DNA from: Verrucomicrobia bacterium LW23 | GTDB lineage: Bacteria > Verrucomicrobiota > Verrucomicrobiia > Methylacidiphilales > UBA1321 | Length of the DNA stretch: 64,000 nucleotides | NCBI GenBank assembly: GCA_003054695.1 | Contig: QAZA01000053.1 | Coordinates: 126,517 to 190,516, forward strand | Direction: 5' to 3' | Shown here: positions 1 through 64,000 of the stretch, piece after piece | Layout: each line of letters begins with the position of its first letter | Numbering within the stretch: the first letter of the stretch is position 1 | Program-made: the position numbers and the translations under genes | Notes under the pieces: generated by a model | What the model saw: the letters and a program-made list of their open reading frames with translations, nothing else | Told to the model about the DNA's origin: nothing | Databases searched by the model: none

Positions 1-824
1 GCATGGTGGTGGGCGAGACGGAAGTACTTGGCCAGCTTAAGGATGCGTATGAAACCGCGCATCGCGAGGGCTCCACGGGAAAATACCTCAACCGCCTCTT
101 CCAAAGCTGTTTTGCCGCCGCCAAAGCCGTGCGCACCAACACCGGCATCACGCGCGGCAGCGTCTCCGTAGGCAGCGTAAGCGTGCAGCTGGCGGAGAAG
201 ATATTTGGCAGCCTGCACGGGCGCAAAGTCATGGTCATCGGCGCGGGCGACACGAGCGAAAAGACCGCGCGCTCCCTGCTCAGCCGCGGCGTCCATTCTG
301 TCATCGTGGCCAACCGCACCTACGAGCGCGCTGCCGCCCTGGCCCAGGTGCTGGAAGGCCGCGCCGTGCGCTGGGACAGCTGGGAGAACGAAGCGCTGGA
401 TATGGACATCATCATCTCCAGCACCAGCGCCCCCCACTATGTGCTTACGCGCGAGAAACTTGCGCATTTACTGATGCGCCGCGGCGGCCGCACCCTCTTC
501 CTTATCGACCTGGCTGTGCCCCGCGACTTCGAGCCCAGCATCAACCAGCTCGACGACGTCTACCTGTACGATATCGACGACCTGCAAAGCATTGCCAGGA
601 CGCATCTTACAGAGCGCCACAGCGAAATCGCCCGAGGCGTCGACATCCTGCGCCCGCACATCGAGCGCTACTGCACCTGGGCCGACCGCCAGACCGGCCT
701 CGCCCCCGGCGAACGCCCCGACATCACCGCCAAAGCGCCCGACTCCCGCCGCCCGCCCATCGTCCACCCGGCGGTAATCCTGAGCGGCAACACCGGCACC
801 CACACGCACCACGAGGCCGCGTAG
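1..824 (+). CDS. hemA: Glutamyl-tRNA reductase, C-terminal part (cut by window edge)
   Basis: Glutamyl-tRNA reductase makes glutamate-1-semialdehyde from Glu-tRNA, the first committed step of C5 heme synthesis, in the cytoplasm. The visible part opens in the conserved stretch VVGETEVLGQLKDAY, which in the family lies roughly 110 residues from the start, so the catalytic N-terminal domain is outside the window. The NADPH-binding domain follows, with the fingerprint VMVIGAGDTSEKTA, then ANRTYERA. The dimerisation region ends the protein. It stops 30 bases before hemC on the same strand, so it is the first visible gene of a hemA-hemC-orf-cobA/hemD operon. The family assignment is secure; the first ATG seen here is internal and not the real start. 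Confidence 0.95.
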   Translation, partial: MVVGETEVLGQLKDAYETAHREGSTGKYLNRLFQSCFAAAKAVRTNTGITRGSVSVGSVSVQLAEKIFGSLHGRKVMVIGAGDTSEKTARSLLSRGVHSVIVANRTYERAAALAQVLEGRAVRWDSWENEALDMDIIISSTSAPHYVLTREKLAHLLMRRGGRTLFLIDLAVPRDFEPSINQLDDVYLYDIDDLQSIARTHLTERHSEIARGVDILRPHIERYCTWADRQTGLAPGERPDITAKAPDSRRPPIVHPAVILSGNTGTHTHHEAA

Positions 825-854
825 AGGCTCGCCCGCGCCGTTTCCTCCCCGCAG

Positions 855-1955
855 ATGCAACGCGACAACGCTACCCACTTCGTCATCGGCACACGTGGCA
901 GCGCCCTGGCCCTGGCGCAAACCCGCATGATGCAAGCGCAACTGGCTGCACTGCAACCTCATGCCACATTCGAGCTGCGCGTCATCAAAACCACCGGCGA
1001 CGCGCTTTCGGAGAAAAACCTCGCGCCCTCACCCCTCGGCGGCGACGGCAAAGGCGTCTTCACAGCCGAGCTCGAAACCGCGCTGGATGCCGGCGACATC
1101 GACATCGCCGTCCACAGCCTCAAGGACTTACCGACCGAAATGCACCCGCGTTTCGTCCTCGGCGCCGTGCCCGAGCGCGAAGATTGCCGCGACACCCTGG
1201 TCTTCAGCTCGCGCGCCCTCGCGTCCGTCCGTACCTCGGCGGCTGACTCCCAGCCGCGCAGCCTCTTCGATCTCCCCTCCGGCGCCATCGTAGCGACAGG
1301 GAGCATGCGCCGCCAAAAGCAGCTGCAACGCTGGCGGCCGGACCTCCGCTTCGCCGACATCCGCGGCAATATCGACACCCGCCTGCGCAAACTGCGCGAG
1401 AGCGGCACGTGGAGCGCCACCGTCCTGGCCCAGGCCGGCCTCAACCGCCTGGGTCCTGATCTGCAAGACGTTATCCTCGTGCCACTTGCGCCAAGCCTTG
1501 TTGCCCCCGCCCCTGGCCAGGGCGCCCTGGCCATCCAAGTGCGCCGCGGCGATGACCGCACCCTCGCCGTCGTCGCGCCGCTCCATCACCCCCCTACGCA
1601 TGCGCAAGTTGTTGCGGAGCGGGCATTTCTGCAAGGCCTCGGCGGCGGTTGCACCTGGCCCGTCGGGGCTCACGCCGTAGTGGAGGAAGAAAGGACGCCG
1701 CAGGCGCAAGGCACGAACCCCACTGAATGTGACCCATCGGACCTCGCAACGATAAATAGCGCTAAAGGAATAAGACCGGCTTCCGATACTTCCAGTATAG
1801 TCTCTGTGCGGCTCTCGCTCCACGGTGTCTACTGGAGGGACGCCGAGCCCGAGCCGCGCATGGGACGTGTCTCCGCCGCCATCCAACCCGGCGCGACACA
1901 TGCGGATGAAGCCGCCGCGCTCGGTGCGCTGCTGGCGCAAAGGCTTCAGCCGTAA
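855..1955 (+). CDS. hemC: Porphobilinogen deaminase (hydroxymethylbilane synthase) with an insert in domain 3
   Basis: HemC polymerises four porphobilinogens to hydroxymethylbilane. The N-terminal signature IGTRGSALALAQ is present, as are the active-site region HSLKDLP, the substrate-binding ATGSMRRQKQL and DIRGNIDTRL blocks, and the LAPAPGQGALAIQ-type motif (here APAPGQGALAIQ). The dipyrromethane cofactor cysteine is in GGGCTWPVG at about residue 266. At 366 residues it exceeds the usual 300 to 320. The extra length is a stretch of about 40 residues straight after the cofactor loop (about 1681 to 1800), with lower GC and several non-preferred codons. The gene follows hemA by 30 bases and belongs to the same operon. 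Confidence 0.95.
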   Translation: MQRDNATHFVIGTRGSALALAQTRMMQAQLAALQPHATFELRVIKTTGDALSEKNLAPSPLGGDGKGVFTAELETALDAGDIDIAVHSLKDLPTEMHPRFVLGAVPEREDCRDTLVFSSRALASVRTSAADSQPRSLFDLPSGAIVATGSMRRQKQLQRWRPDLRFADIRGNIDTRLRKLRESGTWSATVLAQAGLNRLGPDLQDVILVPLAPSLVAPAPGQGALAIQVRRGDDRTLAVVAPLHHPPTHAQVVAERAFLQGLGGGCTWPVGAHAVVEEERTPQAQGTNPTECDPSDLATINSAKGIRPASDTSSIVSVRLSLHGVYWRDAEPEPRMGRVSAAIQPGATHADEAAALGALLAQRLQP

Positions 1956-2032
1956 GATGTTGCGTAGGGCGTGCAAGGCGGTCTCCCGGCGTAACTCCTC
2001 CACCTGCTTGCTCGGCGAGGTCGGAAAAAGCC

Positions 2033-2512
2033 ATGAATACCTGCACTACATACATCAGCCTTTGCGAGATTGTGGATCACAACACAGGCCCAACGGCCCA
2101 CAATTTCGACTACCAGGTCGCTATCCTGGAGTGGATTACCGCGCGCCTCAACGCCCTCCCCAACCTCCTGGTGCTGGAGTGCGAAATGTGCGTCGTAGCA
2201 CTCACCAGCGGCACTCTCCGCCCGGCCATAGAAGTGCATGTGCGCCAAAGCCTTATAGAGGAAGTGCACCAACGCAAAGGCACCACAGCGCTTTCCCTCA
2301 GCTACGTCCGCTCCTCGCTCCTGTCCGCCGCCCGCACCATCCTGCGCGAGGCCTCCGCCGCCGAGTTTGCCGCCCACGTACTGGCCAGCGCTGTCGGTTG
2401 CACCCAGTTGCGCATCAACGCGTTACGTCGACAAATCCGTAACGCGGCGGATAGCCTCAGCCAGCAGCGCCTCCAGCGCATGGCGCTTGACCGCGCAGAC
2501 TCTGGCACCTAG
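2033..2512 (+). CDS. Hypothetical protein inside the heme operon
   Basis: I do not recognise this 159-residue protein. Its codons have the strong third-position G/C preference of the neighbours, and it fills the gap between hemC and cobA/hemD on the same strand (77 and 41 bases from them), so it is probably real and co-transcribed. It has no signal peptide or membrane segment. The second half is Ala/Arg/Gln-rich and predicted helical. A cysteine-containing stretch, LECEMCVVAL, sits near residue 50. It could be a divergent accessory protein of tetrapyrrole synthesis, but that is inferred only from position. An overlapping antisense frame is a shadow. Confidence 0.6.
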   Translation: MNTCTTYISLCEIVDHNTGPTAHNFDYQVAILEWITARLNALPNLLVLECEMCVVALTSGTLRPAIEVHVRQSLIEEVHQRKGTTALSLSYVRSSLLSAARTILREASAAEFAAHVLASAVGCTQLRINALRRQIRNAADSLSQQRLQRMALDRADSGT

Positions 2513-2553
2513 ACTGGGGGGCTCGCCGGTCCTCAACCGCCCGCCCGCCCCAG

Positions 2554-4185
2554 ATGACATCGCCCGATTCCTCCGCCTCCGCCGTCCCGCCCACCCCGCG
2601 CAACGCAACTGCCTCCGCAGGAAAAGCTTACCTAGTTGGTGCCGGCCCGGGGGACCTCGGCCTCGTCACCCTGCGCGCGCGCGACCTCATCGCCCGCGCG
2701 CAGCTCGTCATCTACGACTACCTGTGCAACCCGGAGATGCTCCGCTGGGCCCCCCCGGGCGCCGAGATCCTCTACGCAGGCAAAAAAGCCAAAGCCCACA
2801 CCCTCACGCAGGATCAGATCAACGACGCCCTGGTGCAAGCCGTGCGCGCCGGCAAACTCGTCGTGCGCCTTAAAGGCGGCGATCCCTACGTCTTTGGGCG
2901 TGGCGGAGAGGAGGCGGAAGCCCTTTACGCGCAGGGGCTTGCGTTCGAAGTCGTGCCCGGCGTCACCTCCGCCGTCGCCGCCCCGGCCTACGCAGGCATC
3001 CCCATCACTCACCGCGACCACGCCAGCGCCGTCATGTTCATCACCGGCCACGAGGACCCCACCAAGGAGACCTCGTCGCTCGACTGGCCCCTGCTGGCCC
3101 GCTTTGCCGGCACACGCGTCTTTCTCATGGGCGTGGAGCGCTTACCGATTATCACGCAAAGACTTATAGACGAAGGCGCGGCGCCCGATACCCCCGCCGC
3201 GCTCGTCCGCTGGGGCACCACGCCGCGCCAGGGCAGCCTCGCCGGTACACTCGCCACTATCGCCGCGTTGCGCGAGCAGCACGACTTCCGCCCCCCCGCC
3301 ATCCTCGTCGTCGGCGGCGTCGTTGCCTGCCGCGCCGCCTTGGGCTGGTTCGAGCGCCGCCCGCTCTTCGGCCGCCGGGTCGTCGTCACCCGCACCCGCG
3401 AGCAGGCCAGCGCCCTCTCGGATCTCCTCCGCGAGCGCGGCGCAGACGTCCTGGAAATCCCCACCATCCGCACCGTCGCCGCCACGCTGAGCACGGCGGA
3501 AACCGCCTGGCTGGCCGGGTGGAAATCCGGCGTCGAGAAGCCGCACTGGCTTGTGTTTACAAGCCCCAACGGCGTCGAGTATTTCATGCGCTCCTTCCTG
3601 GCCTGCGCAGGCGGCGACATCCGCGCCCTGCAAGGCATCCGCATCGCCTCCGTCGGCCCGGGCACCACCAAAAAGCTGGCGGCTTACTATATAAGTGTGG
3701 ACCGCCAGCCCGAAACGTTTACGGCCGAGGCGCTCGGCTGCTGCTTCGCGCCGGACGAGGTGCGCGGCAAACGCATCTGCCTGGCACGCGGCAACTTAGC
3801 CAATCCGGAGCTCCCCGCCGCCCTGCTCGCCGCCGGCGCCGCCGAGGTGCGCGGGCTTACCGTCTACGAGACAAGCCCCGCCCCGGCGGCCGCCGCCGAC
3901 AGTGACTCGCCCATCCCCGACGCCCGCGCCCGTTTCGAGGCCGAGGGCGCCCACTTCATCGCCTTTGCCAGCAGTAGCGCCGCGGAGAGCTGGGCGGCTC
4001 TAAACCTTGCGCCGCAAGGGGATGCGCCCATTCCACGCGCCATCAGCATCGGCCCGGAAACCAGCAAAGCCCTCCGCAAACTCGGCATCGAGATCGCCGC
4101 CGAAGCCCAGTCCTCCACCGTCGCCGGCCTCTCCGATGCCGTCTGCGCAGCGGCGAATATAAGTGGCTGTAGTCAAACAAGTTAA
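2554..4185 (+). CDS. cobA-hemD: Uroporphyrinogen-III C-methyltransferase fused to uroporphyrinogen-III synthase
   Basis: This is a bifunctional protein of 543 residues. The N-terminal half (about 25 to 265) is a SAM-dependent uroporphyrinogen-III methyltransferase that makes precorrin-2. Visible motifs are LVGAGPGDLGLVTL, VVRLKGGDPYVFGRGGEE, VVPGVTSAVAAPAYAGIP and MFITGHE. The C-terminal half (from about 269, GRRVVVTRTREQ) is uroporphyrinogen-III synthase (HemD fold), which cyclises hydroxymethylbilane; VFTSPNGVEYF and the final SIGPETSKALRKLG block are typical. The fusion places the branch-point enzyme and the first siroheme/B12-branch enzyme on one chain, as known from several phyla. It is the last gene of the heme operon; a large palindrome follows at 4211. 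Confidence 0.95.
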   Translation: MTSPDSSASAVPPTPRNATASAGKAYLVGAGPGDLGLVTLRARDLIARAQLVIYDYLCNPEMLRWAPPGAEILYAGKKAKAHTLTQDQINDALVQAVRAGKLVVRLKGGDPYVFGRGGEEAEALYAQGLAFEVVPGVTSAVAAPAYAGIPITHRDHASAVMFITGHEDPTKETSSLDWPLLARFAGTRVFLMGVERLPIITQRLIDEGAAPDTPAALVRWGTTPRQGSLAGTLATIAALREQHDFRPPAILVVGGVVACRAALGWFERRPLFGRRVVVTRTREQASALSDLLRERGADVLEIPTIRTVAATLSTAETAWLAGWKSGVEKPHWLVFTSPNGVEYFMRSFLACAGGDIRALQGIRIASVGPGTTKKLAAYYISVDRQPETFTAEALGCCFAPDEVRGKRICLARGNLANPELPAALLAAGAAEVRGLTVYETSPAPAAAADSDSPIPDARARFEAEGAHFIAFASSSAAESWAALNLAPQGDAPIPRAISIGPETSKALRKLGIEIAAEAQSSTVAGLSDAVCAAANISGCSQTS

Positions 4186-4210
4186 ACTCTTTTTTGGATT
4201 TCCGCTCGTC

Positions 4211-4345
4211 TCCCTTTGCGACCTTCGCGCCCTTTGCCTCCTCTGTGCGATATACCTATTCGTATTGCCGTACAAAACCGTGCGGCAATACGTTGTGGTA
4301 TTTTCGCGCAGAGGACGCAAAGGGCGCGAAGGTCGCAAAGGGGGG
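4211..4345. repeat. Large imperfect palindrome (MITE/REP-like) after the heme operon
   Basis: Two arms of about 40 bases, 4211 to 4250 and 4305 to 4345, are inverted copies with only about two to four differences. They carry the ccctttgcgaccttcgcgcc motif. Inside lies a second perfect 10-base pair of arms (4261 to 4270 and 4283 to 4292), and the bases between the two sets also pair in part (atacc at 4253 with ggtat at 4297). The whole segment can therefore fold into one hairpin of about 135 bases. It lies between cobA/hemD and ribD, so it may act as a terminator, but the architecture is that of a dispersed palindromic element. Confidence 0.8.
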
Positions 4346-4462
4346 AGTTGAGAAGGGAGGGACGCTTTACAGCCTTGGTATTGTGGAGGAGGTGGTAAAC
4401 TTTCCGCCCCGGACGTAGCGAATTTTACTAAGATAAAGTCTTTTTAATACTTTTTCCCATTC

Positions 4463-5569
4463 ATGGAGCTGGATTTACAAACGATTGCTACGCAGCGGGA
4501 TAGGGAGATGATGCGGGAGGCTTTGCGGCTTGCGGCGCTGGGTGGCGGTTATACCAGCCCCAATCCCAGGGTGGGGGCGGTTGTCACGTCGCCGACGGGG
4601 GAGGTTTGGGGGAGTGGGTGGCATCGGAAGGCGGGGGCGGGGCATGCGGAGGTGAACGCGGTGCGGAACGCGAAGGAGCGGGGGCACGCAAATTTGTGTG
4701 GCGCAACCATTTATGTGACTCTGGAGCCGTGCTGCACGCATGGCCGTACGCCGCCGTGCACGGATCTTATTCGGCGCGAAGGATTTGCGCGCGTGGTGGT
4801 GGCGGCGGTGGATCCGAATCCTGCACATGCCGGGCATGGACTGGAGATTCTGCGCGAGGCGGGGATTCACGTGGAGAGCGGCCTTTTTGCGGCCGAAAGC
4901 GAGTGGCTTAACCGCGATTTCAACCACTTTATGCGCAACGGGTTACCGTGGGTAACCGCTAAAATGGCGCTCAGCCTCGACGGCTCCATCGCCCCGCGCC
5001 CCGGCGACTCGCCATGGATCACCTCCGCCCCCGCCCGCACCCGAGCCCACGAGCTGCGCCACCTTAGCGACGCGATTATCGTCGGCGCCGGCACGGTCCG
5101 CACGGATAACCCCAGGCTGACCATCCGCCTTCCCTCAGCCACGCCGGCTGGCCCAGAGGAACCGATGATAAAGCTTCAGCCCTGGCGCGTCGTCCTTACC
5201 CGCTCGGCGGCATTTGGCGAGAGTGCGGGGACGCAAGGCGTTGGTTATCATGTTTTTACAGATGAGTTCCGCGCCAGGACTCTTGTCATGCGCAACGCAT
5301 CGCCGCGCGACATCCTGACGGATCTCGCCGCGAGAGGAGTCCGCAACGTCCTTCTTGAAGGCGGCAGCCAGGTTCACGGCGCTTTCTTTGAGGCGGGCCT
5401 GGTGGACGAGGTGGCGTTTTTCATCGCGCCTGTGATCCTGGGGACGGCCAGCCCCGCTGTTGTTGCTAAATCGATGCCTCGCGTGAATCTGCATCAGGTT
5501 CGCTGCGAACAACTTGGACCGGATATGTTGATGACGGGGCTAATCCGGCCCATCTCCCATGCAAGCTGA
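4463..5569 (+). CDS. ribD: Bifunctional riboflavin deaminase/reductase
   Basis: RibD deaminates and then reduces the pyrimidine intermediate of riboflavin synthesis, in the cytoplasm. The N-terminal deaminase domain (about 14 to 150) has the CDA-type zinc site: His61-Ala-Glu63 in GHAEVNAV, and Cys90 and Cys99 in EPCCTHGRTPPC. TSPNPRVGAVV near residue 31 is diagnostic. The reductase domain starts at about 160 (VTAKMALSLDGSIA) and includes the NADPH-binding region around IIVGAGTVRTDNPRLTIRL and the LLEGGSQVHGAFF motif. The length of 368 is normal. The gene stands alone, flanked by two large palindromes, without other rib genes in view. The first half uses more G-ending codons (ggg, gcg) than the second. 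Confidence 0.95.
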   Translation: MELDLQTIATQRDREMMREALRLAALGGGYTSPNPRVGAVVTSPTGEVWGSGWHRKAGAGHAEVNAVRNAKERGHANLCGATIYVTLEPCCTHGRTPPCTDLIRREGFARVVVAAVDPNPAHAGHGLEILREAGIHVESGLFAAESEWLNRDFNHFMRNGLPWVTAKMALSLDGSIAPRPGDSPWITSAPARTRAHELRHLSDAIIVGAGTVRTDNPRLTIRLPSATPAGPEEPMIKLQPWRVVLTRSAAFGESAGTQGVGYHVFTDEFRARTLVMRNASPRDILTDLAARGVRNVLLEGGSQVHGAFFEAGLVDEVAFFIAPVILGTASPAVVAKSMPRVNLHQVRCEQLGPDMLMTGLIRPISHAS

Positions 5570-5584
5570 GCTTAGACCCATTAT

Positions 5585-5726
5585 CGGAATAAACCGGTAC
5601 ATTGGCGGGACGCTTTTGAGCGAGTGCGGCGTTGAGTCTTCGGTCATGCATTTTTCAAATGCACTCCCTTAGCCTCGCCTTGCCCTCATCTCAAAATCGC
5701 CTCTACCAATGTACCGGTTTATTCCG
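5585..5726. repeat. Palindromic element between convergent ribD and helicase genes
   Basis: The 21 bases at 5585 to 5605 recur exactly as an inverted copy at 5706 to 5726. The bases inside are partly complementary as well (for example gcatttttcaaatgc near 5647), giving a long hairpin of about 140 bases. It sits between two convergent genes and could terminate both. Its loop shares the word atgcactccct with the palindrome at 14873, which suggests a common family. Confidence 0.8.
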
Positions 5727-5736
5727 ACAATTGGTC

Positions 5737-7884
5737 TTACAACACGGGCAGACGATGGGAGACGGCTTTCATCTGGTCGGCGGGAATAGTGGGGAGGTCG
5801 GGGAGGCCCTGGGCTTCCCAGGGGGCAAGCTCGGCTTTGCAGATGGACTGAAGTTGTTGCCAGCGAGGGACTTCGGGGAACTGCTCGCCGTGGGCGATCT
5901 GGCGGAGGAGGGAGCGCCACTCGATCAGCAGGCGGTCGACGTCGCCACGGCGCACGTGCTCGTCCAGCGCGGCTTCGGGGACGTTGCGGCGCACTGTTTG
6001 GGCAGGGCGGGAGCCACCGCCGCGCATCAGGCGCAGCATTTCCGCCCCGCCGGCGCCGTAGTTGATGGGGATCCCGTCCTGCAGAAATCCTTCGTAGCTG
6101 AAGCGTTTGTATGCTTTGCCGCAGGCCAGGGCCAGGCGGCCGGACCATCGGCTTTCGTCGCCCGCAAAGCGCTCGCCGGCGGCGAGGTTGGCGAAGTCGA
6201 GGACCATATCCTCCAGCGGGTAGGTGGCGTCCTCTACGGCGGCGGCAACGGCAAGTCCCTCCGGCCCAACGAATTGTGAGACGATGCGGCCGCGCTGGGT
6301 GATGAGCAGGTCGCGATCGAGCAGGCCGAGGCGGTTCCAGAGCCACAGGAGTGTGGGTTTGGGATCGAGCGCGAGGCAGGCGTCGCGGTGCGTGCAGGTG
6401 AGGCAGAAGGGCGCGGGGTTGCGGTCGCGGCGGACGAGGCGGGCGCGGGCGGTATCGGTTAACAGCTTGCAGGGCAAGGGCTTGGGCAGGGGCGCGGTGG
6501 CTTCGATGCCGAGCGGGATGATGTCCGTGGTAAAGAGGCGGCGCTGGTACTCGGGCGCCGCGGATTCGATCGGCACGCCAAGGGCCAGCTGGCGCAGCAG
6601 GGGGCGCCAGGGCAGGGGGGCGGCGCGGCGCAGGGTGGCGGGCCGGGCCTGGCCCATGCGCGGAGATGACTCGGTGACAAGGACATAGCCCTGGTCGTCC
6701 AGCCCGCGGCGTCCGGCGCGTCCAAACATTTGGAGCAGGTCGGACGGGGTGACCTCGCGGGGGAGGCCGCCGGCGGTGAAGCTGGTGCCGGTGACAAGCA
6801 CGCTGCGCAGGGAGAAGTTGACGCCGGCCGAGAGGCCGAGGGTGGCGACGACGACGCGGAGTTGCCCCGCTTTGGCGAGGGGCTCGATAAGGCCGGCGCG
6901 CTGGGCGTAGCTGAGGCCGCTGTGGTGGTAGGCCACGCGCGAGGCAAGTAACTTGCTAAGTTGCGGCCCCGCAACAAGTTGCTGCTCCGGCGTCAGGCGC
7001 AGGGGGTGGGGGCAGGGGATGTCCCGCGCGGCGCCTGCGGCGAGGTTTTCGGCAGCTTTGCGGTGGGGGGCGAAGACGAGGATGGGGCCGAGGTCCTCGC
7101 GCAGGGCGGCGGCAAGGCGGCGCGACCAGTGGCCGGCGATGCGGGCCGGGATGCGGTGGCTGGGGCCGTCGATGTCGGTTTCCTCGAGAGGGACGGGGCG
7201 CTCCTTGACGGTAATGAGCCGCGCGTTGCGGCCCAGGCGGGCGAGCCATTGCCGCACGGCGTCTGGGTTGGCCACACTGCCGCTGAGGAGCAGCAGCTGC
7301 GTGGTGGCGGGCAGGGACATGAGGACGCCCTCGTAGTGGTTGCCGCGGATGGGATCGCCGAGCCACTGGTACTCGTCTACCACGTAAAGTGTTGCGGCTG
7401 TGGGGGATTGCTGGCTCTCCAGGGTGGCGACAACCAGGGGTGCGTCAGGGTTGGCCACCAGATCGCCCGTGGTGATGCCGACGCGCCAGCCTTTGCGCAG
7501 CCACTCGGCGTACTTGTCGTTGGCCAGGGCGCGGGTGGGGGTGGTGAAGATGATCTGACGACGCGCGTGGGTGGGGAGGCGGGGCCCGGCGGTGGAGGAC
7601 GAGGACGAGGAGGGCGCCGCGCTTGCGCCGCCGCCGCTTTGGCGGGACTGGAGGTAGAACTGCTCGAAGATATATGTTTTGCCCGCGCCTGTAGGTGCTT
7701 GCACTACAACGTCTTGCCCGTCGCGAAGCGCACGGATCGCCTCCGCCTGCCAGGCATCCGGCAATCGCAATGTGTGGAGTGCGTCCCAGGATGTGGCGGG
7801 CTCGGCCGTGGCGCCGGAGAGGGCTGTCGCAAGGCTTCCTGCCGCAGGCATCCGGGCGCGATCGCGATCGTGGAAGGGAGGCAT
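5737..7884 (-). CDS. Ski2-like superfamily 2 helicase
   Basis: A DEAD/DEAH-type helicase of about 716 residues. Visible motifs in order: Walker A VQAPTGAGKTYIFEQF; motif Ia TTPTRALANDKYAEW; Walker B VVDEYQWLGDP; motif III LLSGSVANP; then, in the second RecA domain, AYHHSGLSYAQRAGLIEPL, VVATLGLSAGVNF and the motif VI block QMFGRAGRRGLDDQGY. The ATLGLSAGVNF plus GRAGRRG combination is that of the Ski2-like group, which act on RNA or structured DNA. The open frame extends upstream to 8313, but that part is a Pro/Ser-rich shadow of the gene on the right. I therefore choose the ATG at 7884, just ahead of the helicase fold. A Ser/Ala-rich linker lies between Walker A and motif Ia. Confidence 0.88.
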   Translation of the reverse strand: MPPFHDRDRARMPAAGSLATALSGATAEPATSWDALHTLRLPDAWQAEAIRALRDGQDVVVQAPTGAGKTYIFEQFYLQSRQSGGGASAAPSSSSSSTAGPRLPTHARRQIIFTTPTRALANDKYAEWLRKGWRVGITTGDLVANPDAPLVVATLESQQSPTAATLYVVDEYQWLGDPIRGNHYEGVLMSLPATTQLLLLSGSVANPDAVRQWLARLGRNARLITVKERPVPLEETDIDGPSHRIPARIAGHWSRRLAAALREDLGPILVFAPHRKAAENLAAGAARDIPCPHPLRLTPEQQLVAGPQLSKLLASRVAYHHSGLSYAQRAGLIEPLAKAGQLRVVVATLGLSAGVNFSLRSVLVTGTSFTAGGLPREVTPSDLLQMFGRAGRRGLDDQGYVLVTESSPRMGQARPATLRRAAPLPWRPLLRQLALGVPIESAAPEYQRRLFTTDIIPLGIEATAPLPKPLPCKLLTDTARARLVRRDRNPAPFCLTCTHRDACLALDPKPTLLWLWNRLGLLDRDLLITQRGRIVSQFVGPEGLAVAAAVEDATYPLEDMVLDFANLAAGERFAGDESRWSGRLALACGKAYKRFSYEGFLQDGIPINYGAGGAEMLRLMRGGGSRPAQTVRRNVPEAALDEHVRRGDVDRLLIEWRSLLRQIAHGEQFPEVPRWQQLQSICKAELAPWEAQGLPDLPTIPADQMKAVSHRLPVL

Positions 7885-7981
7885 GCTGGCTGCAGCGTAG
7901 CACAGCTGCGGCGGTTTGTCATGGCCGGCTTTTGTCGCCTCGCTTTTTGCGCCTGGCTTGACTTCTGGCGCCTGGCGCGGG

Positions 7982-10321
7982 CTACATCTCCACCCCGGTA
8001 ACCTGTGCGATGGCTGCGGCGGTGATGCGCAGGAAGGTGTCGGGCGCGATTCCCAGCCAGATGATAAAGACGAGCAGGGGGGCGAGGGCGGCGGCTTCGC
8101 GGGCGGTGAGATCGCGGGCGATTGCCTCGCTGTCGCCGGAGGTGGGGAGGGCGGAGGCGGTGGCGGCCGGGATGGCGGCGGCGGAGGGCGCGCGCGCGGC
8201 GAGGGGGCTGCCGGGTGGGCCGTGGAAGAGCACGTGCACGGCGTTGAGCATGTACCAGGCGGTGGCGAACAGCGCGGGCGCGACGGCGAGCGTCCACCAC
8301 GGCGCCAGGGCAAAGGAGCCGGCCAGCAGCGTTACCTCGGCGCTGAATCCCGCCAGGAAGGGCAGCCCGACGGACGCCATGGCGAGGACAAAGAAGACGC
8401 CGAAGAGACGGGGATGCGTGGCGCGTAGCCCGGTGACGTCGGGTGGCGCGGAGCCTGGTTGGCCCATCGCGTCGCCCATCCATACGGCGCCGGGATTGGC
8501 GGGCGGGGGTGGAGCGAGGGGGGCATCCGCTGCGCCCGAGGCGGGGGATGTGGTTGTGGCGCTGAAGGTTGCGAGCGCTGGGCTCTGAGCGGCGACGGAG
8601 GCTGAAGCGGAGGAGGGCGAAGGCGTGGCTGCAAGGTTTGCGCCGGGGGCCGGGCTATGGCCTACGGTGAGGGGCGTCCCGGCGGCGGTGGTGCTGGTGG
8701 CGGCGAGGAGTTGCCGGGCGTGGGCGCGGCTTTCGATCATGCCCACGCACAGGAAGAGGCCCGCGGAGATGAGGCCATGCGCAAACATCTGCAGCACAGC
8801 GCCTTGCAGGGCCAGGGCGCGCCAGTGGCCGTCGCTGAAGCCGAACGCGGTGGCGGCGGCATGGGCGGCGGTGTGCGCGGGCGACCACATTTCGGTCGCA
8901 GCCGTCATGGCCAGGAAGCACAGGGCCACGTGGCTTAGGGAGGAGTAGGTGAGCATCGTTTTGAGGTCGCGCGCGTGCCAGGCGGCGAGGGCGCCGATGA
9001 GCACGGTGGCCACGCTCATGGCGTAAATCCAGCCGCTGCCGGCGCGGATTTCCGCGGGGAAGAGCGGCAAGGCCAGCAGGAGAAATCCGTAGACGCCGAG
9101 CTTGCTGAGCAGGGCGGAGAGGATCGCGGCGACCGGCCCCGGCGCCTGCGTGTAGGCATCGCGCTGCCATACGGAGAACGGGAAGAGGGGCGCTTTGACG
9201 AAGAGGCCGAGGCAGATGCCGGCCAGCACCCAGGCGCTCGCCTCGGCGCCAAGTTCGGAGCGCAGGGTTCCGGCGTTCGCCAGGTCGGCAAGCTCGCGGA
9301 GATTCATGGTGCCGGTGCGCACATAGATGTACTGAAACGCGAGGAGCAGGAAGACGCTGCCGCCGATGGACCACAGGATAAAGCTGGTGGAGGCGAAGTC
9401 GCGCCGATGCCCGCCGTACAGCTTGATGAGGAAGTACGCGGGAATCAGACTCACCTCCCAAAACACGTACCAGTGCACAAAATCCTGCGCGGTAAAGGCG
9501 CCAAACAGGCAGGTAAACTGGGCCAGCAGCAGCACCAGGTAGAGGCGATTGCCGTGAAGCGAGGCGGGCGATGTCCAGACGCTGATGGGCGCGATAAGGG
9601 CGCACAAAAAGACCATGAAGGCGTTGAGGCCGCCGAGCGCCACGTGGTAGTGCACGCCGATCGTGGGTATCCAGTCGTACTGCTCCACAAACATGTAAAG
9701 AGGCGGCGGCTGCGGGAGGACGAGCGGGCCGTGGGCTTCGCGGAGAATCGCGGTGTGATCCGGATAAGCAGGGGCGGCCGCGCGAGCGGGGGGCGCTGGC
9801 GGGGCGGGGTTGGTGACGCCTGGGAGGGGAGCCGGGGTAGCCTCGGGAGCCGGCGCCGGGGGGGGCGTGGGCACGAGCGCGGGCGATGTCGGCACGGCGG
9901 GCGGGGAGACGGGCTGCGCGACTGGAGGCGAGGCGGGCGGCGCGGAGTTGGTAACGCTTTGCGGCGCAGCGGCTTCCGGCAGCGGCGCTGGAGATGGTGC
10001 GGGGGCAGGAGATGGCGCTGGCGCGGGCTCCGCCGAGGGCAGGGAGGCCTGGTCGGTCTGCCCAGGGGTGAGCGCGGCCACGCGGGCACGAGCGCCGCCG
10101 TGTGATCCTCCGCCTCCCTCCGCGGCGGCCGGGCGGAAGTTGATGTAAATATCACTGCGCCAATGGGCTATGGCGTAGCTTCGCACGGCCGTCCCCGCCA
10201 CGCAAAACGCTGCCGTTGCGGCCACCAGGGCGATAGCTCGCGCCCAGTGCGCACGCGATGCGGGCAGCAGCGCAATCAGCACAGCCCCCGCCAGCGGCAA
10301 AAACGTAAAGAGGGTAATCAT
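7982..10321 (-). CDS. NuoM-like proton-pumping NADH dehydrogenase subunit with two long low-complexity inserts
   Basis: This is a membrane subunit of the NuoM (antiporter-like) family of complex I. The hallmark TM5 glutamate is in FWEVSLIPAYFLIK (about Glu289) and the TM7 lysine in VKAPLFPFSVW (about Lys376); the TQAPGPVAAILSALLSKLGVYG block is also typical. The length of 779 is far above the usual about 500. A Pro/Ala/Ser-rich stretch of about 140 residues (64 to 205) separates TM2 from the canonical WIPTIGVHYHVALGGLN entry to TM3. A second of about 90 residues (540 to 632) interrupts the loop after GMIESRAHARQ. No other nuo gene is next to it, so it may belong to a split operon or a second module. 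Confidence 0.88.
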   Translation of the reverse strand: MITLFTFLPLAGAVLIALLPASRAHWARAIALVAATAAFCVAGTAVRSYAIAHWRSDIYINFRPAAAEGGGGSHGGARARVAALTPGQTDQASLPSAEPAPAPSPAPAPSPAPLPEAAAPQSVTNSAPPASPPVAQPVSPPAVPTSPALVPTPPPAPAPEATPAPLPGVTNPAPPAPPARAAAPAYPDHTAILREAHGPLVLPQPPPLYMFVEQYDWIPTIGVHYHVALGGLNAFMVFLCALIAPISVWTSPASLHGNRLYLVLLLAQFTCLFGAFTAQDFVHWYVFWEVSLIPAYFLIKLYGGHRRDFASTSFILWSIGGSVFLLLAFQYIYVRTGTMNLRELADLANAGTLRSELGAEASAWVLAGICLGLFVKAPLFPFSVWQRDAYTQAPGPVAAILSALLSKLGVYGFLLLALPLFPAEIRAGSGWIYAMSVATVLIGALAAWHARDLKTMLTYSSLSHVALCFLAMTAATEMWSPAHTAAHAAATAFGFSDGHWRALALQGAVLQMFAHGLISAGLFLCVGMIESRAHARQLLAATSTTAAGTPLTVGHSPAPGANLAATPSPSSASASVAAQSPALATFSATTTSPASGAADAPLAPPPPANPGAVWMGDAMGQPGSAPPDVTGLRATHPRLFGVFFVLAMASVGLPFLAGFSAEVTLLAGSFALAPWWTLAVAPALFATAWYMLNAVHVLFHGPPGSPLAARAPSAAAIPAATASALPTSGDSEAIARDLTAREAAALAPLLVFIIWLGIAPDTFLRITAAAIAQVTGVEM

Positions 10322-10516
10322 CCCGGTCCTTTACCCATACCGGGAACGACGCTTTGGCTCACGCCAAATTTTCTGCTTTTGCAGGCTGGTGCGCTTTGCG
10401 CGACTCCGCGGCCCCGTTCTGCGTCCTTGCCGACGCCGGGGCGCGCGTTATAATCGGCAAATCGACGCAGCGTTGCGCATCGCACCCGCCATGCTTCGCC
10501 GCCCCGCCTTCCGCCA

Positions 10517-11455
10517 ATGAATACCCCCGCTCCAGAGTCCGCCTCCGATTCCCGCCCCGCATCTCCCCCCGCCGCTGCCGCAACCCCGCTCATTGGCGCG
10601 GACCCCCTGGCGCTGCGCGACGACGTGAGCGGCAAGGAGGTGCTCATCCGCCCCTACCGCGCCGGGGACCGCCCGGCCGTGCGCGAGCTGTGCGCGGATA
10701 CGGGCTTTCTCAGCAACCCCATCGACCCGGTGTTTCAGGACCGCGAGCTGTTTGCGGATTACCTGACCGCATACTATACGGACTGCGAGCCGGAGAGCTC
10801 CTTTGTGTGCGAGATGGACGGGGTGGTGAAGGGCTACATTATGGGGTGTCGCCACCCGGCCAGGCAGCGGCGTTACGAGGCGTGGCACAACGCGTTGCTG
10901 GCGGTGCGGGGCGCCTGGCGTTATCTGTTTGTATATAACAAGGCATCGCGCAAGTTTGTGCGCTGGATTATCGCCCGCGCCCCTAAAGAGGTGCCGCCCG
11001 CCCCCCGCGATATCCCCCACTTCCACATTAACCTGCGGCCGGAGGCGCGCAACGTGCACACCACGCGTTATCTCTTTGATGCGCTGCTGACTTACATGCG
11101 CAGCTGTGGCGAAACGGCGATCTTCGCCCAGGTTGTCGGCTATGAGAAACGGCGCGGCGTGCGCATGTTTCAGCGCTACGGGTTTGAGGTGCTGAATCAG
11201 AGCGAAGTGACGAAGTTTCGCGACTACACGGACCAGAGCATCTACCTCATCACCATTCGCAAGGATTTGACGGCAAACGAGACGCTTTACGGCCTGGATC
11301 TGAAAAAAGCGAAGCACGACGGTGAGGCCGGCGGCGGCGATGCCGATATGCATAGCGCCAAACCATTGCAGGGCAACGAGAAAGCGGGGACCGCCGGCAC
11401 ATCTCACCTGCTGGCCCAGCTGGGGGCGGCGATGCTATCCGCCGCCTCGGCCTGA
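10517..11455 (+). CDS. GNAT-family acetyltransferase-like protein
   Basis: This 312-residue protein has a core of about 35 to 250 that reads as a GNAT fold: VLIRPYRAGDRPAVRELC at the start (beta1-alpha1), FVCEMDGVVKGYIMGC (beta4), and GVRMFQRYGFEVLNQSEV near residue 215, the usual acetyl-CoA fold ending with the 'yGF' turn. The substrate is unknown. The first 30 residues are a Pro/Ala-rich low-complexity tail and the last 40 are also disordered-looking. The following deacetylase-like gene starts 55 bases downstream on the same strand, so the two may be co-transcribed, perhaps acting on the same surface glycan. That link is inferred only from position. Confidence 0.7.
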   Translation: MNTPAPESASDSRPASPPAAAATPLIGADPLALRDDVSGKEVLIRPYRAGDRPAVRELCADTGFLSNPIDPVFQDRELFADYLTAYYTDCEPESSFVCEMDGVVKGYIMGCRHPARQRRYEAWHNALLAVRGAWRYLFVYNKASRKFVRWIIARAPKEVPPAPRDIPHFHINLRPEARNVHTTRYLFDALLTYMRSCGETAIFAQVVGYEKRRGVRMFQRYGFEVLNQSEVTKFRDYTDQSIYLITIRKDLTANETLYGLDLKKAKHDGEAGGGDADMHSAKPLQGNEKAGTAGTSHLLAQLGAAMLSAASA

Positions 11456-11510
11456 CGCTCGTCCGCTATCCAAGGTGTTCGCCCAACTGCCTTCGCCTCA
11501 ACGTCTTACC

Positions 11511-12284
11511 ATGTTGCCCGCTCCAGCCTTCATCGTGTCGCTGCACGACGCGCACCCCGGCAGCTTTGCGCAGATTACCGAGCAGGTGGAAAGCCTGGCC
11601 GCGTGGGGCGTGCCGGTAACGAGCGTGCTGGTGATTCCGCACTACCACCACCTGGAGCCCACCGAGAGCGCCACGGCGTTTACCGCGCGGCTGAGCGAGT
11701 GGCAGGCCGCGGGGCACGAGCTGGTGCTGCATGGCTATTACCATGATCGCCAGGGACTTACGGATAAAGTCGGCGACCTTTTCTGGACGCGCCTCTACAC
11801 CAGCCGCGAGGCGGAGTTTCTCGATCTGGAGCCCGCGCAAGCCCAGGCGCGGCTGGACGACGGATCGGCACTGTTTCAGCGTCACGGCTGGCGTCGCGAA
11901 GGGTTTATCGCGCCGGCCTGGCTGATGGCGCTGCACCTTCCGCAACTGCTTGGGCGCCTTGGCTTTACCTATACCAACACCGTGGCGGGAATCCTTCGCC
12001 TCTCCGCCGCGGCAGAGCCCGCTGAGCCGCGGTTTATACCCGCGCGCAGCCTGTGCTACAGCACCCGGGCGGCGTGGCGCCGCACCACATCACTGGGCTG
12101 GAATGCCTGGTTGCATGCGCAGATGTTGCGGGGGCAGGGGGCGCCGATCGTGCGTTTAAGTCTGCACCCCAACGATTTCCGCTACCCCCGCATTCGCACG
12201 CAGATAGCACGCGTGGTGGAGAAGACGCTGGCGGCCGGGTATGTGCCGTGCACCTATGCGGATTATGTGCGTCGCGAGGCTTGA
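11511..12284 (+). CDS. Polysaccharide deacetylase-like protein (DUF2334 type)
   Basis: This 257-residue protein has the deacetylase (NodB-like) barrel layout. FIVSLHDAHPGSF near the start has the metal-binding Asp/His region, HELVLHGYYHD at about residue 69 has the His pair, and RLSLHPNDFRYP near residue 215 is the C-terminal His motif. The set resembles DUF2334 proteins. No signal peptide is seen, so it may act in the cytoplasm on a precursor. The frame is open further upstream to 11322 but overlaps the GNAT gene there, so the ATG at 11511 is preferred. Confidence 0.75.
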   Translation: MLPAPAFIVSLHDAHPGSFAQITEQVESLAAWGVPVTSVLVIPHYHHLEPTESATAFTARLSEWQAAGHELVLHGYYHDRQGLTDKVGDLFWTRLYTSREAEFLDLEPAQAQARLDDGSALFQRHGWRREGFIAPAWLMALHLPQLLGRLGFTYTNTVAGILRLSAAAEPAEPRFIPARSLCYSTRAAWRRTTSLGWNAWLHAQMLRGQGAPIVRLSLHPNDFRYPRIRTQIARVVEKTLAAGYVPCTYADYVRREA

Positions 12285-12348
12285 ATCACGTAGATTACGA
12301 AAAAAACAGTTGCAAATGGCTTAAACTATAAAATTTATCTGGATTTTT

Positions 12349-13482
12349 ATGCGTTTAGCCATTAAAACTCCGGACGCCATGCGCTCCCGCCTCTTTCCCC
12401 TCCTCGTGTGCACTGTCACGGCATTCGCCATGCTCGGTGCCGGGCCCCTTTCTCCCAAAAAGCCGGGCACGGCTCAGGGCGACGGTAACAGCGGCAACAA
12501 CCCCGGCACCACGCCCGGCAACACTCCGGGCGGTAGCAAGCAGAATGGTGGCTTTCGCAGCGCGTTTAGCACCGGCCAGAAGGAGAGCCTCCGCAGCAAG
12601 ATGGAGAAAATCAAGCCTGAAACCAACAATACCGCGGGGGGTACCAGCAACACCGGCGCAACGGGCACGGGCACCATGGGCAAGCTCGGCACCGGAGAAA
12701 AGGGTTCCGTCCGCATTCCGCGCGCCAGGAAGGAGAAGCCCAAGGATGACCTGCCGCTGGATCGCCTGTACGCCAGGTTGTTGGGCGACAGCGAGATATC
12801 CATAACGCGGGAAAAGAGCGTGGCGCTGTGGGACAGCACGCCCACGATCGTGATGGAGGTCGCTCAGCAAGACCCCGCTTTCCAGCCCAAATACGATCCC
12901 AAGGCCATTAACGAGAAGCCCGGCATTGTGTTCAGCCGCCCCGACGACGTGCTGATTGGCCGCGCTCCCACCCTGGCCGGCAACCAGCGCACCGTCATCT
13001 TCATCGTTCGCCCTACCCTGCCTCTGGCCAGGCGCGTTACCAATCTGGTGCTGATTAACGGCAGCGAGGGGATCGGCCTGCTGCCCGACGGCCGCTTCCG
13101 CGCCTACATGCCCGAGGCCCCGCTGGGTATCGAGCCGCAAGTGCTGCAGACGGCCGCCCTGCCCAAGCCCGAGCAGGCCCGCATTGTCGCCGTACGCTAC
13201 GGCGACGGCATGACCGAGCTATTTGTCAACGGCAAGCGCGAGGCCTCGATCTCCTACAACCTGGCCACGGTCAACATCGAGGGCGGCGCCATTGTGGCCA
13301 TCGGCGGTGACGGCTTTAGCGGCGCCATCTCGGACGTCTACCTCTACAACAAAGCGCTCTCCGCCGAGGAGCGCCGCATGATCGAGACGAAGATTGCCAC
13401 CCGTTACGGCATCACCCTCCTGCCCGAGTCCGCCCCGATTCCCGTCAAGCCGCGCCTGGGCCGAGTGATCCAGGGCAACTAG
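12349..13482 (+). CDS. Secreted LamG-type (concanavalin A-like) domain protein
   Basis: This 377-residue protein begins with a hydrophobic segment (RLFPLLVCTVTAFAMLG) that looks like a signal peptide, followed by a Gly/Asn/Thr-rich linker (about 35 to 125). The C-terminal part (about 150 to 365) resembles a LamG/ConA-like jelly roll: ELFVNGKREASISY, GGAIVAIGGDGFSGAISDVYLYNKALSAEERR and the ending IATRYGITL are the common bacterial form of that domain. It is probably an exported or surface-bound carbohydrate-binding protein. A second in-frame ATG at 12379 gives a more compact signal peptide and may be the real start. Confidence 0.75.
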   Translation: MRLAIKTPDAMRSRLFPLLVCTVTAFAMLGAGPLSPKKPGTAQGDGNSGNNPGTTPGNTPGGSKQNGGFRSAFSTGQKESLRSKMEKIKPETNNTAGGTSNTGATGTGTMGKLGTGEKGSVRIPRARKEKPKDDLPLDRLYARLLGDSEISITREKSVALWDSTPTIVMEVAQQDPAFQPKYDPKAINEKPGIVFSRPDDVLIGRAPTLAGNQRTVIFIVRPTLPLARRVTNLVLINGSEGIGLLPDGRFRAYMPEAPLGIEPQVLQTAALPKPEQARIVAVRYGDGMTELFVNGKREASISYNLATVNIEGGAIVAIGGDGFSGAISDVYLYNKALSAEERRMIETKIATRYGITLLPESAPIPVKPRLGRVIQGN

Positions 13483-13506
13483 TGCTGCTGCCCTGCGCCT
13501 CTCCGC

Positions 13507-14781
13507 TTACCCTCGCCGGTAATACGGATGCGTCGGCCCTGCGTGGTGGGCTTTTTCGTACTGGTCCCATAGCTGGCGGAAGACGACTTTCCAGGCAAAG
13601 CGGTCATGCACGGTTTGGGCGGCGGCGCGGCCTATTTGGGGGAGGTTGAGTTTGGACATGCGGACGATGGCGTCCGCGAGCTCGCGCGGGGTGTTGGCGC
13701 GGCCCCAGTGGTCCAGGCCGCAGAAGACGTTGGCGTCCATGTAGCTGCCGCGGATGCCGACGACGGGGAGGCCGCACGCCTGGGACTCCAGGGCGACGAG
13801 GCCGAACGTTTCGCACACGCCGGGGTGGACGAAGAGGTTGGCCATGCGGTAGTAGCGGGCCAGCACCTTGTTCTCGTTAACGTAGGTGTGCCAGTGCAGC
13901 GCGTGCGTCTCCTTGCGCACGGCGGGCAGCAGGCGGCGCAGCGGGCCGTCGCCCACCACCACCAGGTAAAAACGGGGGTCGGCGGCGTGGACGAGGCGGA
14001 AGGCCTCCAGCAGCGTGGCGATGTTCTTTTCGCCCGAGAGACGGCCGACGTACAGCAGCACAAACGCGTCGTCGGGGATGCCGATTTCGCGGCGCAGTTC
14101 CGCATCCGCCGGACCGGGCTCAAAGCTCTCCGTATCCACGCCGAGCTTGATGCTGACGGTGTTGTCCACGCCCCAGTCGGTCAGCAGCTCCTTCAGGTGG
14201 TCGGACGCCACCAGGGTGCCTTGAAACTGGCGGTACAGCCGCACAATATAGTCCTGCGCCCAGGCCATCACCACCTCGCGCAGCCAGCTGCCGCCGTACT
14301 TCAGCACGGTGCGCAGGTAAGCCTCCGGAAAGTGCGAGTGGTAGAAGCCGAACACAGGAGTGTGCAAATCGCGCCCCGCCCGCAGGCATGTCCACGCCAC
14401 GTGGTACGGGTCGCCGGATTCGATGATGTCGGGCCGGATATCCTCCAAAAACGAGCGCACCTGGCTGGTGCTTAGCAGCAGGCGGTACCGGCTCGTCTTA
14501 TCCAGCCGGGGCGAGCGGATGGTGATGGTGTGCAGGCGCCCGTCCTTGCCCTCCGCCGTGTGGCGCGTTTCGGCGCCCGGCACAATAAGCCAGTGCTCGT
14601 CCTGCGTGTGGGCCTCGATGTACGCGCGCTTTTCGTGTACGTAGCGCTTCACTCCGCCGCTTACGGGGGAGTAAAATTGGGTGACGTCGCAGATCTTCAA
14701 GGGGTAGGGGACGAGCGAGTTGGCGCGGGCCCGCGGCCCTGTTAAGGGTGGCGCAGGCGGGCATTTTGGGGTAAGGGCCAT
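13507..14781 (-). CDS. Glycosyltransferase family 4
   Basis: A GT-B fold glycosyltransferase of 424 residues. The N-terminal domain starts with DVTQFYSPVSGGVKRYV, the acceptor-side glycine loop of GT4 enzymes, then FGFYHSHFPEAYL. The C-terminal nucleotide-sugar domain shows LLYVGRLSGEKNIATLLEAF, VVVGDGPLRRLL and the E-x7-E type segment HPGVCETFGLVALESQACGLPVVG. The enzyme transfers a sugar from an activated donor to a lipid or polysaccharide at the inner face of the membrane; the exact substrate cannot be read. It is transcribed alone. A large palindrome (14873 to 15035) lies upstream of its start. Confidence 0.88.
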   Translation of the reverse strand: MALTPKCPPAPPLTGPRARANSLVPYPLKICDVTQFYSPVSGGVKRYVHEKRAYIEAHTQDEHWLIVPGAETRHTAEGKDGRLHTITIRSPRLDKTSRYRLLLSTSQVRSFLEDIRPDIIESGDPYHVAWTCLRAGRDLHTPVFGFYHSHFPEAYLRTVLKYGGSWLREVVMAWAQDYIVRLYRQFQGTLVASDHLKELLTDWGVDNTVSIKLGVDTESFEPGPADAELRREIGIPDDAFVLLYVGRLSGEKNIATLLEAFRLVHAADPRFYLVVVGDGPLRRLLPAVRKETHALHWHTYVNENKVLARYYRMANLFVHPGVCETFGLVALESQACGLPVVGIRGSYMDANVFCGLDHWGRANTPRELADAIVRMSKLNLPQIGRAAAQTVHDRFAWKVVFRQLWDQYEKAHHAGPTHPYYRRG

Positions 14782-14872
14782 TCATATCGCAGAGCCGATA
14801 TGGTTGCCAGCGAAAAGAATGGGGGCAGCGGCGAGCGGGCGAGGTGTCGCACTCTCAGCTGCCGCGGCTCTC

Positions 14873-15035
14873 AGACCAATTCGCAAAGTTATTGCGCTTT
14901 TTGCGGGCCGCTTTTGGGCTATGGCCGCACTGAAACTCCGGTCGAGCATTATCCTCATGCACTCCCTCCGTTTCAGCGCACCCAAAGCCCAAAATCTGCT
15001 CCGCATAAAGAGCAAATAATTTTGCGAATTGGTCT
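14873..15035. repeat. Large imperfect palindrome upstream of tRNA-Leu
   Basis: The bases agaccaattcgcaaa at 14873 are repeated in inverted form at the right end (tttgcgaattggtct, to 15035). Pairing continues inward through tttgggct (about 14912) and cactgaaac with gtttcagcg (about 14970), so about 70 bases on each side pair imperfectly. Together with the elements at 4211 and 5585 it makes a set of solitary palindromes of 135 to 165 bases in intergenic space. It is not between convergent genes, so a pure terminator role is unlikely. Apart from this element I see nothing else in 14782 to 15179. Confidence 0.75.
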
Positions 15036-15179
15036 CACTTCATCGCCGAATCGCGCGCGTCTCTTACACTCCGCTGCCGTGCATCATTTCTGTAGCAAAC
15101 TTGCAAAAAAATGCAGGGCGCCTATTGTGCAGGCGCTGAGTTTTTGGCACCATGGCGTCTGATGCCCAGCTGCAAATTT

Positions 15180-15262
15180 GGGGATATGATGGAATGGCAG
15201 ACATACGAGACTTAAAATCTCGGGGCCTCACAGCCGTGTGGGTTCGACCCCCACTATCCCCA
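15180..15262 (+). tRNA. tRNA-Leu(UAA)
   Basis: An 83-base class II tRNA. The acceptor arm pairs ggggata (15180 to 15186) with tatcccc (15255 to 15261), followed by discriminator A. The anticodon stem cgaga/tctcg encloses loop cttaaaa with anticodon taa. A long variable arm follows, and the T arm gtggg-ttcgacc-cccac is perfect. CCA is not encoded. The long variable arm agrees with leucine identity. Confidence 0.95.
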
Positions 15263-15324
15263 CTTGCTCTCAATGGCATGAGTCTTGCTCATAGATTCAG
15301 CATCGCATCATCGTATTGCTCACC

Positions 15325-17766
15325 ATGTCTGCTGCCACTGTCCAACAGGATTCCAGGGTCCGGACCGTATGCCCCTATTGCGGGGTAGGCTGCGGCATGT
15401 ACCTGCAGGTAAAGGACGGCAAGGTGATAAAAGCGCAGGGTGATAAGGAACATCCCTCCAACCACGGCAAACTGTGTACAAAAGGAGCCACTTCGGCCCA
15501 AACGCTGGATACGGGTGACCGGCTCAGCGTGGCGCAGCTGCGCGAGGGCAAAACCGGCCCGCTGCGCGCGGTGGAAATGGAGGCGGCCCTGGATCACGTG
15601 GCGGCGCGCCTGCGCGGCACTATGGATGAGCACGGGCCGGATGCCGTGGCGTTTTACGTCTCCGGGCAGCTGTCGCTTGAGTGCCAGTATGTGGTCAACA
15701 AACTCAGCAAAGGCTTTATTGCCACCAACAATATCGAGTCGAACTCGCGCCTGTGCATGTCCAGCGCGGCCAGCGGCTACAAGCTGTCGCTCGGCGCGGA
15801 CGGCCCGCCCGGCTCGTACCAGGATTTCGAGAGCACGAATCTTTTCTTTGTCATAGGATCCAACATGGCGGAGTGCCATCCGATCCTTTACCTGCGCATG
15901 CAGGCCGCCCGCAAGAAGACGGGCGCCCGGCTGATCGTCGTGGACCCGCGCCGCACTGCCACGGCGGAGAAGGCGGACCTTTACCTGCCCATCGAGCCCG
16001 GCAGCGATCTGGCGCTGCTCAACGGCCTGCTGCATCTGCTGCTGGAGGCCGGGCATGTGGACCCTGCGTTTATTGCCGCGCATACCGACGGCTGGGAGCA
16101 GATGCCCGCCTTTCTTGCCCACTACACGCCAGTCTATGTCTCCGAGCTTACAGGCTTGGCGGAGAAGGACATACGCACGGCCGCGCAATGGATGGGCGAG
16201 GCTAAAGAGTTCATGAGCCTGTGGACGATGGGCCTCAACCAGAGCACGCACGGCACCTGGCAAACCAACGCCATCTGCAATCTGCACCTTGCCACCGGCA
16301 AAATCTGCCGCCCCGGCAGCGGCCCGTTCTCCCTTACCGGCCAGCCCAACGCCATGGGCGGACGTGAAGTGGGCTACCTTAGCCACGGCCTGCCCGGCCA
16401 GCGCACCGTCGCCAGGCCGGCCGATCGCGCGTTTATCGAGAATTTTTGGGGGCTGCCCACCGGCACGATTCGCCCCACGCCGGGGCCGGACGCGGTGAAT
16501 ATGTTCCGCCGCATGGAGGCGGGGGAGATCAAGGCGCTGTGGGTTATCGGCAGCAACCCGGTGGCGACAATGCCGCGCCGCAGTGGCGTGGCCAACGCGC
16601 TGGAGAAAGCGGAGCTTGTAGTCGTCCAGGACGTTTACTTTCCCACCGAAACCGCCCGCTACGCCGATGTGCTGCTGCCCGGCGCCGTGTGGGCGGAGGC
16701 GGAAGGCACCATGGTCAACTCCGAGCGCATGGTAACGCTGATGCAAAAGGCCACCAACCCGCCCGGCGACAGCCTGCCGGACTGGGAGATTGTGTGCCGT
16801 GTTGCCGCCAAAATGGGCTTTGCCGACGCCTTTGCCTTCCCCACCGCCGCCGCCGTGTTTGACGAAATACGCTCCACCGCCAACCCCGCCACCGGGTACG
16901 ACCTGCGCGGCATGTCGCACGCGCGCCTGCGCACCAGCGGCCCCATCCAGTGGCCGTGCGGTCCCGGCGAGGAAAAAGGCCGCGGCATCCGCTACGTGGA
17001 CGCCGAAGGCGCCTTGCGTTTCCCCACCGAGACCGGCCGCGGCGCGTTTTTTGCCCGCCCCTGCATGCCGCCCGCGGAGATGCCGGACGAAGCCTTTCCG
17101 ATGATTCTGACGACGGGACGCGTTGTCAATCAATGGCATACAATGACGAAGACCGGCAAGGTGCAGCAGCTCAACAAGCTCGACCCCGGCTCGTATGTGG
17201 AGATCCACCCCGAGGACGCCGCGCAGCTCGCCATCCGCAACGGCCAGAAGGTGGAAGTGCGCTCGCGCCGCGGCCTGGGCATCTACCCCGCGCGCGTGAC
17301 GACCGACATCCGCCCCGGCGTCTGCTTTGTGCCGTTTCACTGGAACGATGTGTACGGCGAAAACCTGGCCATCAACGCCGCCACCAACGACGCCACAGAC
17401 CCCATCTCCATGCAGCCGGAGCTGAAATTCTGCGCCGTAGCGCTAACCGCCGTGCCCGGCGGCGCCGACGACGGAGCGGAAGCGGGAGAGGAGATTGGCG
17501 CAGGCATGGATATGCTTGAGGCGCAATCCTTTACGCCGGAGCAAAAGTCCTACCTCCAGCAGTTCCTTACCGGCGAGCTGCGCCGCGGTCTCCGCCCCCC
17601 GGATCTCGTCCCCGCCTGGAGTGAGGATGCCCCCTTTTCCGCCCCCCAGCGCGCGTGGCTCGACGGCTTTCTGGCCGGCGCCGCCGCCGCCAGCCTCGCG
17701 CCGGTAACCGCGGGTGCAACCAGAAAGGCTGCGCCGGCCCCCACAGCGGCAGCGCTTGTCGGATAG
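15325..17766 (+). CDS. Molybdopterin oxidoreductase, assimilatory nitrate reductase type
   Basis: This 813-residue protein of the NasA/NarB type reduces nitrate to nitrite in the cytoplasm. The [4Fe-4S] motif CPYCGVGCGMYLQ with the fourth Cys in KLCTKG opens the protein. The probable Mo ligand cysteine is in SNSRLCMSSAASGYK. Bis-MGD contacts include ESTNLFFVIGSNMAE, VVDPRRTATAEKAD, SGPFSLTGQPNAMGGREVGYL and the C-terminal molydop-binding domain from TTGRVVNQWHTMTKTGKV. No signal peptide is visible, which argues against NapA. After about residue 725 the protein has a tail (FTPEQKSYLQQFLTGEL, then FSAPQRAWLDGFLAGAAAA) that resembles the N-terminal linker of CysJ-like flavoproteins, yet it ends there. 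The electron donor and nitrite reductase genes are not nearby. The ATG at 15325 is preferred over an upstream TTG. Confidence 0.88.
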   Translation: MSAATVQQDSRVRTVCPYCGVGCGMYLQVKDGKVIKAQGDKEHPSNHGKLCTKGATSAQTLDTGDRLSVAQLREGKTGPLRAVEMEAALDHVAARLRGTMDEHGPDAVAFYVSGQLSLECQYVVNKLSKGFIATNNIESNSRLCMSSAASGYKLSLGADGPPGSYQDFESTNLFFVIGSNMAECHPILYLRMQAARKKTGARLIVVDPRRTATAEKADLYLPIEPGSDLALLNGLLHLLLEAGHVDPAFIAAHTDGWEQMPAFLAHYTPVYVSELTGLAEKDIRTAAQWMGEAKEFMSLWTMGLNQSTHGTWQTNAICNLHLATGKICRPGSGPFSLTGQPNAMGGREVGYLSHGLPGQRTVARPADRAFIENFWGLPTGTIRPTPGPDAVNMFRRMEAGEIKALWVIGSNPVATMPRRSGVANALEKAELVVVQDVYFPTETARYADVLLPGAVWAEAEGTMVNSERMVTLMQKATNPPGDSLPDWEIVCRVAAKMGFADAFAFPTAAAVFDEIRSTANPATGYDLRGMSHARLRTSGPIQWPCGPGEEKGRGIRYVDAEGALRFPTETGRGAFFARPCMPPAEMPDEAFPMILTTGRVVNQWHTMTKTGKVQQLNKLDPGSYVEIHPEDAAQLAIRNGQKVEVRSRRGLGIYPARVTTDIRPGVCFVPFHWNDVYGENLAINAATNDATDPISMQPELKFCAVALTAVPGGADDGAEAGEEIGAGMDMLEAQSFTPEQKSYLQQFLTGELRRGLRPPDLVPAWSEDAPFSAPQRAWLDGFLAGAAAASLAPVTAGATRKAAPAPTAAALVG

Positions 17767-17797
17767 CGTTCTGACAAACTTTTTCTGCTTGGTTAAA

Positions 17798-17818
17798 GCT
17801 TGAATCACAGTTTCAAGC
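17798..17818 (+). terminator. Short hairpin after nitrate reductase gene
   Basis: gcttgaa and ttcaagc form a 7-base stem with a 7-base loop, 31 bases after the stop codon. There is no T-tract, so termination is only possible. The rest of 17767 to 18020 shows nothing I can name. Confidence 0.35.
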
Positions 17819-18020
17819 GCACTCGCGGCCATAATGCGATCGTGACTGTTTGTCCTGTCAGTTGTGCTTATGGTGGATCCGCCCCTGCCAACCCGGGGCG
17901 CCTCGCTTGTGGGCTGGAGCCGCAAAGAGAAGACAGTTGAAGATGGCTTTTTGCTCGCCGACGAGGGTGGCTTTTGTGCAAAGTGGTGTATGCAAGTATA
18001 GCGATAGTCGCAAAACGCAA

Positions 18021-18048
18021 TTGCAATGCGCTAAATGATAGATATGAT
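18021..18048 (+). promoter_or_regulatory. Candidate sigma-70-type promoter for the 18061 gene
   Basis: ttgcaa (18021 to 18026) and tatgat (18043 to 18048) are separated by 16 bases, close to the -35/-10 consensus. The start codon at 18061 is only 12 bases after the -10 box, so the transcript would have a very short leader. No Shine-Dalgarno sequence is seen. Confidence 0.4.
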
Positions 18049-18060
18049 AGAGCAAACCCT

Positions 18061-20394
18061 ATGATCGCACGCCCGACACTCCTGTCCGTCGCGCTCTGCG
18101 CCCTCTCCTTCGCCGCGCCTTTGCCGCTCCCCCTGCGCGCCGCTGACTCCGCTCCGCGTCTGGAACTGCGCCCGGCCGGCATGGAGCTTATTGAGGAAAT
18201 CGACGTGGCCGCGACGGCGCCGCCACGCGAGTTCCCCCAGGGCGCAAGCCGGGTGGAGAGTGCGCTTGGTGGTAGCATCCGCATGCTGCCCAACGACTTA
18301 CCGGGGCCCAAGCACTTCGGCTACCTCATAGGCAAGGGCAAAGGGCTGCGGGCGGGGGAGCTTTACGTGCTGGAAATCGAGTACCCGGAGGACAAGCCGC
18401 GTAGCATTATTGTGCATAACCGTGGGTGTGAGACAATCCGTGGCTTTTACACCGGCAACACCGTCGGCGACGCCCTCGCCGCCAAATATGTCAGCGGCAA
18501 TCCGGAGTCCCTGGAGATCCCGCTTTCCGGCCGCTTTGAGCGCAGCCAGACCGTTTTCCAGCTTCAGGATCGCACCTCCGTCATCAGCTGGAAACGCGGT
18601 GCCGAGCTGCCCGAGGGCGAAACGGGCGCCCGCGTGCTGCGCCCGTCGGACGGCTTCTGGGTCTACATCTCGCAGATGGATCCCGTGCAGGATCCCCTGA
18701 ACGCCGGCGCCGCCGTCTCCAAAATTCGCCTCTATAAAGCGCCCGCGTTTGATCAGTTGGCACAACCGCCCCGCCTGCCCCCGGACGGCCTTCCTCGGCG
18801 CCACATCTTCTTTCGCGAGGAGATGGCAGACGACGTGGTTGGCGATGCGAAGCCGGAGAAAAACGGGTTTGACGATGCGAATGACTGGTACGTCGGCAAG
18901 GCCAGGATCTCGCGAATCCTGTGCATGAATGTGCTGGCCAAGGACCTGCTCGAGTTCGGTGCCAACCAGGGCTGGGATTCCACCAAATTCGGCAGCAACT
19001 CGTGGGTGTATCAAACGCCATATCCCCAGCGCTGGGCCAGGATCGTTGAGACGGCGCGCAAATTCAACCTTGGCGTGCTGCCCTACTACGAGTACAGCGG
19101 CAGCAAAGGCGAGCGCGGCCTCGGCCCCCAAAAGAGGGCTATCCCGCTGAACGGCGAGAACTACACGCACGTGCCCTGGTGCGAGACCGCGCGCGCTGAT
19201 CTCACCGATCCGGACACCTTCGAAGATTTCCGCAAGATGCTGGAGATTACTGTGATCGACCAGAAAAGCCGGGCCGATTTCGTCGGCGTCTGGCTCCGCC
19301 CGCGCCCCAGTCAGCTCCCCGTCAGCTTCTCGGATGCCGCAATCGCGCGTTTTATCAGCGAGACGGGCGCCACGCCCCCGATAACCCGCGATAAGCTAAA
19401 GAACGACAAGAAGTTATACGACGCCTACATGCAATGGTGGCGCACGAAGCGCCGCGATTTCCTCACCAAAATCCGCGACTACCTGCGCGCCAACGGCGTC
19501 CCCAATGCCATTGTCCTGTACACGTGCGATGCCTCCGAGCCCGGCGCCGCCCAGCCCGGCGGAGCGCGCAGCGGCCTGGTGGCGGAGAACCCCGCCTCGT
19601 GGTCCCGAGTCCCCGGCCTGAAGAAGCCGCCCGTGCCCCTGGCCCAGGCCCTGCGCGAGCGCTGGAGCTTTGATGCGCAAACACTTCCGCATCCCACATG
19701 GGACAAGTGGGAGTGGCAGCACGCCGTCCCCCGGCACGATCCCCAAAGCTACGCGCAGCTGCCCGGCGTCATGCCCACCTGGTCCTTCAACCGCGCCTAC
19801 ACTGTGGGCGATGCATCCGGCCTGGCGGCATTCACCGGCCCCACCGGCGGCCTGGCCATGATTCGCCACTACCCGCTGAACGAAGACATGATGCGCCTGG
19901 ATAAAGCATTGAACGGCAAGGACCTGGACCCGCTCGGCTACTACACGGCCGACATGGATCGCGCAGGCCCATACACCATGCTGGCCGAGGCCCGCGCCAT
20001 GGCCAACGGCAACCCCACGGAGCTTGGCTACCTGGTCTCCAACAACTTTAACCGTGCGTTCCCTGTCTACGTCCGTAACTTCAACGCTGCGTTTCTTGCA
20101 CTGCCCGCCCTCCCCAGCCGCCTGGTGGAGCGTGCCGCGTCGCACCCGGATGTTGTCGTGCGGCGCATCGACGCCCCGGGCGCCACTCCGTCTGCCCCGC
20201 CCGCCGGCACTTGGCTGGCCGTCGTCAACACCGGCTATGGCGAAGTGCGCGACGTCTCCATTCAGCTTCCCGTCACCGACCGCGTCCGCGTTACCAACGC
20301 GGCCACAGGCGAGGCAGTGGATTCCACGGGCGGGGTGGTTCGCCTCAGCCTCTACCCGTGCCAGCTTGTCGCGCTGCGGGTGGAGACCCGGTAA
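18061..20394 (+). CDS. Large secreted protein, putative barrel-type glycosidase
   Basis: This 777-residue protein has a clear signal peptide (LLSVALCALSFAAPLPLPLRA before ADS). I do not recognise a named family. The first 230 residues look like a beta-rich module (EIEYPEDKPRSIIVHNRG). The region from about 270 to 640 has the look of a TIM barrel: ILCMNVLAKDLLEFGAN, RKFNLGVLPYYEYSGSKGERG, DFRKMLEITVIDQKSRADFVGVWLRP and VVLYTCDAS-like strands ending in acidic or aromatic residues. The C-terminus is a small beta domain. The frame extends upstream to 17974, but the signal peptide fixes the start at 18061. The next gene on the same strand is another large barrel protein, so both may work in one glycan pathway. 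Confidence 0.65.
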   Translation: MIARPTLLSVALCALSFAAPLPLPLRAADSAPRLELRPAGMELIEEIDVAATAPPREFPQGASRVESALGGSIRMLPNDLPGPKHFGYLIGKGKGLRAGELYVLEIEYPEDKPRSIIVHNRGCETIRGFYTGNTVGDALAAKYVSGNPESLEIPLSGRFERSQTVFQLQDRTSVISWKRGAELPEGETGARVLRPSDGFWVYISQMDPVQDPLNAGAAVSKIRLYKAPAFDQLAQPPRLPPDGLPRRHIFFREEMADDVVGDAKPEKNGFDDANDWYVGKARISRILCMNVLAKDLLEFGANQGWDSTKFGSNSWVYQTPYPQRWARIVETARKFNLGVLPYYEYSGSKGERGLGPQKRAIPLNGENYTHVPWCETARADLTDPDTFEDFRKMLEITVIDQKSRADFVGVWLRPRPSQLPVSFSDAAIARFISETGATPPITRDKLKNDKKLYDAYMQWWRTKRRDFLTKIRDYLRANGVPNAIVLYTCDASEPGAAQPGGARSGLVAENPASWSRVPGLKKPPVPLAQALRERWSFDAQTLPHPTWDKWEWQHAVPRHDPQSYAQLPGVMPTWSFNRAYTVGDASGLAAFTGPTGGLAMIRHYPLNEDMMRLDKALNGKDLDPLGYYTADMDRAGPYTMLAEARAMANGNPTELGYLVSNNFNRAFPVYVRNFNAAFLALPALPSRLVERAASHPDVVVRRIDAPGATPSAPPAGTWLAVVNTGYGEVRDVSIQLPVTDRVRVTNAATGEAVDSTGGVVRLSLYPCQLVALRVETR

Positions 20395-20619
20395 GCTGCG
20401 AGTGTGGGGCGTAACCAAGAGTCAAGGCGCGGTGGTGTTTGACAAGGGCAAACAGCGGTTAAACGAAGCTTGAGCCTCGCAAATAAGCTTCAAGAGGCGA
20501 ATAAATGATCTCTTTGCAACCGCTCTGAATACCTCCGCAATGAGTATGCGCTCTGTATACGTTTCCACTGTCATAGAACAGATTACAATTTCCTCAACCA
20601 ACCGCTTCTTCCTACCTCG

Positions 20620-22770
20620 ATGACCACCACCTCCTTCCCTGTTGCCGAGCCTCCCGCTACCACCTCTCAGCCCAGCGCAGTCGTTCAGCCTCAATCACTT
20701 ACGGCATCGGCGCTGTCGCTCAGCGCCCCCATCCGCCTCGGTCCGTTTACGCTGCATCTGGCGTTTGAGGGCGAGCGTTTCGCAGGGCTGGGGCAGGTGC
20801 TCTTCGAGACCACCCCGCTGCGTTCCGGCCAGCTTCCCTGGCTCTTTTATACGGAAAGCGAAAGCGGCGCCCGCTTTACGCGCTTTACCCTTCGCGATGT
20901 CGTTCGCCATCAACACGATGCTTCGATTGTGTTTGAGGCCGAAGGCGAATGGCTCCCTCGCATTCAGGAGGCCGATGCCATGGGCGACGCCCGGTTTCGC
21001 ACACGCCGCGTTGCTCCCCGTAAGGCCCTCTTTACGTGGAACTTACGACAAATCCAGGAGACGATCGCCGGTAACGCATACATGGGCCTGGCCATGCAAC
21101 TGCACGTTTCGTCTCCCGGCGAGCCGATCCATTGGGTGATTGAAGACACCACGTGGGAAATCGGCGGCGAAGCTGCGGGAGCCGTTCTTATTCAACAGGA
21201 TACGTCGACGATCGACTTGGAGCAGACCGTCGCCGCAGACAGCGCGTTCAGCACCATCGAAAAATTCTTTACCAAAGGCTGGGGCGGCGCCTACCCCATG
21301 GATATGATGCCGCGCGCCGCCGGCGCCTCGCCGCTCGACTTCCAGACCAAAGGCGATCTCGCCATCACCCTGTTTGCCGAGCGCCCGTCCCTCACGCGCG
21401 CCCGCCTGGAGAAATTTGCGGACGAGAACGTGATCCACTACACGGACCGCGCCTTCTTTGCGCTTACCGAAAACGCCGTCGCGCCGGAGCGTAAGCTGCT
21501 CGTCTACCGGCACCCGGCGCCGCTCCAACGCCACGAGTGGCGCAACCTGTGGCTCGACCTCTTCGTCGAGGTGCGCGCCCGCATCACGCGCCCGTTTGGC
21601 TTCGAGCCGGAGATTCCGCGGCCGGGAACCTGGAGCCATCTGTGGGACAACGACTTGCACAAGCTTGGGCCGGGCTGGATCAACGAGCTGCGCGACGCCA
21701 TCCCCAACCTGGCGCGCCTCGGCTTCCGCGACGTGTTTACGCACGGCGTGTGGGATTCGATCACCAGCGACCCAAACCCCAAGGAGAAAGGCAACATTTG
21801 CTGCCCCTACCAGTTTACTTTTGCCGAGAGCTTTGGCGGCGTGGCCGGCATGCGGGTGCTTACCGACACGGCGCGCGCCGCCGGCATGGAGCTGTTCCAG
21901 TGGTTCAGCTTCCACCTGAGCAAGCACGCGCCGGTGTGGAAGGAGCACCCGGACTGGGTGCTGCGCGAGGCGAACGGCGATCCGTGGGACGGCAATTATG
22001 GCTCGCTCTGGAGCGGTCGCTACCGTAGCGGCTATGGCGAGTGGACCCAAAAAATCACCAGAGATACCTGTGCGGAGGCGAAGCTGGACGGGATTTTCTG
22101 GGACTCCTACCAGAACCTCGGCGTGACGTGCGTGGACTGGAGCGCGCCCGACAAAGCGCCGCAGGCCGAGGAGATCTGGAAATTTCAAGGCGAATTGCAG
22201 CGCCTTGGCATCCGCCATCGGCCGGAAATCACCACTATTTTTGGCGTCAGCAGCGTGGCGATGTTCGGCTTTGAGGGCGACTCCTTCCGCCGCCGGCTGT
22301 GGGCGGATACGGTGCGCAACGACGACATTTTTGCGCTGATGGACTGCTCGCCGGCCTACTTTACCAAGGGCTATCCCTTTACGGCGCAAAAGATTAGCCC
22401 GGAAAAGTACTTCTGGATGTGCGGGCATCGCGTGGTCTCCAGTATGAGCTCACGGCCATGGGTCAGCATCGCGCCGGCCGATCCGGAGCACGCGGCGCCA
22501 CCGGTGCCGGGGGGCGAGCTGGCGGAGGAGTACGCGCGCGTTAACCACATGTATAACGCAGCCGTGGAGCGCATGCATCGCCTGCGCCTGGTGGAGGGCG
22601 GCACGCATACGCTTTGGCTGGATGCCGAAGATCGGTCCGCGGTCGTCTGGGCGTTCAAAACTGCCACGGTGCAGCACTCCGGCCCGGCGCGGGAGCTTGG
22701 CAGCGGCCGCACCGTAACGGCTGCCGGCACGCTGGCGGTGAGCGCCGGCGAGGTGTGGACGCTCGGGTAA
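20620..22770 (+). CDS. Putative glycosidase with GH36-like barrel, cytoplasmic
   Basis: This 716-residue protein has no signal peptide. The first 270 residues are beta-rich (a super-sandwich type domain is plausible). The centre (about 330 to 610) looks like the (beta/alpha)8 barrel of alpha-galactosidase-like enzymes: GTWSHLWDNDLHKLGPGW, ARLGFRDVFTHGVWDS, AAGMELFQWFSFHLSKHAPVW followed by HPDWVLREANGD, and KLDGIFWDSYQNLGV. The FWDSY segment sits where the GH36 nucleophile Asp would be. The C-terminus is a small beta domain. Clade and substrate cannot be named by eye. It lies 225 bases after the other barrel protein on the same strand; that gap shows no clear promoter beyond AT-rich patches. 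Confidence 0.6.
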   Translation: MTTTSFPVAEPPATTSQPSAVVQPQSLTASALSLSAPIRLGPFTLHLAFEGERFAGLGQVLFETTPLRSGQLPWLFYTESESGARFTRFTLRDVVRHQHDASIVFEAEGEWLPRIQEADAMGDARFRTRRVAPRKALFTWNLRQIQETIAGNAYMGLAMQLHVSSPGEPIHWVIEDTTWEIGGEAAGAVLIQQDTSTIDLEQTVAADSAFSTIEKFFTKGWGGAYPMDMMPRAAGASPLDFQTKGDLAITLFAERPSLTRARLEKFADENVIHYTDRAFFALTENAVAPERKLLVYRHPAPLQRHEWRNLWLDLFVEVRARITRPFGFEPEIPRPGTWSHLWDNDLHKLGPGWINELRDAIPNLARLGFRDVFTHGVWDSITSDPNPKEKGNICCPYQFTFAESFGGVAGMRVLTDTARAAGMELFQWFSFHLSKHAPVWKEHPDWVLREANGDPWDGNYGSLWSGRYRSGYGEWTQKITRDTCAEAKLDGIFWDSYQNLGVTCVDWSAPDKAPQAEEIWKFQGELQRLGIRHRPEITTIFGVSSVAMFGFEGDSFRRRLWADTVRNDDIFALMDCSPAYFTKGYPFTAQKISPEKYFWMCGHRVVSSMSSRPWVSIAPADPEHAAPPVPGGELAEEYARVNHMYNAAVERMHRLRLVEGGTHTLWLDAEDRSAVVWAFKTATVQHSGPARELGSGRTVTAAGTLAVSAGEVWTLG

Positions 22771-22831
22771 AGTTGAGTTGCCCAGCCTCGCCCTGCCGAT
22801 GCCTGAAGGAGCAGGGGCGGTGGGGTGGCAG

Positions 22832-22853
22832 GCGGCGGAAGTGATTCCGCCGC
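22832..22853. terminator. Bidirectional hairpin between convergent genes
   Basis: gcggcggaa, loop gtga, ttccgccgc make a perfect 9-base GC-rich stem between the ends of the 20620 gene and the leftward GT2 gene. There is no strong T-tract on either side, so it may work in both directions with modest efficiency. Confidence 0.5.
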
Positions 22854-22855
22854 AG

Positions 22856-24469
22856 CTACTTGGAGGCGCCGACGGCTGCCGTTTCGGCCCCCATGCGCTC
22901 CGTATTCGCGCGGCCAGGTAACGGCAGCAGGCCCATACCTGCCAAGGAGAGAGTTGCAATGTAGCTAAACCCAACAGCGTGAAGGGCTAGCGTAACCAGC
23001 CATTGATAGAGCCCATAGTGCAAGGCAACAAGTGTGGCGGCAATGTAGGCCAGGGCCAGGGCAGCCTCAATGGCGACCAGGATGTTTTGCCTGGGGCTGC
23101 TGTAGACGGTGCGATCGACGACGGCCGTACGGGTGCTTCGACCTCGCCCAACAAGGGCAAGCTTGGGCGTGCGCACGAATTCAAACGGGTGGCGGAAAAA
23201 GCCTTCAATAACTGCGACGGCATTGTTGACGGACATGCCGATGGTGGCCGACATGTAGAAGGGGATGAGGCCTGTCGCAACTAATTTATCCTGAGGAAGT
23301 TGCGTAATCACCGCCACGATAAAACTCAAGGATGCCAGCGCCGCGGCGGAGAATGTGAGGACCAGCCACTGCGGCATAGCAAAGTGGCCGGTGGCAACCA
23401 GGGCGAAAGTAAGGAGATTCAGCAACGCAAATGCGGCAATGATGACGTGTATGCTGTAACCCATAAAGTGCATAAGCGCCTCCATTTTATGAGCGGGTGA
23501 TACAGGCTCGCGCATGATGCGGGGGATGAGCTTCAGGGCCGTTTGAACGGTACCGCGGGCCCATCGGCGCTGCTGGGCCTTGAAGCCGAAGACATCCGGC
23601 GGAACTTCCCCTGGCGCAACGGTTTGCGGCGCGAAACGAAAACGCCAGCCGCGCAGCTGCGCGCGGTAACTCAGGTCCAGATCCTCGGTCAGCGTGTCGT
23701 CGTGCCAGTTGCCGGCATCAATAATGCATGCCTTGCGCCAGATTCCGGCGGTGCCATTAAAGTTAAAAAACAGGCCGCGCGCCTGGCGGGAGACTTGCTC
23801 GACAAGAAAATGGCCGTCGATGAGGAACGCCTGCACGCGGGTGAGCAGGCTGTACTCGTGGTTAAGGTGGCCCCAGCGCGCCTGCACCATGCCGACCTTG
23901 TCGGAGTTAAACAACGGCAACAGGTTACGCAGAAAGTCGCGATCGGGGACAAAGTCGGCGTCAAAGATGGCGATGAACTCGCCCCGGGCGGTTTCCAAAC
24001 CCTCGCGCAGCGCGCCGGCCTTGAAGCCCTGACGGTGCGAGCGGTGAATGTGCTTGATCGCAACACCTTGTGCAGCAAGCTCTTCCGTTACGCGCGAGCT
24101 GATGCGTACCGTGTCGTCGGTGGAGTCGTCGAGGAGCTGGATTTCGAAGCGATCGCGCGGGTAGTCGAGAGCCGAGGCGGCTCGGGCCAGGCGTTCAACC
24201 ACGTGGCGCTCGTTATAAACGGGAAGCTGGACGGTGACGAAGGGGAGGGAGGCGGGATTGGAGAAATCGGGAGGAGGAAGGCTTTGAGCATCAAAGGTTT
24301 GGCGACTATTGCGGAACCACGGCATGCCGGCCAGCATAACAAGGCGGTGGAGGCTGTGGAGAACCAGCAGGACGGCCAGGACGATATAGATAGCCAGGAG
24401 AAAGAGTTGCATTAATCTTGTTGGAATAGATGTGCCGGGAACGTTCGACTTTTTATAGGTAGGCCGCAA
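22856..24469 (-). CDS. Processive family 2 glycosyltransferase (cellulose synthase/mannan synthase-like)
   Basis: A 537-residue membrane GT2. An N-terminal membrane helix (LFLLAIYIVLAVLLVLHSL) precedes the cytosolic GT-A domain. The domain has FVTVQLPVYNERHVVERL, LLDDSTDDT, the DxD-type FDADFVPD, the base motif TEDLDLSYR and the processivity motif QQRRW. Several C-terminal helices follow (for example VIIAAFALLNLLTFALVATG). The layout matches CslA-like mannosyl- or glucosyltransferases that polymerise and export a polysaccharide. The ATG at 24469 gives a 19-residue leader before a second Met at 24412, which could also be the start. It diverges from the kinase/Thg1 pair. Confidence 0.88.
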   Translation of the reverse strand: MRPTYKKSNVPGTSIPTRLMQLFLLAIYIVLAVLLVLHSLHRLVMLAGMPWFRNSRQTFDAQSLPPPDFSNPASLPFVTVQLPVYNERHVVERLARAASALDYPRDRFEIQLLDDSTDDTVRISSRVTEELAAQGVAIKHIHRSHRQGFKAGALREGLETARGEFIAIFDADFVPDRDFLRNLLPLFNSDKVGMVQARWGHLNHEYSLLTRVQAFLIDGHFLVEQVSRQARGLFFNFNGTAGIWRKACIIDAGNWHDDTLTEDLDLSYRAQLRGWRFRFAPQTVAPGEVPPDVFGFKAQQRRWARGTVQTALKLIPRIMREPVSPAHKMEALMHFMGYSIHVIIAAFALLNLLTFALVATGHFAMPQWLVLTFSAAALASLSFIVAVITQLPQDKLVATGLIPFYMSATIGMSVNNAVAVIEGFFRHPFEFVRTPKLALVGRGRSTRTAVVDRTVYSSPRQNILVAIEAALALAYIAATLVALHYGLYQWLVTLALHAVGFSYIATLSLAGMGLLPLPGRANTERMGAETAAVGASK

Positions 24470-24605
24470 AATCTCGGCAACAGTTTAGATAAGAAGGATA
24501 TACGTTATAACAGAGGGGAATTTTTGAATGGATGGAGCCAGCCCCTCAACCTGAAGCAATTGTTGGGCCAGGATGAAAATGGGTATTGTTGAGGATTTGC
24601 AGCCG

Positions 24606-24635
24606 TTGACTTTGTATGGCACGGGTGTGTACAAT
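24606..24635 (+). promoter_or_regulatory. Sigma-70-type promoter of the kinase/Thg1 pair
   Basis: ttgact (24606 to 24611) and tacaat (24630 to 24635) with an 18-base spacer are close to consensus. Transcription would start near 24642, about 17 bases before the ATG at 24659. This is the best promoter match I found in the window and implies the pair is expressed on its own. Confidence 0.6.
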
Positions 24636-24658
24636 TCGTAAAGAATTGAGCAGCAGCT

Positions 24659-25117
24659 ATGAAGATCGCGGAGCTCGAACTGGTCTTGTTGATCGGCCTG
24701 CAGGCATCGGGGAAGTCGACGTATTGTCGGGAGCATTTCTATGCAACGCATGTACGGCTCAATCTTGATATGCTCCGAACAAGGCACCGAGAGCGCGTTT
24801 TATTTAAGGCCTGCCTGGAAGGGAAGGCGCGTGTTGTTATTGATAATACAAATCTGACTCAGGAAGATCGCGCACGATATATCGTTCCGGCAAAAGCAGC
24901 CCATTACACAGTGCGAGGCTACTTTATGCAGTCACGGCTGGAGGAGTGCCTGCGTTATAATAAGGAGAGAAAAGGAGATGCCTGTATTCCCGATTCGGCT
25001 ATTGCTATGTCATCGCGAAAACTTCAACTCCCATTATGGGAAGAAGGATTTGATACGCTTTACTTCGTACGAAAGTTGGAAGGCGGGGGCTTTGTTACGG
25101 AGGACTGGAAGCCATGA
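24659..25117 (+). CDS. P-loop kinase of the polynucleotide kinase type
   Basis: This 152-residue P-loop protein has the Walker A motif LIGLQASGKSTYCREHF at residue 11, then LNLDMLRTRHRE (an Asp at the place of the catalytic base of T4-Pnk-like kinases), VVIDNTNLTQEDRARYI (the strand-2 DNTN motif of polynucleotide and related small kinases), and an Arg-rich lid region RLEECLRYNKERKG. The family phosphorylates 5'-OH ends of nucleic acid, though zeta-toxin-like or tRNA kinases share the fold. It is short and has no phosphatase or ligase domain. Its stop codon overlaps the start of the Thg1-like gene by four bases (atga), so the two are translationally coupled. Local GC is lower than in the genes to the left. 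Confidence 0.8.
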   Translation: MKIAELELVLLIGLQASGKSTYCREHFYATHVRLNLDMLRTRHRERVLFKACLEGKARVVIDNTNLTQEDRARYIVPAKAAHYTVRGYFMQSRLEECLRYNKERKGDACIPDSAIAMSSRKLQLPLWEEGFDTLYFVRKLEGGGFVTEDWKP

Positions 25118-25896
25118 GATTTGATGATCTGGATAAAGAGATGCGAGTGTACGAGACGGGACATGATCTCTACGTGCTTCCCGGCGTATGGATGGTGGCT
25201 CGCATTGACGGGCGCAGCTTTACGCGGCTGACGAAAGAGGTGCATCGCTTTGAAGCACCGTATGATGCGCGCTTTCGCGATATGATGGTGGCGACGGTGG
25301 AGCACCTGATGCAGTGCGGCTTTCGGGTGGCTTATGGCTATACGCAAAGCGATGAGATATCGCTTCTTTTCCATAGAGACGGAGCGCTGTTTGAACGAAA
25401 GATCCGCAAATACAACTCTGTGCTCGCGGGGGAAGCAAGTGCTGCTTTTTCGCTGAAGCTGGGCGGCGTGGGATGCTTTGACTGCAGAATCTCTGAGCTT
25501 CCTTACGCAGGCAAGGTGAGGGAGTACTTTATGTGGAGAGCAGAGGATGCAACGCGCAATGCACTTAACAGCCATTGCTACTGGCTATTGCGTAAGGAGG
25601 GCAAGTGCTTTAAGGACGCTACCGCGATGCTGGATGGAGCCACCGTTTCCTCCAAGCACGAGCTCCTGTTCTCGCGCGGTATTAACTTTGCGGAGTTACC
25701 GCTTTGGCAGCGGCGGGGCATTGGACTTTACTGGAGAGACTTTTTGAAAGAAGGGTACAACCCAAAGAAGGATCGTGCGGTAACATCTGTACGTCGCCGT
25801 ATCTACACGGATCTGGAGTTGCCGATGAAGGGGGAGTACGAAGAGTTTCTGGGCCAGCGCCTGCGCGAGGCGGGCGCGGACAGCGTGGCCGGCTGA
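25114..25896 (+). CDS. Thg1-like 3'-to-5' RNA polymerase (tRNA-His guanylyltransferase family)
   Basis: This 260-residue protein has the hallmark metal-binding motifs of the Thg1 family: VARIDGRSFTRLTKEV near residue 28 (first Asp) and AYGYTQSDEISLLFHRD near residue 75 (the Asp-Glu pair). RFRDMMVATVEHLMQCGF between them is the usual helix. The later region RNALNSHCYWLLRKEG replaces the eukaryotic HINNLYNT motif, which is what bacterial and archaeal Thg1-like proteins show; those add nucleotides to truncated tRNA 5' ends in a template-dependent way rather than making G-1 on tRNA-His. The ATG overlaps the upstream kinase stop. A 5'-phosphorylating kinase beside a 5'-end polymerase fits RNA repair. 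The gene converges with infB. Confidence 0.88.
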   Translation: MRFDDLDKEMRVYETGHDLYVLPGVWMVARIDGRSFTRLTKEVHRFEAPYDARFRDMMVATVEHLMQCGFRVAYGYTQSDEISLLFHRDGALFERKIRKYNSVLAGEASAAFSLKLGGVGCFDCRISELPYAGKVREYFMWRAEDATRNALNSHCYWLLRKEGKCFKDATAMLDGATVSSKHELLFSRGINFAELPLWQRRGIGLYWRDFLKEGYNPKKDRAVTSVRRRIYTDLELPMKGEYEEFLGQRLREAGADSVAG

Positions 25897-25908
25897 TGGC
25901 ACAACAAA

Positions 25909-25939
25909 CCCGGCGGTGCGACGGATCGCAACTGCCGGG
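25909..25939. terminator. Hairpin between Thg1-like gene and infB
   Basis: cccggcggtgcg and gcaactgccggg form an imperfect 12-base stem with a short loop in the 91-base space between two convergent genes. No T-tract is visible. Confidence 0.5.
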
Positions 25940-25987
25940 CATGTGTGCTTGTGTGTGGGTGTGGGAAACTGGCGGAAGTTGCGCAGT

Positions 25988-28084
25988 TTAAAGGGCCTGC
26001 GTCACTTTCTCCAGCTGGTAACACTCGATGATGTCGTCAACCTGGTATTCGTTGAAGTCGCCGAGGCGGACGCCGCACTCGAGGCCGGCACGTACTTCGC
26101 TCGCTTCGTCCTGGAAGCGTTTGAGGGCGACGACCTGGCCGTCGTAGATGGGTTGGCGGCGGCGCAGCACGCGGGCCCGTGCATTGCGCACGATGCGGCC
26201 GTTTTGCACAAGGCAGCCTGCGACGGGGAATTTGCTGAGCGCAAACACTTGCTTCACGATGATGGTGCCGAGCTGCGACTCGCGCAGTTCGGGGTCGAGC
26301 ATGCCGATCATGGCGTCGCGCACCTGGTCGATGAGCTCGTAGATGATGGAGTAGAGCTTGATCTGCACGTCCTCGCGCTTGGCGGCGTTGGCGGCGGCGT
26401 TGTCCGTTTTGGTGTTGAATCCGATGACGACGGCATCCGACGCTTTGGCCAGCAGGATGTCGGACTCGGAGATCGGGCCGACGGCCTGGTGAATAATTTC
26501 GAGGTCGATCTTTTTGCTCTGGATTTTGCGCAGAGAGGCGGCGACGGCTTCGACGGAGCCCTGCACGTCGCCCTTAAGGATGATGTTGAGGACCTTCTTG
26601 TCCTTGTCCTTCAGGGAGTTAAGCAGATCTTCCAGGCGCACACGGGGGCCGGTTTCCAGCTTGCCCAGGCGCAGTTTGGCGGCGCGTTCCTCGCCCAGCT
26701 CGCGCACTTCGCGCTCGGTCTTCATCACCACAAGTTCTTCGCCCGGGTTGGGGGCGCCGTTGAGGCCGATGATTTTGACGGGGATGGCGGGGCCGGCTTC
26801 CTTGGTGGGTTTGCCGATGTCGTTGACAAGGGCGCGCACTCGGCCGTAGTAGGGGCCGACGATGATGTTGTCGCCGGTGCACAGGGTGCCGCTTTGGACG
26901 AGGGCGGTGGCGGTGGCGCCGCGGCCTTGTTCAAACTGGGCCTCGATAATGGTGCCGCGGGCGGGTCCTTTCGGATTTGCCTTCAGCTCAAGGAGTTCCG
27001 CCTGCAGCAGCATCATTTCCAGCAGGTGGTCGATACCGAGCCGTTTGGTGGCGGAAACTTCGCAGAAGATGGTATCGCCGCCGTAGTCTTCGGGCACGAG
27101 GCCTTGTTCCTGCAGCTGCGCCTTCACCTTCAGGATGTTCGCGGCCGGCAGATCTATCTTATTGATAGCGACCATGATGGCCACTTTGGCGGCGCGGGCG
27201 TGGCTGAGGGCCTCCAGCGTCTGCGGCATCAGGCCGTCATCGGCCGCGACGACGAGCACGACGATGTCCGTGATGTTGGCGCCGCGGGCGCGCATGCTCG
27301 TAAAGGCTTCGTGGCCAGGGGTATCCAAAAAGGTTATGGTCTGGTCCTTAACCTTGATGGTGTAAGCGCCGATGTGCTGGGTGATGCCACCCGCCTCGCC
27401 GGCGGCCACGCGTGCGGAGCGCAGGGCGTCGAGCAGCGAGGTTTTGCCGTGGTCCACGTGGCCCATGAAGGTGATGACCGGCGGGCGCGGCTCGAGGAGG
27501 TCGGTGGGAGTGGGTTCGGGCTTCGGGGGCTCCACGACCTTAACGGGGGCGTGCACCTGGCCGGCGCCTTTTTCGCGCTTTTCCACCTCAAAGGTCCAGC
27601 CCATGCGGGTGCAGACTTTGCGGGCGGTTTCTTCGTCGATGGCGCCTTTGGGGCCGACGAATATGCCGATTTCCATCAGCTCATGCACCAGGTTGTGCGG
27701 CTTGAGATTCATTTTGGCCGCCAGGTCGCTTACGACCAGGGGCGGCTTCATCATCACAATCTTGGCGTTGGGATCGACCGCGCGCACGGGCAGATCAACC
27801 GCGGCCTTCTCGGGCGCTGGCTCTGGGGCGGGGGTTGCGGCGGGCGGCGCTTTGGTGATGGGCGGCTTGGCGCCGACTCCACCGGCGGGCGCCGGGCGTT
27901 GCACGGGACGGCCGGAGCTGGGCGGCACGTAGTTGGACTGCACCGCGCGCTGGTAGTTGGGCAGGGGGCGGGGAGCTGTCGTTTCGCCGGGGCGCTGGTA
28001 CGCACCGCGTACGGGGCCGACGTTCCCCTGGGGGGGGACGGGCTTTGGGTTAAATCGGTTAGCTCCCTTTTTATCTTTCGACAT
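25988..28084 (-). CDS. infB: Translation initiation factor IF-2
   Basis: IF-2 is the GTPase that brings initiator tRNA to the ribosome. The 698 residues comprise a short Pro/Ala-rich N-terminal region (about 1 to 105), an IF2_N motif ([21 protein letters not shown]), then the G domain with [18 protein letters not shown] (G1), [13 protein letters not shown] (G3) and AINKIDLP (G4), followed by the OB-type and C-terminal tRNA-binding domains ([42 protein letters not shown]). The N-terminal extension is shorter than in enteric IF-2. It follows nusA by 61 bases on the same strand; rbfA and truB are not downstream. Confidence 0.97.
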
Positions 28085-28145
28085 GTGGTTTCAGGTCCCC
28101 GCCCTGTGCGGGGTGTGTATGGCGTTCGTTCGTGTTAGGCTTGGC

Positions 28146-29393
28146 TTAGCTTCGGGCAGTCTTTGCAGCGGCGTAGATGGTGGTGGCAACTGCGGGATCG
28201 AGATCCGGCAGTGCGCCGAGGAAGTCTTCCTCATCGGCCTCCACAATTCCATCCACGGAGAGGAAACCGGCGCGCACCACTTGCTGGGCAACGGCGGTCT
28301 CTATTTTAAGTATTGTGGCGAGACTTTCAACAGCCTTATTCAGCTGTTGTTCAAATCCAACCGTTTCCGTCTGCTGTTTCTGTATTTCGACTTCCCAGCC
28401 GGTAAGCTTTTGGGTAAGGCGCGCGTTTTGGCCGCGGCGGCCGATGGCCAGCGAGTAATTTTCGTCGTCGACAAAAATCTTCACGTGCTTACGCTTCTCG
28501 TCGGGTTCAATCGACTTGAGTTTGGCGGGTTTAAGCGCTTCGATCACGAGCTCGCGGATGTTGGGCGACCAGCGGAAGAGGTCCACCTTCTCGTTGTTGA
28601 GCTCGCGGACAATGTTTTTGACGCGAGCACCTCGCATGCCAACGCAGGCGCCCACGGGGTCCACCTTGTCGTTTTGCGACCACACTGCAATCTTGGTGCG
28701 GTAGCCGGCTTCGCGGGCCATGGCCTTGATCTCGATGGTTTTATCCACCAATTCGCTCACTTCGAGTTCGAACAGTTTGCGTACGAAATCCGGGTGGCTG
28801 CGGGAGAGGATGATTTCGGGGCCGCGCGTGCTGGCCTCGATAGCCAGGACGTAGGCGCGGATGCGCTCGTTGGGCGCGTAGTCTTCGGTCGGCACGCGCT
28901 CCTTGGAGGGCATGAGCGCTTCGAACTTGCCGAGGTCGATAATGACGTCGGAGCGATCGAAACGGCGGACCGTTCCGGTAACAATGGTGCCCAGGCGGTC
29001 CTTATACTCATTCAGCACCATAGTGCGCTCAATGTTACGGATGGCCTGCGCCAGACCCTGCTTGAAGTTCTGCGCCGCAATGCGGCCGAACTCGTTGGGG
29101 TTCACCTCAACTTCGATACTGTCGCCCAATTGCACGTCGGGCTTCAGCGCCTTGGCTTTTGCCAGCAAAATTTCGTCGTGCGGCACGGAGACTTTCTCGA
29201 CCACTGTAAGGCGCGCGATGGCCTTGATCTTGGCCGAGCGAGGGTCGATTTCGACGCGGAGGTCCTTGGCGGGGCCAAAGCTTTTGCGCGCCGCAGCCAC
29301 GAGGGAGAGCTGGACAGCTTCGATGAGATCTTCTCTCTTGATGCCCTTTTCTTTTTCGAGATATTCCAAAAGCGAAATGAGGTCCTGGCTCAT
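28146..29393 (-). CDS. nusA: Transcription termination/antitermination factor NusA
   Basis: NusA binds RNA polymerase and nascent RNA and controls pausing, termination and antitermination. The first 130 residues are the polymerase-binding NTD (SLVAAARKSFGPAKDLRVEI). The S1 domain follows (GTIVTGTVRRFDRSDVIIDLG), then two KH domains (DPVGACVGMRGARVKNIVREL and LAIGRRGQNARLTQKLTGW). It ends with a helix-hairpin-helix-like tail. It is 415 residues from the ATG at 29393, which has aaagga just upstream; the frame is open to 29462 but that part lies in the leader. rimP, often the first gene of this operon, is not upstream. A terminator-like hairpin at 29431 to 29462 lies in the leader. Confidence 0.96.
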   Translation of the reverse strand: MSQDLISLLEYLEKEKGIKREDLIEAVQLSLVAAARKSFGPAKDLRVEIDPRSAKIKAIARLTVVEKVSVPHDEILLAKAKALKPDVQLGDSIEVEVNPNEFGRIAAQNFKQGLAQAIRNIERTMVLNEYKDRLGTIVTGTVRRFDRSDVIIDLGKFEALMPSKERVPTEDYAPNERIRAYVLAIEASTRGPEIILSRSHPDFVRKLFELEVSELVDKTIEIKAMAREAGYRTKIAVWSQNDKVDPVGACVGMRGARVKNIVRELNNEKVDLFRWSPNIRELVIEALKPAKLKSIEPDEKRKHVKIFVDDENYSLAIGRRGQNARLTQKLTGWEVEIQKQQTETVGFEQQLNKAVESLATILKIETAVAQQVVRAGFLSVDGIVEADEEDFLGALPDLDPAVATTIYAAAKTARS

Positions 29394-29430
29394 GGCGTTC
29401 CTTTGCTCAGTTAACCGGTCCGTCTCCAGA

Positions 29431-29462
29431 AATAAAAAAAGTGGGAAACTGTGAGTTCCCAC
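29431..29462 (-). terminator. nusA: Intrinsic terminator or attenuator in the nusA leader
   Basis: Read on the minus strand, gtgggaa (29462 to 29456), a short loop and ttcccac (29447 to 29441) are followed at once by ttttttt-att (29440 to 29431), a textbook rho-independent terminator. It ends only 38 bases before the nusA ATG. No promoter is evident in those 38 bases, so nusA transcription probably reads through it, as in NusA-dependent attenuation; alternatively it only ends transcripts from the gene at 30178. Confidence 0.7.
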
Positions 29463-29545
29463 CTTTCAGTGCGGACTGACCGGAAATTGCAACACTAGCA
29501 ACTAATGACGGAACGGCAAGACAAAAGTGGTACAGTATTGAGAAC

Positions 29546-29825
29546 TAGAGGCTGTCGACATTTCCGCTGCATCCCCTTGGCGAAACTTTCCGTCCTTGGC
29601 GATACTATCTGCGTTTGAGCTACGGACCTTCAGATAACATCGCCGAGGGCGGAAAGTTTCGCCAAGGGGATGCTTCCACGATGTTCAACCTTCCTTACGT
29701 CCTCCTTAGAGCGAGACATTCTCCTCCGTACTTCAGTACGGCTTCACAGATGTCTCGCTCTAAGGGGGATATAAGCCTCTAAGCAGAGGATAAAGGAGGA
29801 GGAGGCCAAATGTCGACAGCCTCTA
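29546..29825. repeat. Cloverleaf-like palindromic array, left unit
   Basis: A perfect 17-base outer pair (29546 to 29562 with 29809 to 29825, core ggctgtcgacatt) encloses two hairpins. The first has perfect 24-base arms (29569 to 29592 and 29650 to 29673) and continues imperfectly inward. The second has perfect 16-base arms (29704 to 29719 and 29750 to 29765) with an inner ccgtac-ttca-gtacgg tip. This degree of nested symmetry does not occur by chance. It contains no credible gene. It may be a mobile palindromic element, a structured RNA, or both. Confidence 0.85.
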
Positions 29826-29827
29826 AA

Positions 29828-30091
29828 GCAAAGCCCATTTAAGCTGTCGCGGGGTCAGGTCTCCAAGAATAGCGGAGACGGACGTTTGGGGAAGGGCTTT
29901 GCAAAGGCATAGGACTTCGAGAACGGCGGCGCCGGACGGTTCGCAACAGGAGATAGCGCGAGCGCCGTTCTCGGAGCCTGGCGAATTCGCGACAAGCTAT
30001 CTGGAAAATGCTCTCAAGGATTTAGCCTGCAGGGAGCCCATGGAAACCGGGCGTTCGAAACGCCCGGTCCCGGGTTTGGAGTGAATGGGCT
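29828..30091. repeat. Cloverleaf-like palindromic array, right unit
   Basis: This unit directly follows the left one. Outer arms agcccatt (29832 to 29839) and aatgggct (30084 to 30091) enclose gtctcc/ggagac (29859, 29874), an 11-base pair cgagaacggcg/cgccgttctcg (29918 to 29928, 29963 to 29973) and accgggcgtt/aacgcccggt (30046 to 30055, 30059 to 30068). An alternative pairing joins gcaaagccc (29828 to 29836) with gggctttgc (29894 to 29902). Arm sequences differ from those of the left unit, but the architecture is alike. Confidence 0.75.
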
Positions 30092-30177
30092 GTCTCATCT
30101 CTTCCTCGCGTCTATGTTCGCGCCCTCGTTCGAGCCCCTTGGGCCCATTGCGTGTGGCCCGGGGCTTGTGGCGTCCT

Positions 30178-31326
30178 TTACCTGTGCGCGGCCATGGGGG
30201 TGGGGGAGGTGGCGGCCGTGGGTTTTGCGGGCGCTGCGGGCAGGGTGGGCGAGATGACGGCCCAGGCGATCTTTTGCAGGGCGGCGTTGGTTTCGGCCTT
30301 TACCTGCGTGGCGGGGGCGTCGAGCGCCTTAAGGCCCTCCGGCGAGCGCTTGTAGATGGCGGCGTACCAGCAGAAGGTGACAAGATTTTCCAGCGCCGGG
30401 CCGGCGTGGCCGAGCTTGTCGGTAAAGAGATCGCCAAAGGCGCGAATGCCGGGCACGCGGCCGGCGATGATTTCCTCGCGCAGCTTCATCACCGCCAGAA
30501 CCACGGGCACGGTGGAAACGAAATCGGCCTTGTGCCGCGCGTTGATGGCCTTGACCTGGGCATCCGCCAGCGCCATGTAGCCTTTCAGGATGAGCGCCAT
30601 CTGGTTCCAGTCCACGCCCGCGCTGGCGGGGTTGGTAGGCCAGGAGAGCTGGAGCATCACGCGCACGTGCGGGTTATATTTCCATGCGTAGTCCGCGTAA
30701 AAGTCGATGCCGCGATCCGGCAAAAACATGTGGGGCGAGAGGGTGAGGATATCGACGTGGCCCTCGCGCAGTGCGGCGCGCGCCGTGTTTTGGCTGTCGG
30801 GCAGGTTCCATATCTCGATAGGATGCGAGCCGCCGACGAAGAGGCGGCCGGCGTGGCGGTGCTGCTGAAAGCCGGCCTCATACGCCAGCGCGCGAAGCTT
30901 CTTGTCGATAAACACGTGGAAGCTGTGGCCGCAGACAAAAACGGACGCGCCGTAGCGCTCCCAACCCACAGCTGTGCCGGGGACGCCGGGCTCCGCCGGC
31001 GAAGGCGTAGCTGGCGCCGCAGGGGAAGGGGCGGCGGCAGGGGCAGGGGGCGTGGCGGGGGGCTGCGCCTGGGCGTAAGCGCGGGCAGGCGCGGGGCTGG
31101 GCGTTGTCGCAATGCGGGGCGATCCCGGGATCGCAGCGGGGGCGACCGTCTTTGCGCCGCCGCCGGCAGGGATAAGCGGGGCGAGGCGGGGATCCGAGTA
31201 CGGCTGCTGGGCGTGGGAGGCGGAGGGGAAGGAGAGAGGCGAGGAGGCTGCTGTCGCGACGATTGCCGCGAGGGTGCAGGGGCGCGTGGAGCTGTGGAAG
31301 CCGCGAAGGATCGTCGCGATAAGCAT
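30178..31326 (-). CDS. Secreted protein of unknown function, possibly SGNH-like
   Basis: The protein has a signal peptide (LAAIVATAASSPLSFPSASHA before QQP) and then a Pro/Ala-rich linker of about 80 residues. The globular part from about residue 120 reads VFVCGHSFHVFIDKKLRALA, then LFVGGSHPIEIWNLPD and LREGHVDILTLSPHM. This order (GHS block, Gly/Asn-rich middle, 'DILTLSPH' strand) is reminiscent of SGNH-type hydrolase folds, but the catalytic set is not clear, so the call is open. The frame extends upstream to a TTG at 31362; the ATG at 31326 gives a good signal peptide. It is the gene next upstream of nusA on the same strand, across the palindromic arrays. Confidence 0.6.
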   Translation of the reverse strand: MLIATILRGFHSSTRPCTLAAIVATAASSPLSFPSASHAQQPYSDPRLAPLIPAGGGAKTVAPAAIPGSPRIATTPSPAPARAYAQAQPPATPPAPAAAPSPAAPATPSPAEPGVPGTAVGWERYGASVFVCGHSFHVFIDKKLRALAYEAGFQQHRHAGRLFVGGSHPIEIWNLPDSQNTARAALREGHVDILTLSPHMFLPDRGIDFYADYAWKYNPHVRVMLQLSWPTNPASAGVDWNQMALILKGYMALADAQVKAINARHKADFVSTVPVVLAVMKLREEIIAGRVPGIRAFGDLFTDKLGHAGPALENLVTFCWYAAIYKRSPEGLKALDAPATQVKAETNAALQKIAWAVISPTLPAAPAKPTAATSPTPMAAHR

Positions 31327-31432
31327 GCTTGCGAGCGTTGCGCCTTTGGCGGGCTTTGTCAAGCAGAGTCATTCGCATCAATCGTGAGATGCGTGTCGCT
31401 TTTTTCGTTGGGGTGTCCTGCTGCAACGGCAT

Positions 31433-31828
31433 CTACTTTAGCCGCTTCAACTCGCCTTTGCGTTTTGCAATGTTCTTGTAATCCCACTGAATCTCGCGGG
31501 CCTTGGCCAGCCAGCGCTGCAGGATCTGCGTATCCACCTGATCGACAGAGGTATAGCGCGCTTCGGCTGCCTTAAAGCTGCCTTCCTTCGCCAGGCCAGG
31601 CTCGTCGAAGGACTGGCCGCTCCAGAAGAGCAGGCGAACGCAGCTCTTCAGCTTGCTGTAGCCTGCCACCGGGTTGCCGTCCAGAAACCATACGGGATGC
31701 GCATGCCAGATCCTGTTTTCCGCCTCCGGCAGCCCGTCGCTGATCGCCTGTGCGAGCGCCTCGCATATGGCGCGATCCTCGGGCATCTGTTGCCGCTCGT
31801 TGTACTCGGTGGTGTCGGGGTGTATCAT
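31433..31828 (-). CDS. DUF1801 family protein
   Basis: This small cytoplasmic protein of about 131 residues resembles the YdhG/DUF1801 fold: AQAISDGLPEAENRIWHAHPVWFLDGNPVAGYSKLKSCVRLLFWSG is the typical core, with the 'H-P-x-W-x-x-x-G-x-P-V' segment near the middle. Function is unknown in the family. The ATG at 31828 is preferred; the frame also allows a GTG at 31849. It stands alone. Confidence 0.75.
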   Translation of the reverse strand: MIHPDTTEYNERQQMPEDRAICEALAQAISDGLPEAENRIWHAHPVWFLDGNPVAGYSKLKSCVRLLFWSGQSFDEPGLAKEGSFKAAEARYTSVDQVDTQILQRWLAKAREIQWDYKNIAKRKGELKRLK

Positions 31829-31870
31829 AGGAATCCAGCGTAATGCCACTTTCAGGCGAGGCCGAAGGGG

Positions 31871-31934
31871 AGCGTAAGCGCGTCCGCGCCGGCAAACGGC
31901 GCCGCCCCTGCGAAGGGAACGACGCCGTTACGCT
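31871..31934. terminator. Hairpin between DUF1801 and sugar isomerase genes
   Basis: agcgtaagcgcgtc (31871) and gacgccgttacgct (31921 to 31934) pair over 12 of 14 bases, with GC-rich inner pairing (gcgccg/cggcgc). It lies 29 bases after the end of the 31963 gene and probably terminates it. Confidence 0.5.
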
Positions 31935-31962
31935 TATCTGAATGCTTATCGGATGCTGATAC

Positions 31963-32928
31963 TTACGCCCAGCTGACGACGCCCTTGGGCTCGTGCATGA
32001 TGATGTCCTGCAGGAACTTGACGCCTTTCTTCAAGCCCTCACTCGGCGTCATCAGGCTGTCCTCGTGCTCCATGCTCAGCACGCCATCGTAGCCGATAAG
32101 GCGCAGGGTGGAGACGAAGTGGCCCCAGAAATCGGCGCCGTGGCCGTAGCCGACGGTGCGGAAGATCCAGGCGCGGTCGGCTTCCTGGCTGTAGGGCTTG
32201 GTGTCCAGTACGCCGTTGCGCAGGCTGTTCTCCTCGTACACGCGGGTGTCCTTGGCGTGCACGTGGTAGATGGCGCCCTTGAGGTCGCGCAGGGAGCGCA
32301 CGGGGTCGATGCCCTGCCAGAAGAGGTGGCTGGGATCGAAGTTGGCGCCGATGACGGGGCCGACGGCGTTGCGCAGTTTCAGCAGCGTCTCGCCGTTGTA
32401 GACGACGAAGCCAGGGTGCATTTCCAGGCAGATCTGGTTGATGCCGTGGGACTTGGCGACTTCGACCTCGCGCGCCCAGTAGGGGATGACCACTTCATTC
32501 CACTGCCATTCCAGCACTTTCAGAAAGTCGTCCGGCCAGGGGCAGGTGACCCAGTTGGGGTAGGTGGCGCTGGGGCCGTCGCCGGGGCAGCCGGAGAAGG
32601 TGGTAACGCGCGGCACCTCCAGCAACTCAGCCAGCTTCAACGTCTTGCGGAAGATATCGTGGTGGGATTGCGCGAACTCCTTGTCGGGATGGATGGGGTT
32701 GCCGTGGCAGGAGAGGCTGGAGATTTCCATGCCGCGGGAGGCGACGGCCTGCTTGAAGGCGGCCAGCTTGCCTTTGTCGGCCAGCAGGTCGTCGGGTTTG
32801 GTGTGCGCGTCCGGCGGGTAGGCGCCGGTGCCGAATTCGACGGCGGTGACGCCGATGGAGGCGAGGAAATCGAGCGCTTTTTCAAGCGGCTGATCGTTGA
32901 GAATAGCGGTAAAGACGCCGACTTTCAT
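31963..32928 (-). CDS. Sugar phosphate isomerase/epimerase (xylose isomerase-like TIM barrel)
   Basis: A 321-residue AP-endonuclease-2/xylose-isomerase-like barrel. MKVGVFTAILND, IGVTAVEFGTGAYPPDAH, SSLSCHGNPIHPDK, INQICLEMHPGFVVYN (metal-binding Glu and His), VIGANFDPSHLFWQGID, AIYHVHAKDTRV and GVLSMEHEDSLM are the expected strand ends with His, Glu and Asp ligands. Such enzymes act on inositols and keto-sugars. The Gfo/Idh/MocA oxidoreductase lies upstream on the same strand (141-base gap with a repeat), and this pairing is common in sugar and inositol catabolism, so they probably serve one pathway. Confidence 0.88.
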   Translation of the reverse strand: MKVGVFTAILNDQPLEKALDFLASIGVTAVEFGTGAYPPDAHTKPDDLLADKGKLAAFKQAVASRGMEISSLSCHGNPIHPDKEFAQSHHDIFRKTLKLAELLEVPRVTTFSGCPGDGPSATYPNWVTCPWPDDFLKVLEWQWNEVVIPYWAREVEVAKSHGINQICLEMHPGFVVYNGETLLKLRNAVGPVIGANFDPSHLFWQGIDPVRSLRDLKGAIYHVHAKDTRVYEENSLRNGVLDTKPYSQEADRAWIFRTVGYGHGADFWGHFVSTLRLIGYDGVLSMEHEDSLMTPSEGLKKGVKFLQDIIMHEPKGVVSWA

Positions 32929-32983
32929 TGTGTGATGAGGGGGAGGGGGACGTTGTTAGGGAGAGAAAAGATGAGTCGAAAGA

Positions 32984-33045
32984 CCCTGGCGTCTCTGTGT
33001 CGTGGTAGTTAACACATTCACCACCAGGGCACGAAGACACCAGGT
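32984..33045. repeat. Small inverted repeat between sugar catabolism genes
   Basis: ccctggcgtctctgtgtcgtggt (32984 to 33006) pairs imperfectly with the segment from 33020 (accaccagggcacgaagacacc). The word resembles the dispersed 'accacagagacacgaaggcacc' type of intergenic repeat. Confidence 0.5.
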
Positions 33046-33069
33046 TCGGAAATGCTTCCTGGCTGGGAG

Positions 33070-34191
33070 CTACACCTTCACCCACGAGCGCGTTTTGCTG
33101 CTCTGCTCGACGGCGGCGAGGACTTTCTGGTCTTCCAGGCCGTCTTCGAAGGTGGGGTGCACGGGTTTGCCATCAACGACGGCGCGGATGAAATCGGCGA
33201 TGGTATGCACAAAGGTGTGCTCGTAGCCGATGATGTGGCCCGGGGGCCACCAGCTGCCCACGTAGGGGTGGACGCCTTCGGTGACGAGGATGTCGCGGTA
33301 GCCGCGGCGGTCGGCGGGGTCGGCCTCGTTGTAGTATTTGAGGCGGTTCATGTCCTCAAAATCAAACACCAGCGAACCTTTGCTGCCGTTAATTTCCAAC
33401 TGGATGTGGTTTTTGCGACCCAGCGCAAAGCGGCTCGCCTCCAGCACACCGATCGCGCCGTTCTTGAAGCGCGCGAGCGTGATGGCCGCGTCGTCCACGG
33501 TGACTTCGCCGGTCTTGGTCGGATCCTCCGGCAGCGGGCGCTCCTTGATGAACGTCTCGAGGTGGCCGTTCACTTCGTCCAGCTCGCCCACGAGGTAGCG
33601 GCCCAGGTCGATGATGTGCGCGTTGATGTCGCCGTGCGTGCCGCTGCCGGCAATTTTGCTTTGCAGGCGCCAGACGAGCGGGAAGTTCGGGTCCACAATC
33701 CAGTCCTGCAGATACCGGGCGCGGTAGTGGAAAATGCGGCCCAGGTCGCCGGCCTCAATCATCTTTTTGGCCTGCGCAATGGCGGGGATGCGCCGGTAGT
33801 TGTGGCACACCATGTTGACAACGCCGGCGGCTTTCACCGCGTCCACCATGCCCTGCGCCTCCTCTACGGTCATGGCCAGGGGCTTCTCGCAAAGCACGTG
33901 CTTGCCGGCTTTGGCGGCGGCGATGGCGATTTCGGCGTGCGTGTCGTTGGCCGTGTTAATGTCGATAATGTCGATCTCGGGATCGGCGACGACGTCCTGC
34001 CAGCGGGTTGCGGTGCCTTCCCAGCCGAGCTGCGAGGCGGCTTCCTTAACGGCGGCGGCGTCGCGCCCGGCGAGTGTTTTGAGAACCGGCCTGGCGGGCA
34101 CGTCGAAGAACTTGTCGACCTGGCGCCAGGCGTTGGAGTGGGTGCGGCCCATGAATTTGTAGCCGATCATCCCGATGCGGAGTGATTTCAT
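33070..34191 (-). CDS. Gfo/Idh/MocA family NAD(P)-dependent oxidoreductase
   Basis: This 373-residue protein has the N-terminal Rossmann domain opening LRIGMIGYKFMGRTHSNAW, then IDIIDINTANDTHAEIAIAAAKAGKHVLCEKPLAMTVEEAQ (the EKP motif with catalytic Lys). The C-terminal alpha/beta domain includes GSGTHGDINAHIIDLGRYLVGE, where the His and Asp are the usual substrate contacts. It oxidises a sugar, inositol or sugar derivative with NAD(P). It is on the same strand as and upstream of the sugar isomerase. The 221 bases upstream (34192 to 34412) show nothing distinct. Confidence 0.92.
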   Translation of the reverse strand: MKSLRIGMIGYKFMGRTHSNAWRQVDKFFDVPARPVLKTLAGRDAAAVKEAASQLGWEGTATRWQDVVADPEIDIIDINTANDTHAEIAIAAAKAGKHVLCEKPLAMTVEEAQGMVDAVKAAGVVNMVCHNYRRIPAIAQAKKMIEAGDLGRIFHYRARYLQDWIVDPNFPLVWRLQSKIAGSGTHGDINAHIIDLGRYLVGELDEVNGHLETFIKERPLPEDPTKTGEVTVDDAAITLARFKNGAIGVLEASRFALGRKNHIQLEINGSKGSLVFDFEDMNRLKYYNEADPADRRGYRDILVTEGVHPYVGSWWPPGHIIGYEHTFVHTIADFIRAVVDGKPVHPTFEDGLEDQKVLAAVEQSSKTRSWVKV

Positions 34192-34412
34192 AGTGTGATA
34201 TCAGGGGACAGAGAGAAGCGAATGCAGTGTGGGGAAGTGTCTGGTAAAAGGCATGTTACCGCGGGATGCAGTGGGATGCCGTAAAGCAATGCCATGGATG
34301 CGGCGGGTAAAGAAAAGATAAGTTTCGCTGTTAACACGTCGCGAGGAAAGCGCAAAAAGCAGCGAAAGCGCTATCACCCTGATTTTTTCGGTGGAGAAAG
34401 GGGAACCCTCTT

Positions 34413-35438
<1,026 letters not shown>

Positions 35439-35502
35439 GGCGGGAATCTACAAGGAGAGGCTGGGTACGGATGTTGTTGATACAGAAACGGTTGGGCGAG
35501 GC

Positions 35503-37683
35503 TTACTTGCTCTCCATCACCGCAAAGCCGGACCACGCGTGGTGGTTGGCATCGGCCAGGGCATCGGTACAGCGCTTGTGGTGGAGGGTGGCCAGGTAGT
35601 CGTCGGGGCGGTGTTTCAGCGCCTCGGCAAAGCCGATGGAGGCGGCGGCAAAGCGGCGGGCCACGGCGTGCGAGTAGGCTTCCTCGTAAGCGGCCAGATA
35701 GCGCTGCGCCGCCTCGCCTCCCGGCACGGGCTCCGTGGCCAGGCAAATGACGTGGAAGACCTGCACGGGCTGGGCGCGGCCGACTGGCTGCACGCGGTCC
35801 ACGCTTTGCAGGCGGAAATAACCTTCGGTTTGCGCGGCCACACTGTCGGAGATCAGGAAATCGACGTGGTATTGCTTGGTCAGTCCCTCGACGCGCGAGG
35901 CGAGGTTGACGGTGTCGCCGATGACGGTGGGGTCCATCTTTTCCTCGCAGCCCAGGTTGCCCACCACGGCGTCGCCGCTGTGGATGCCGATGCCCATTTT
36001 CAGCTGGAAGATCTTGCCGCTCTTGTCTTTATGCTCGTGCGTCCACTTCACGTTCAACTCCTCCAGGGCGCGCCGCATGGCCAGCCCGGCGCGCACGGCG
36101 GCGGCGGCATCCTGTCGGGCTCCGGCGGTGATGAAATTGCCCCATACGGCCATCAGCGCGTCGCCGATGAATTTGTCCAGCGTGCCTCCCTCCGCCAGTA
36201 CGGGGCGCACCATCAGGGCAAAGTACTCGTTCAGGCGGTCGACCATTTCGACCGGATCGATCGCCTCGCTCAGCGAGGTAAAGCCGCGCAAATCGGTAAA
36301 CAGCACCACGACCGGCCGTCGCTCGCCGCCCAGCGTGCGCAGTACGGAGTTGGGGTTGTCCAGCAAATCGCTGGCCACACGCTTGGAGACATAGCGCTCC
36401 AGCATGCCGCGCATCTGGCGAAAATACATGGCGTCGAGCGTATAGTCGGTCACCTGCGCGGCCATCCACGCTATGGCGAGGGCCAAGAGCGGCGCTAGCG
36501 TAACCACTTGCAGCGCAGCAACATCGTACAGCACGTGGCCCAAGGCTATCCACCCCATACCCACCGCCAGCAGGGCCGCCAGGCTGGCGATGCGGGAAGT
36601 ATTGACGCACGTCAGCACCCAGGCGGCCGCGGCCAGCAGCACAATGGAGGCGATGTCCGCCGAAAGCGGGGGCTCGTGCAGAAAGTCGTTGTGCCACAAG
36701 GCGTTAACGGCGTTGAGATGAAGCTCCGGCCCCGGCATCGGCCCCAGCGGGGTGGGGATGATATCCTTGAGCATGTTGCCATCCGGCCCCACCAGCACAA
36801 TCGCATCCTGGAACACCTTGCCGCCCTGATAGTTACGCTCCCAAAAGGAGGGCAGAAAAATCTCGTGCAGCGAGTGCGGGCGAAACGCCGCCTTCTCCAG
36901 CCCCGCCAGGCTGGGCGGCCCCGTAAAGCGGATAAGCTGCGGCCGCGCGGTTTTGGGGATGAACGCCTCGCTTCCCGCCGGCCCGGCGGCCCGCACCACG
37001 CGCGCGGCCAGGCTCTCGGGCACCAGGTCGCCCATCATCAAATCCGTGCGAAAGACGGCAGAGCGCACACAAAAGTCCGCTTCGTCCGGGAAAAACGTGA
37101 TGCACCCCAGGCGCGGGTCCGCCGCCCCGGCGTCGCCAGGCAACAGGGTGGGGCTGGGAAACTGCCCGGTTTGCGACTGGGTGCCGCGGGATTGCTCCAG
37201 GTTGCAGGCCAGCAGCACGCGGCCCGGCCAGCGCTCCATGGCCTGGCGAAACTCCTCGTCGCCCTTGCCGGGGGTGGAGAAGAGGAAATCGAAGACGACC
37301 ATGCGGGCCCCTGCGTTGCACAGGCGGTCCAGCACGGCGGCATACACGCTGCGCGGCCAGGGCCAGCCGGCGGCCATCTGGTCAAAGGGGGGCTGCTGCT
37401 TTTCCTCGTCGCTCAGCAGGCTCAGGCGGATCGACGGCTCATCCACCGCGAGGAAGATGAGGTGCGGATTGGCCGGCGCCGTGGTGCCGGTGCGACAGCG
37501 CAGGTCCTGAAACGCATGTTCGCCAATCTGCAGCGGCCGCAGCCAGCCCAGCGCCGCCCCCTTGCTGCTGGCCAGCGCATGCAGCAGCGCCACGGCCACG
37601 CACGCCAGGGCGGCGGCCACGGCGCTGGCCACCCGCCGGCGCCACAAGATCCCGGAGTCGGGCTGGAGCGGCTGGCGTGCCAT
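35503..37683 (-). CDS. CHASE2 sensor adenylate cyclase (class III)
   Basis: This 726-residue protein has an N-terminal helix (VASAVAAALACVAVALLHALA) followed by a CHASE2 extracytoplasmic sensor (about 50 to 330; LIFLAVDEPSIRL, WPWPRSVYAAVLDRLCNAGARMVVFDFLF and ILVGPDGNMLKDIIPTPLG are typical), then three membrane segments. The C-terminal class III cyclase domain begins at about 445: VVVLFTDLRGFTSLSEAI with the first metal Asp, FIGDALMAVWGN with the second, and IGDTVNLASRVEGL for the transition-state residues. It makes cAMP in response to a signal outside the cytoplasm. The SecD-like lipoprotein gene lies 36 bases upstream, so the two may form a transcription unit. Confidence 0.92.
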   Translation of the reverse strand: MARQPLQPDSGILWRRRVASAVAAALACVAVALLHALASSKGAALGWLRPLQIGEHAFQDLRCRTGTTAPANPHLIFLAVDEPSIRLSLLSDEEKQQPPFDQMAAGWPWPRSVYAAVLDRLCNAGARMVVFDFLFSTPGKGDEEFRQAMERWPGRVLLACNLEQSRGTQSQTGQFPSPTLLPGDAGAADPRLGCITFFPDEADFCVRSAVFRTDLMMGDLVPESLAARVVRAAGPAGSEAFIPKTARPQLIRFTGPPSLAGLEKAAFRPHSLHEIFLPSFWERNYQGGKVFQDAIVLVGPDGNMLKDIIPTPLGPMPGPELHLNAVNALWHNDFLHEPPLSADIASIVLLAAAAWVLTCVNTSRIASLAALLAVGMGWIALGHVLYDVAALQVVTLAPLLALAIAWMAAQVTDYTLDAMYFRQMRGMLERYVSKRVASDLLDNPNSVLRTLGGERRPVVVLFTDLRGFTSLSEAIDPVEMVDRLNEYFALMVRPVLAEGGTLDKFIGDALMAVWGNFITAGARQDAAAAVRAGLAMRRALEELNVKWTHEHKDKSGKIFQLKMGIGIHSGDAVVGNLGCEEKMDPTVIGDTVNLASRVEGLTKQYHVDFLISDSVAAQTEGYFRLQSVDRVQPVGRAQPVQVFHVICLATEPVPGGEAAQRYLAAYEEAYSHAVARRFAAASIGFAEALKHRPDDYLATLHHKRCTDALADANHHAWSGFAVMESK

Positions 37684-37719
37684 ACGGGAGGGGGAGAGGG
37701 GGCGGTGTGCCTCAGCGGA

Positions 37720-38202
37720 CTAGAATTTGGCCCGCTTGGTATTGTATTTGGCAAGCTCGCCCAGCGCCTGCATCTCCTTGGGAGTAATGCCCTCCGGGAT
37801 GTGGATGACGCCGTTGGAGATAACCGTGTCGATCTTGGGCGCGTACACCACCCGGTTGTTAATGACAACAACGAGGATGCGATCCTGGTTTTGCGCGGTG
37901 GTGGCGCTGATATTGACCGATGCGCGGCGGTTAAACTGAATGTACGCGCCGAACCCGTGCGAAACAGGCTTGGCCACCACATTAAGCACGTCCTTCTCGG
38001 AGGCCTCCGGAATCGCCATCACGGAAATCTGCTCGGGCGGATCGGGGATCTGCACCATAAATGTCTGGTTGCCCTTCATCTCCTTGGCCACGTTTTGGGT
38101 GTGAACCCGCACGACGATTTTGGGAGGGGAACCTCCCCCGCAAAGAGTCAGCGCGGCGCAGGCGGCAATCAGCAGCGCGGCGCTTTTGGATATCCAGTTC
38201 AT
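37720..38202 (-). CDS. Lipoprotein with SecD-head-like domain
   Basis: This 160-residue protein has a lipobox (ALTLC followed by GGG), so it is a predicted lipoprotein. The C-terminal part, RILVVVINNRVVYAPKIDTVISNGVIHIPEGITPKEMQAL, resembles the P1-head segment of SecD, where the 'V-x-G-K-V-x-S-A-P' and 'G-x-F-T-x-E-E-A' elements sit. No membrane domain follows. It starts at the ATG at 38202 (the longer frame to 38349 lacks a signal). It lies immediately upstream of the adenylate cyclase, so a sensing or partner role at the cell surface is possible. Confidence 0.65.
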   Translation of the reverse strand: MNWISKSAALLIAACAALTLCGGGSPPKIVVRVHTQNVAKEMKGNQTFMVQIPDPPEQISVMAIPEASEKDVLNVVAKPVSHGFGAYIQFNRRASVNISATTAQNQDRILVVVINNRVVYAPKIDTVISNGVIHIPEGITPKEMQALGELAKYNTKRAKF

Positions 38203-38524
38203 GCGCGGAGTGTAAGCCTTATCGCACAGCAATTGCAACCTGCGCGCGAGGGGGACAGGATAAAATAATACAAAAGTCGTGATTCGGGCGGCCACCCGGG
38301 TCATTTCAAAATCCTTTGGGGAGTTTTTGCTTTGATCCTTCGCCTGCAATGCTAAATTTGGTTATAGAGTGTTTGCTGCCGGGGTGGGGCAGATCCGATG
38401 TGCAATTTTTGTGCGGGCCATCGTCTCTTCACCTCCATCGCCCGGCCGATATACCGAGTACGGCGTGCTGCGCGGACGCCGCGACTTCCCGGCCCTGCAC
38501 CGGGCCGTTTCCATTTAACTCCCT
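38203..38524. other. Divergent intergenic region
   Basis: This 322-base space lies between the leftward lipoprotein gene and the rightward BsuPI-like gene and must hold both promoters. I see no convincing -35/-10 pair, RNA gene or repeat in it. Confidence 0.5.
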
Positions 38525-39148
38525 ATGGTTTCCATGCTTACAACAATGCGAAAAGGCGCCGCCGCCGCCATGCTTACCCTCGCGCTGGCGTGCGGCCTGT
38601 GCATCGCCCTGGGCCTGGCCAACGCGCTGGCAATCGATATCAGCCCCAGCAAAAAGACGGCGGACCCCAAGACCTACAGCGGCGGCAAGGCGGGCAAGTT
38701 CAGCCTGTTTACCAGCGATCCCAAACGCATCTTCCGCGCCAACGCCATCGATTTCCGTTCCCTGGCCACCACTATCGACGTGCAGCCCAAGCCGTTGTCG
38801 CTAAGCCAGATAAAGGCGGGCACGGCGGCGCCGTTCTTCAAAGTCGTGCTCGCCATCAAAAACTCCGGCAAAAAGCCGATCACCCTCTCCTTCCCCAACG
38901 CGCAGCGCTACGACATCCGCATCACCAACAGCGCTGGCCGCGTCGTCTACCAGTGGTCCGGCGACAAGGATTTCGCCGAAGAATACGGCACCATCCTCCT
39001 CAACTACGACGATCGCGCCTCCTATTCCGTCGAGATACTGCTTGCCGAGATTGAAGGCGGCCTCCCCCCCGGCCAATACCGCATCGAAGGCCGCATCAAC
39101 AACTACCCCGAGCTGAAGAGCGAAGCCGACTTTGTCGTGGGGCCCTGA
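38525..39148 (+). CDS. Secreted BsuPI-domain protein
   Basis: This 207-residue protein has a signal peptide (AAAAMLTLALACGLCIALGLANALA). The C-terminal 100 residues match the BsuPI (intracellular proteinase inhibitor) immunoglobulin-like fold: VVLAIKNSGKKPITLSFPNAQRYDIRI, GRVVYQWSGDKDFAEEY and the ending GLPPGQYRIEGRIN. In bacteria this domain is often extracytoplasmic and not clearly an inhibitor. It is expressed alone. The first 45 residues after the signal are Lys-rich and linker-like. Confidence 0.72.
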   Translation: MVSMLTTMRKGAAAAMLTLALACGLCIALGLANALAIDISPSKKTADPKTYSGGKAGKFSLFTSDPKRIFRANAIDFRSLATTIDVQPKPLSLSQIKAGTAAPFFKVVLAIKNSGKKPITLSFPNAQRYDIRITNSAGRVVYQWSGDKDFAEEYGTILLNYDDRASYSVEILLAEIEGGLPPGQYRIEGRINNYPELKSEADFVVGP

Positions 39149-39233
39149 AGCCGGAGCGTAAAGGCAGGGCCAACTCCTGCCGGTAAGCTCCCTGCGCGCC
39201 GTCGATGCCGAGGCGAGGGTGCCGTTTGCCTGA

Positions 39234-39542
39234 GTGCCGGGGCACCTTTCATTGTCCAAGCTTGCGGCCCTTATCCAGCCCGCCCCGGAGACTGACAGCT
39301 TGTTCTGGCAGTCGCGGACAGATGCGACGGCAAAGGGCGATGTCCAGGTTATCGGCTATTACGTGGTGAGGGATGATGCCAGGCGCCTGTTTCAGCTCGG
39401 GCGTCTCTACCTTACGCGAACGGATGGGCGGTATCCCGCAACGTTAAATCCCTCCGGCAAAACGCGTACGTCCTAACAGCCCCGTTCCCTGACCGCTTTC
39501 AAACCCTGGCCGAAGTGAACGCCGAGCGCGCACTACAGGAAT
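39234..39542 (+). pseudogene. Short coding remnant with apparent frame breaks
   Basis: An 80-codon frame (39234 to 39476; core GDVQVIGYYVVRDDARRLFQLGRLYLTR) stops and then seems to continue in another frame as FPDRFQTLAEVNAERALQELAN up to a stop at 39542. Codon usage is plausible in both parts, so this may be the disrupted remainder of a gene. I do not recognise the family. The rest of 39149 to 39642 shows nothing else. Confidence 0.35.
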
Positions 39543-39642
39543 TGGCGAACTAGATTCTTATCTCTGGAGTCAGCGGAAAGGAGACGCCAGTCTCCATACG
39601 ATGGAAGCCTGTCGATGATGGCGTTCCCGCGTACGTAGAGCT

Positions 39643-41172
39643 TTAGTGATCAGATGAGCCGCTCTCCAGGAAATCTTTGGCCTGCTGGAGAATGGCCGCC
39701 TTTTCGGCTGATGGCTTTTCGTCCCAGGTTTTGATCATCATGCCGACGCGTGGATTGGTCGCGAAGCGCTCGCGGTGCGTGGCGTAAAAATTCCAGTAAA
39801 GGAAATTGAAGGGGCACGCATCCGGGCCGGTACGCTGATCGGGACGGTAGCGGCAACCGCCGCAGTAATTGCTCATCTTATGGATGTAGCCCGCGCCCGC
39901 TGCATAAGGCTTGGTGGCCATGAAGCCTCCATCTGCGTGCAGGACCATGCCGATGACATTTGCCGCCATAACCCAGTCGTGAGCGTCCACATACATTTCG
40001 GTGTACCAGCGCAGGACTGCGTCGGGAGCAAAGCCACCAAGCAGGAAGAAATTACCAAGCACCATCAGGCGCTGTATATGATGGTTGTAGCCGGTGGCGA
40101 TTACCTGGCGCAGAACATGGCGGAGGCAGTTGAGTTCCGTCTCCCCGGTGTAAACCCATGAGGGCAGGGGACGGACGGCTTGAAGCTCATTGAGCTCTTC
40201 GTAGCCGGGCATACGCAGCCAGTAGACCCCGTTAATGAACTCGCGCCAGCCAATGATTTGCCGGACAAATCCTTCCACTGACGTAAGAGGCGCACCCCCG
40301 GCCTTGTAGGCCGATACGGCCGCCTCGACGCACTCGCGCGGAGAAAGCAGACCGATGTTGAGCATGGGAGTCAGAACCGAATGAAAGAGCACCGGCTCAT
40401 CAGCCACCATCATATCTTCCCACGGACCGAAATGGTTCAGCCGGTTAGCGATAAAATCGTGCAGCCATCGCAACGATTCTTCGCGCGTGACGGGCAGCCA
40501 AAAATCGGCCGCATCGCCGGGGTGATCGGGAAACTCCCGCTTTACCAATGCGATGACCTGGCGGGTCACATGATCGGGGTCGCTGCGCGGAGGCTGCGGC
40601 AGTTTCGGGCCCCGCTTGCGAAACGCCGCGTAAGTTTCGCGGTTGGAGGAGTCAAAATTCCACGCACCGCCAGTTGGCTTGCCATCAGGCTCAATCAGGA
40701 TGCCGAGCTTTTTCCGCACACGGCGGTAATGATTCTCCATGAGCAAATGGCGGCTTTGCCCCGCCCAGGCCTTGAAGTCCTTTTCCGCAACGAGAAACTG
40801 ATTTGTCGGAAGAATCTCCACAGGTACGCCAAGCTTTCGCGACAGCCTTGGCAGAGCCTGCCGAAAAGCGAACTGACTCGGTTCCTGCACCAGAACGGAA
40901 TCGGGCCTGTACTGACGAATGTAATCTACAAGCGCGTCCGAAAATCTTCCCGTCAGCTCAACATAGTCGACCTTCCAGCCCTCTGCCCGCAACGCCTCCG
41001 CCCGATGACGCATGGCCGAAAAGATCAGGACAAGCTTTTGCTGGTGATAACGGACTTGCTGGCTGCGCTGACGCGATTCGATAAAAAGGACACGATCGTG
41101 ATTGCGGTCCGCACGGTGTAGCGCCGGATGATCGACGTGTAATTGGTCACCAAGTATCCAAACTACTCGCAT
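39643..41172 (-). CDS. FeS-type bacterial photolyase/cryptochrome (CryB/PhrB class)
   Basis: This 509-residue protein belongs to the deoxyribodipyrimidine photolyase-related group, which uses FAD, a ribolumazine-type antenna and a [4Fe-4S] cluster to repair (6-4) or other UV photoproducts. The N-terminal domain starts VVWILGDQLHVDHPAL. The FAD-binding region includes SVEGFVRQIIGWREFINGVYW, YNHHIQRLMVLGNFFLL and DWVMAANVIGMVLHADGG. Cluster cysteines are in MSNYCGGCRYRPDQ and DACPFNFLYWNF, with a further Cys in ELNCLRHVL. The length is normal. It is the last clear backbone gene before the tRNA fragment at 41324. Confidence 0.92.
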   Translation of the reverse strand: MRVVWILGDQLHVDHPALHRADRNHDRVLFIESRQRSQQVRYHQQKLVLIFSAMRHRAEALRAEGWKVDYVELTGRFSDALVDYIRQYRPDSVLVQEPSQFAFRQALPRLSRKLGVPVEILPTNQFLVAEKDFKAWAGQSRHLLMENHYRRVRKKLGILIEPDGKPTGGAWNFDSSNRETYAAFRKRGPKLPQPPRSDPDHVTRQVIALVKREFPDHPGDAADFWLPVTREESLRWLHDFIANRLNHFGPWEDMMVADEPVLFHSVLTPMLNIGLLSPRECVEAAVSAYKAGGAPLTSVEGFVRQIIGWREFINGVYWLRMPGYEELNELQAVRPLPSWVYTGETELNCLRHVLRQVIATGYNHHIQRLMVLGNFFLLGGFAPDAVLRWYTEMYVDAHDWVMAANVIGMVLHADGGFMATKPYAAGAGYIHKMSNYCGGCRYRPDQRTGPDACPFNFLYWNFYATHRERFATNPRVGMMIKTWDEKPSAEKAAILQQAKDFLESGSSDH

Positions 41173-41323
41173 GGACGAACTGTAGCCGCCGGCTTCTGAT
41201 CAGCGCAATTGGGAAACATCCGTTATAATTTCCCTGGAAATCAAAACAGCCGAAGCTACCGATATCCCCCCAACATTCCCGCCAGCCCCGCCTCCGCCAG
41301 CGTCGACATGAAAAAAAAGAAAA

Positions 41324-41380
41324 GGGAGCCCCGAGTAGGCCTTGGATCTACAACCAATTGATTAAGAGTCAAGCGTTCTG
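41324..41380 (-). other. 3' fragment of a tRNA-Lys(CUU) gene, probable island attachment scar
   Basis: Read on the minus strand, bases 41380 to 41324 run agaacgcttgactcttaatc and then through caattggttgtag and a degenerate T arm to actcggggctccc. The anticodon loop ctcttaa gives CUU (Lys), with the stem ttga/tcaa. A T-rich run follows the 3' end (41320 to 41311 on the complement), as after real tRNA genes. The acceptor 5' half and most of the D arm are missing. Such 3' tails are the usual duplicate left by tyrosine-integrase elements. Nothing else is visible in 41173 to 41658. Confidence 0.7.
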
Positions 41381-41658
41381 TCGAGGAAATTGTAACCAAA
41401 AAGCTGGGGACGCGGTTACACGCCAGGCAGCCTTGGTCTTGGAACGAGATTTCCCATTCTCCGTCTTGGGGGCTTTGACAGCCTTCAAAGTGCCCAGCCG
41501 AGCCTAGCAAGCCGTTCTTTCGGGCTATCGCACGTGTGGGAGCCTTTTGCAGGCCGCATCGGTCACTTTGGCGGCCTACCAGATGGCGATGAGCAAGATC
41601 TCTGGAATTTTTGATTTATTTGGAATCTGAATGTGGAAATATTGATGATTTCTAAATC

Positions 41659-42222
41659 ATGAGCTTGCTCTTGCCCTCCATATCTCCAGAACTGACGACA
41701 GGGTACATCCCCTGGGATATTTTGCTTGCGCAAGAGTGTTTCTCGGCAAACTGCGGTCCTATTTCTTTTGCTACGGCCGTAAGGGAAGAGATCACGGATG
41801 TCATCAGGCATTTTCCCAATTTCCCAGCTAGGTCTCATACTACCTTCCGTGACATGTGCCGTGCTTGTCGTGACTACGGGTGCACATTTGAAGTGGTGCC
41901 TCGAACCCTGCCCACAAGTGGCGTTGCACTTGTTCAGTGGCTTGGACCCTGGATTGAAAAGGACTTTCGAGGACGTAAGAGCCTTCAGCATACCCACTGG
42001 ATTGCAGTGGCCGGCGACTGGTGCTTCGATCTAAATCACACAGATTGGACCAGGGTATCCTTCTGGGAAAATTCTATTGCTGTAGAGCTGATGAATGATC
42101 ATTGCGGCGCTTTCGGCTGGCAAGTTAAATACGGAATTGAAATTCAAGCGAAGGACAATTCTTGCTCGTCGGGGATGCGGCGGTCGATTTTCGGCGGCTT
42201 AGGAGGGCGCGAGGACTTTTGA
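41659..42222 (+). CDS. Putative cysteine peptidase-like protein
   Basis: This 187-residue cytoplasmic protein is not known to me by name. The arrangement QECFSANCGPISFATAV near residue 27, which looks like the catalytic Cys on a helix start of papain/C39-like folds, and HTHWIAVAGDWCFDLNHTDW about 85 residues later (His on a strand, then Asn/Asp) suggest a papain-like peptidase or transglutaminase fold. It converges on and overlaps by 79 bases the end of the DUF4417-type gene, as expected if the two came together recently or are co-maintained. It could be an effector. GC is well below that of the backbone. Confidence 0.55.
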   Translation: MSLLLPSISPELTTGYIPWDILLAQECFSANCGPISFATAVREEITDVIRHFPNFPARSHTTFRDMCRACRDYGCTFEVVPRTLPTSGVALVQWLGPWIEKDFRGRKSLQHTHWIAVAGDWCFDLNHTDWTRVSFWENSIAVELMNDHCGAFGWQVKYGIEIQAKDNSCSSGMRRSIFGGLGGREDF

Positions 42223-43253
42223 ATACGTTCCATGTATTGCGGGTAGAGTTTAATGTTGTCAGCTAGTATGCCTTCGATAGACATTCCATTGAGTAACAAG
42301 GTTTTTTTCCATTTCAGCAAGCCCTTGTTGTCATAGACCAAGGCTTCCCTATGCGTAGCTGCCATGAACGGTTTTGAATCCATGATACTAAAGCTGGGGA
42401 AAAGTGCCTTTGCTGTGTTATGGAATCTTGCAGCTCCAATTAGTATCGGATGTATAGCCTTTCCCAAAATTTGTTGTAAATCTGCCAGTGATTTAATTTC
42501 CTTTTCATTCGATCCAGTCTGAAATTCTTTGGCTACAATAGTTATTTCAGGATGTTCCATAAGGAATCTGGCCCATGTATCCCAATGCTGATCACGGAAT
42601 GCGTTTAAATGAAGAACAGGCGGAATACCTGCATTACTAAATCGTTCTGCTGTTAATATTATTCGCTTAATATTGCGCAGCACGTGAAAGCCCGTCATGT
42701 CTGTAAAAAGTGAGTAATTGGGGCAAGTTACAAGATCTATATTTAACAATTTGAGCGACGCGGGAAGTGCATACTTAAGATGATTTTTCCAAAAATTTTC
42801 TATATGCCTGTCTTGATCACATCCCACTAATACAATCTTCGTATTTGCGGAAATTCTAAAATAGTCTTCCAACTCGGCACGCGACTTAAAATTACAACCC
42901 CTAAAATTCCCCTTTTTAGAGATGAACAATTGATGCAAAGGAATAGCCACCCATGGCACATTTTTGAGTAAGCCATTTCGAGAAACACCGTCGTGAATTT
43001 TAGGAATATATCTCGGAAGCACTTCAGCACTCATGCCCTTGATAGTGGTATGACATCCCATGTCCAAGAGCCCTCCCACATCGTCCCATTTCTTCCAGAA
43101 TTCATCAGAAAGTCTGGGATCCATGTTAGGATCCTTCGGATGGGGTTTTCCGCTTGGGATGCAGCCCATTTTATCAAGAGCGGGAAGCCCTGTCCCACCA
43201 CATTGGGAGTAGACAATGCACTCAGCGCATGAGTTTGGGACCAGACTATTCAT
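42144..43253 (-). CDS. DUF4417-like protein, fourth gene of the GHKL/STAS operon
   Basis: From the ATG at 43253 the protein has 369 residues; the frame also extends to a TTG at 43319. The N-terminus has clustered cysteines (NSCAECIVYSQCGGTGLP). The middle reads NIDLVTCPNYSLFTDMTGFHVLRNIKRIIL, then AGIPPVLHLNAFRDQHWDTWARFLMEHPEITIVAKEFQTG, which matches what I know of DUF4417 proteins (often phage or island encoded). Function is unknown; the layout suggests a barrel. It starts 1 base after the upstream stop, so it is translationally coupled. It is AT-rich compared with the genes at either side of the island. Confidence 0.72.
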   Translation of the reverse strand: MNSLVPNSCAECIVYSQCGGTGLPALDKMGCIPSGKPHPKDPNMDPRLSDEFWKKWDDVGGLLDMGCHTTIKGMSAEVLPRYIPKIHDGVSRNGLLKNVPWVAIPLHQLFISKKGNFRGCNFKSRAELEDYFRISANTKIVLVGCDQDRHIENFWKNHLKYALPASLKLLNIDLVTCPNYSLFTDMTGFHVLRNIKRIILTAERFSNAGIPPVLHLNAFRDQHWDTWARFLMEHPEITIVAKEFQTGSNEKEIKSLADLQQILGKAIHPILIGAARFHNTAKALFPSFSIMDSKPFMAATHREALVYDNKGLLKWKKTLLLNGMSIEGILADNIKLYPQYMERIQKSSRPPKPPKIDRRIPDEQELSFA

Positions 43254-43254
43254 T

Positions 43255-43632
43255 TTAGTTGAGCGCCACCCAAAAGGTGCCGCAAAAATCGGGAGGTTGC
43301 TCAATCCTTCCTGGATCAACTCTGCCGTGGGGAGCTGTTGCCAAATCAGGGCGGATTTCCTTCAGGATTTCCATTCCTTCTTCGCTAACAGTGCCGATAC
43401 ATTTTGCATCGAGATAAATCTCAACCTTGCCAAGGTTTCGATTGAATAGGTGAATACGAGCTTCTGCCTGAATTTGTTCAGATGAACCACTAGCTGTGCA
43501 TTCTATCAGTATGACGTCCCGGTTGGACTTGGTACCGGTCAACAAGTCCGGTGTCAGGATTTCCTCCTCCATCACAGTAGCTGTACTTTCCTCAAACTTC
43601 TTAAATTGCTTGCGACGTTTGCCTTCTCCCAT
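43255..43632 (-). CDS. Hypothetical protein of the GHKL/STAS operon
   Basis: This 125-residue protein is not recognised. It has a basic N-terminus (KRRKQFKKFEES), then ILIECTASGSSEQIQAEARIHLFNRNLGKVEIYLDAKCIGTVSEEGMEILKEI. This could be another small alpha/beta domain of the STAS/anti-sigma-antagonist kind, but no phospho-site motif is visible. Its ATG shares a base with the stop of the preceding gene (taatg), and the next gene starts one base after its own stop, so the order is fixed by coupling. Confidence 0.6.
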   Translation of the reverse strand: MGEGKRRKQFKKFEESTATVMEEEILTPDLLTGTKSNRDVILIECTASGSSEQIQAEARIHLFNRNLGKVEIYLDAKCIGTVSEEGMEILKEIRPDLATAPHGRVDPGRIEQPPDFCGTFWVALN

Positions 43633-44243
43633 TAGATGTTCCTCCGTGAATGAGTTTGGTATATCCAGTTTCTTGCCACTCGCTTGCGAGCGGCTAACCT
43701 AAGCTTTGAAAGTGTAACCAACCGGTTGTTCCAAGTTGTCTGCCCAGAGCAATTGCTGGGGTACTTTTCGAACAGATCAGCAGCTGTAGCTGGCCCATGC
43801 GAATCCAGAATCTTCAAGCTTTCAGAAACAGCTTTTTCAAGCCTTCCGGTCCATACATAGTCTGAGTCTTCTGGCTCTTTGGATGTACGGATTGCAATCC
43901 CGCGGCCGGCAAAGTACTCAGAAAGTTCTGTTTCCAGATCTTCTGACGATACCCCTACGAATGCAGGAGCAATATTTTCGTGGATGTCCCCCCCGCGTCC
44001 ATCTACAGCAAAAAATGGGGAGAGAAACTCACGGAGGAAGCTGGAAGAAACTGTCTCGACGGCCGAAAGGTCAATTCGGACCAAGTCGCCTTCAATCGTG
44101 TTTAAGTTAGAGGCTAAAATCTCGTCCGTAGTTAACTTCCTAAGAGCGTCAGCTGCTTTTTGTCCGGAAATGCTTCCGGCTAAAATTGTGGTGTTGCCGC
44201 AAATGGCTCTGGTGTTGATGAGCATTGCGACGATCATATTCAT
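43632..44243 (-). CDS. STAS-like (DUF4325-type) protein with C-terminal wHTH-like region
   Basis: This 203-residue protein has an N-terminal half that contains LVRIDLSAVETVSSSFLREFLSPFF, the DUF4325/STAS-like motif in which a Ser sits at the start of a helix after a 'V-x-S-S-S-F' turn; STAS-like proteins of this kind partner GHKL ATPases encoded next to them. The C-terminal part (SLKILDSHGPATAADLFEKY, TTWNNRLVTLSKLRLAARKRV) looks like a winged helix. It starts 13 bases after the ATPase gene ends. This pairing recalls anti-sigma/antagonist switching, but no sigma factor is near. Confidence 0.72.
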   Translation of the reverse strand: MNMIVAMLINTRAICGNTTILAGSISGQKAADALRKLTTDEILASNLNTIEGDLVRIDLSAVETVSSSFLREFLSPFFAVDGRGGDIHENIAPAFVGVSSEDLETELSEYFAGRGIAIRTSKEPEDSDYVWTGRLEKAVSESLKILDSHGPATAADLFEKYPSNCSGQTTWNNRLVTLSKLRLAARKRVARNWIYQTHSRRNI

Positions 44244-44256
44244 TTCTAAAAATGAA

Positions 44257-45096
44257 TCAACATATTTCTAAGGCTGTTTCGGCTGGAACTCCTCTAAATG
44301 ACACGACAACCGTGATCTGGCTTCCAAATCCTCCCGCTTTCGGGAAAAAATGACGCATCCGTTCTTTTCCTCTTTGCTTTATCTCGACCACGCTGTTCCC
44401 GCTCCGAAGGTATACGAGGCCATTTAGATCGACGAGAGATTGAAACAATTGCTTGTAGCCACCTCCGCTTGTTTCCCCGGGCCGTGAAGTGGCTTCCTTA
44501 TCAATGACGGCCTGCAATGCGTCTTGCTCTCGCTGTAAGGATTTCCAATGGGGCAATTTCTTAAGCGAAGCCAGGAAACCCATTCCAACATCGGCGACCG
44601 AAAATGTAAGCACTCCATCTCGAACATGGTAACCTGCGAGGGCGCTACATGGGGCACCCTCCAAGAATGCGTGCCAGGGCACGTTGTCCGCCATTTCCCA
44701 CAGGGTTCGTGCCAAAGCTTTTACGACCTTGCCCTTACTTTCATTCGAAGCACAAATTCTAAACCGATCCAGAAATCGCAGCCATTCATCCCTCACAACG
44801 TCGTCTTTGGATAAAATGGGCCAGACTCCATAGGAAGTATGCGTAAACTCGCGATCCGCGTTTAAAGTCGATCCAAGATTGTAGTATTCCTCCACAAAAC
44901 TATACGATGCAAACGACGGCATCTCCTCTTTGCCGTCGGTTACCTGCTTCATCCGGAGCCGATTAAGGCAAAGTGTGTACCATAAAGCCGTCGCCAAAGT
45001 AAAATTCTGGCCCTTCAGTACTTCATCAATACTTTGCGCAGTCCCCGATTCCAGGATCTTAGTGAGGTTAACAATTGCGGGATTTCCGAGAAGCAT
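44257..45096 (-). CDS. GHKL (histidine-kinase-like) ATPase, first gene of the operon
   Basis: This 279-residue protein has the C-terminal half of a GHKL ATPase: N box LARTLWEMADNVPWHAF (Glu and Asn), G1 box VADVGMGFLASLKK and G2 region SGGGYKQLFQSLVDLNGLVYL. No His phosphorylation domain or receiver is present, so it is not a classical sensor kinase. GHKL ATPases without kinase partners bind and hydrolyse ATP in switch or effector roles. It opens an operon of four closely spaced genes. GC is clearly below that of the flanking backbone, consistent with transfer. Confidence 0.8.
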   Translation of the reverse strand: MLLGNPAIVNLTKILESGTAQSIDEVLKGQNFTLATALWYTLCLNRLRMKQVTDGKEEMPSFASYSFVEEYYNLGSTLNADREFTHTSYGVWPILSKDDVVRDEWLRFLDRFRICASNESKGKVVKALARTLWEMADNVPWHAFLEGAPCSALAGYHVRDGVLTFSVADVGMGFLASLKKLPHWKSLQREQDALQAVIDKEATSRPGETSGGGYKQLFQSLVDLNGLVYLRSGNSVVEIKQRGKERMRHFFPKAGGFGSQITVVVSFRGVPAETALEIC

Positions 45097-45119
45097 GGAT
45101 TAATATTATGTCATGTTTC

Positions 45120-45713
45120 TTAATTTAAATCCATAGAATAGCCGGTTTGTGAGGCGAGACCGGAGGGATGCGCAGTAGAATTGGGGGATGACAAAAGCGC
45201 GGCAATAATCTCGGCCCGCGCATTTGTACCAAACAGGGCACGCAATTTGATCAGCAGAAGCTCGGGGTTCCTGGCTACCTGCGGTGCTATTGCATCCTGA
45301 CGCAGGTTATAGGGGCCGCGAGTAAAGCCGTAGGATAAGAAGTGGGGATCCTCATTTCCATACAGTTTCTCACCAGGCCTGGCATAAGAACCGGGACCGC
45401 TTGCGTTCAGAAACAGAGCCTGCTGCTCATTGCCGAGGACAGTGGGAATAGAGATTTCCCCGACCGGAATATGCAGAGCTTTCCATTTGGAAAGACGGCT
45501 GTTCTGGCTGACGATAGTGGACATCGCAGCCAGGACTTTAGGGTTGCCCAGGGAGGCTGTCTGACTAAGTGTCTTCAGTCGCTGGATGTTGATCAGTCGC
45601 CCATATTCGTGGAGCCAGTGGAGGGACTCGTCGAACAGGCGTGCGTCAAAACGCCCAATCTCGCTCGTCGCCAGGAGGAGTGCTTCCGGGTCGAGAGGGC
45701 GGCCTGGGATCGG
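45120..45713 (-). pseudogene. Remnant of an HTH-type protein next to a nucleotidyltransferase gene
   Basis: The frame is open from 45713 to the stop at 45120 without a usable start. It reads RPLDPEALLLATSEIGRFDA, then LFDESLHWLHEYGRLINIQR and finally LRALFGTNARAEIIAALLSSP and AHPSGLASQTGYS before ending. The last part resembles the winged-helix of regulators adjacent to nucleotidyltransferase genes but stops short of the recognition helix, as if cut by the insertion of the GHKL operon. The start of the frame overlaps the 3' part of the upstream nucleotidyltransferase. The first usable ATG gives only a shortened version (45524 to 45120). Confidence 0.6.
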
Positions 45714-45903
45714 TCAGTTGTTTGTTTACATCCAGCTGTGCGATGATATCGACGTCCCTCGTCGTCCGCGCGTTGTAGTGGCCGGCGAGCATGGCGGCGC
45801 CGCCACAGATGACGAGATCATGGCGCGGAATGCCTTCGTTGCGCATGACTTCTTCCAGAAAAGTGAAGGCTTCATGGCGCTTGTCAGGGTTTATTCTGGC
45901 CAT
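45646..45903 (-). pseudogene. Truncated nucleotidyltransferase (DUF6036/AbiEii-like)
   Basis: The first 65 residues read MARINPDKRHEAFTFLEEV, then HDLVICGGAAMLAGHYNARTTRDVDII, the Gly-Gly and DxD-type core (TRDVDI) of nucleotidyltransferases of the toxin/DUF6036 kind. After QLTD the frame runs into unrelated sequence (PRPPSRPGSTPP) and stops at 45646, while another frame carries the neighbouring HTH-like sequence. The gene is therefore broken about one quarter of the way in. Inverted repeats lie just upstream (45903 to 45947). Confidence 0.7.
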
Positions 45904-45947
45904 AATGTGTAATCAGACTCTGTTTATGAGAGTTTTATTACACATTA
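45903..45947. promoter_or_regulatory. 11-base inverted repeat upstream of the nucleotidyltransferase remnant
   Basis: taatgtgtaat (45903 to 45913) and attacacatta (45937 to 45947) are exact inverted copies, 23 bases apart. The left arm abuts the start codon, so an autoregulatory operator or a recombination end is possible. Confidence 0.5.
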
Positions 45948-45993
45948 GCAAGCTCCGTGACGTTGGAGCCCATTCCAGGGTGCGGGCCCGCGC

Positions 45994-46467
45994 TCAGGCG
46001 TGATCTTCAGCTGATTTCCCCAGGTTCACGGACGTGTCTTCCTCCCACTGCAGGCCCCACTCCTTGAGCGCGCGCAGGGCGGGGAGCAGACCCTGGCCTT
46101 TTGGCGTTAGCCGGTAGCTGAGGCGCACGGCTCCGGGGCGCACGGGCACGGTTTCGATGATGTCGTGCTGGGTGAGGCGCTGCAGGCGCTCCGTGAGGAT
46201 GTTGGAGGGGATGCGTTCGGGCGATTCCATAAATTCGCGGAACCGCGTTTTGCCACACACGAGATCGCGGATGATGAGCAGCGTCCAGCGATCGCCGATG
46301 ATATCCAGCGCGCACGCGACGGGACACCGAGAGCGGCGCGGCGCTTTTTTCCCCGCGTCCGCCTGTGTCGGCTGAGCTGCCCGCGCCGCCCGGGCTTGCG
46401 CGGGGCGTGCGGCTGCAGGGGCGGGTTCGGTTCGATCGCTTGGTTCGGAACTGCTCGAGCTGCTCAT
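45994..46467 (-). CDS. HxlR family transcriptional regulator
   Basis: This 157-residue protein has a disordered Ala/Pro-rich N-terminal tail (about 45 residues) followed by the HxlR winged helix: CPVACALDIIGDRWTLLIIRDLVCGKTRFREF, SNILTERLQRLTQHDIIETVP and YRLTPKGQGLLPALRALKEWG. The Cys in CPVACAL matches the position of the redox or reactive-electrophile-sensing Cys of the family. It diverges from a DinB-like gene and a MATE exporter; a perfect 15-base palindrome between them is its likely operator, so it probably represses these genes and itself. Confidence 0.9.
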   Translation of the reverse strand: MSSSSSSEPSDRTEPAPAAARPAQARAARAAQPTQADAGKKAPRRSRCPVACALDIIGDRWTLLIIRDLVCGKTRFREFMESPERIPSNILTERLQRLTQHDIIETVPVRPGAVRLSYRLTPKGQGLLPALRALKEWGLQWEEDTSVNLGKSAEDHA

Positions 46468-46483
46468 GGGGAGGAAATCTTAC

Positions 46484-46520
46484 CAACTAATTTACTTGCA
46501 ATCTACAAGTAAATTAGTTG
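46484..46520. promoter_or_regulatory. Operator: perfect 15-base inverted repeat between hxlR-type and DinB-like genes
   Basis: caactaatttacttg (46484 to 46498) and caagtaaattagttg (46506 to 46520) form a perfect dyad with a 7-base spacer. A third half site, caagtaaa, lies at 46529 to 46536 and overlaps the start codon of the rightward gene. The dyad is only 17 bases from the regulator ATG, so binding would block both genes. Confidence 0.8.
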
Positions 46521-46534
46521 TACTTTGCAAGTAA

Positions 46535-47140
46535 ATGAAAACTTCAACTGCTCCCTCGACGTCCAGTTCCGCTTCCGAGCCCCGGCTGGATCCACCCGGT
46601 GCGGGGCTCCCTGCTCTGGAACACATGATCGCCAACATGCTCTTTGCCTGGTCGTGTCTGAGCGGATCCCGAGAGCGGTTTACCCGCACCTTTCAGGCCG
46701 AACGCGAGCGCGTTGTCTCCCTGGCGCGGCGGTGCGACGCGGAGTCCGGCGCGCGGCGCGTGCTTATCCGCCGCCTGCCGGGGCTTGAGGACAGCAGCCG
46801 CTACTGGTCGGTCTTCATGACGCTGGAGCACCTGTGTCTGGTCCACGAGGGCATAGCGCGCGTCATCACCTCTTTGGGCCAGGGCAAAGTGCCTCCGGGA
46901 AAAGCCAGCACCGCCGCTGTAAAGCCTGCGCCGGGCGCGGACGAACGCACGATCGAGACATTTGAGCTCTCGTGCGACAAGGTGCTGAAAGCCGCGGAGT
47001 CGGTGCCCGATCTGCGCACCGGCGCCCGCTACGATCACCCGTGGTTTGGTGCGCTGGACGCGTATGGATGGTATGCTATGGCGCCCTTCCACCTGCGGCT
47101 GCATCGCAGGCAGATTGAGGTTATCCGCGCAGGCCTGTGA
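46535..47140 (+). CDS. DinB/DUF1569-like metal-binding protein
   Basis: This 201-residue, helix-rich protein is of the DinB-like four-helix type. The putative metal ligands are the His in VFMTLEHLCLVHEG (about residue 97) and the His pair in FHLRLHRRQIEV (about 190). HPWFGALDAYGWYAMAPFHLRLH is the usual C-terminal motif. Members act in thiol-dependent transfer or detoxification; the exact reaction is unknown. The next gene, a MATE exporter, starts 15 bases after the stop, so the two are likely an operon controlled by the HxlR regulator. Confidence 0.72.
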   Translation: MKTSTAPSTSSSASEPRLDPPGAGLPALEHMIANMLFAWSCLSGSRERFTRTFQAERERVVSLARRCDAESGARRVLIRRLPGLEDSSRYWSVFMTLEHLCLVHEGIARVITSLGQGKVPPGKASTAAVKPAPGADERTIETFELSCDKVLKAAESVPDLRTGARYDHPWFGALDAYGWYAMAPFHLRLHRRQIEVIRAGL

Positions 47141-47154
47141 GAGCGTGTGAGCTT

Positions 47155-48618
47155 ATGAGAAATCCAACTTCGACACCCGCGGGCGATGCGCTGGCAGACG
47201 CGCAGGCGCAGGCACATCCTCAGGATCAGACGCAGGCTCAGGAGGATGGGCAGGCACGCGTGCATGGAAACAGCGCATCTCAGGCGCGCATTCACATGCT
47301 GCTCACGGCGCCCGTGCTGAGCGCGATGCTTCACCTTGCGCTGCCCACCATTGTCGTGCTTTTCGTACAGACTCTGGTGAGCGTGGCGGAGACCTACTTC
47401 GTGAGCTTCCTCGGGACAGATGTAGTGGCAGGCGTCGCTCTGGTATTTCCCACGCTGCTCCTCATGACCACCATGTCCAACGGCGGCATGGGTGGCGGAG
47501 TCTCCTCCGCCATTGGCCGTGCGCTGGGCGCGGGCCGGCTGCAGGATGCGAACCGCCTGGTGCTGCATGCGCTGGTTCTGGCAGTCATCTGCGGCGTGCT
47601 TTCGAGCGCCGTTGCGCTTTACTTTGGCCCTGCGCTTTACCGCAGCATGGGAGGATCCGGCAAAAGCCTGGATGCCGCGGTGCTTTACTCGGGGCTGCTC
47701 TTTGCCTTTGCGGTGCCTGTATGGTGCGTCAACCTGCTGGCGGCGGCATTGCGCGGCGCGGGTAACGTCAAGGCGCCTGCCCTCATCATCCTGGGTGGAG
47801 CGGCGCTTCTCATCCCGCTCTCTCCGCTGCTGATCTTTGGGCTGGGCCCGATGCCCGCGCTGGGCGTGGCGGGCGCGGCTGTCGCAGTGGATTTGTACTA
47901 CGTGATTGCGCTGGGCGTCCTTGTCGCCTACCTGCGCTCCGGCACCGCCGGGCTGCTGCTGGAGTGGAGCGGGCTGGAGTGGCGGTACTTTGCGGATATT
48001 CTGCGGATAGGCGCGCTGTCCTCCCTGGGCACCGTGCAAGGCAATCTGACACTGCTGATGGTGACCGGAGCCGTAGGCCACTTTGGCGAGCATGCGCTGG
48101 CCGGCTATGGCCTTGCCTCGCGTATCGACGCTCTGCTCATCCCCCTGATGTTCGGCCTGGGGACGGCGGTAAGTACGCTCGTCAGCGCCAACATCGGCGC
48201 CGGCCAGCTGAGCCGCGCGCATCGTGTTGCGTGGACGGGCGCCCTGCTGGCCGGTGCCTTCGCGCAAATCTCCGGCATCGCGGCCGCGCTCTTCCCGCAC
48301 GCATGGCTAAGCCTCTTTTCCCACGACCCCGAGGTGCTGGCTGCCGGCGTGAGCTACCTGCATATCGTGGCGCCCTTCTACGGATTCTTCGGCTTTGGAT
48401 TCCTCATCTACTTCGTGGGACAAGGCGCGGGCCGAGTGGGCATTCCGTTCCTCGCGGGCAGCGTCCGCCTCATCATCTCCGCCGGCATCGGCTGGGGCGT
48501 CGTCCACTACTGGGGAGCCAGCCTGGTTCACCTCTACGAGCTCATCGCCCTCTCCATGATTCTTTTCGCAGCCACCAACACCGTGGCGCTGGTCCGCTGG
48601 AGCCGAGCTGCGGCGTAA
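47155..48618 (+). CDS. MATE family efflux transporter
   Basis: This is an inner-membrane exporter of the MATE (NorM/DinF) family with twelve predicted helices in 487 residues; drugs or cationic compounds leave in exchange for H+ or Na+. Visible family features: LHLALPTIVVLFVQTLVSVAETYFVSFLG (first helix pair, the 'E-T-Y' segment), MGGGVSSAIGRALGAGR, a second-half repeat ALAGYGLASRIDALLIPLMFGLGTAVSTLVSANIGAGQLSRA, and loop repeats around helix 7. A GTG at 47137 overlapping the previous stop is an alternative start. It is probably co-expressed with the DinB-like gene and repressed by the HxlR regulator. Confidence 0.9.
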   Translation: MRNPTSTPAGDALADAQAQAHPQDQTQAQEDGQARVHGNSASQARIHMLLTAPVLSAMLHLALPTIVVLFVQTLVSVAETYFVSFLGTDVVAGVALVFPTLLLMTTMSNGGMGGGVSSAIGRALGAGRLQDANRLVLHALVLAVICGVLSSAVALYFGPALYRSMGGSGKSLDAAVLYSGLLFAFAVPVWCVNLLAAALRGAGNVKAPALIILGGAALLIPLSPLLIFGLGPMPALGVAGAAVAVDLYYVIALGVLVAYLRSGTAGLLLEWSGLEWRYFADILRIGALSSLGTVQGNLTLLMVTGAVGHFGEHALAGYGLASRIDALLIPLMFGLGTAVSTLVSANIGAGQLSRAHRVAWTGALLAGAFAQISGIAAALFPHAWLSLFSHDPEVLAAGVSYLHIVAPFYGFFGFGFLIYFVGQGAGRVGIPFLAGSVRLIISAGIGWGVVHYWGASLVHLYELIALSMILFAATNTVALVRWSRAAA

Positions 48619-48797
48619 AGCGCGCCGAGAGCTCAATCGACTCTTATACTGGAGTTGACGTCATTAATCGTCCAGTCCGGCGACGTCAGCTCGTATAGAA
48701 GCGTAGCCTCGGAATATACCTGTCGAAAAGATGAATCAATTTCAGCACTTCCGGGGTAGTATTCCGGGCAAAACCTCACGGTAGCGCTAATATTCGC

Positions 48798-49007
48798 TCA
48801 GTCATCCAGGGGCTCCACGCCCAGCCGGCTGAGCCGTTCAAGGCCTTCTTTCATGGCCTTGATTGCCTCGGGCGAATACCCCTGCCAGTCCTTCACCTCA
48901 CCGATAATCCGCAGAGGTTCGCGCGAGCGGAATGACTTGGTGGGATTGCCCCGAAATTTCTTGTCCGTAAGGTTGGGGTCATCTTCAACCGGGCCGGTCG
49001 GCTCCAC
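48798..49007 (-). CDS. Small hypothetical protein (GTG start)
   Basis: This 69-residue protein starts at a GTG (49007) within the last codons of the next frame to the right. SREPLRIIGEVKDWQGYSPEAIKAMKEGLERLSRLGVEPL is a helical, plausible protein. I do not recognise it. A single frameshift would join it to the frame at 48985 to 49218, so the pair may be one broken gene. Confidence 0.4.
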   Translation of the reverse strand: MEPTGPVEDDPNLTDKKFRGNPTKSFRSREPLRIIGEVKDWQGYSPEAIKAMKEGLERLSRLGVEPLDD

Positions 49008-49218
49008 GATCTAGATTCTCCTCGTCGGGACTGGAGGTTAGACTGACGCAGGTGGTGACCCCATCCTGCCCTGTGATCTCCAAAGAAACGTCCGGACTGA
49101 CCAGGTCCCCTGTCTTCAGCGCTGGCGGATGTGACTTCGGAAGACCTTGCCCTTGCCCGTACTCACGCGTGAAGAGGTGCCACGTCGACGAGGCACAGCA
49201 CGACCATCGTTTGACCAT
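48985..49218 (-). CDS. Small hypothetical protein
   Basis: This 77-residue reading frame contains PPALKTGDLVSPDVSLEITGQDGVTTCVSLTSSPDEENL. No family is recognised. Its 3' end overlaps the GTG start of the leftward small ORF in another frame. It could be a short coupled gene or the 5' half of one disrupted gene. Confidence 0.35.
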   Translation of the reverse strand: MVKRWSCCASSTWHLFTREYGQGQGLPKSHPPALKTGDLVSPDVSLEITGQDGVTTCVSLTSSPDEENLDRGADRPG

Positions 49219-49221
49219 TAC

Positions 49222-49640
49222 TTACAGACACGCTCCTGTGAATGACGGCAATTCCAGCGTGGTTTCGATCCCTATCGCACTCAGGAATGTCTCGTCGTGG
49301 CTGACGACAAGGAGGGCTCCATCGTAGGCACGCAGGCCGGCTTCTACGGTTTCAATGGAGTCGATATCGAGATGGTTGGTGGGTTCGTCGAGGATGAGGA
49401 AAGGCGGAGGGGACTCACTGCCCAGCACACACGCAAGGCCGGCCCGAAGCAGCTGACCGCCGCTCAGGGTAGATACCATCTGCAATGCGGCATCGGCCCG
49501 GAACATGAAACGCGCCAGGGAGGCGCGGCACGCCTGCTCGTTGGAGCCTGGATTGATGTGCAGGAAATTGTCCCGGATCGAAGCTGAAGGATCAAGCATG
49601 CTGACCTGCTGATCGAGCACGGCGTACGGCGTGCAGACGC
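49222..49640 (-). pseudogene. C-terminal remnant of an ABC-F ATPase
   Basis: The frame encodes only the second half of the second ABC domain of an ABC-F protein: VLDQQVSMLDPSASIRDNFL, the signature LSGGQLLRAGLA, Walker B FLILDEPTNHLDIDS and the His switch LVVSHDETFL. ABC-F proteins bind ribosomes and may protect against antibiotics. The Walker A region and the entire first domain are absent; the upstream part of the open frame (49641 to 49815) is unrelated sequence. It is therefore a fragment, and there is no evidence of a start codon of its own. Confidence 0.8.
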
Positions 49641-49815
49641 GTATCCGGCCGGATACGCCAAACGCACCACCCCCTTCTTCGCGACGCTCGATGATCGCGC
49701 TGACGCCGACTCCCCTCGAGTCCTCCCCTGCAACGTCCCCGCCAGCATGTTCTATTTCTGCCACGCCTGGGCCAGCTTTGTCGTGGATTTCATGGACGGT
49801 GAATAAGGGGGGCAT

Positions 49816-50143
49816 GATACCACCTTTCTCTTAACTGTATCAGCTCCACGGCCCTGGATGCACCCAGGTTCCAGAAAAGTCATCTCCAGACTGCAAGGCC
49901 GTATGGATAGGCTCCAAAAACGTGCGAATTGATGCGACGGCGTCGAGTGTTCTGTATCTGTGTTTCTTCGTAGAAAAGCGGCTCGGATTTCAGTGGTGGC
50001 CTAGCGATTTCTCGGATTATCATCTTCGCTCCCCGATATGCATATTTCGAAGAGGATAATTCAAAGATGATTTGCATTATAAATGATGTGAAGTATCGTA
50101 CAGGGACGCCTCACACACTTGAACTTTGCTCTTGCCGCCAGAC
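49816..50143. other. Intergenic region before the kaiC-like operon
   Basis: This 328-base space is of lower GC. It must contain the promoter of the KaiC/histidine kinase/regulator operon. I see AT-rich stretches near 50030 to 50090 but no convincing -35/-10 pair, repeat or RNA gene. Confidence 0.45.
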
Positions 50144-51625
50144 ATGACCCCAAAAATAAAACTTTGTGCGACAGGGATTTACGGTCTCGATGAAATCCTG
50201 AAGGGTGGATTGCCCGTCAACAGACTTTACTTGCTTCGTGGAAATCCGGGCGTGGGGAAGACAACCCTCGCGATGCAGTTTTTGCTGGAGGGGGACAGGA
50301 ATGGGGAGAAGGGGCTGTATGTCACTCTTTCCGAAACCAAGCAGGAGATTGAGGACATCGCGCTTTCTCATCAGTGGGATCTGGGAAACCTGGCCATTTT
50401 TGAGCTCTCGGCCCTGGAGCAGGATTTGCAGGAAAGCTCTCAAAACACCATTTTTCATCCCTCGGAAATAGAGCTTAACAAGACTACGGAGATGCTCCTC
50501 AAGACGATTGAGGGGTCCAATCCCCGGCGAGTTGTTCTGGATTCGCTTTCCGAGTTCCGGCTGCTTTCGGACTCTTCGCTGCGTTACCGCAGGCAAATGC
50601 TGGCGTTGAAGCAGTATTTTGCGGGGCGGGACATCACCGTGCTGTTTCTGGATGACCATGCCGGAGGCAGTGATCTTCAGGTGCAGAGTATCGCGCACGG
50701 GGTGATAAGTATGGAAACGATTACCTCCGAATATGGGGCGGAGCGCAGGCGCCTGAAAGTGGATAAATTGCGTGGCGTGAATTTTCTGGGTGGATACCAT
50801 GATACCGTCATTTTTCCCGGTGGTCTCACCGTCTATCCCCGCCTGGTCGCCAAAGATCACGTGGTAACTTTTGAAAAGGGACTGCTTACCAGTGGGATCA
50901 AGCATCTGGATGCTCTGTTGGGCGGAGGACTGGACTGGGGCACCAGTTGCCTGTTTCTGGGCCCCGCCGGTGCAGGCAAATCGAGTCTGGCGACACAGTT
51001 TGCGGTGTCAGCGGCTGCCCAAAAGCATAAAGTCCTCGTCCTGCTTTTTGAGGAATCCCGCAATACCGCACTTGCGCGTGCACGCGGCCTTGGATCTCCC
51101 CTTGAGAGGTTTATTGAGGAGGGCACACTGGAGTTGCGGCAACTCGATCCCGGTGAGCTCGCCCCCGGACAGTTTGTCAGCATGGTTACCGACGCTGTGG
51201 AAAAGCATGGAGTGCGCGTCCTTCTTATCGACAGCCTTAACGGCTACATGCAGGCCATGCCGGGGATCCAGTATCTGAATATCCAGCTGCATGAGCTCCT
51301 GGCGTTTTGCAGTCACCGGGGTATCCTGACGATGCTGACCGTTGCACAGCAGGGAATTCTCGGGGCCTCCATGGCCACTCCGGTCGATCTGACTTACCTT
51401 GCGGATTCCGTCCTCCTGCTGCGTTACTTCGAGCAGGAAGGTCAGATCAAGAAGGCTATCTCGGTTCTCAAGAAGCGAATCGGTTATCACGAATCAACGA
51501 TCCGCCAGATCCAGACGGACTCGCGAGGGATAGAGGTGGGCGAGGTGCTGCACGAGTTTCAGGGAGTGCTTACGGGTATCCCTGTTTTCACCGGCGATCG
51601 CAGCTCCATCCTCAAACAATCGTAA
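50144..51625 (+). CDS. KaiC-like double RecA-domain ATPase
   Basis: This 493-residue protein carries two tandem RecA/KaiC domains. Domain 1 (about 1 to 235) has ATGIYGLDEILKGGLPVNRLYLLRG and the Walker A motif GNPGVGKTTLAMQF, then RRVVLDSLSEFRLLSD (Walker B). Domain 2 begins SGIKHLDALLGGGLDWGTSCLFLG and has GPAGAGKSSLATQF and LLIDSLNGYMQAMPG. KaiC proteins of this kind outside cyanobacteria act in stress or light-linked phospho-signalling. No KaiA or KaiB is nearby, but the histidine kinase and response regulator follow directly. The ATG at 50144 is chosen over a TTG at 50126. Its stop overlaps the kinase start (taatg). Confidence 0.9.
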   Translation: MTPKIKLCATGIYGLDEILKGGLPVNRLYLLRGNPGVGKTTLAMQFLLEGDRNGEKGLYVTLSETKQEIEDIALSHQWDLGNLAIFELSALEQDLQESSQNTIFHPSEIELNKTTEMLLKTIEGSNPRRVVLDSLSEFRLLSDSSLRYRRQMLALKQYFAGRDITVLFLDDHAGGSDLQVQSIAHGVISMETITSEYGAERRRLKVDKLRGVNFLGGYHDTVIFPGGLTVYPRLVAKDHVVTFEKGLLTSGIKHLDALLGGGLDWGTSCLFLGPAGAGKSSLATQFAVSAAAQKHKVLVLLFEESRNTALARARGLGSPLERFIEEGTLELRQLDPGELAPGQFVSMVTDAVEKHGVRVLLIDSLNGYMQAMPGIQYLNIQLHELLAFCSHRGILTMLTVAQQGILGASMATPVDLTYLADSVLLLRYFEQEGQIKKAISVLKKRIGYHESTIRQIQTDSRGIEVGEVLHEFQGVLTGIPVFTGDRSSILKQS

Positions 51626-52803
51626 TGGCGCCGCACCCGCAAATTGACCGCCGGATACTTGTGGTGGCGCCAACAGGCGCCGACGCCTCAAACGTTGTGC
51701 GAATTCTCAAGGAGCACGGATTCGAAGCGGAGGCGTTTCGAGATATATCCCGACTTGTCGAGGCGTTTATCCACGGCTGCGGCGTGGTGCTGATAACAGA
51801 AGAGGCTCTCCTGGGTAAGCAAAGTGCCGTCCTCGGCAACGTCCTGGATTCCCAGCCCAAATGGTCGAACGTGCCCCTTGTACTTATCACCAGCGGCGGA
51901 GCGGAGAAAGCGGGCGTGAACAAACGGCGCGGCTTCGCGAATCGGGTGCCCGTCACCATGCTGGAGCGCCCGCTCCGCACCTCCACGCTTACGTCTGCAA
52001 TCGAAGCGGCGCTTGCCTCAAGGGAGCAGCAGTACGAAATCCGGGACTTGCTGCTGGAGCGCGAGGCGATTCTTAACTCACTGGAAGCGCGAGTAACGGA
52101 GCGCACGGCAAATCTGACCGCCATGATCCATGAAATGGAGAGCTTCTCCTACAGCGTTTCGCACGATCTGCGCGCACCCCTGCGTGTCATCTTCGGCTAT
52201 GCGGACGCCGTGTTAGAAGACTACGCCGCCGAACTGCCCGAAGAGGGGCGCCGCCTGCTGCAGAAGATATCCAACGCGGCACGACGTATGGATCGCCTTA
52301 CCCAGGATCTGCTTGCCTACACACGGGTGGCCAATGGCGAAGTAACGATGGAACCCCTTAATGTAGATGACATTGTGGAGCATGTTCTTGAGGGATATCC
52401 CTCCATTCAGGAAGCGCGACACTATATCCGTGTGGAAAAGCCCCTGGGGAGTTGCGTCGGGCATGCCCCCTCTCTGGAGCAGATACTTTCCAACCTGCTG
52501 GATAACGCCCTCAAATTTGCCCGTCCCGGGGTGCCTCCGGACATTGTCATTTCATCCGCTCCCATCGGGGATCGTCTCCGACTTTCCGTGACCGACCGAG
52601 GCATCGGTATCGATCCTAAAAATGCACAGCGTATTTTTGGAATGTTTGAGCGCATTGGCAACGAAGCGCCCGGAACGGGTATCGGCCTGGCCATCGTCCG
52701 AAAATGCGCTCAGCGCATGAATGGGAAAGCCGGGCTGACACCCCAGGCCGGAGATCGGCACGACCGCACTGAGTTTTGGGTGGAACTGGAACGAAACAAA
52801 TGA
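51625..52803 (+). CDS. Sensor histidine kinase with pseudo-receiver N-terminus
   Basis: This 392-residue cytoplasmic kinase starts with a receiver-like fold (about 1 to 130; RRILVVAPTGADASNVVRIL), but the usual phospho-acceptor Asp position reads VVLITEEALLG, so it is a pseudo-receiver. A coiled-coil linker leads to the HisKA domain FSYSVSHDLRAPLRVIFGYAD (His about 176) and the HATPase with LSNLLDNALKFARPG (N box), VTDRGIGIDP (G1), IFGMFERI (F box) and GTGIGLAIVRK (G2). No membrane segment is seen. Start and stop overlap the flanking genes by 1 and 4 bases, so the three genes are translationally coupled. It probably relays a KaiC-linked signal to the response regulator. Confidence 0.92.
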   Translation: MAPHPQIDRRILVVAPTGADASNVVRILKEHGFEAEAFRDISRLVEAFIHGCGVVLITEEALLGKQSAVLGNVLDSQPKWSNVPLVLITSGGAEKAGVNKRRGFANRVPVTMLERPLRTSTLTSAIEAALASREQQYEIRDLLLEREAILNSLEARVTERTANLTAMIHEMESFSYSVSHDLRAPLRVIFGYADAVLEDYAAELPEEGRRLLQKISNAARRMDRLTQDLLAYTRVANGEVTMEPLNVDDIVEHVLEGYPSIQEARHYIRVEKPLGSCVGHAPSLEQILSNLLDNALKFARPGVPPDIVISSAPIGDRLRLSVTDRGIGIDPKNAQRIFGMFERIGNEAPGTGIGLAIVRKCAQRMNGKAGLTPQAGDRHDRTEFWVELERNK

Positions 52804-53228
52804 ATACACTACGACCCATCGTCCTGCTTGTGGAGGATAACGAGGAGGACAGATATCTGGCAAAAAGGGCCCTGTCAAAAGGTGGGCTGAAAGCTGTTTT
52901 TGAGGCGTCCGACGGTAAGGAAGCTGTCGATTACCTCATGGGAAATGATCGGTTTTCTGACAGAAATGCCTTTCCGCTGCCCGACATTATTCTCCTCGAT
53001 CTCAAGCTGCCCGAAATGGACGGCCACGAGATTGCGGAATGGATCAAAACCCGCGCGGAGCTCTCCTCCTGCCTGGTCTATATCCTCTCCTCGTCCGGCG
53101 AACCCCGCGATCGCGAACGCGCAGCTACCAACGCAAGGGGCTATTTCGTAAAGCCGCTCACGGTTGCCAACGTTGCGGATGTATCTCGTGCCTTTTGTGA
53201 GCAGATGCATCTGCAGCCTGAGATTTAG
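52800..53228 (+). CDS. Single-domain response regulator (Rcp1-like)
   Basis: This 142-residue receiver domain has no output domain. IVLLVEDNEEDRYLAKRAL gives the acidic pocket, PDIILLDLKLPEMDGHEI the phospho-acceptor Asp, ILSSSGEPRD the Thr/Ser switch position and GYFVKPLT the conserved Lys. The long insert DRFSDRNAFPLPDI is typical of Rcp1/CheY-like partners of phytochrome-type and KaiC-linked kinases. The ATG overlaps the kinase stop (atga), so it receives phosphate most likely from that kinase. It would act by protein-protein contact. Confidence 0.92.
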   Translation: MNTLRPIVLLVEDNEEDRYLAKRALSKGGLKAVFEASDGKEAVDYLMGNDRFSDRNAFPLPDIILLDLKLPEMDGHEIAEWIKTRAELSSCLVYILSSSGEPRDRERAATNARGYFVKPLTVANVADVSRAFCEQMHLQPEI

Positions 53229-53372
53229 ACCAGATCGCATGGCTAATGGGGCGAAATCTGGACGACGTCACTCGCGCCATGCCATGGTGGCATTCATAAA
53301 CTACCCCAGGCATCGCCTCCGCATCCGGGCAGATGTCATCCGCTTCTACGGGCCGGACTACTCCCCCCCGGG

Positions 53373-53678
53373 GTGGAGGTTAAGGTGGCCGGCGAGCCCA
53401 CCCATGAGGGCAAACCGAACGCCTACGCGCCCAACGCCACCATGACGATCACCTTTGAGAAGCCGGTACCGCCCGAGATCTCCGAACGCCGCGTGGCCAT
53501 CAACACACGATTTGAGACGCAGATCGTGCTGATCGGGGTCCACTTTGCGACGAAGTGTCGCGGACTGCCCGGTCAGCGATCCGACTTTCCGGATATCATC
53601 GGCTTCGTTACGGAAGATGTCTGGCACAACGGAAGGTTCACGGAAAAGCTCAGGTGGACCGCTCCCGCGAACGCATAG
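53373..53678 (+). CDS. Hypothetical protein or fragment (GTG start)
   Basis: This 101-residue frame starts at a GTG, and the coding signal may extend upstream without an ATG. TMTITFEKPVPPEISERRVAI and FETQIVLIGVHFATK are beta-rich. No signal or family is recognised. It ends inside the start of the VirB10-like frame, which begins 24 bases before its stop. It may be a remnant carried with the conjugation gene. Confidence 0.35.
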   Translation: MEVKVAGEPTHEGKPNAYAPNATMTITFEKPVPPEISERRVAINTRFETQIVLIGVHFATKCRGLPGQRSDFPDIIGFVTEDVWHNGRFTEKLRWTAPANA

Positions 53679-54172
53679 CCAGCGATTCGCAATGGCTCAT
53701 TGTCTGGCGTACTCCGGACCATCTGAATGGAGCCGAATTGCCGATTAAGGGCCTTGCGCTCGACATGGAAAAGGATGCGCGGACCGGTCGCTGGGCGATT
53801 ACCGATGGATCAGCCGGTCTTCGAGGGGAAATCATCAAGAGCGACAATCTCGCCGAGATCAAACTGTTCGCTTCCACCTTTATCGCCGCTGCCGCGTCCG
53901 GTCTGCAGGACACCCAGGAAACCACTAACGCCGTTACCGGCGAGACGCGTCGCAGCCCGCTGGATTCGCCCAAGAACGCGGCTCTCCAGGCGACCAGCGC
54001 CGTCATCAACAAATACGCCGATCAGATTGCCGACTCCATCAAGCGCGACGGGTTCTACGTCCGCGTGCCGGCCGGCAAGCAATTCTATCTCTACGCCACC
54101 CAAACCATCGATCAGAACAACGCCAGGCTCGGAGGCTCGCGAGTGCGACAGCCGTCCGAAACTGCAAAATAA
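53654..54172 (+). pseudogene. VirB10/TrbI C-terminal fragment of a conjugation apparatus
   Basis: The 172 codons from a GTG at 53654 match the C-terminal beta-barrel of VirB10-type proteins: SQWLIVWRTPDHLNGAELPIKGLALD, DGSAGLRGEIIKSDNLAEIKLFASTF, KNAALQATSAVINKYADQIADSI and DGFYVRVPAGKQFYLYATQTIDQNNA. Full-length VirB10/TrbI proteins are about 350 to 450 residues and have an N-terminal membrane anchor and Pro-rich region, which are missing here. No other type IV secretion gene is in view. It is most likely a leftover of an integrative conjugative element. Confidence 0.75.
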
Positions 54173-54184
54173 GGAGGTCAGCCT

Positions 54185-54394
54185 ATGAAGATGAAACCCC
54201 GACTTACCGAGTATCTCGGTCCGGGAGCCGCAGCCCCTGATCCCAGTACGCTGATGCGGTTCGTCCTCGCCGGTAAGACGACCGCCGATCTCGTCTGGGA
54301 ATTCGACTATGCCCTGCGAAATCTCACCGGCGCCCCCATGCCCAACGAGCCCGAACGCTGGCTCATGCCTCCCGAAGGCAACACCGGCGCCTGA
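54185..54394 (+). CDS. Small hypothetical protein in the conjugation remnant
   Basis: This 69-residue protein has a strong Shine-Dalgarno (aaggaggt, ending about 7 bases before the ATG), which supports real translation. LMRFVLAGKTTADLVWEFDYALRNLTGAPMPNEPERWLMPP shows no known motif. It lies 12 bases after the VirB10 fragment and 51 before the first of the tandem paralogues, on the same strand. Confidence 0.55.
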   Translation: MKMKPRLTEYLGPGAAAPDPSTLMRFVLAGKTTADLVWEFDYALRNLTGAPMPNEPERWLMPPEGNTGA

Positions 54395-54445
54395 CGTTTC
54401 CCTCCACTTCCAACTTAACCCGCCACGCCTACCCCCAATTTACCT

Positions 54446-54919
54446 ATGGCTATCAAACACCGCCCCGAAGGACCTCCGCCTCTTCAGATGGTTCCGGATA
54501 ACGGCGATCCAGGTCCAACCGCCAAAACATCCGAAGTCCCCGAAGTTGCCTCAGCAAAGCAGTTTGCGTCCAACCCCAAACTGGATGCCCGCCTCGACGG
54601 CTACATGAAGGCCGATCCCAAGCTGACCGAGTACTACACCAATCTTGTTCGGCAAAACCCCGAGCGCGCCGTCCGTAAGCTCATGTTGAACGAGATGAAC
54701 AAGCACGACCAGAACATGCAGTACGTCTCCAAGGTCATGCCCCAGGTCAAGGAATGGCTGAGCCAGCAAACCCCCGAGGTGCAGCAACGCATCCAGGAGC
54801 GAATCCAAAACGTCCCTCCCATTCATCAGGAAGTGGCTCTCGTCCGCGAGGCCAAGGCCACCAAAATGCGGATGGATTTCGCTCCCAAGCCCCGGCAGTC
54901 GATGGCCGCGGCTGTCTGA
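54446..54919 (+). CDS. Hypothetical protein, tandem paralogue A
   Basis: This 157-residue protein has a disordered Pro-rich start and a charged helical core. It is clearly related to the next gene: YMKADPKLTEYYTNLVRQNP, RAVRKLMLNEMNKHDQNMQY, VKEWLSQQTPEVQQRIQERI and PPIHQEVALVREAK have counterparts at the same spacing there. No known family is recognised. It is predicted cytoplasmic. The repeat of the core plus the ICE context suggests a mobile-element accessory protein. Confidence 0.65.
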   Translation: MAIKHRPEGPPPLQMVPDNGDPGPTAKTSEVPEVASAKQFASNPKLDARLDGYMKADPKLTEYYTNLVRQNPERAVRKLMLNEMNKHDQNMQYVSKVMPQVKEWLSQQTPEVQQRIQERIQNVPPIHQEVALVREAKATKMRMDFAPKPRQSMAAAV

Positions 54920-54987
54920 CGTAAACCATTGCCGCAGGGAACTGATATCGAGCCGGTTTCCTGCGGCAAACTCATTCCGTTTATTGT

Positions 54988-55428
54988 ATGGGGATCAAAA
55001 AGATACAGTCTTCCAATCCCGGCCTGGCGGAACCGATGAGAGCTTCTATTGAACGCCTGGCTCGCCTCTCTCGAGCAAAAAAGCGATACATTAGTGATGT
55101 AGGGACGCCCACGCGTTTGGGAGACTTCATGAAAGCGGATCCCGGACTCTTGTCTCATTACACCAGACTGGTATCGGAAAACCCTCGGAATGCCGTAAGG
55201 CTACTGATGCTTAACGACATGCGGAGGCACTACCAAGAGATGGCCTATGTCAGCAAAGCGCTGGCAAACATCAGAACATGGCTGGCAGATCAGCCTAAAG
55301 AGGTTCAGCACGCGATACGCGAGCGAATCAGCACCGTCGCACCCATTTACCGAGATAAGGCACTACTGCGCGAAGCCAACAAACTGAGGTACTCCGAGAA
55401 ACCGCGAAACGGGATAAACGCTTCTTAG
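54988..55428 (+). CDS. Hypothetical protein, tandem paralogue B
   Basis: This 146-residue protein is basic and helical. FMKADPGLLSHYTRLVSENP, NAVRLLMLNDMRRHYQEMAY, IRTWLADQPKEVQHAIRERI and APIYRDKALLREAN align with gene A over about 90 residues with no visible gap. The N-terminus differs. The two genes are 68 bases apart and arose by duplication. It is followed by a small RHH-like gene 19 bases downstream, so A, B and the RHH-like gene probably share a transcript. Confidence 0.65.
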   Translation: MGIKKIQSSNPGLAEPMRASIERLARLSRAKKRYISDVGTPTRLGDFMKADPGLLSHYTRLVSENPRNAVRLLMLNDMRRHYQEMAYVSKALANIRTWLADQPKEVQHAIRERISTVAPIYRDKALLREANKLRYSEKPRNGINAS

Positions 55429-55447
55429 AAACACGAACTCCACCTGT

Positions 55448-55672
55448 ATGATTCAAAACGCGCCTCTTTCGGTCAAGTTTGATCCAGACACGCGGAAAGA
55501 CCTGAAGCGGATGGCTCAACTGCTCAATAACTCTGAAAATCACATTGTCCAGGAATGTGTCAAAGCGATCGTTGTTTTGAGCGAGCAGGCTGGGAAAGAA
55601 CAACTTACTCTCCTCGTAACGCTAATACGCGCGGCTGACGCTCACGTCAAACACCCACCCAAAATGAAATGA
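55448..55672 (+). CDS. Small protein, possibly ribbon-helix-helix
   Basis: This 74-residue protein begins with a short strand and two helices, APLSVKFDPDTRKDLKRMAQLLNN followed by SENHIVQECVKAIVVL, the layout of RHH (CopG/Arc) DNA-binding proteins that are often autoregulators or antitoxins. The second half is not typical. It starts 19 bases after paralogue B on the same strand, so it may regulate that unit. Confidence 0.5.
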   Translation: MIQNAPLSVKFDPDTRKDLKRMAQLLNNSENHIVQECVKAIVVLSEQAGKEQLTLLVTLIRAADAHVKHPPKMK

Positions 55673-55807
55673 GTTTGTTGGCGCAACCCGTAACAGCTCC
55701 TACAAAGGGGCGGCAGCCAACATACCCGTCTGATGAGTTCCTTTTGTCGTATCGCGGCACAAACCATCTTCCTTTTAGAGAACGCTAATGACTGGACATG
55801 AACCAAT

Positions 55808-56059
55808 TTACAATAAGAAGGTCATTTCTCTCCGCCGAGACTTCTTTGGCCGTCTCCAAAACCACTCCGGGGTGCTGATGCCGAAAGGCGCTATGCCAGT
55901 GCCGGAGGCCGGGCGGGAACCAGACGACGTCGCTGGGTGGATCTCCTCGATCTGCCCTCCCTCGCGCTGTACCCAGCCTTTGCCGGAGGTTTGCGATCCG
56001 ACTCTTTTGATCTCAAATTCGGGCTTCACTTGTTGAGTGGTGGATTTGTTGCTTAACAT
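55808..56059 (-). pseudogene. Cupin-domain protein broken by a frameshift
   Basis: The first part reads GWVQREGGQIEEIHP, the usual strand of small cupins. One base later, in the next frame, the genuine continuation DVVWFPPGLRHWHSAF appears, including the metal-binding His pair. A single-base loss after HP therefore destroyed the gene. The N-terminal 70 percent of the domain is also missing. The position is between the RHH-like gene and an SDR gene. Confidence 0.7.
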
Positions 56060-56219
56060 CGCTACGCTGCTATGGTGGACGGTAGCCTGTAATGCGGCTC
56101 CCGTTGCACGGCTCTTGCTTAGAATGGGGGGCTTTTACTCAGTTCCGGTAACACAAATGCACGATTGTTTTCACCACCCACGGGATCCTTCGGTCAAAAA
56201 TACCGGCGTGTCTTTGCCT

Positions 56220-57083
56220 ATGGATCGCCGACGCTTTCTTGTGGCCGGGCTGGGGCTGAGCGTGGTGGGCATACTCGGAAGCTCTCTTATGATACCTGAA
56301 ACATCCATCGCCCAGGCGCCTGCGGCTTCCGCCACTGCGGACAATGTCCGAAAGGCGCGTATCTTCATCACCGGCTCTTCGGAAGGGTTGGGAAAGCTTG
56401 CCGCCCAGACGCTGCTGGCGGACGGCTATCGCGTCGTCGTCCACGTGCGCTCCCCGGCGCGACTTAGTGCGGTGCAGGAACTTGTGAATAAGGGCGCCGT
56501 CGCGACGATTGGGGATCTTTCGGATCTCACGCAGACACGTGACCTCGCGGCGCAAGTCAACAAGATCGGTCCGATGGATGCGGTGATTCACAACGCCGGC
56601 GTGTACACCGGGCCCGCGATCCTTACTGTCAACGTGGTGGCACCCTACTTGCTGACGGCTCTTATCCAGCGGCCCAAACGGCTGATTTACCTTAGCAGTG
56701 GCATGCATTCCGGCGGCCGTGCGAGCCTGAGCGGCATGGACTGGACCGGGAAGACGGCGACGGGCTCCTACTCCGACAGTAAGCTTTTCGTCACCACGCT
56801 CGCCGCCGCCGTGGCCCGAATGTGGCCGGACATCTACAGCAACTCAGTCAACCCCGGCTGGGTGCCTACAAAAATGGGCGGCTCCAGCGCTCCGGACGAC
56901 CTGCGGCTGGGCCATCTCACTCAGGAGTGGCTTGCCACCAGCAACGACGCCGAAGCGCAGACAAGCGGGGGCTACTGGTTTCACCAAAAGCGCGAGAAGC
57001 CGCACGCCGCCGTCCTGGACGTCCAATTCCAAACGCAACTGCTTGATGAACTGGCCCGCGCGACGGGCACCGCTCTCTCGTGA
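56220..57083 (+). CDS. Short-chain dehydrogenase/reductase with Tat-like leader
   Basis: This 287-residue SDR starts at the ATG at 56220 (MDRRRFLVAGLGLSVVGILG), a twin-Arg-like leader with a hydrophobic stretch; the frame upstream to 56037 has no gene-like sequence. The Rossmann motif is FITGSSEGLGKLAAQTL, the AVIHNAGVY motif follows, and the catalytic Tyr and Lys are in GSYSDSKLF (Y-x-x-x-K). WVPTKMGGSSAPDDL near the end is typical of SDRs. It oxidises or reduces an unknown alcohol or carbonyl; export with a bound cofactor would be unusual. It shares the direction of the ICE remnant but not its spacing. Confidence 0.85.
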   Translation: MDRRRFLVAGLGLSVVGILGSSLMIPETSIAQAPAASATADNVRKARIFITGSSEGLGKLAAQTLLADGYRVVVHVRSPARLSAVQELVNKGAVATIGDLSDLTQTRDLAAQVNKIGPMDAVIHNAGVYTGPAILTVNVVAPYLLTALIQRPKRLIYLSSGMHSGGRASLSGMDWTGKTATGSYSDSKLFVTTLAAAVARMWPDIYSNSVNPGWVPTKMGGSSAPDDLRLGHLTQEWLATSNDAEAQTSGGYWFHQKREKPHAAVLDVQFQTQLLDELARATGTALS

Positions 57084-57314
57084 CGTGAGAGTCGACCTGC
57101 GGGCGGTCCCACATAGGGTGGCTGATTTACCCCTCAGAAAGTCTCCAAAGGCTGAGGAACCGACGGACAAAGGGGTCCTCACGACTTAATCTACGGAATA
57201 AAGTGCAACGGCATGCCGCGCAAGGGTGGGACGGGATTGCCCAATCTGAACGGTATTTCATGCCTATCACCTCCGTTCCCATTGAATAATTCAGCGGCTG
57301 ATGTAATTTGTGCA

Positions 57315-57659
57315 ATGCCAAACGTAGGATTGCTGAAGGCCAGCGAACCGCTGTCTCCGAAGAATCGGGTCATCATCCGGTTCTCGGTGGAAGTGGATGA
57401 ACTGCCGGTCTATAACGAAAGTTACGACATTGACGAACTTCTTCAGGAGCTGCACGACCAGCCCGAAGAAACCTTGAAGAGGTGGTCATGGCGTCTGCTG
57501 AGTACCGCTTACGCCAGAGACAAGGAGGGATTTAGCGCTTGTCTGACCCGAGGACTGATCGATGGTATGGGCGCCCCAAAGGGTAAAGGTGAAGGGGTCG
57601 ACTTGAAAGAGGCAATCTGTGGAAATGCAGGCGAGAGCCAGGCACCGAACGTATCCTGA
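57315..57659 (+). CDS. Hypothetical protein
   Basis: This 114-residue frame starts at the ATG at 57315 (the frame also reaches upstream to 57213). RVIIRFSVEVDELPVYNESYDIDELLQELHDQPEETLKRWSWRLLSTAYARDKEGFSACLTRGLIDGM is acidic and compact. I do not recognise it. The coding probability looks moderate, and no neighbour gives a hint. Confidence 0.4.
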   Translation: MPNVGLLKASEPLSPKNRVIIRFSVEVDELPVYNESYDIDELLQELHDQPEETLKRWSWRLLSTAYARDKEGFSACLTRGLIDGMGAPKGKGEGVDLKEAICGNAGESQAPNVS

Positions 57660-57860
57660 AACGGATCGGACTCCGCAAAGCTTTTCCGGTTTCGCTGGCG
57701 CTTCCTTTTTGCACGGGTTAGCTTTAGTGCCGCTTGTTTACCAGCGCAACCGCGTTGCTGAAGTTGCGACGCTCTGTGCATGAAAGTGGCCAGGGAGTGC
57801 TCCCTGGCGAACCAGCCGCAAACGGTACACGTGTCATGTCGTGTTCCCGTCCTCCTTCAT

Positions 57861-59153
57861 CTACCCGGCCGTCTTATATATCAGGCGCTCCGATTTTTCC
57901 CACCAACCTGGCGGTATTTCCTCCGTGCCTGGATGTTTCCGCTTGCAGTTAAGGTGGCGAACGAATTCTGTGAACTCCGTGGAGTGGGGAGTACCTTCCT
58001 TAAGTATGTAGACCCCAGGCTCGTAGTTACCCCTCGATCTTGTGACAAGACTGTCCCAGTCATAGAGTCCCAGCAGGGCCCAGACGGTAACTGCCTCCAC
58101 GGGCAGGCCGCAATTGCGGGCTTCCACCACGCCCTGCCAGATGGTTTCCAGCCAGCGCATCTGGTTTTCGGTAGTAGACCCAAGGTGCGCTTCTGAAACG
58201 ACAAGGCGGCCCCCGTACCTGGCATGCGTATCGTTGAGTTTAGCGTAGATCCCTTCCATCCCTGTTTCGAGCACCCGAATGGCCTCCACATCGGCATAGG
58301 GCTCGAATGCGTTGCCCCCGTGGCTGTCCGGCGGAAACAGGTCGAGACGTTCATCCAGATAGCGCTCGCTGGTGATGTAATAGTTAATTCCGTAGATATC
58401 CGGCGGGCATGGCGCCGCGTTGATGCGCGCCAGTTGCTCCCGGGTATCCCACGCAAAAAAATGCATGAGAGGATGCCCGGGCTGTACGCGACCATTAAGG
58501 AGATCGAAACTCAGCCAACGTCGCTCGTTGTCAAAATCGGCCTGATATCGGAGGTGCGGCGTGCTGAATGTCTTGCCAAGATCCTCCGTCTGGACGAGCA
58601 GCGTGTTGGGATTCACCTGCCGTATCTGCCTCATGGCCTCCAGGGTGCCTTCCGTTTCGTTAAGAAGGATGCGGATCATCGAGTGATCGGAGCGATGATG
58701 CGGATACCAGAAGCCATAGAGGCCGCTGAAACGAGCCGTGGTGAGCGGCTCGTTCACCGGCGTGTAACGGTTTACCCAGGGGTATCGCTCGGCGACGGCT
58801 CGTGCAAACGCCCCGAGCTTGCGCGGGAACTCGGGGTCGAGCAGGCATGTCCATCGCGGGCCGCTGCCATGGTGCAGCAGCCCCAGAATGGGAGAGATTC
58901 CGAGCGACTGGAGCCGGCTGAGGCGTTCGTCCAGCCAACTCCACTCGAACTGATGGGGTCCGTCGGGCTGGACGATCTCCCAAAGCGCCGGATATCGCAG
59001 CGTGCGAAATCCAAGCGCCGCGAATTCATCCAGATCGGTGATGCGCTCATGGTGTCCCGAAGCCACAATCTGATTGAGGTAGCCGTCGCCTACCCGGTTT
59101 ACCGTACATTCGATGCCGCCCCAGACTTCTGGAGAAGATGACGGCATTCTCAT
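57861..59153 (-). CDS. Family 1 glycosyl hydrolase-like protein
   Basis: This 430-residue TIM barrel resembles the GH1-like domain that is often fused to RmlD-type dTDP-sugar reductases. WGGIECTVNRVGDGYLNQ, LRYPALWEIVQPD, LHHGSGPRWTCLLDPEFP, NRYTPVNEPLTTARFSGLYGFWYPHH (NEP motif with acid Glu) and VVSEAHLGSTTENQMRWLETI (second Glu region) are visible. Here no reductase half is attached. It starts 4 bases inside the end of the upstream glycosyltransferase gene (both leftward, atga-type overlap), so the two are a coupled pair for surface glycan synthesis or modification. It probably acts in the cytoplasm. Confidence 0.8.
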   Translation of the reverse strand: MRMPSSSPEVWGGIECTVNRVGDGYLNQIVASGHHERITDLDEFAALGFRTLRYPALWEIVQPDGPHQFEWSWLDERLSRLQSLGISPILGLLHHGSGPRWTCLLDPEFPRKLGAFARAVAERYPWVNRYTPVNEPLTTARFSGLYGFWYPHHRSDHSMIRILLNETEGTLEAMRQIRQVNPNTLLVQTEDLGKTFSTPHLRYQADFDNERRWLSFDLLNGRVQPGHPLMHFFAWDTREQLARINAAPCPPDIYGINYYITSERYLDERLDLFPPDSHGGNAFEPYADVEAIRVLETGMEGIYAKLNDTHARYGGRLVVSEAHLGSTTENQMRWLETIWQGVVEARNCGLPVEAVTVWALLGLYDWDSLVTRSRGNYEPGVYILKEGTPHSTEFTEFVRHLNCKRKHPGTEEIPPGWWEKSERLIYKTAG

Positions 59154-60463
59154 ACGCTGGGCACCGTTAGCTGGCAGGCGTTTTTTCCATCGACGGACGA
59201 TGCATGCCTTAACTTGCCGGCCAGGCGCTTTCTGCCATTCTTAGTCGCGGCGCGCTTACCCTCGAAAGTGTGGCGCATGTGATCCTGAAGCTTACCGACG
59301 ATGTTATCCCAGGTGTAGCTCTGCGCTCGTTGCAGGCCAAGCGCGCGCCGTTCCCCATCCGAGTTTTGGGCCATTTGCGCTGCATGGCGGATAAACTCTT
59401 CGTGATCCGTCGCCAGCACTACCTCACTGGAAAAAAGCGAGACTACGTCCGGCACCCGGGTGGAGATCACCGGCCGGCCGGCGCCCAGGTATTCCAGCGC
59501 CTTTGTCGGATTGATGAACTCGGTCGCTTCGTTGAGAGCAAAGGGCATCATGCAGACGTCGAAGGCCTTGGCGTAGCCCGGCAACTGATCATAAGTGCGA
59601 CGGCCGATGAAATGCAGCTTGGGATGCGACGGAAGCTCATCCGGGGTCACTTTGGCCAAAGGCCCCACCATCACCACGCTGCCGCTGGTCTCCTGCGCCA
59701 GCTTCGCCAGCAGCTCGTAGTCCAGGCGTTCGTCAATAACACCGTAGTAGCCGAGAATCGGGCGGGGAAGATCGCGGATGTCTGAGGGAACAGCGCATTT
59801 TCCGTCTCGCGCCTGGGCAAAATGCTGGATGTCCACGCCGCAACCGTAAAAGTGGCAGTTTCTGTGAAAACGGCTCTTGTCCTGATGCAGCTTACTGCCC
59901 CCGCAGAATACGAGATCCGCCAATGCCAACAACTTGCGCTCACGTTCCAGAAGGCAGGGCGGCGCTCCGCGGAACTGCGAGAGCTGGTCCATGCAATCAT
60001 ATACGTTGAGAACCTCATTCATGTGTCCTCCAAACGCCGTTACGGCCATGGGATCATAGAACCATTGCACAGGTTTGCGGAACTTTCTGAGCGCGGGTTC
60101 CCGCACCGCGGCGGCAACCAGCTCGCGCCGCGTGCGGTCCACATAAGCGCCGTCATGCCACACGGAAGGGGGAAACAGGACCTGAAGTATGGTGACGTTC
60201 CCACCTCCTTCCGCAGGCGCGTAGCGATATGTGGGTGTATTGACTGAGCTGTCCACATGGGTCTCCACAAAAAGCACGGGACGGCTCATGCTTATGCGGG
60301 ACATGAATTGCTGCGGCCGTTGCCATACGCCATCCCAGTGGAGATGGCAGTGAACCATTATGGGTGTAGTATGATACGTGTAATCAGAAAGAGTCTGTAA
60401 CGTGTTTTTCCTGTCACGAAGTCGAAGTGTATTTAGCGATGATTCAGGATTGATGAAGTTCAT
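59150..60463 (-). CDS. Glycosyltransferase (GT-B), paralogue 1
   Basis: This 437-residue GT-B enzyme has the opening HWDGVWQRPQQFMSRIS, then VLNVYDCMDQLSQFRGA and ILGYYGVIDERLDYELLAKL, and FDVCMMPFALNEATEFINPTKALEYLGAGRPVIST, the C-terminal donor-binding block. The same succession occurs in the rightward gene at 61466. The family adds sugars, often galactose-like, to surface polymers. It is coupled to the GH1-like gene. A hairpin (60573 to 60633) separates it from the SPW protein gene. Confidence 0.85.
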   Translation of the reverse strand: MNFINPESSLNTLRLRDRKNTLQTLSDYTYHTTPIMVHCHLHWDGVWQRPQQFMSRISMSRPVLFVETHVDSSVNTPTYRYAPAEGGGNVTILQVLFPPSVWHDGAYVDRTRRELVAAAVREPALRKFRKPVQWFYDPMAVTAFGGHMNEVLNVYDCMDQLSQFRGAPPCLLERERKLLALADLVFCGGSKLHQDKSRFHRNCHFYGCGVDIQHFAQARDGKCAVPSDIRDLPRPILGYYGVIDERLDYELLAKLAQETSGSVVMVGPLAKVTPDELPSHPKLHFIGRRTYDQLPGYAKAFDVCMMPFALNEATEFINPTKALEYLGAGRPVISTRVPDVVSLFSSEVVLATDHEEFIRHAAQMAQNSDGERRALGLQRAQSYTWDNIVGKLQDHMRHTFEGKRAATKNGRKRLAGKLRHASSVDGKNACQLTVPSV

Positions 60464-60572
60464 TGATAAGTGTCCTTTATTGGTACTTTGATGTGCAGGA
60501 GGAATTGGCGTTATGTTTGCAAGGATGTTCTGGATAGGTCGCCGCTATGAATAACAAACCTTTATATGGAGC

Positions 60573-60633
60573 CACAACGCGCGCTGTAGAACGCAAGACA
60601 GGTCTGCAGCGCGCGTCTGGCTATAGCGTTGTG
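60573..60633. terminator. Nested hairpin between SPW gene and glycosyltransferase gene
   Basis: cacaacgc (60573 to 60580) pairs with gcgttgtg (60626 to 60633), and inside, gcgcgctg (60579) with cagcgcgc (60607 to 60614). A strong stem-loop lies just after the stop of the SPW gene and before the start of the glycosyltransferase, both leftward; it is likely a terminator. Confidence 0.55.
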
Positions 60634-60648
60634 CTGTAAGAACCGGGA

Positions 60649-61026
60649 TCAGATTTCGCGCGCCAGTTGTTTATTATTGCGATAAGGCAGTGTGTCAGTC
60701 ATGAGTCCCGCGCCGACTTCCAGCAGACCGAAGATCAAATGCGGCAGATACACGAGGTGGGCGAAGCCAAAGAGCCATGGTGACGCGGCCAGAAAGATGC
60801 CGGAGACAACATCCAGCACGAGGTGAATCTTCATCGGAATAACTTTTGTCGCGCCTGCCTCGTAGTTTGTCAGCAACGAATAGGCGATGACTCCGATACC
60901 GAGATAAATGGGAATCATTCCCTCAATGGCATTGGGATTGAAACCGAATACCCAGGGCGCTGCGATGAGCAAGGCACCCATAAGGTAGTCCATAATTCCG
61001 TGAAATGTAGTTGGTATGATTTGCAT
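60649..61026 (-). CDS. SPW-repeat membrane protein
   Basis: This 125-residue protein has four membrane helices and two SPW-type repeats, seen as AAPWVFGFNPNAIEG near residue 23 and ASPWLFGFAHLVYLP near residue 82. Function is unknown in the family (PF03779). It starts at the ATG at 61026; downstream on the same strand is the glycosyltransferase, but a hairpin separates them. Codon usage is less GC-rich than that of backbone genes. Confidence 0.8.
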   Translation of the reverse strand: MQIIPTTFHGIMDYLMGALLIAAPWVFGFNPNAIEGMIPIYLGIGVIAYSLLTNYEAGATKVIPMKIHLVLDVVSGIFLAASPWLFGFAHLVYLPHLIFGLLEVGAGLMTDTLPYRNNKQLAREI

Positions 61027-61465
61027 GATGTTTATCCTTATTAAGAGGAATTGTTGTACTTACAGCGAAAACACTAGAATAAACCATGCCAGAATTGCCA
61101 TATTGTACCTATAGATTTTAAACATTGATGCATTTCTGTTATAAGATTGCGTGCAAAATGCAAAAGTGCTCATTAAAATCTTGCGATTTGCTTAACTGTT
61201 TGCCTGCCGTGCGAAAAAGTTTTTGCCATAGAAACAAAGTATTAATATCGAATAATCATGGCGAAACGAGCGGTAATCCTATGCGCAGCTCTGAGCAAGA
61301 ATGTTTTGCTGATGCGAATAAGACATAACTGTATCTGCGTTTCAGTGTGTTGAAGGCTGAAGGACGCTGTTGATTTGAGCATTGGCACTTGGCGTGCGCG
61401 GGGGTTCGTTGTAGCCGTCATCCATAGTCGTTGACAACACCCAGCGGCCATATTCACGAGATTAT
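61027..61465. other. Divergent intergenic region
   Basis: This 439-base, AT-rich space lies between the leftward SPW gene and the rightward glycosyltransferase. A ttgaca at 61431 to 61436 lacks a well-spaced -10 box. I see no repeat, RNA gene or ORF worth calling. Confidence 0.5.
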
Positions 61466-62746
61466 ATGTCATCCTCTACCGGTCCATTTATTACTTCCGA
61501 GACGCTAAACTCGCAAAAAGCGACCTCCAACTCGCAATGTACAACAACCGATATCAGCAAGGGAGAGCGACTATCGCATGGACTTTCAATCAATAATGCC
61601 ATTCCCATTATTGCGTTCTCGCACATTAAGTGGAACTCCGTATGGCGCAGACCTCAAGAGATACTTTCGAGGCTGTCAAGCAAGCATGCAGTTCTCTATA
61701 TAGAGGAGCCGGAGGGCTGTAAGGAAATCCATAATCCTGAGCCGGCAATGCGTTACGATCGGCTGTTTCCTAATGTGCTTATCTTGTGTCCAAGACTGCC
61801 CGGCTCTTTGATGGAAACTCGCAATTCTCAGGATGAAGGAGTGAAAGCGGTAGTAGATCAGGTGCTGACACTTCCTTTGGGACAGACATTTCAGAGCCCA
61901 CTGCTGTGGTTTTGCAATCCAATGCCGGCACCGCTCTTTATACATGCCCTTGGAGAGCGAATCGTTGTCTATGACTGCATCGAGGAGTTCTCACATTCAA
62001 ATGGCACTCCCGCAGAACTGGCCGAAAGAGAAGACATGTTATTGGCTGAAGCTGATATTATATTCACAAAAGGAAACGAAATGTATAATATGAAAAGCAG
62101 GGAAAGTGACAACGTTTACTATTATCGAGAGGGAGCCGATTCCCTCCATTTTTCAAAAGCTCTTAACAATGAGACGGAGGTTCCGGATTTCCTGATCCGG
62201 CTTGAAGGACCGATATTGGGTTATTTTGGAACCATTGACGACAGGCTCGACTTTGGTCTCATAGAATTTGTTAGTAAAGAACGACCTGACTGGAATCTTG
62301 TGATGATTGGTCCGCCAAAGAAGGTTCAGGAGTCCTCTCTTCCTCATTCAGCCAATATATTCTGGTTTGGTTTCAAAAAGTATGTTGATTTGCCCGGCAT
62401 CGCAAAGAGTTTTGATGTTTGCATAATGCCTTTTGCTATTAACGACGCTACCCGGAACGCGAGCCCCACAAAAGCGCTGGAGTACATGGCAACCGGTACA
62501 CCTGTTGTTTCTACAGCCATAAAGGAAGTGGAAGAACAGTATTTCGATATCATAAAAATCGGAAGATCTTATCAAGGATTCCTCGACCTGTGTGATAGCG
62601 CCATTCATCGGCCTGATATCGCAGCCATAGAAAGAGGGCGAAGGATGGCCCGGCAAAATGGCTGGGAATCTCTCCTTGAACGCCTTCAACATCACATGAA
62701 TGCGGCCCTGGCCAAGGCAGATCACATTAAGGCGGCCACAAAATGA
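61466..62746 (+). CDS. Glycosyltransferase (GT-B), paralogue 2
   Basis: This 426-residue protein is related to the gene at 59150: KWNSVWRRPQEILSRLS, IVVYDCIEEFSHSNGTP, ILGYFGTIDDRLDFGL and SFDVCIMPFAINDATRNASPTKALEYMATGTPVVST are its counterparts in the same order. The N-terminal 35 residues are Ser/Thr-rich. The stop overlaps the start of the UDP-galactopyranose mutase gene by 4 bases (atga), which strongly suggests it uses UDP-galactofuranose as donor or acts in the same glycan. Its GC is lower than that of paralogue 1, so the pair may have had separate histories. Confidence 0.85.
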   Translation: MSSSTGPFITSETLNSQKATSNSQCTTTDISKGERLSHGLSINNAIPIIAFSHIKWNSVWRRPQEILSRLSSKHAVLYIEEPEGCKEIHNPEPAMRYDRLFPNVLILCPRLPGSLMETRNSQDEGVKAVVDQVLTLPLGQTFQSPLLWFCNPMPAPLFIHALGERIVVYDCIEEFSHSNGTPAELAEREDMLLAEADIIFTKGNEMYNMKSRESDNVYYYREGADSLHFSKALNNETEVPDFLIRLEGPILGYFGTIDDRLDFGLIEFVSKERPDWNLVMIGPPKKVQESSLPHSANIFWFGFKKYVDLPGIAKSFDVCIMPFAINDATRNASPTKALEYMATGTPVVSTAIKEVEEQYFDIIKIGRSYQGFLDLCDSAIHRPDIAAIERGRRMARQNGWESLLERLQHHMNAALAKADHIKAATK

Positions 62747-63861
62747 GCAGTACAGCCAATCCTTTTGATTATGTCATCGTCGGCGTCGGCTTTTCCGGGT
62801 GCGTGCTGGCTGACCGTCTGGCCCGCGAGATGGGGAAAAGAGTCCTCGTCATTGACAAACGTAACCACATCGGCGGCAACGCCTACGACTGCGTGAACCG
62901 CGAGGGGATCCTGATCCACAAATACGGGCCCCACATCTTCCATACCAACTCCCGGGAGGTGTTTGAGTACTTGGGAAAGTTTACCGAGTGGCGCTTGTAC
63001 CAGCACAGAGTCCTTGCGAGTGTGGACGGACAGCTCGTGCCCATGCCCATCAATCTGGAGACCGTGAACAATCTGTACGGGCTCAGGCTCAGCTCGAAGG
63101 ATGTCGAAAGCTTCTTTGCCGAGCGGGCGGAGCAGAGGGAATCGATCCGGACCTCCGAAGACGTCGTGGTAAGCAAGATAGGAGAGGAGCTGTACCGCAA
63201 GTTCTTCAAGAACTACACGATTAAGCAGTGGGGATTGGACCCGTCTGAGCTGGACTCCCAGGTGGCTGCCCGAATTCCCTTTCGGGTTAATTCAGATCCC
63301 CGATACTTTACCGACAGCTATCAGGCCATGCCGCGTTACGGATATACGCACATGTTCGAAAATATGCTGGATCATGCGAACATCAAAATATTGCTGCAGA
63401 CGGATTATAAAGAGATTCAGGGAGTTATTCCCTATAAGCACATGATTTACAGCGGACCGATTGATGAGTACTTCGATTATCGCTTTGGAAAGCTTCCCTA
63501 TCGTTCACTTGAGTTTAAGCATGAGACATTGGAGATGGAATATTTCCAGACTGCGCCTGTCGTTAATTATCCCAATGACTACGCATTCACCCGCATTACG
63601 GAATTCAAATACCTGACCGGCCAAAAGCATGCGAAAACAAGCATTGTCTACGAGTACCCCAAGGCGGAAGGCGATCCGTATTATCCCATACCACGTCCGG
63701 AGAATACCGCTCTTTATCATCAATACCAGGAGCTGGCGAAGGAGACCAGAGGAGTAGATTTTACAGGCAGGCTGGGCACCTATCGTTATTACAATATGGA
63801 CCAGGTAGTAGCCCAGGCTCTCACGCTATATAAAAAGATAGTCCAGCGAGAGTCAGAGTAA
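62743..63861 (+). CDS. glf: UDP-galactopyranose mutase
   Basis: Glf converts UDP-galactopyranose to UDP-galactofuranose with a reduced FAD. The FAD-binding motif VIVGVGFSGCVLADRLA, HIGGNAYD, GPHIFHTNSREVF, VPMPINLETVNNLYG, KNYTIKQWGLDPSELD, TDSYQAMPRYGYTHMFENML and the final GRLGTYRYYNMDQVVAQAL are all standard, and the length of 372 is typical. It follows and is translationally coupled to glycosyltransferase paralogue 2, which indicates galactofuranose in the surface glycan made by this cluster. Confidence 0.95.
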   Translation: MSSTANPFDYVIVGVGFSGCVLADRLAREMGKRVLVIDKRNHIGGNAYDCVNREGILIHKYGPHIFHTNSREVFEYLGKFTEWRLYQHRVLASVDGQLVPMPINLETVNNLYGLRLSSKDVESFFAERAEQRESIRTSEDVVVSKIGEELYRKFFKNYTIKQWGLDPSELDSQVAARIPFRVNSDPRYFTDSYQAMPRYGYTHMFENMLDHANIKILLQTDYKEIQGVIPYKHMIYSGPIDEYFDYRFGKLPYRSLEFKHETLEMEYFQTAPVVNYPNDYAFTRITEFKYLTGQKHAKTSIVYEYPKAEGDPYYPIPRPENTALYHQYQELAKETRGVDFTGRLGTYRYYNMDQVVAQALTLYKKIVQRESE

Positions 63862-63903
63862 TGAATTGTACGGAATCATCCATACACAGACACGAACAAT
63901 GCA

Positions 63904-64000
63904 ATGAAAAAATACGCAATACTGGCAGCCGCGGCAATCGGGATGACCGCCATGTCCCTCCTCGCAAAGGAGGCTGCCCCTGCTGGCGCCACGAACGTTC
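63904..64000 (+). CDS. Start of a secreted protein (cut by window edge)
   Basis: From the ATG at 63904 the visible 32 residues are a typical signal peptide (MKKYAILAAAAIGMTAMSLL, then AKEAAPAGA). The mature protein lies outside the window, so no function can be given. The 42-base gap after glf is compatible with co-transcription. Confidence 0.6.
   Translation, partial: MKKYAILAAAAIGMTAMSLLAKEAAPAGATNV

Follow-up and report, generated by a model that had tools for sequence, protein, structure and literature searches.

Two genes on the plus strand of the window, by which the whole stretch of 64,000 nucleotides analysed here is meant, encode a small P-loop kinase and a Thg1-like protein (TLP), the stop codon of the first overlapping the start codon of the second (Table 1). 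Both ORFs and their overlap had been described in a first-pass annotation made from the sequence alone, and they are present as described there, as are the motifs that it had reported, with GLQASGKST and DNTN found in the translation of the kinase and RIDGRSF and QSDEIS in that of the TLP. On either side the neighbour is a minus-strand gene, glycosyltransferase-like on the left (22856-24469) and infB on the right (25988-28084), and the pair must therefore be transcribed separately from both. The near-consensus promoter offered earlier as evidence that the pair forms its own unit does not carry that weight. The TTGACT-18-TACAAT site at 24606 exists, is the sole such site in 3.5 kb and is plausibly well placed before the kinase ATG; however, shuffled sequences hold a mean of 1.5 such sites, so that its occurrence is no better than chance and the promoter was rejected as an argument for independence. 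Elsewhere in the window, a stretch of low G+C content (41659-45096) holds a small peptidase-like ORF and, as a pair, an ATPase-like gene (44257-45096) and a STAS-like regulator gene (43632-44243), all named by eye.

Table 1. Coordinates of the kinase/TLP pair in the window, of its motifs and of four-gene loci in other genomes
Feature	Position	Strand	Remarks
Sigma-70-like promoter candidate, TTGACT-18-TACAAT	24606..24635	+	Weak: one found against 1.5 in shuffles
Kinase ORF	24659..25117	+	ATG at 24659, stop ends at 25117; 152 aa
Walker A, GLQASGKST (residues 13-21)	24695..24721	+	Lys19 in 79/80 relatives
Asp37, putative general base	24767..24769	+	80/80 relatives; aligned with the conserved Asp of mouse PNKP (NRDTL)
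Stop/start overlap ATGA, four bases	25114..25117	+	Translational coupling; overlap type kept in 75/80 measured pairs
Thg1-like ORF	25114..25896	+	ATG at 25114, stop ends at 25896; 260 aa
First metal motif, Asp32-Gly33	25207..25212	+	89/89 relatives
Second metal motif, Asp80-Glu81	25351..25356	+	89/89 relatives
Loci with Hen1-kinase-Thg1-Pnkp	2347-8477 (L029)		Also L027, L032, L045, L046, L057, L059, L066 and L093

The kinase matches the Pfam family AAA_33 (2.4e-15) and gives partial matches, over the kinase region, to the PNKP and Pnkp models TIGR01663 and TIGR04075; it has neither a phosphatase nor a ligase domain. When a profile of 11 kinase relatives was compared with solved structures, the kinase domain of mammalian PNKP ranked first (1.8e-25), followed by the Clostridium thermocellum Pnkp kinase and then by fungal kinases. 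The AlphaFold model (mean pLDDT 93) has the fold of polynucleotide kinase (PNK) domains: in a Foldseek search of the PDB, ranks 1-8 are all mammalian PNKP and ranks 12-17 are the C. thermocellum Pnkp kinase, with seryl-tRNA(Sec) kinase and 6-phosphofructo-2-kinase as remoter matches. The sequence hallmarks of the PNK family (Walker A, conserved Asp, DNTN, lid arginine) are all present in the window protein. Among its relatives, the DNTN box (D62-N65) is kept in at least 78 of 81 and the lid arginine R104 in every one of the 81, Arg71 and Asn101 are nearly or fully invariant across the same 81 kinases, and position 100 is Tyr in the window protein versus Arg in 78 of 81. Asp37 presumably acts as the general base, as is known for the PNK family. 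The inactive kinase that the first-pass annotation had named as telling against its proposal is thus not what the sequence indicates, the active-site residues being intact and conserved among about 80 relatives. Sequence and model together place the protein among the polynucleotide 5'-kinase domains, and activity on RNA 5'-OH ends is predicted.

The second protein has both the catalytic domain and the fold of the Thg1/TLP superfamily. It matches the Pfam families Thg1 (PF04446, 5.4e-32) and Thg1C (PF14413, 3.8e-12) and, among PDB sequences, 5axk (E 7.4e-30), and its predicted model (pLDDT 87) aligns with the TLP structure 5axl over 216 residues (Z 26.4, rmsd 1.5) and with human Thg1 at Z 25.0, compared with about Z 7 for unrelated structures. 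The nearest structures are TLPs, some of them solved with tRNA. The three metal-binding carboxylates, D32, D80 and E81, are invariant in the TLPs compared (89-90). In the alignment, TRNALNSH takes the place of the HINNLYNT of human Thg1, bearing out the earlier statement that this eukaryotic motif is missing; its absence, together with a main tRNA-His gene that already encodes G-1 (see below), rules out a eukaryotic-type Thg1. The protein is instead a TLP, for which 3'-5' RNA polymerase activity is predicted.

If the two proteins work together, the pair should recur in other genomes, as the first-pass annotation had anticipated, and it is indeed kept across phyla. Thg1 is encoded in 11 of 388 genomes of the phylum, and in all 11 a kinase gene runs up to the start of Thg1. 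Across 84,980 scanned species genomes at least 516 Thg1 loci were detected; the closest 80, with identities of 58-67 percent, are spread over about a dozen phyla, among them Verrucomicrobiota, Bacillota, Cyanobacteriota, Bacteroidota, Myxococcota, Pseudomonadota, Planctomycetota, Acidobacteriota and Chloroflexota. The kinase lies directly upstream of Thg1 in 70 of these 80 loci; in the remaining ten it is 560 bp off (one locus), present only as a divergent fragment (one), reduced in our reading of the three reading frames to a remnant (one) or absent at the locus (seven). For two of the closest loci without it at Thg1, a kinase is encoded elsewhere in the genome, and for others none was found. 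Overlaps between the two genes, measured in 80 pairs, are 11 nt in 51, 4 nt in 12 and 14 nt in 12; of the five pairs that deviate, two seem to do so through errors in ORF calling. An overlap so confined to three lengths is no chance feature. The kinase and TLP trees are correlated (Spearman rho 0.78, 81 pairs; 0 of 999 permutations as high), also after thinning to 35 distant pairs (rho 0.52; again 0 of 999), and the window proteins adjoin the same mixed-phylum neighbours in both trees. From the correlated trees, the shared neighbours and the conserved pairing, it follows that the pair is co-inherited and travels as a unit. In the sampled genes of three phages, a Bacillus plasmid and a Pseudarthrobacter plasmid, no kinase was found beside Thg1.

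The distribution of this unit is sporadic, and the unit itself probably mobile. The window TLP has no match among 59 genomes sampled from the family and order of its host. Synteny of infB and nusA holds across most of the family, and in ten members neither the kinase nor Thg1 occurs within about 1.5 kb beyond infB, where the glycosyltransferase gene of the window is likewise absent. Absence both in near relatives and beside infB suggests that the pair was acquired by transfer. Its G+C content, 53 percent where the window averages 60, is weak as proof of recent transfer, since 14 percent of windows of the same length are as low.

At a majority of loci the pair stands alone, with no third RNA-repair gene adjacent, so that the pair is the basic unit and larger operons are additions to it. 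The methyltransferase Hen1 lies upstream of the pair in 11 loci, 10 of them cyanobacterial, and in 9 of the 11 Pnkp starts 6-172 bp after Thg1, so that the genes run Hen1-kinase-Thg1-Pnkp; these nine loci belong to cyanobacteria and to one unclassified bacterium. The identity of Pnkp and Hen1 was checked with NCBIfam at two loci, the others being grouped with them by sequence similarity; the two checked Pnkp proteins score 1467 and 1434 bits with TIGR04075, Hen1 of L029 scores 751 bits and that of L032 matches Pfam Hen1_L. The L032 operon goes on with RtcA after Pnkp. Rnl-type RNA ligases occur in L019 and L021, the latter also with an HD-kinase, and an ADP-ribosylglycohydrolase occurs in L023. 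On a Deinococcus plasmid (L154, 3525-8741) the kinase, Thg1, two small ORFs, Hen1 and RlaP follow in a row, and on a Thiodictyon plasmid (L153, 4016-5774) Thg1 overlaps RlaP, with no kinase. Enzymes that add nucleotides at the 5' and at the 3' end thus stand side by side in these two plasmid loci. The Hen1-Pnkp and RlaP contexts favour a repair role and link the pair to the repair of damage by RNA-cleaving toxins.

The same contexts lend themselves to an alternative in which the pair supports ligation: the kinase would supply a 5'-phosphate and the TLP would fill 5' gaps or make 5'-App for a ligase, so as to counter ribotoxins together with Pnkp-Hen1, RlaP or Rnl. The four-gene order in cyanobacteria and one other bacterium and the RlaP, Rnl, HD-kinase and RtcA neighbours all point this way, and the App idea was raised in 2010 (PMC2904730). 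However, such neighbours are found at a minority of loci, Pnkp already has a kinase domain of its own, and the LW23 genome has no detected PF09414 ligase or full-length Pnkp, for which reasons we consider this alternative rather unlikely, although it is the strongest of those weighed.

The RNA ligases of the LW23 genome, for which the first-pass annotation had proposed to look, are represented by two RtcB genes (contig C25, 224831; contig C39, 231205). No RNA ligase of family PF09414 was found in the genome, nor was a full-length Pnkp in an assembly that is 95 percent complete, the partial matches scoring 31.5 and 21.8 bits where the cut-off is 750. A Pnkp-Hen1 system in this genome was accordingly rejected, no full Pnkp with kinase, phosphatase and ligase having been detected. 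RtcB joins 5'-OH ends directly and makes no use of 5'-phosphate ends; since neither a PF09414 ligase nor a full-length Pnkp is found here, the TLP is the only evident user of a 5'-phosphate made by the kinase. A listed anti-phage defence system was also set aside, as neither the kinase nor the TLP matched any PADLOC-DB defence protein at 0.01.

The genome has 55 tRNA matches, and tRNA-His was found with RF00005 and ARAGORN. The main tRNA-His gene encodes G-1 opposite C73, so that Thg1 is not needed for the addition of G-1. A second, low-scoring tRNA-His-like gene (43 bits; L143 65-139, contig C56, about 270347-270418) has an A discriminator and no G-1, and is adjoined by an odd 87-base tRNA-Asn call. 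A tRNA with a stop-type anticodon (tta) lies on contig C17 (163500; L139 71-145). Contig C10 (373111-374000) carries low-scoring tRNAs for Leu, Arg and Trp in a cluster that may derive from a mobile element.

A role for the TLP in the maturation or protection of tRNA-His, through addition or restoration of G-1, with the kinase as an accessory rescuing 5'-OH tRNA-His, would accord with the family name, with eukaryotic precedent and with the second tRNA-His-like gene, which lacks the G-1:C73 pair. Maturation of tRNA-His had also been among the first-pass annotation's own alternatives. The encoded G-1 of the main gene disfavours it, near relatives without a detected Thg1 must manage anyway, and known TLPs favour truncated tRNA over full-length tRNA-His (PMC6471195), so that we regard it as improbable. 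Still less credible is a kinase that acts on a nucleoside, a cofactor or a protein and shares only its regulation with the TLP, because, broad as the P-loop family AAA_33 is and despite the remoter matches to seryl-tRNA(Sec) kinase and 6-phosphofructo-2-kinase, polynucleotide kinases rank first by structure and profile, well ahead of others, and the conserved coupling partner is an enzyme that needs a 5'-phosphate.

The reading we prefer, with a probability of roughly 0.6, is that the kinase and the TLP form a mobile two-gene unit for the repair of RNA 5' ends. Many RNases leave 5'-OH ends. A metal-independent RNase would cut an RNA, most likely a tRNA, leaving such an end, onto which the kinase would move a phosphate from a nucleoside triphosphate; the TLP would then adenylylate the resulting 5'-phosphate and, working 3'-5', replace the nucleotides lost from the 5' end, with the other strand of the acceptor stem as template. 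The coupling of the genes would ensure that both enzymes are produced jointly. Where a genome also encodes an RNA ligase, Pnkp-Hen1 or RlaP, ligation of the restored 5' end could follow; in LW23 the pair probably acts alone in mending 5'-truncated tRNAs. Every computable prediction of the kinase-to-TLP scheme put forward in the first-pass annotation held; joint enzymatic action, the substrates, the order of the steps, a physical interaction and the trigger are inferred. Several observations count against this reading: seven of the 80 closest loci have no kinase at Thg1 and an eighth has only a remnant; Thg1 of the three phages and of the Bacillus and Pseudarthrobacter plasmids has no kinase beside it; Tyr100 of the window kinase is atypical; and most genomes have no further RNA-repair gene next to the pair. 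In addition, RtcB, present here in two copies, would compete with the kinase for 5'-OH ends.

A wider proposal, which we advance only tentatively and think rather doubtful, is that the pair serves bacterial RNA-repair systems as a mobile add-on cassette for rebuilding 5' ends. If so, acting with Pnkp-Hen1, which heals, seals and methylates, and with RlaP, which replaces 3' nucleotides, it would allow nucleotides lost on the 5' side of a ribotoxin cut to be put back ahead of ligation; no such step is described for Pnkp-Hen1 in the literature found. The repair-unit reading also bears on the natural role of bacterial TLPs, as a co-inherited and coupled kinase would make exactly the end that they require. 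Characterised TLPs adenylylate a 5'-monophosphate, then add nucleotides 3'-5' on a template, and favour 5'-truncated tRNA over full-length tRNA-His (PMC6471195; PMC3701042); the biological substrates of bacterial TLPs are described in a review as not settled (PMC6471195).

The repair reading of kinase and TLP is not new, having been published in 2010. Anantharaman, Iyer and Aravind (2010) identified polynucleotide kinase as the most persistent bacterial neighbour of Thg1 and proposed that the kinase makes a 5'-phosphate and the TLP extends from the 5' end, rebuilding damaged RNA; the paper also raised the 5'-App idea, and its Thg1 neighbours include RNA ligase and MACRO (PMC2904730). Its Thg1-PNK neighbourhoods have the same P-loop kinase beside Thg1 and the same division of labour, some with an RNA ligase, whereas the present analysis adds measurements of the overlap, of the co-inheritance and of the contexts with Hen1-Pnkp and RlaP; Hen1 is absent from the main text of the paper. 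The context Hen1-kinase-Thg1-Pnkp is thus added, with no claim to its novelty: the literature search found no paper joining Thg1, Hen1 and RNA ligase, and the RNA-repair review of Burroughs and Aravind (2016) lay outside it. No joint test of kinase and TLP was found in the literature. A jumbo phage paper lists one phage with Thg1 (ORFs 126 and 585), far in numbering from its PNKP and Hen1 (197 and 198).

Among known systems, the archaeal TLP (5axk-5axn) and the Bacillus thuringiensis TLP (4kgk) share the fold and the metal motifs of the window TLP and likewise lack HINNLYNT, with identities of about 35 and 29 percent, respectively, in structural alignment; as far as the literature found shows, both were studied without a partner kinase. 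The window kinase has in common with the kinase domain of PNKP and Pnkp the P-loop, the conserved Asp, DNTN, the NxxR segment and the overall fold, but it stands alone, without a 3'-phosphatase or ligase, and by profile score it is nearer to the mammalian PNKP kinase than to C. thermocellum Pnkp. Finally, the Pnkp-Hen1 and Pnkp1-Rnl-Hen1 systems are described without a 3'-5' polymerase (PMC4411300) and the LW23 genome is without a detected full-length Pnkp, whereas in nine loci elsewhere the pair sits between Hen1 and Pnkp.
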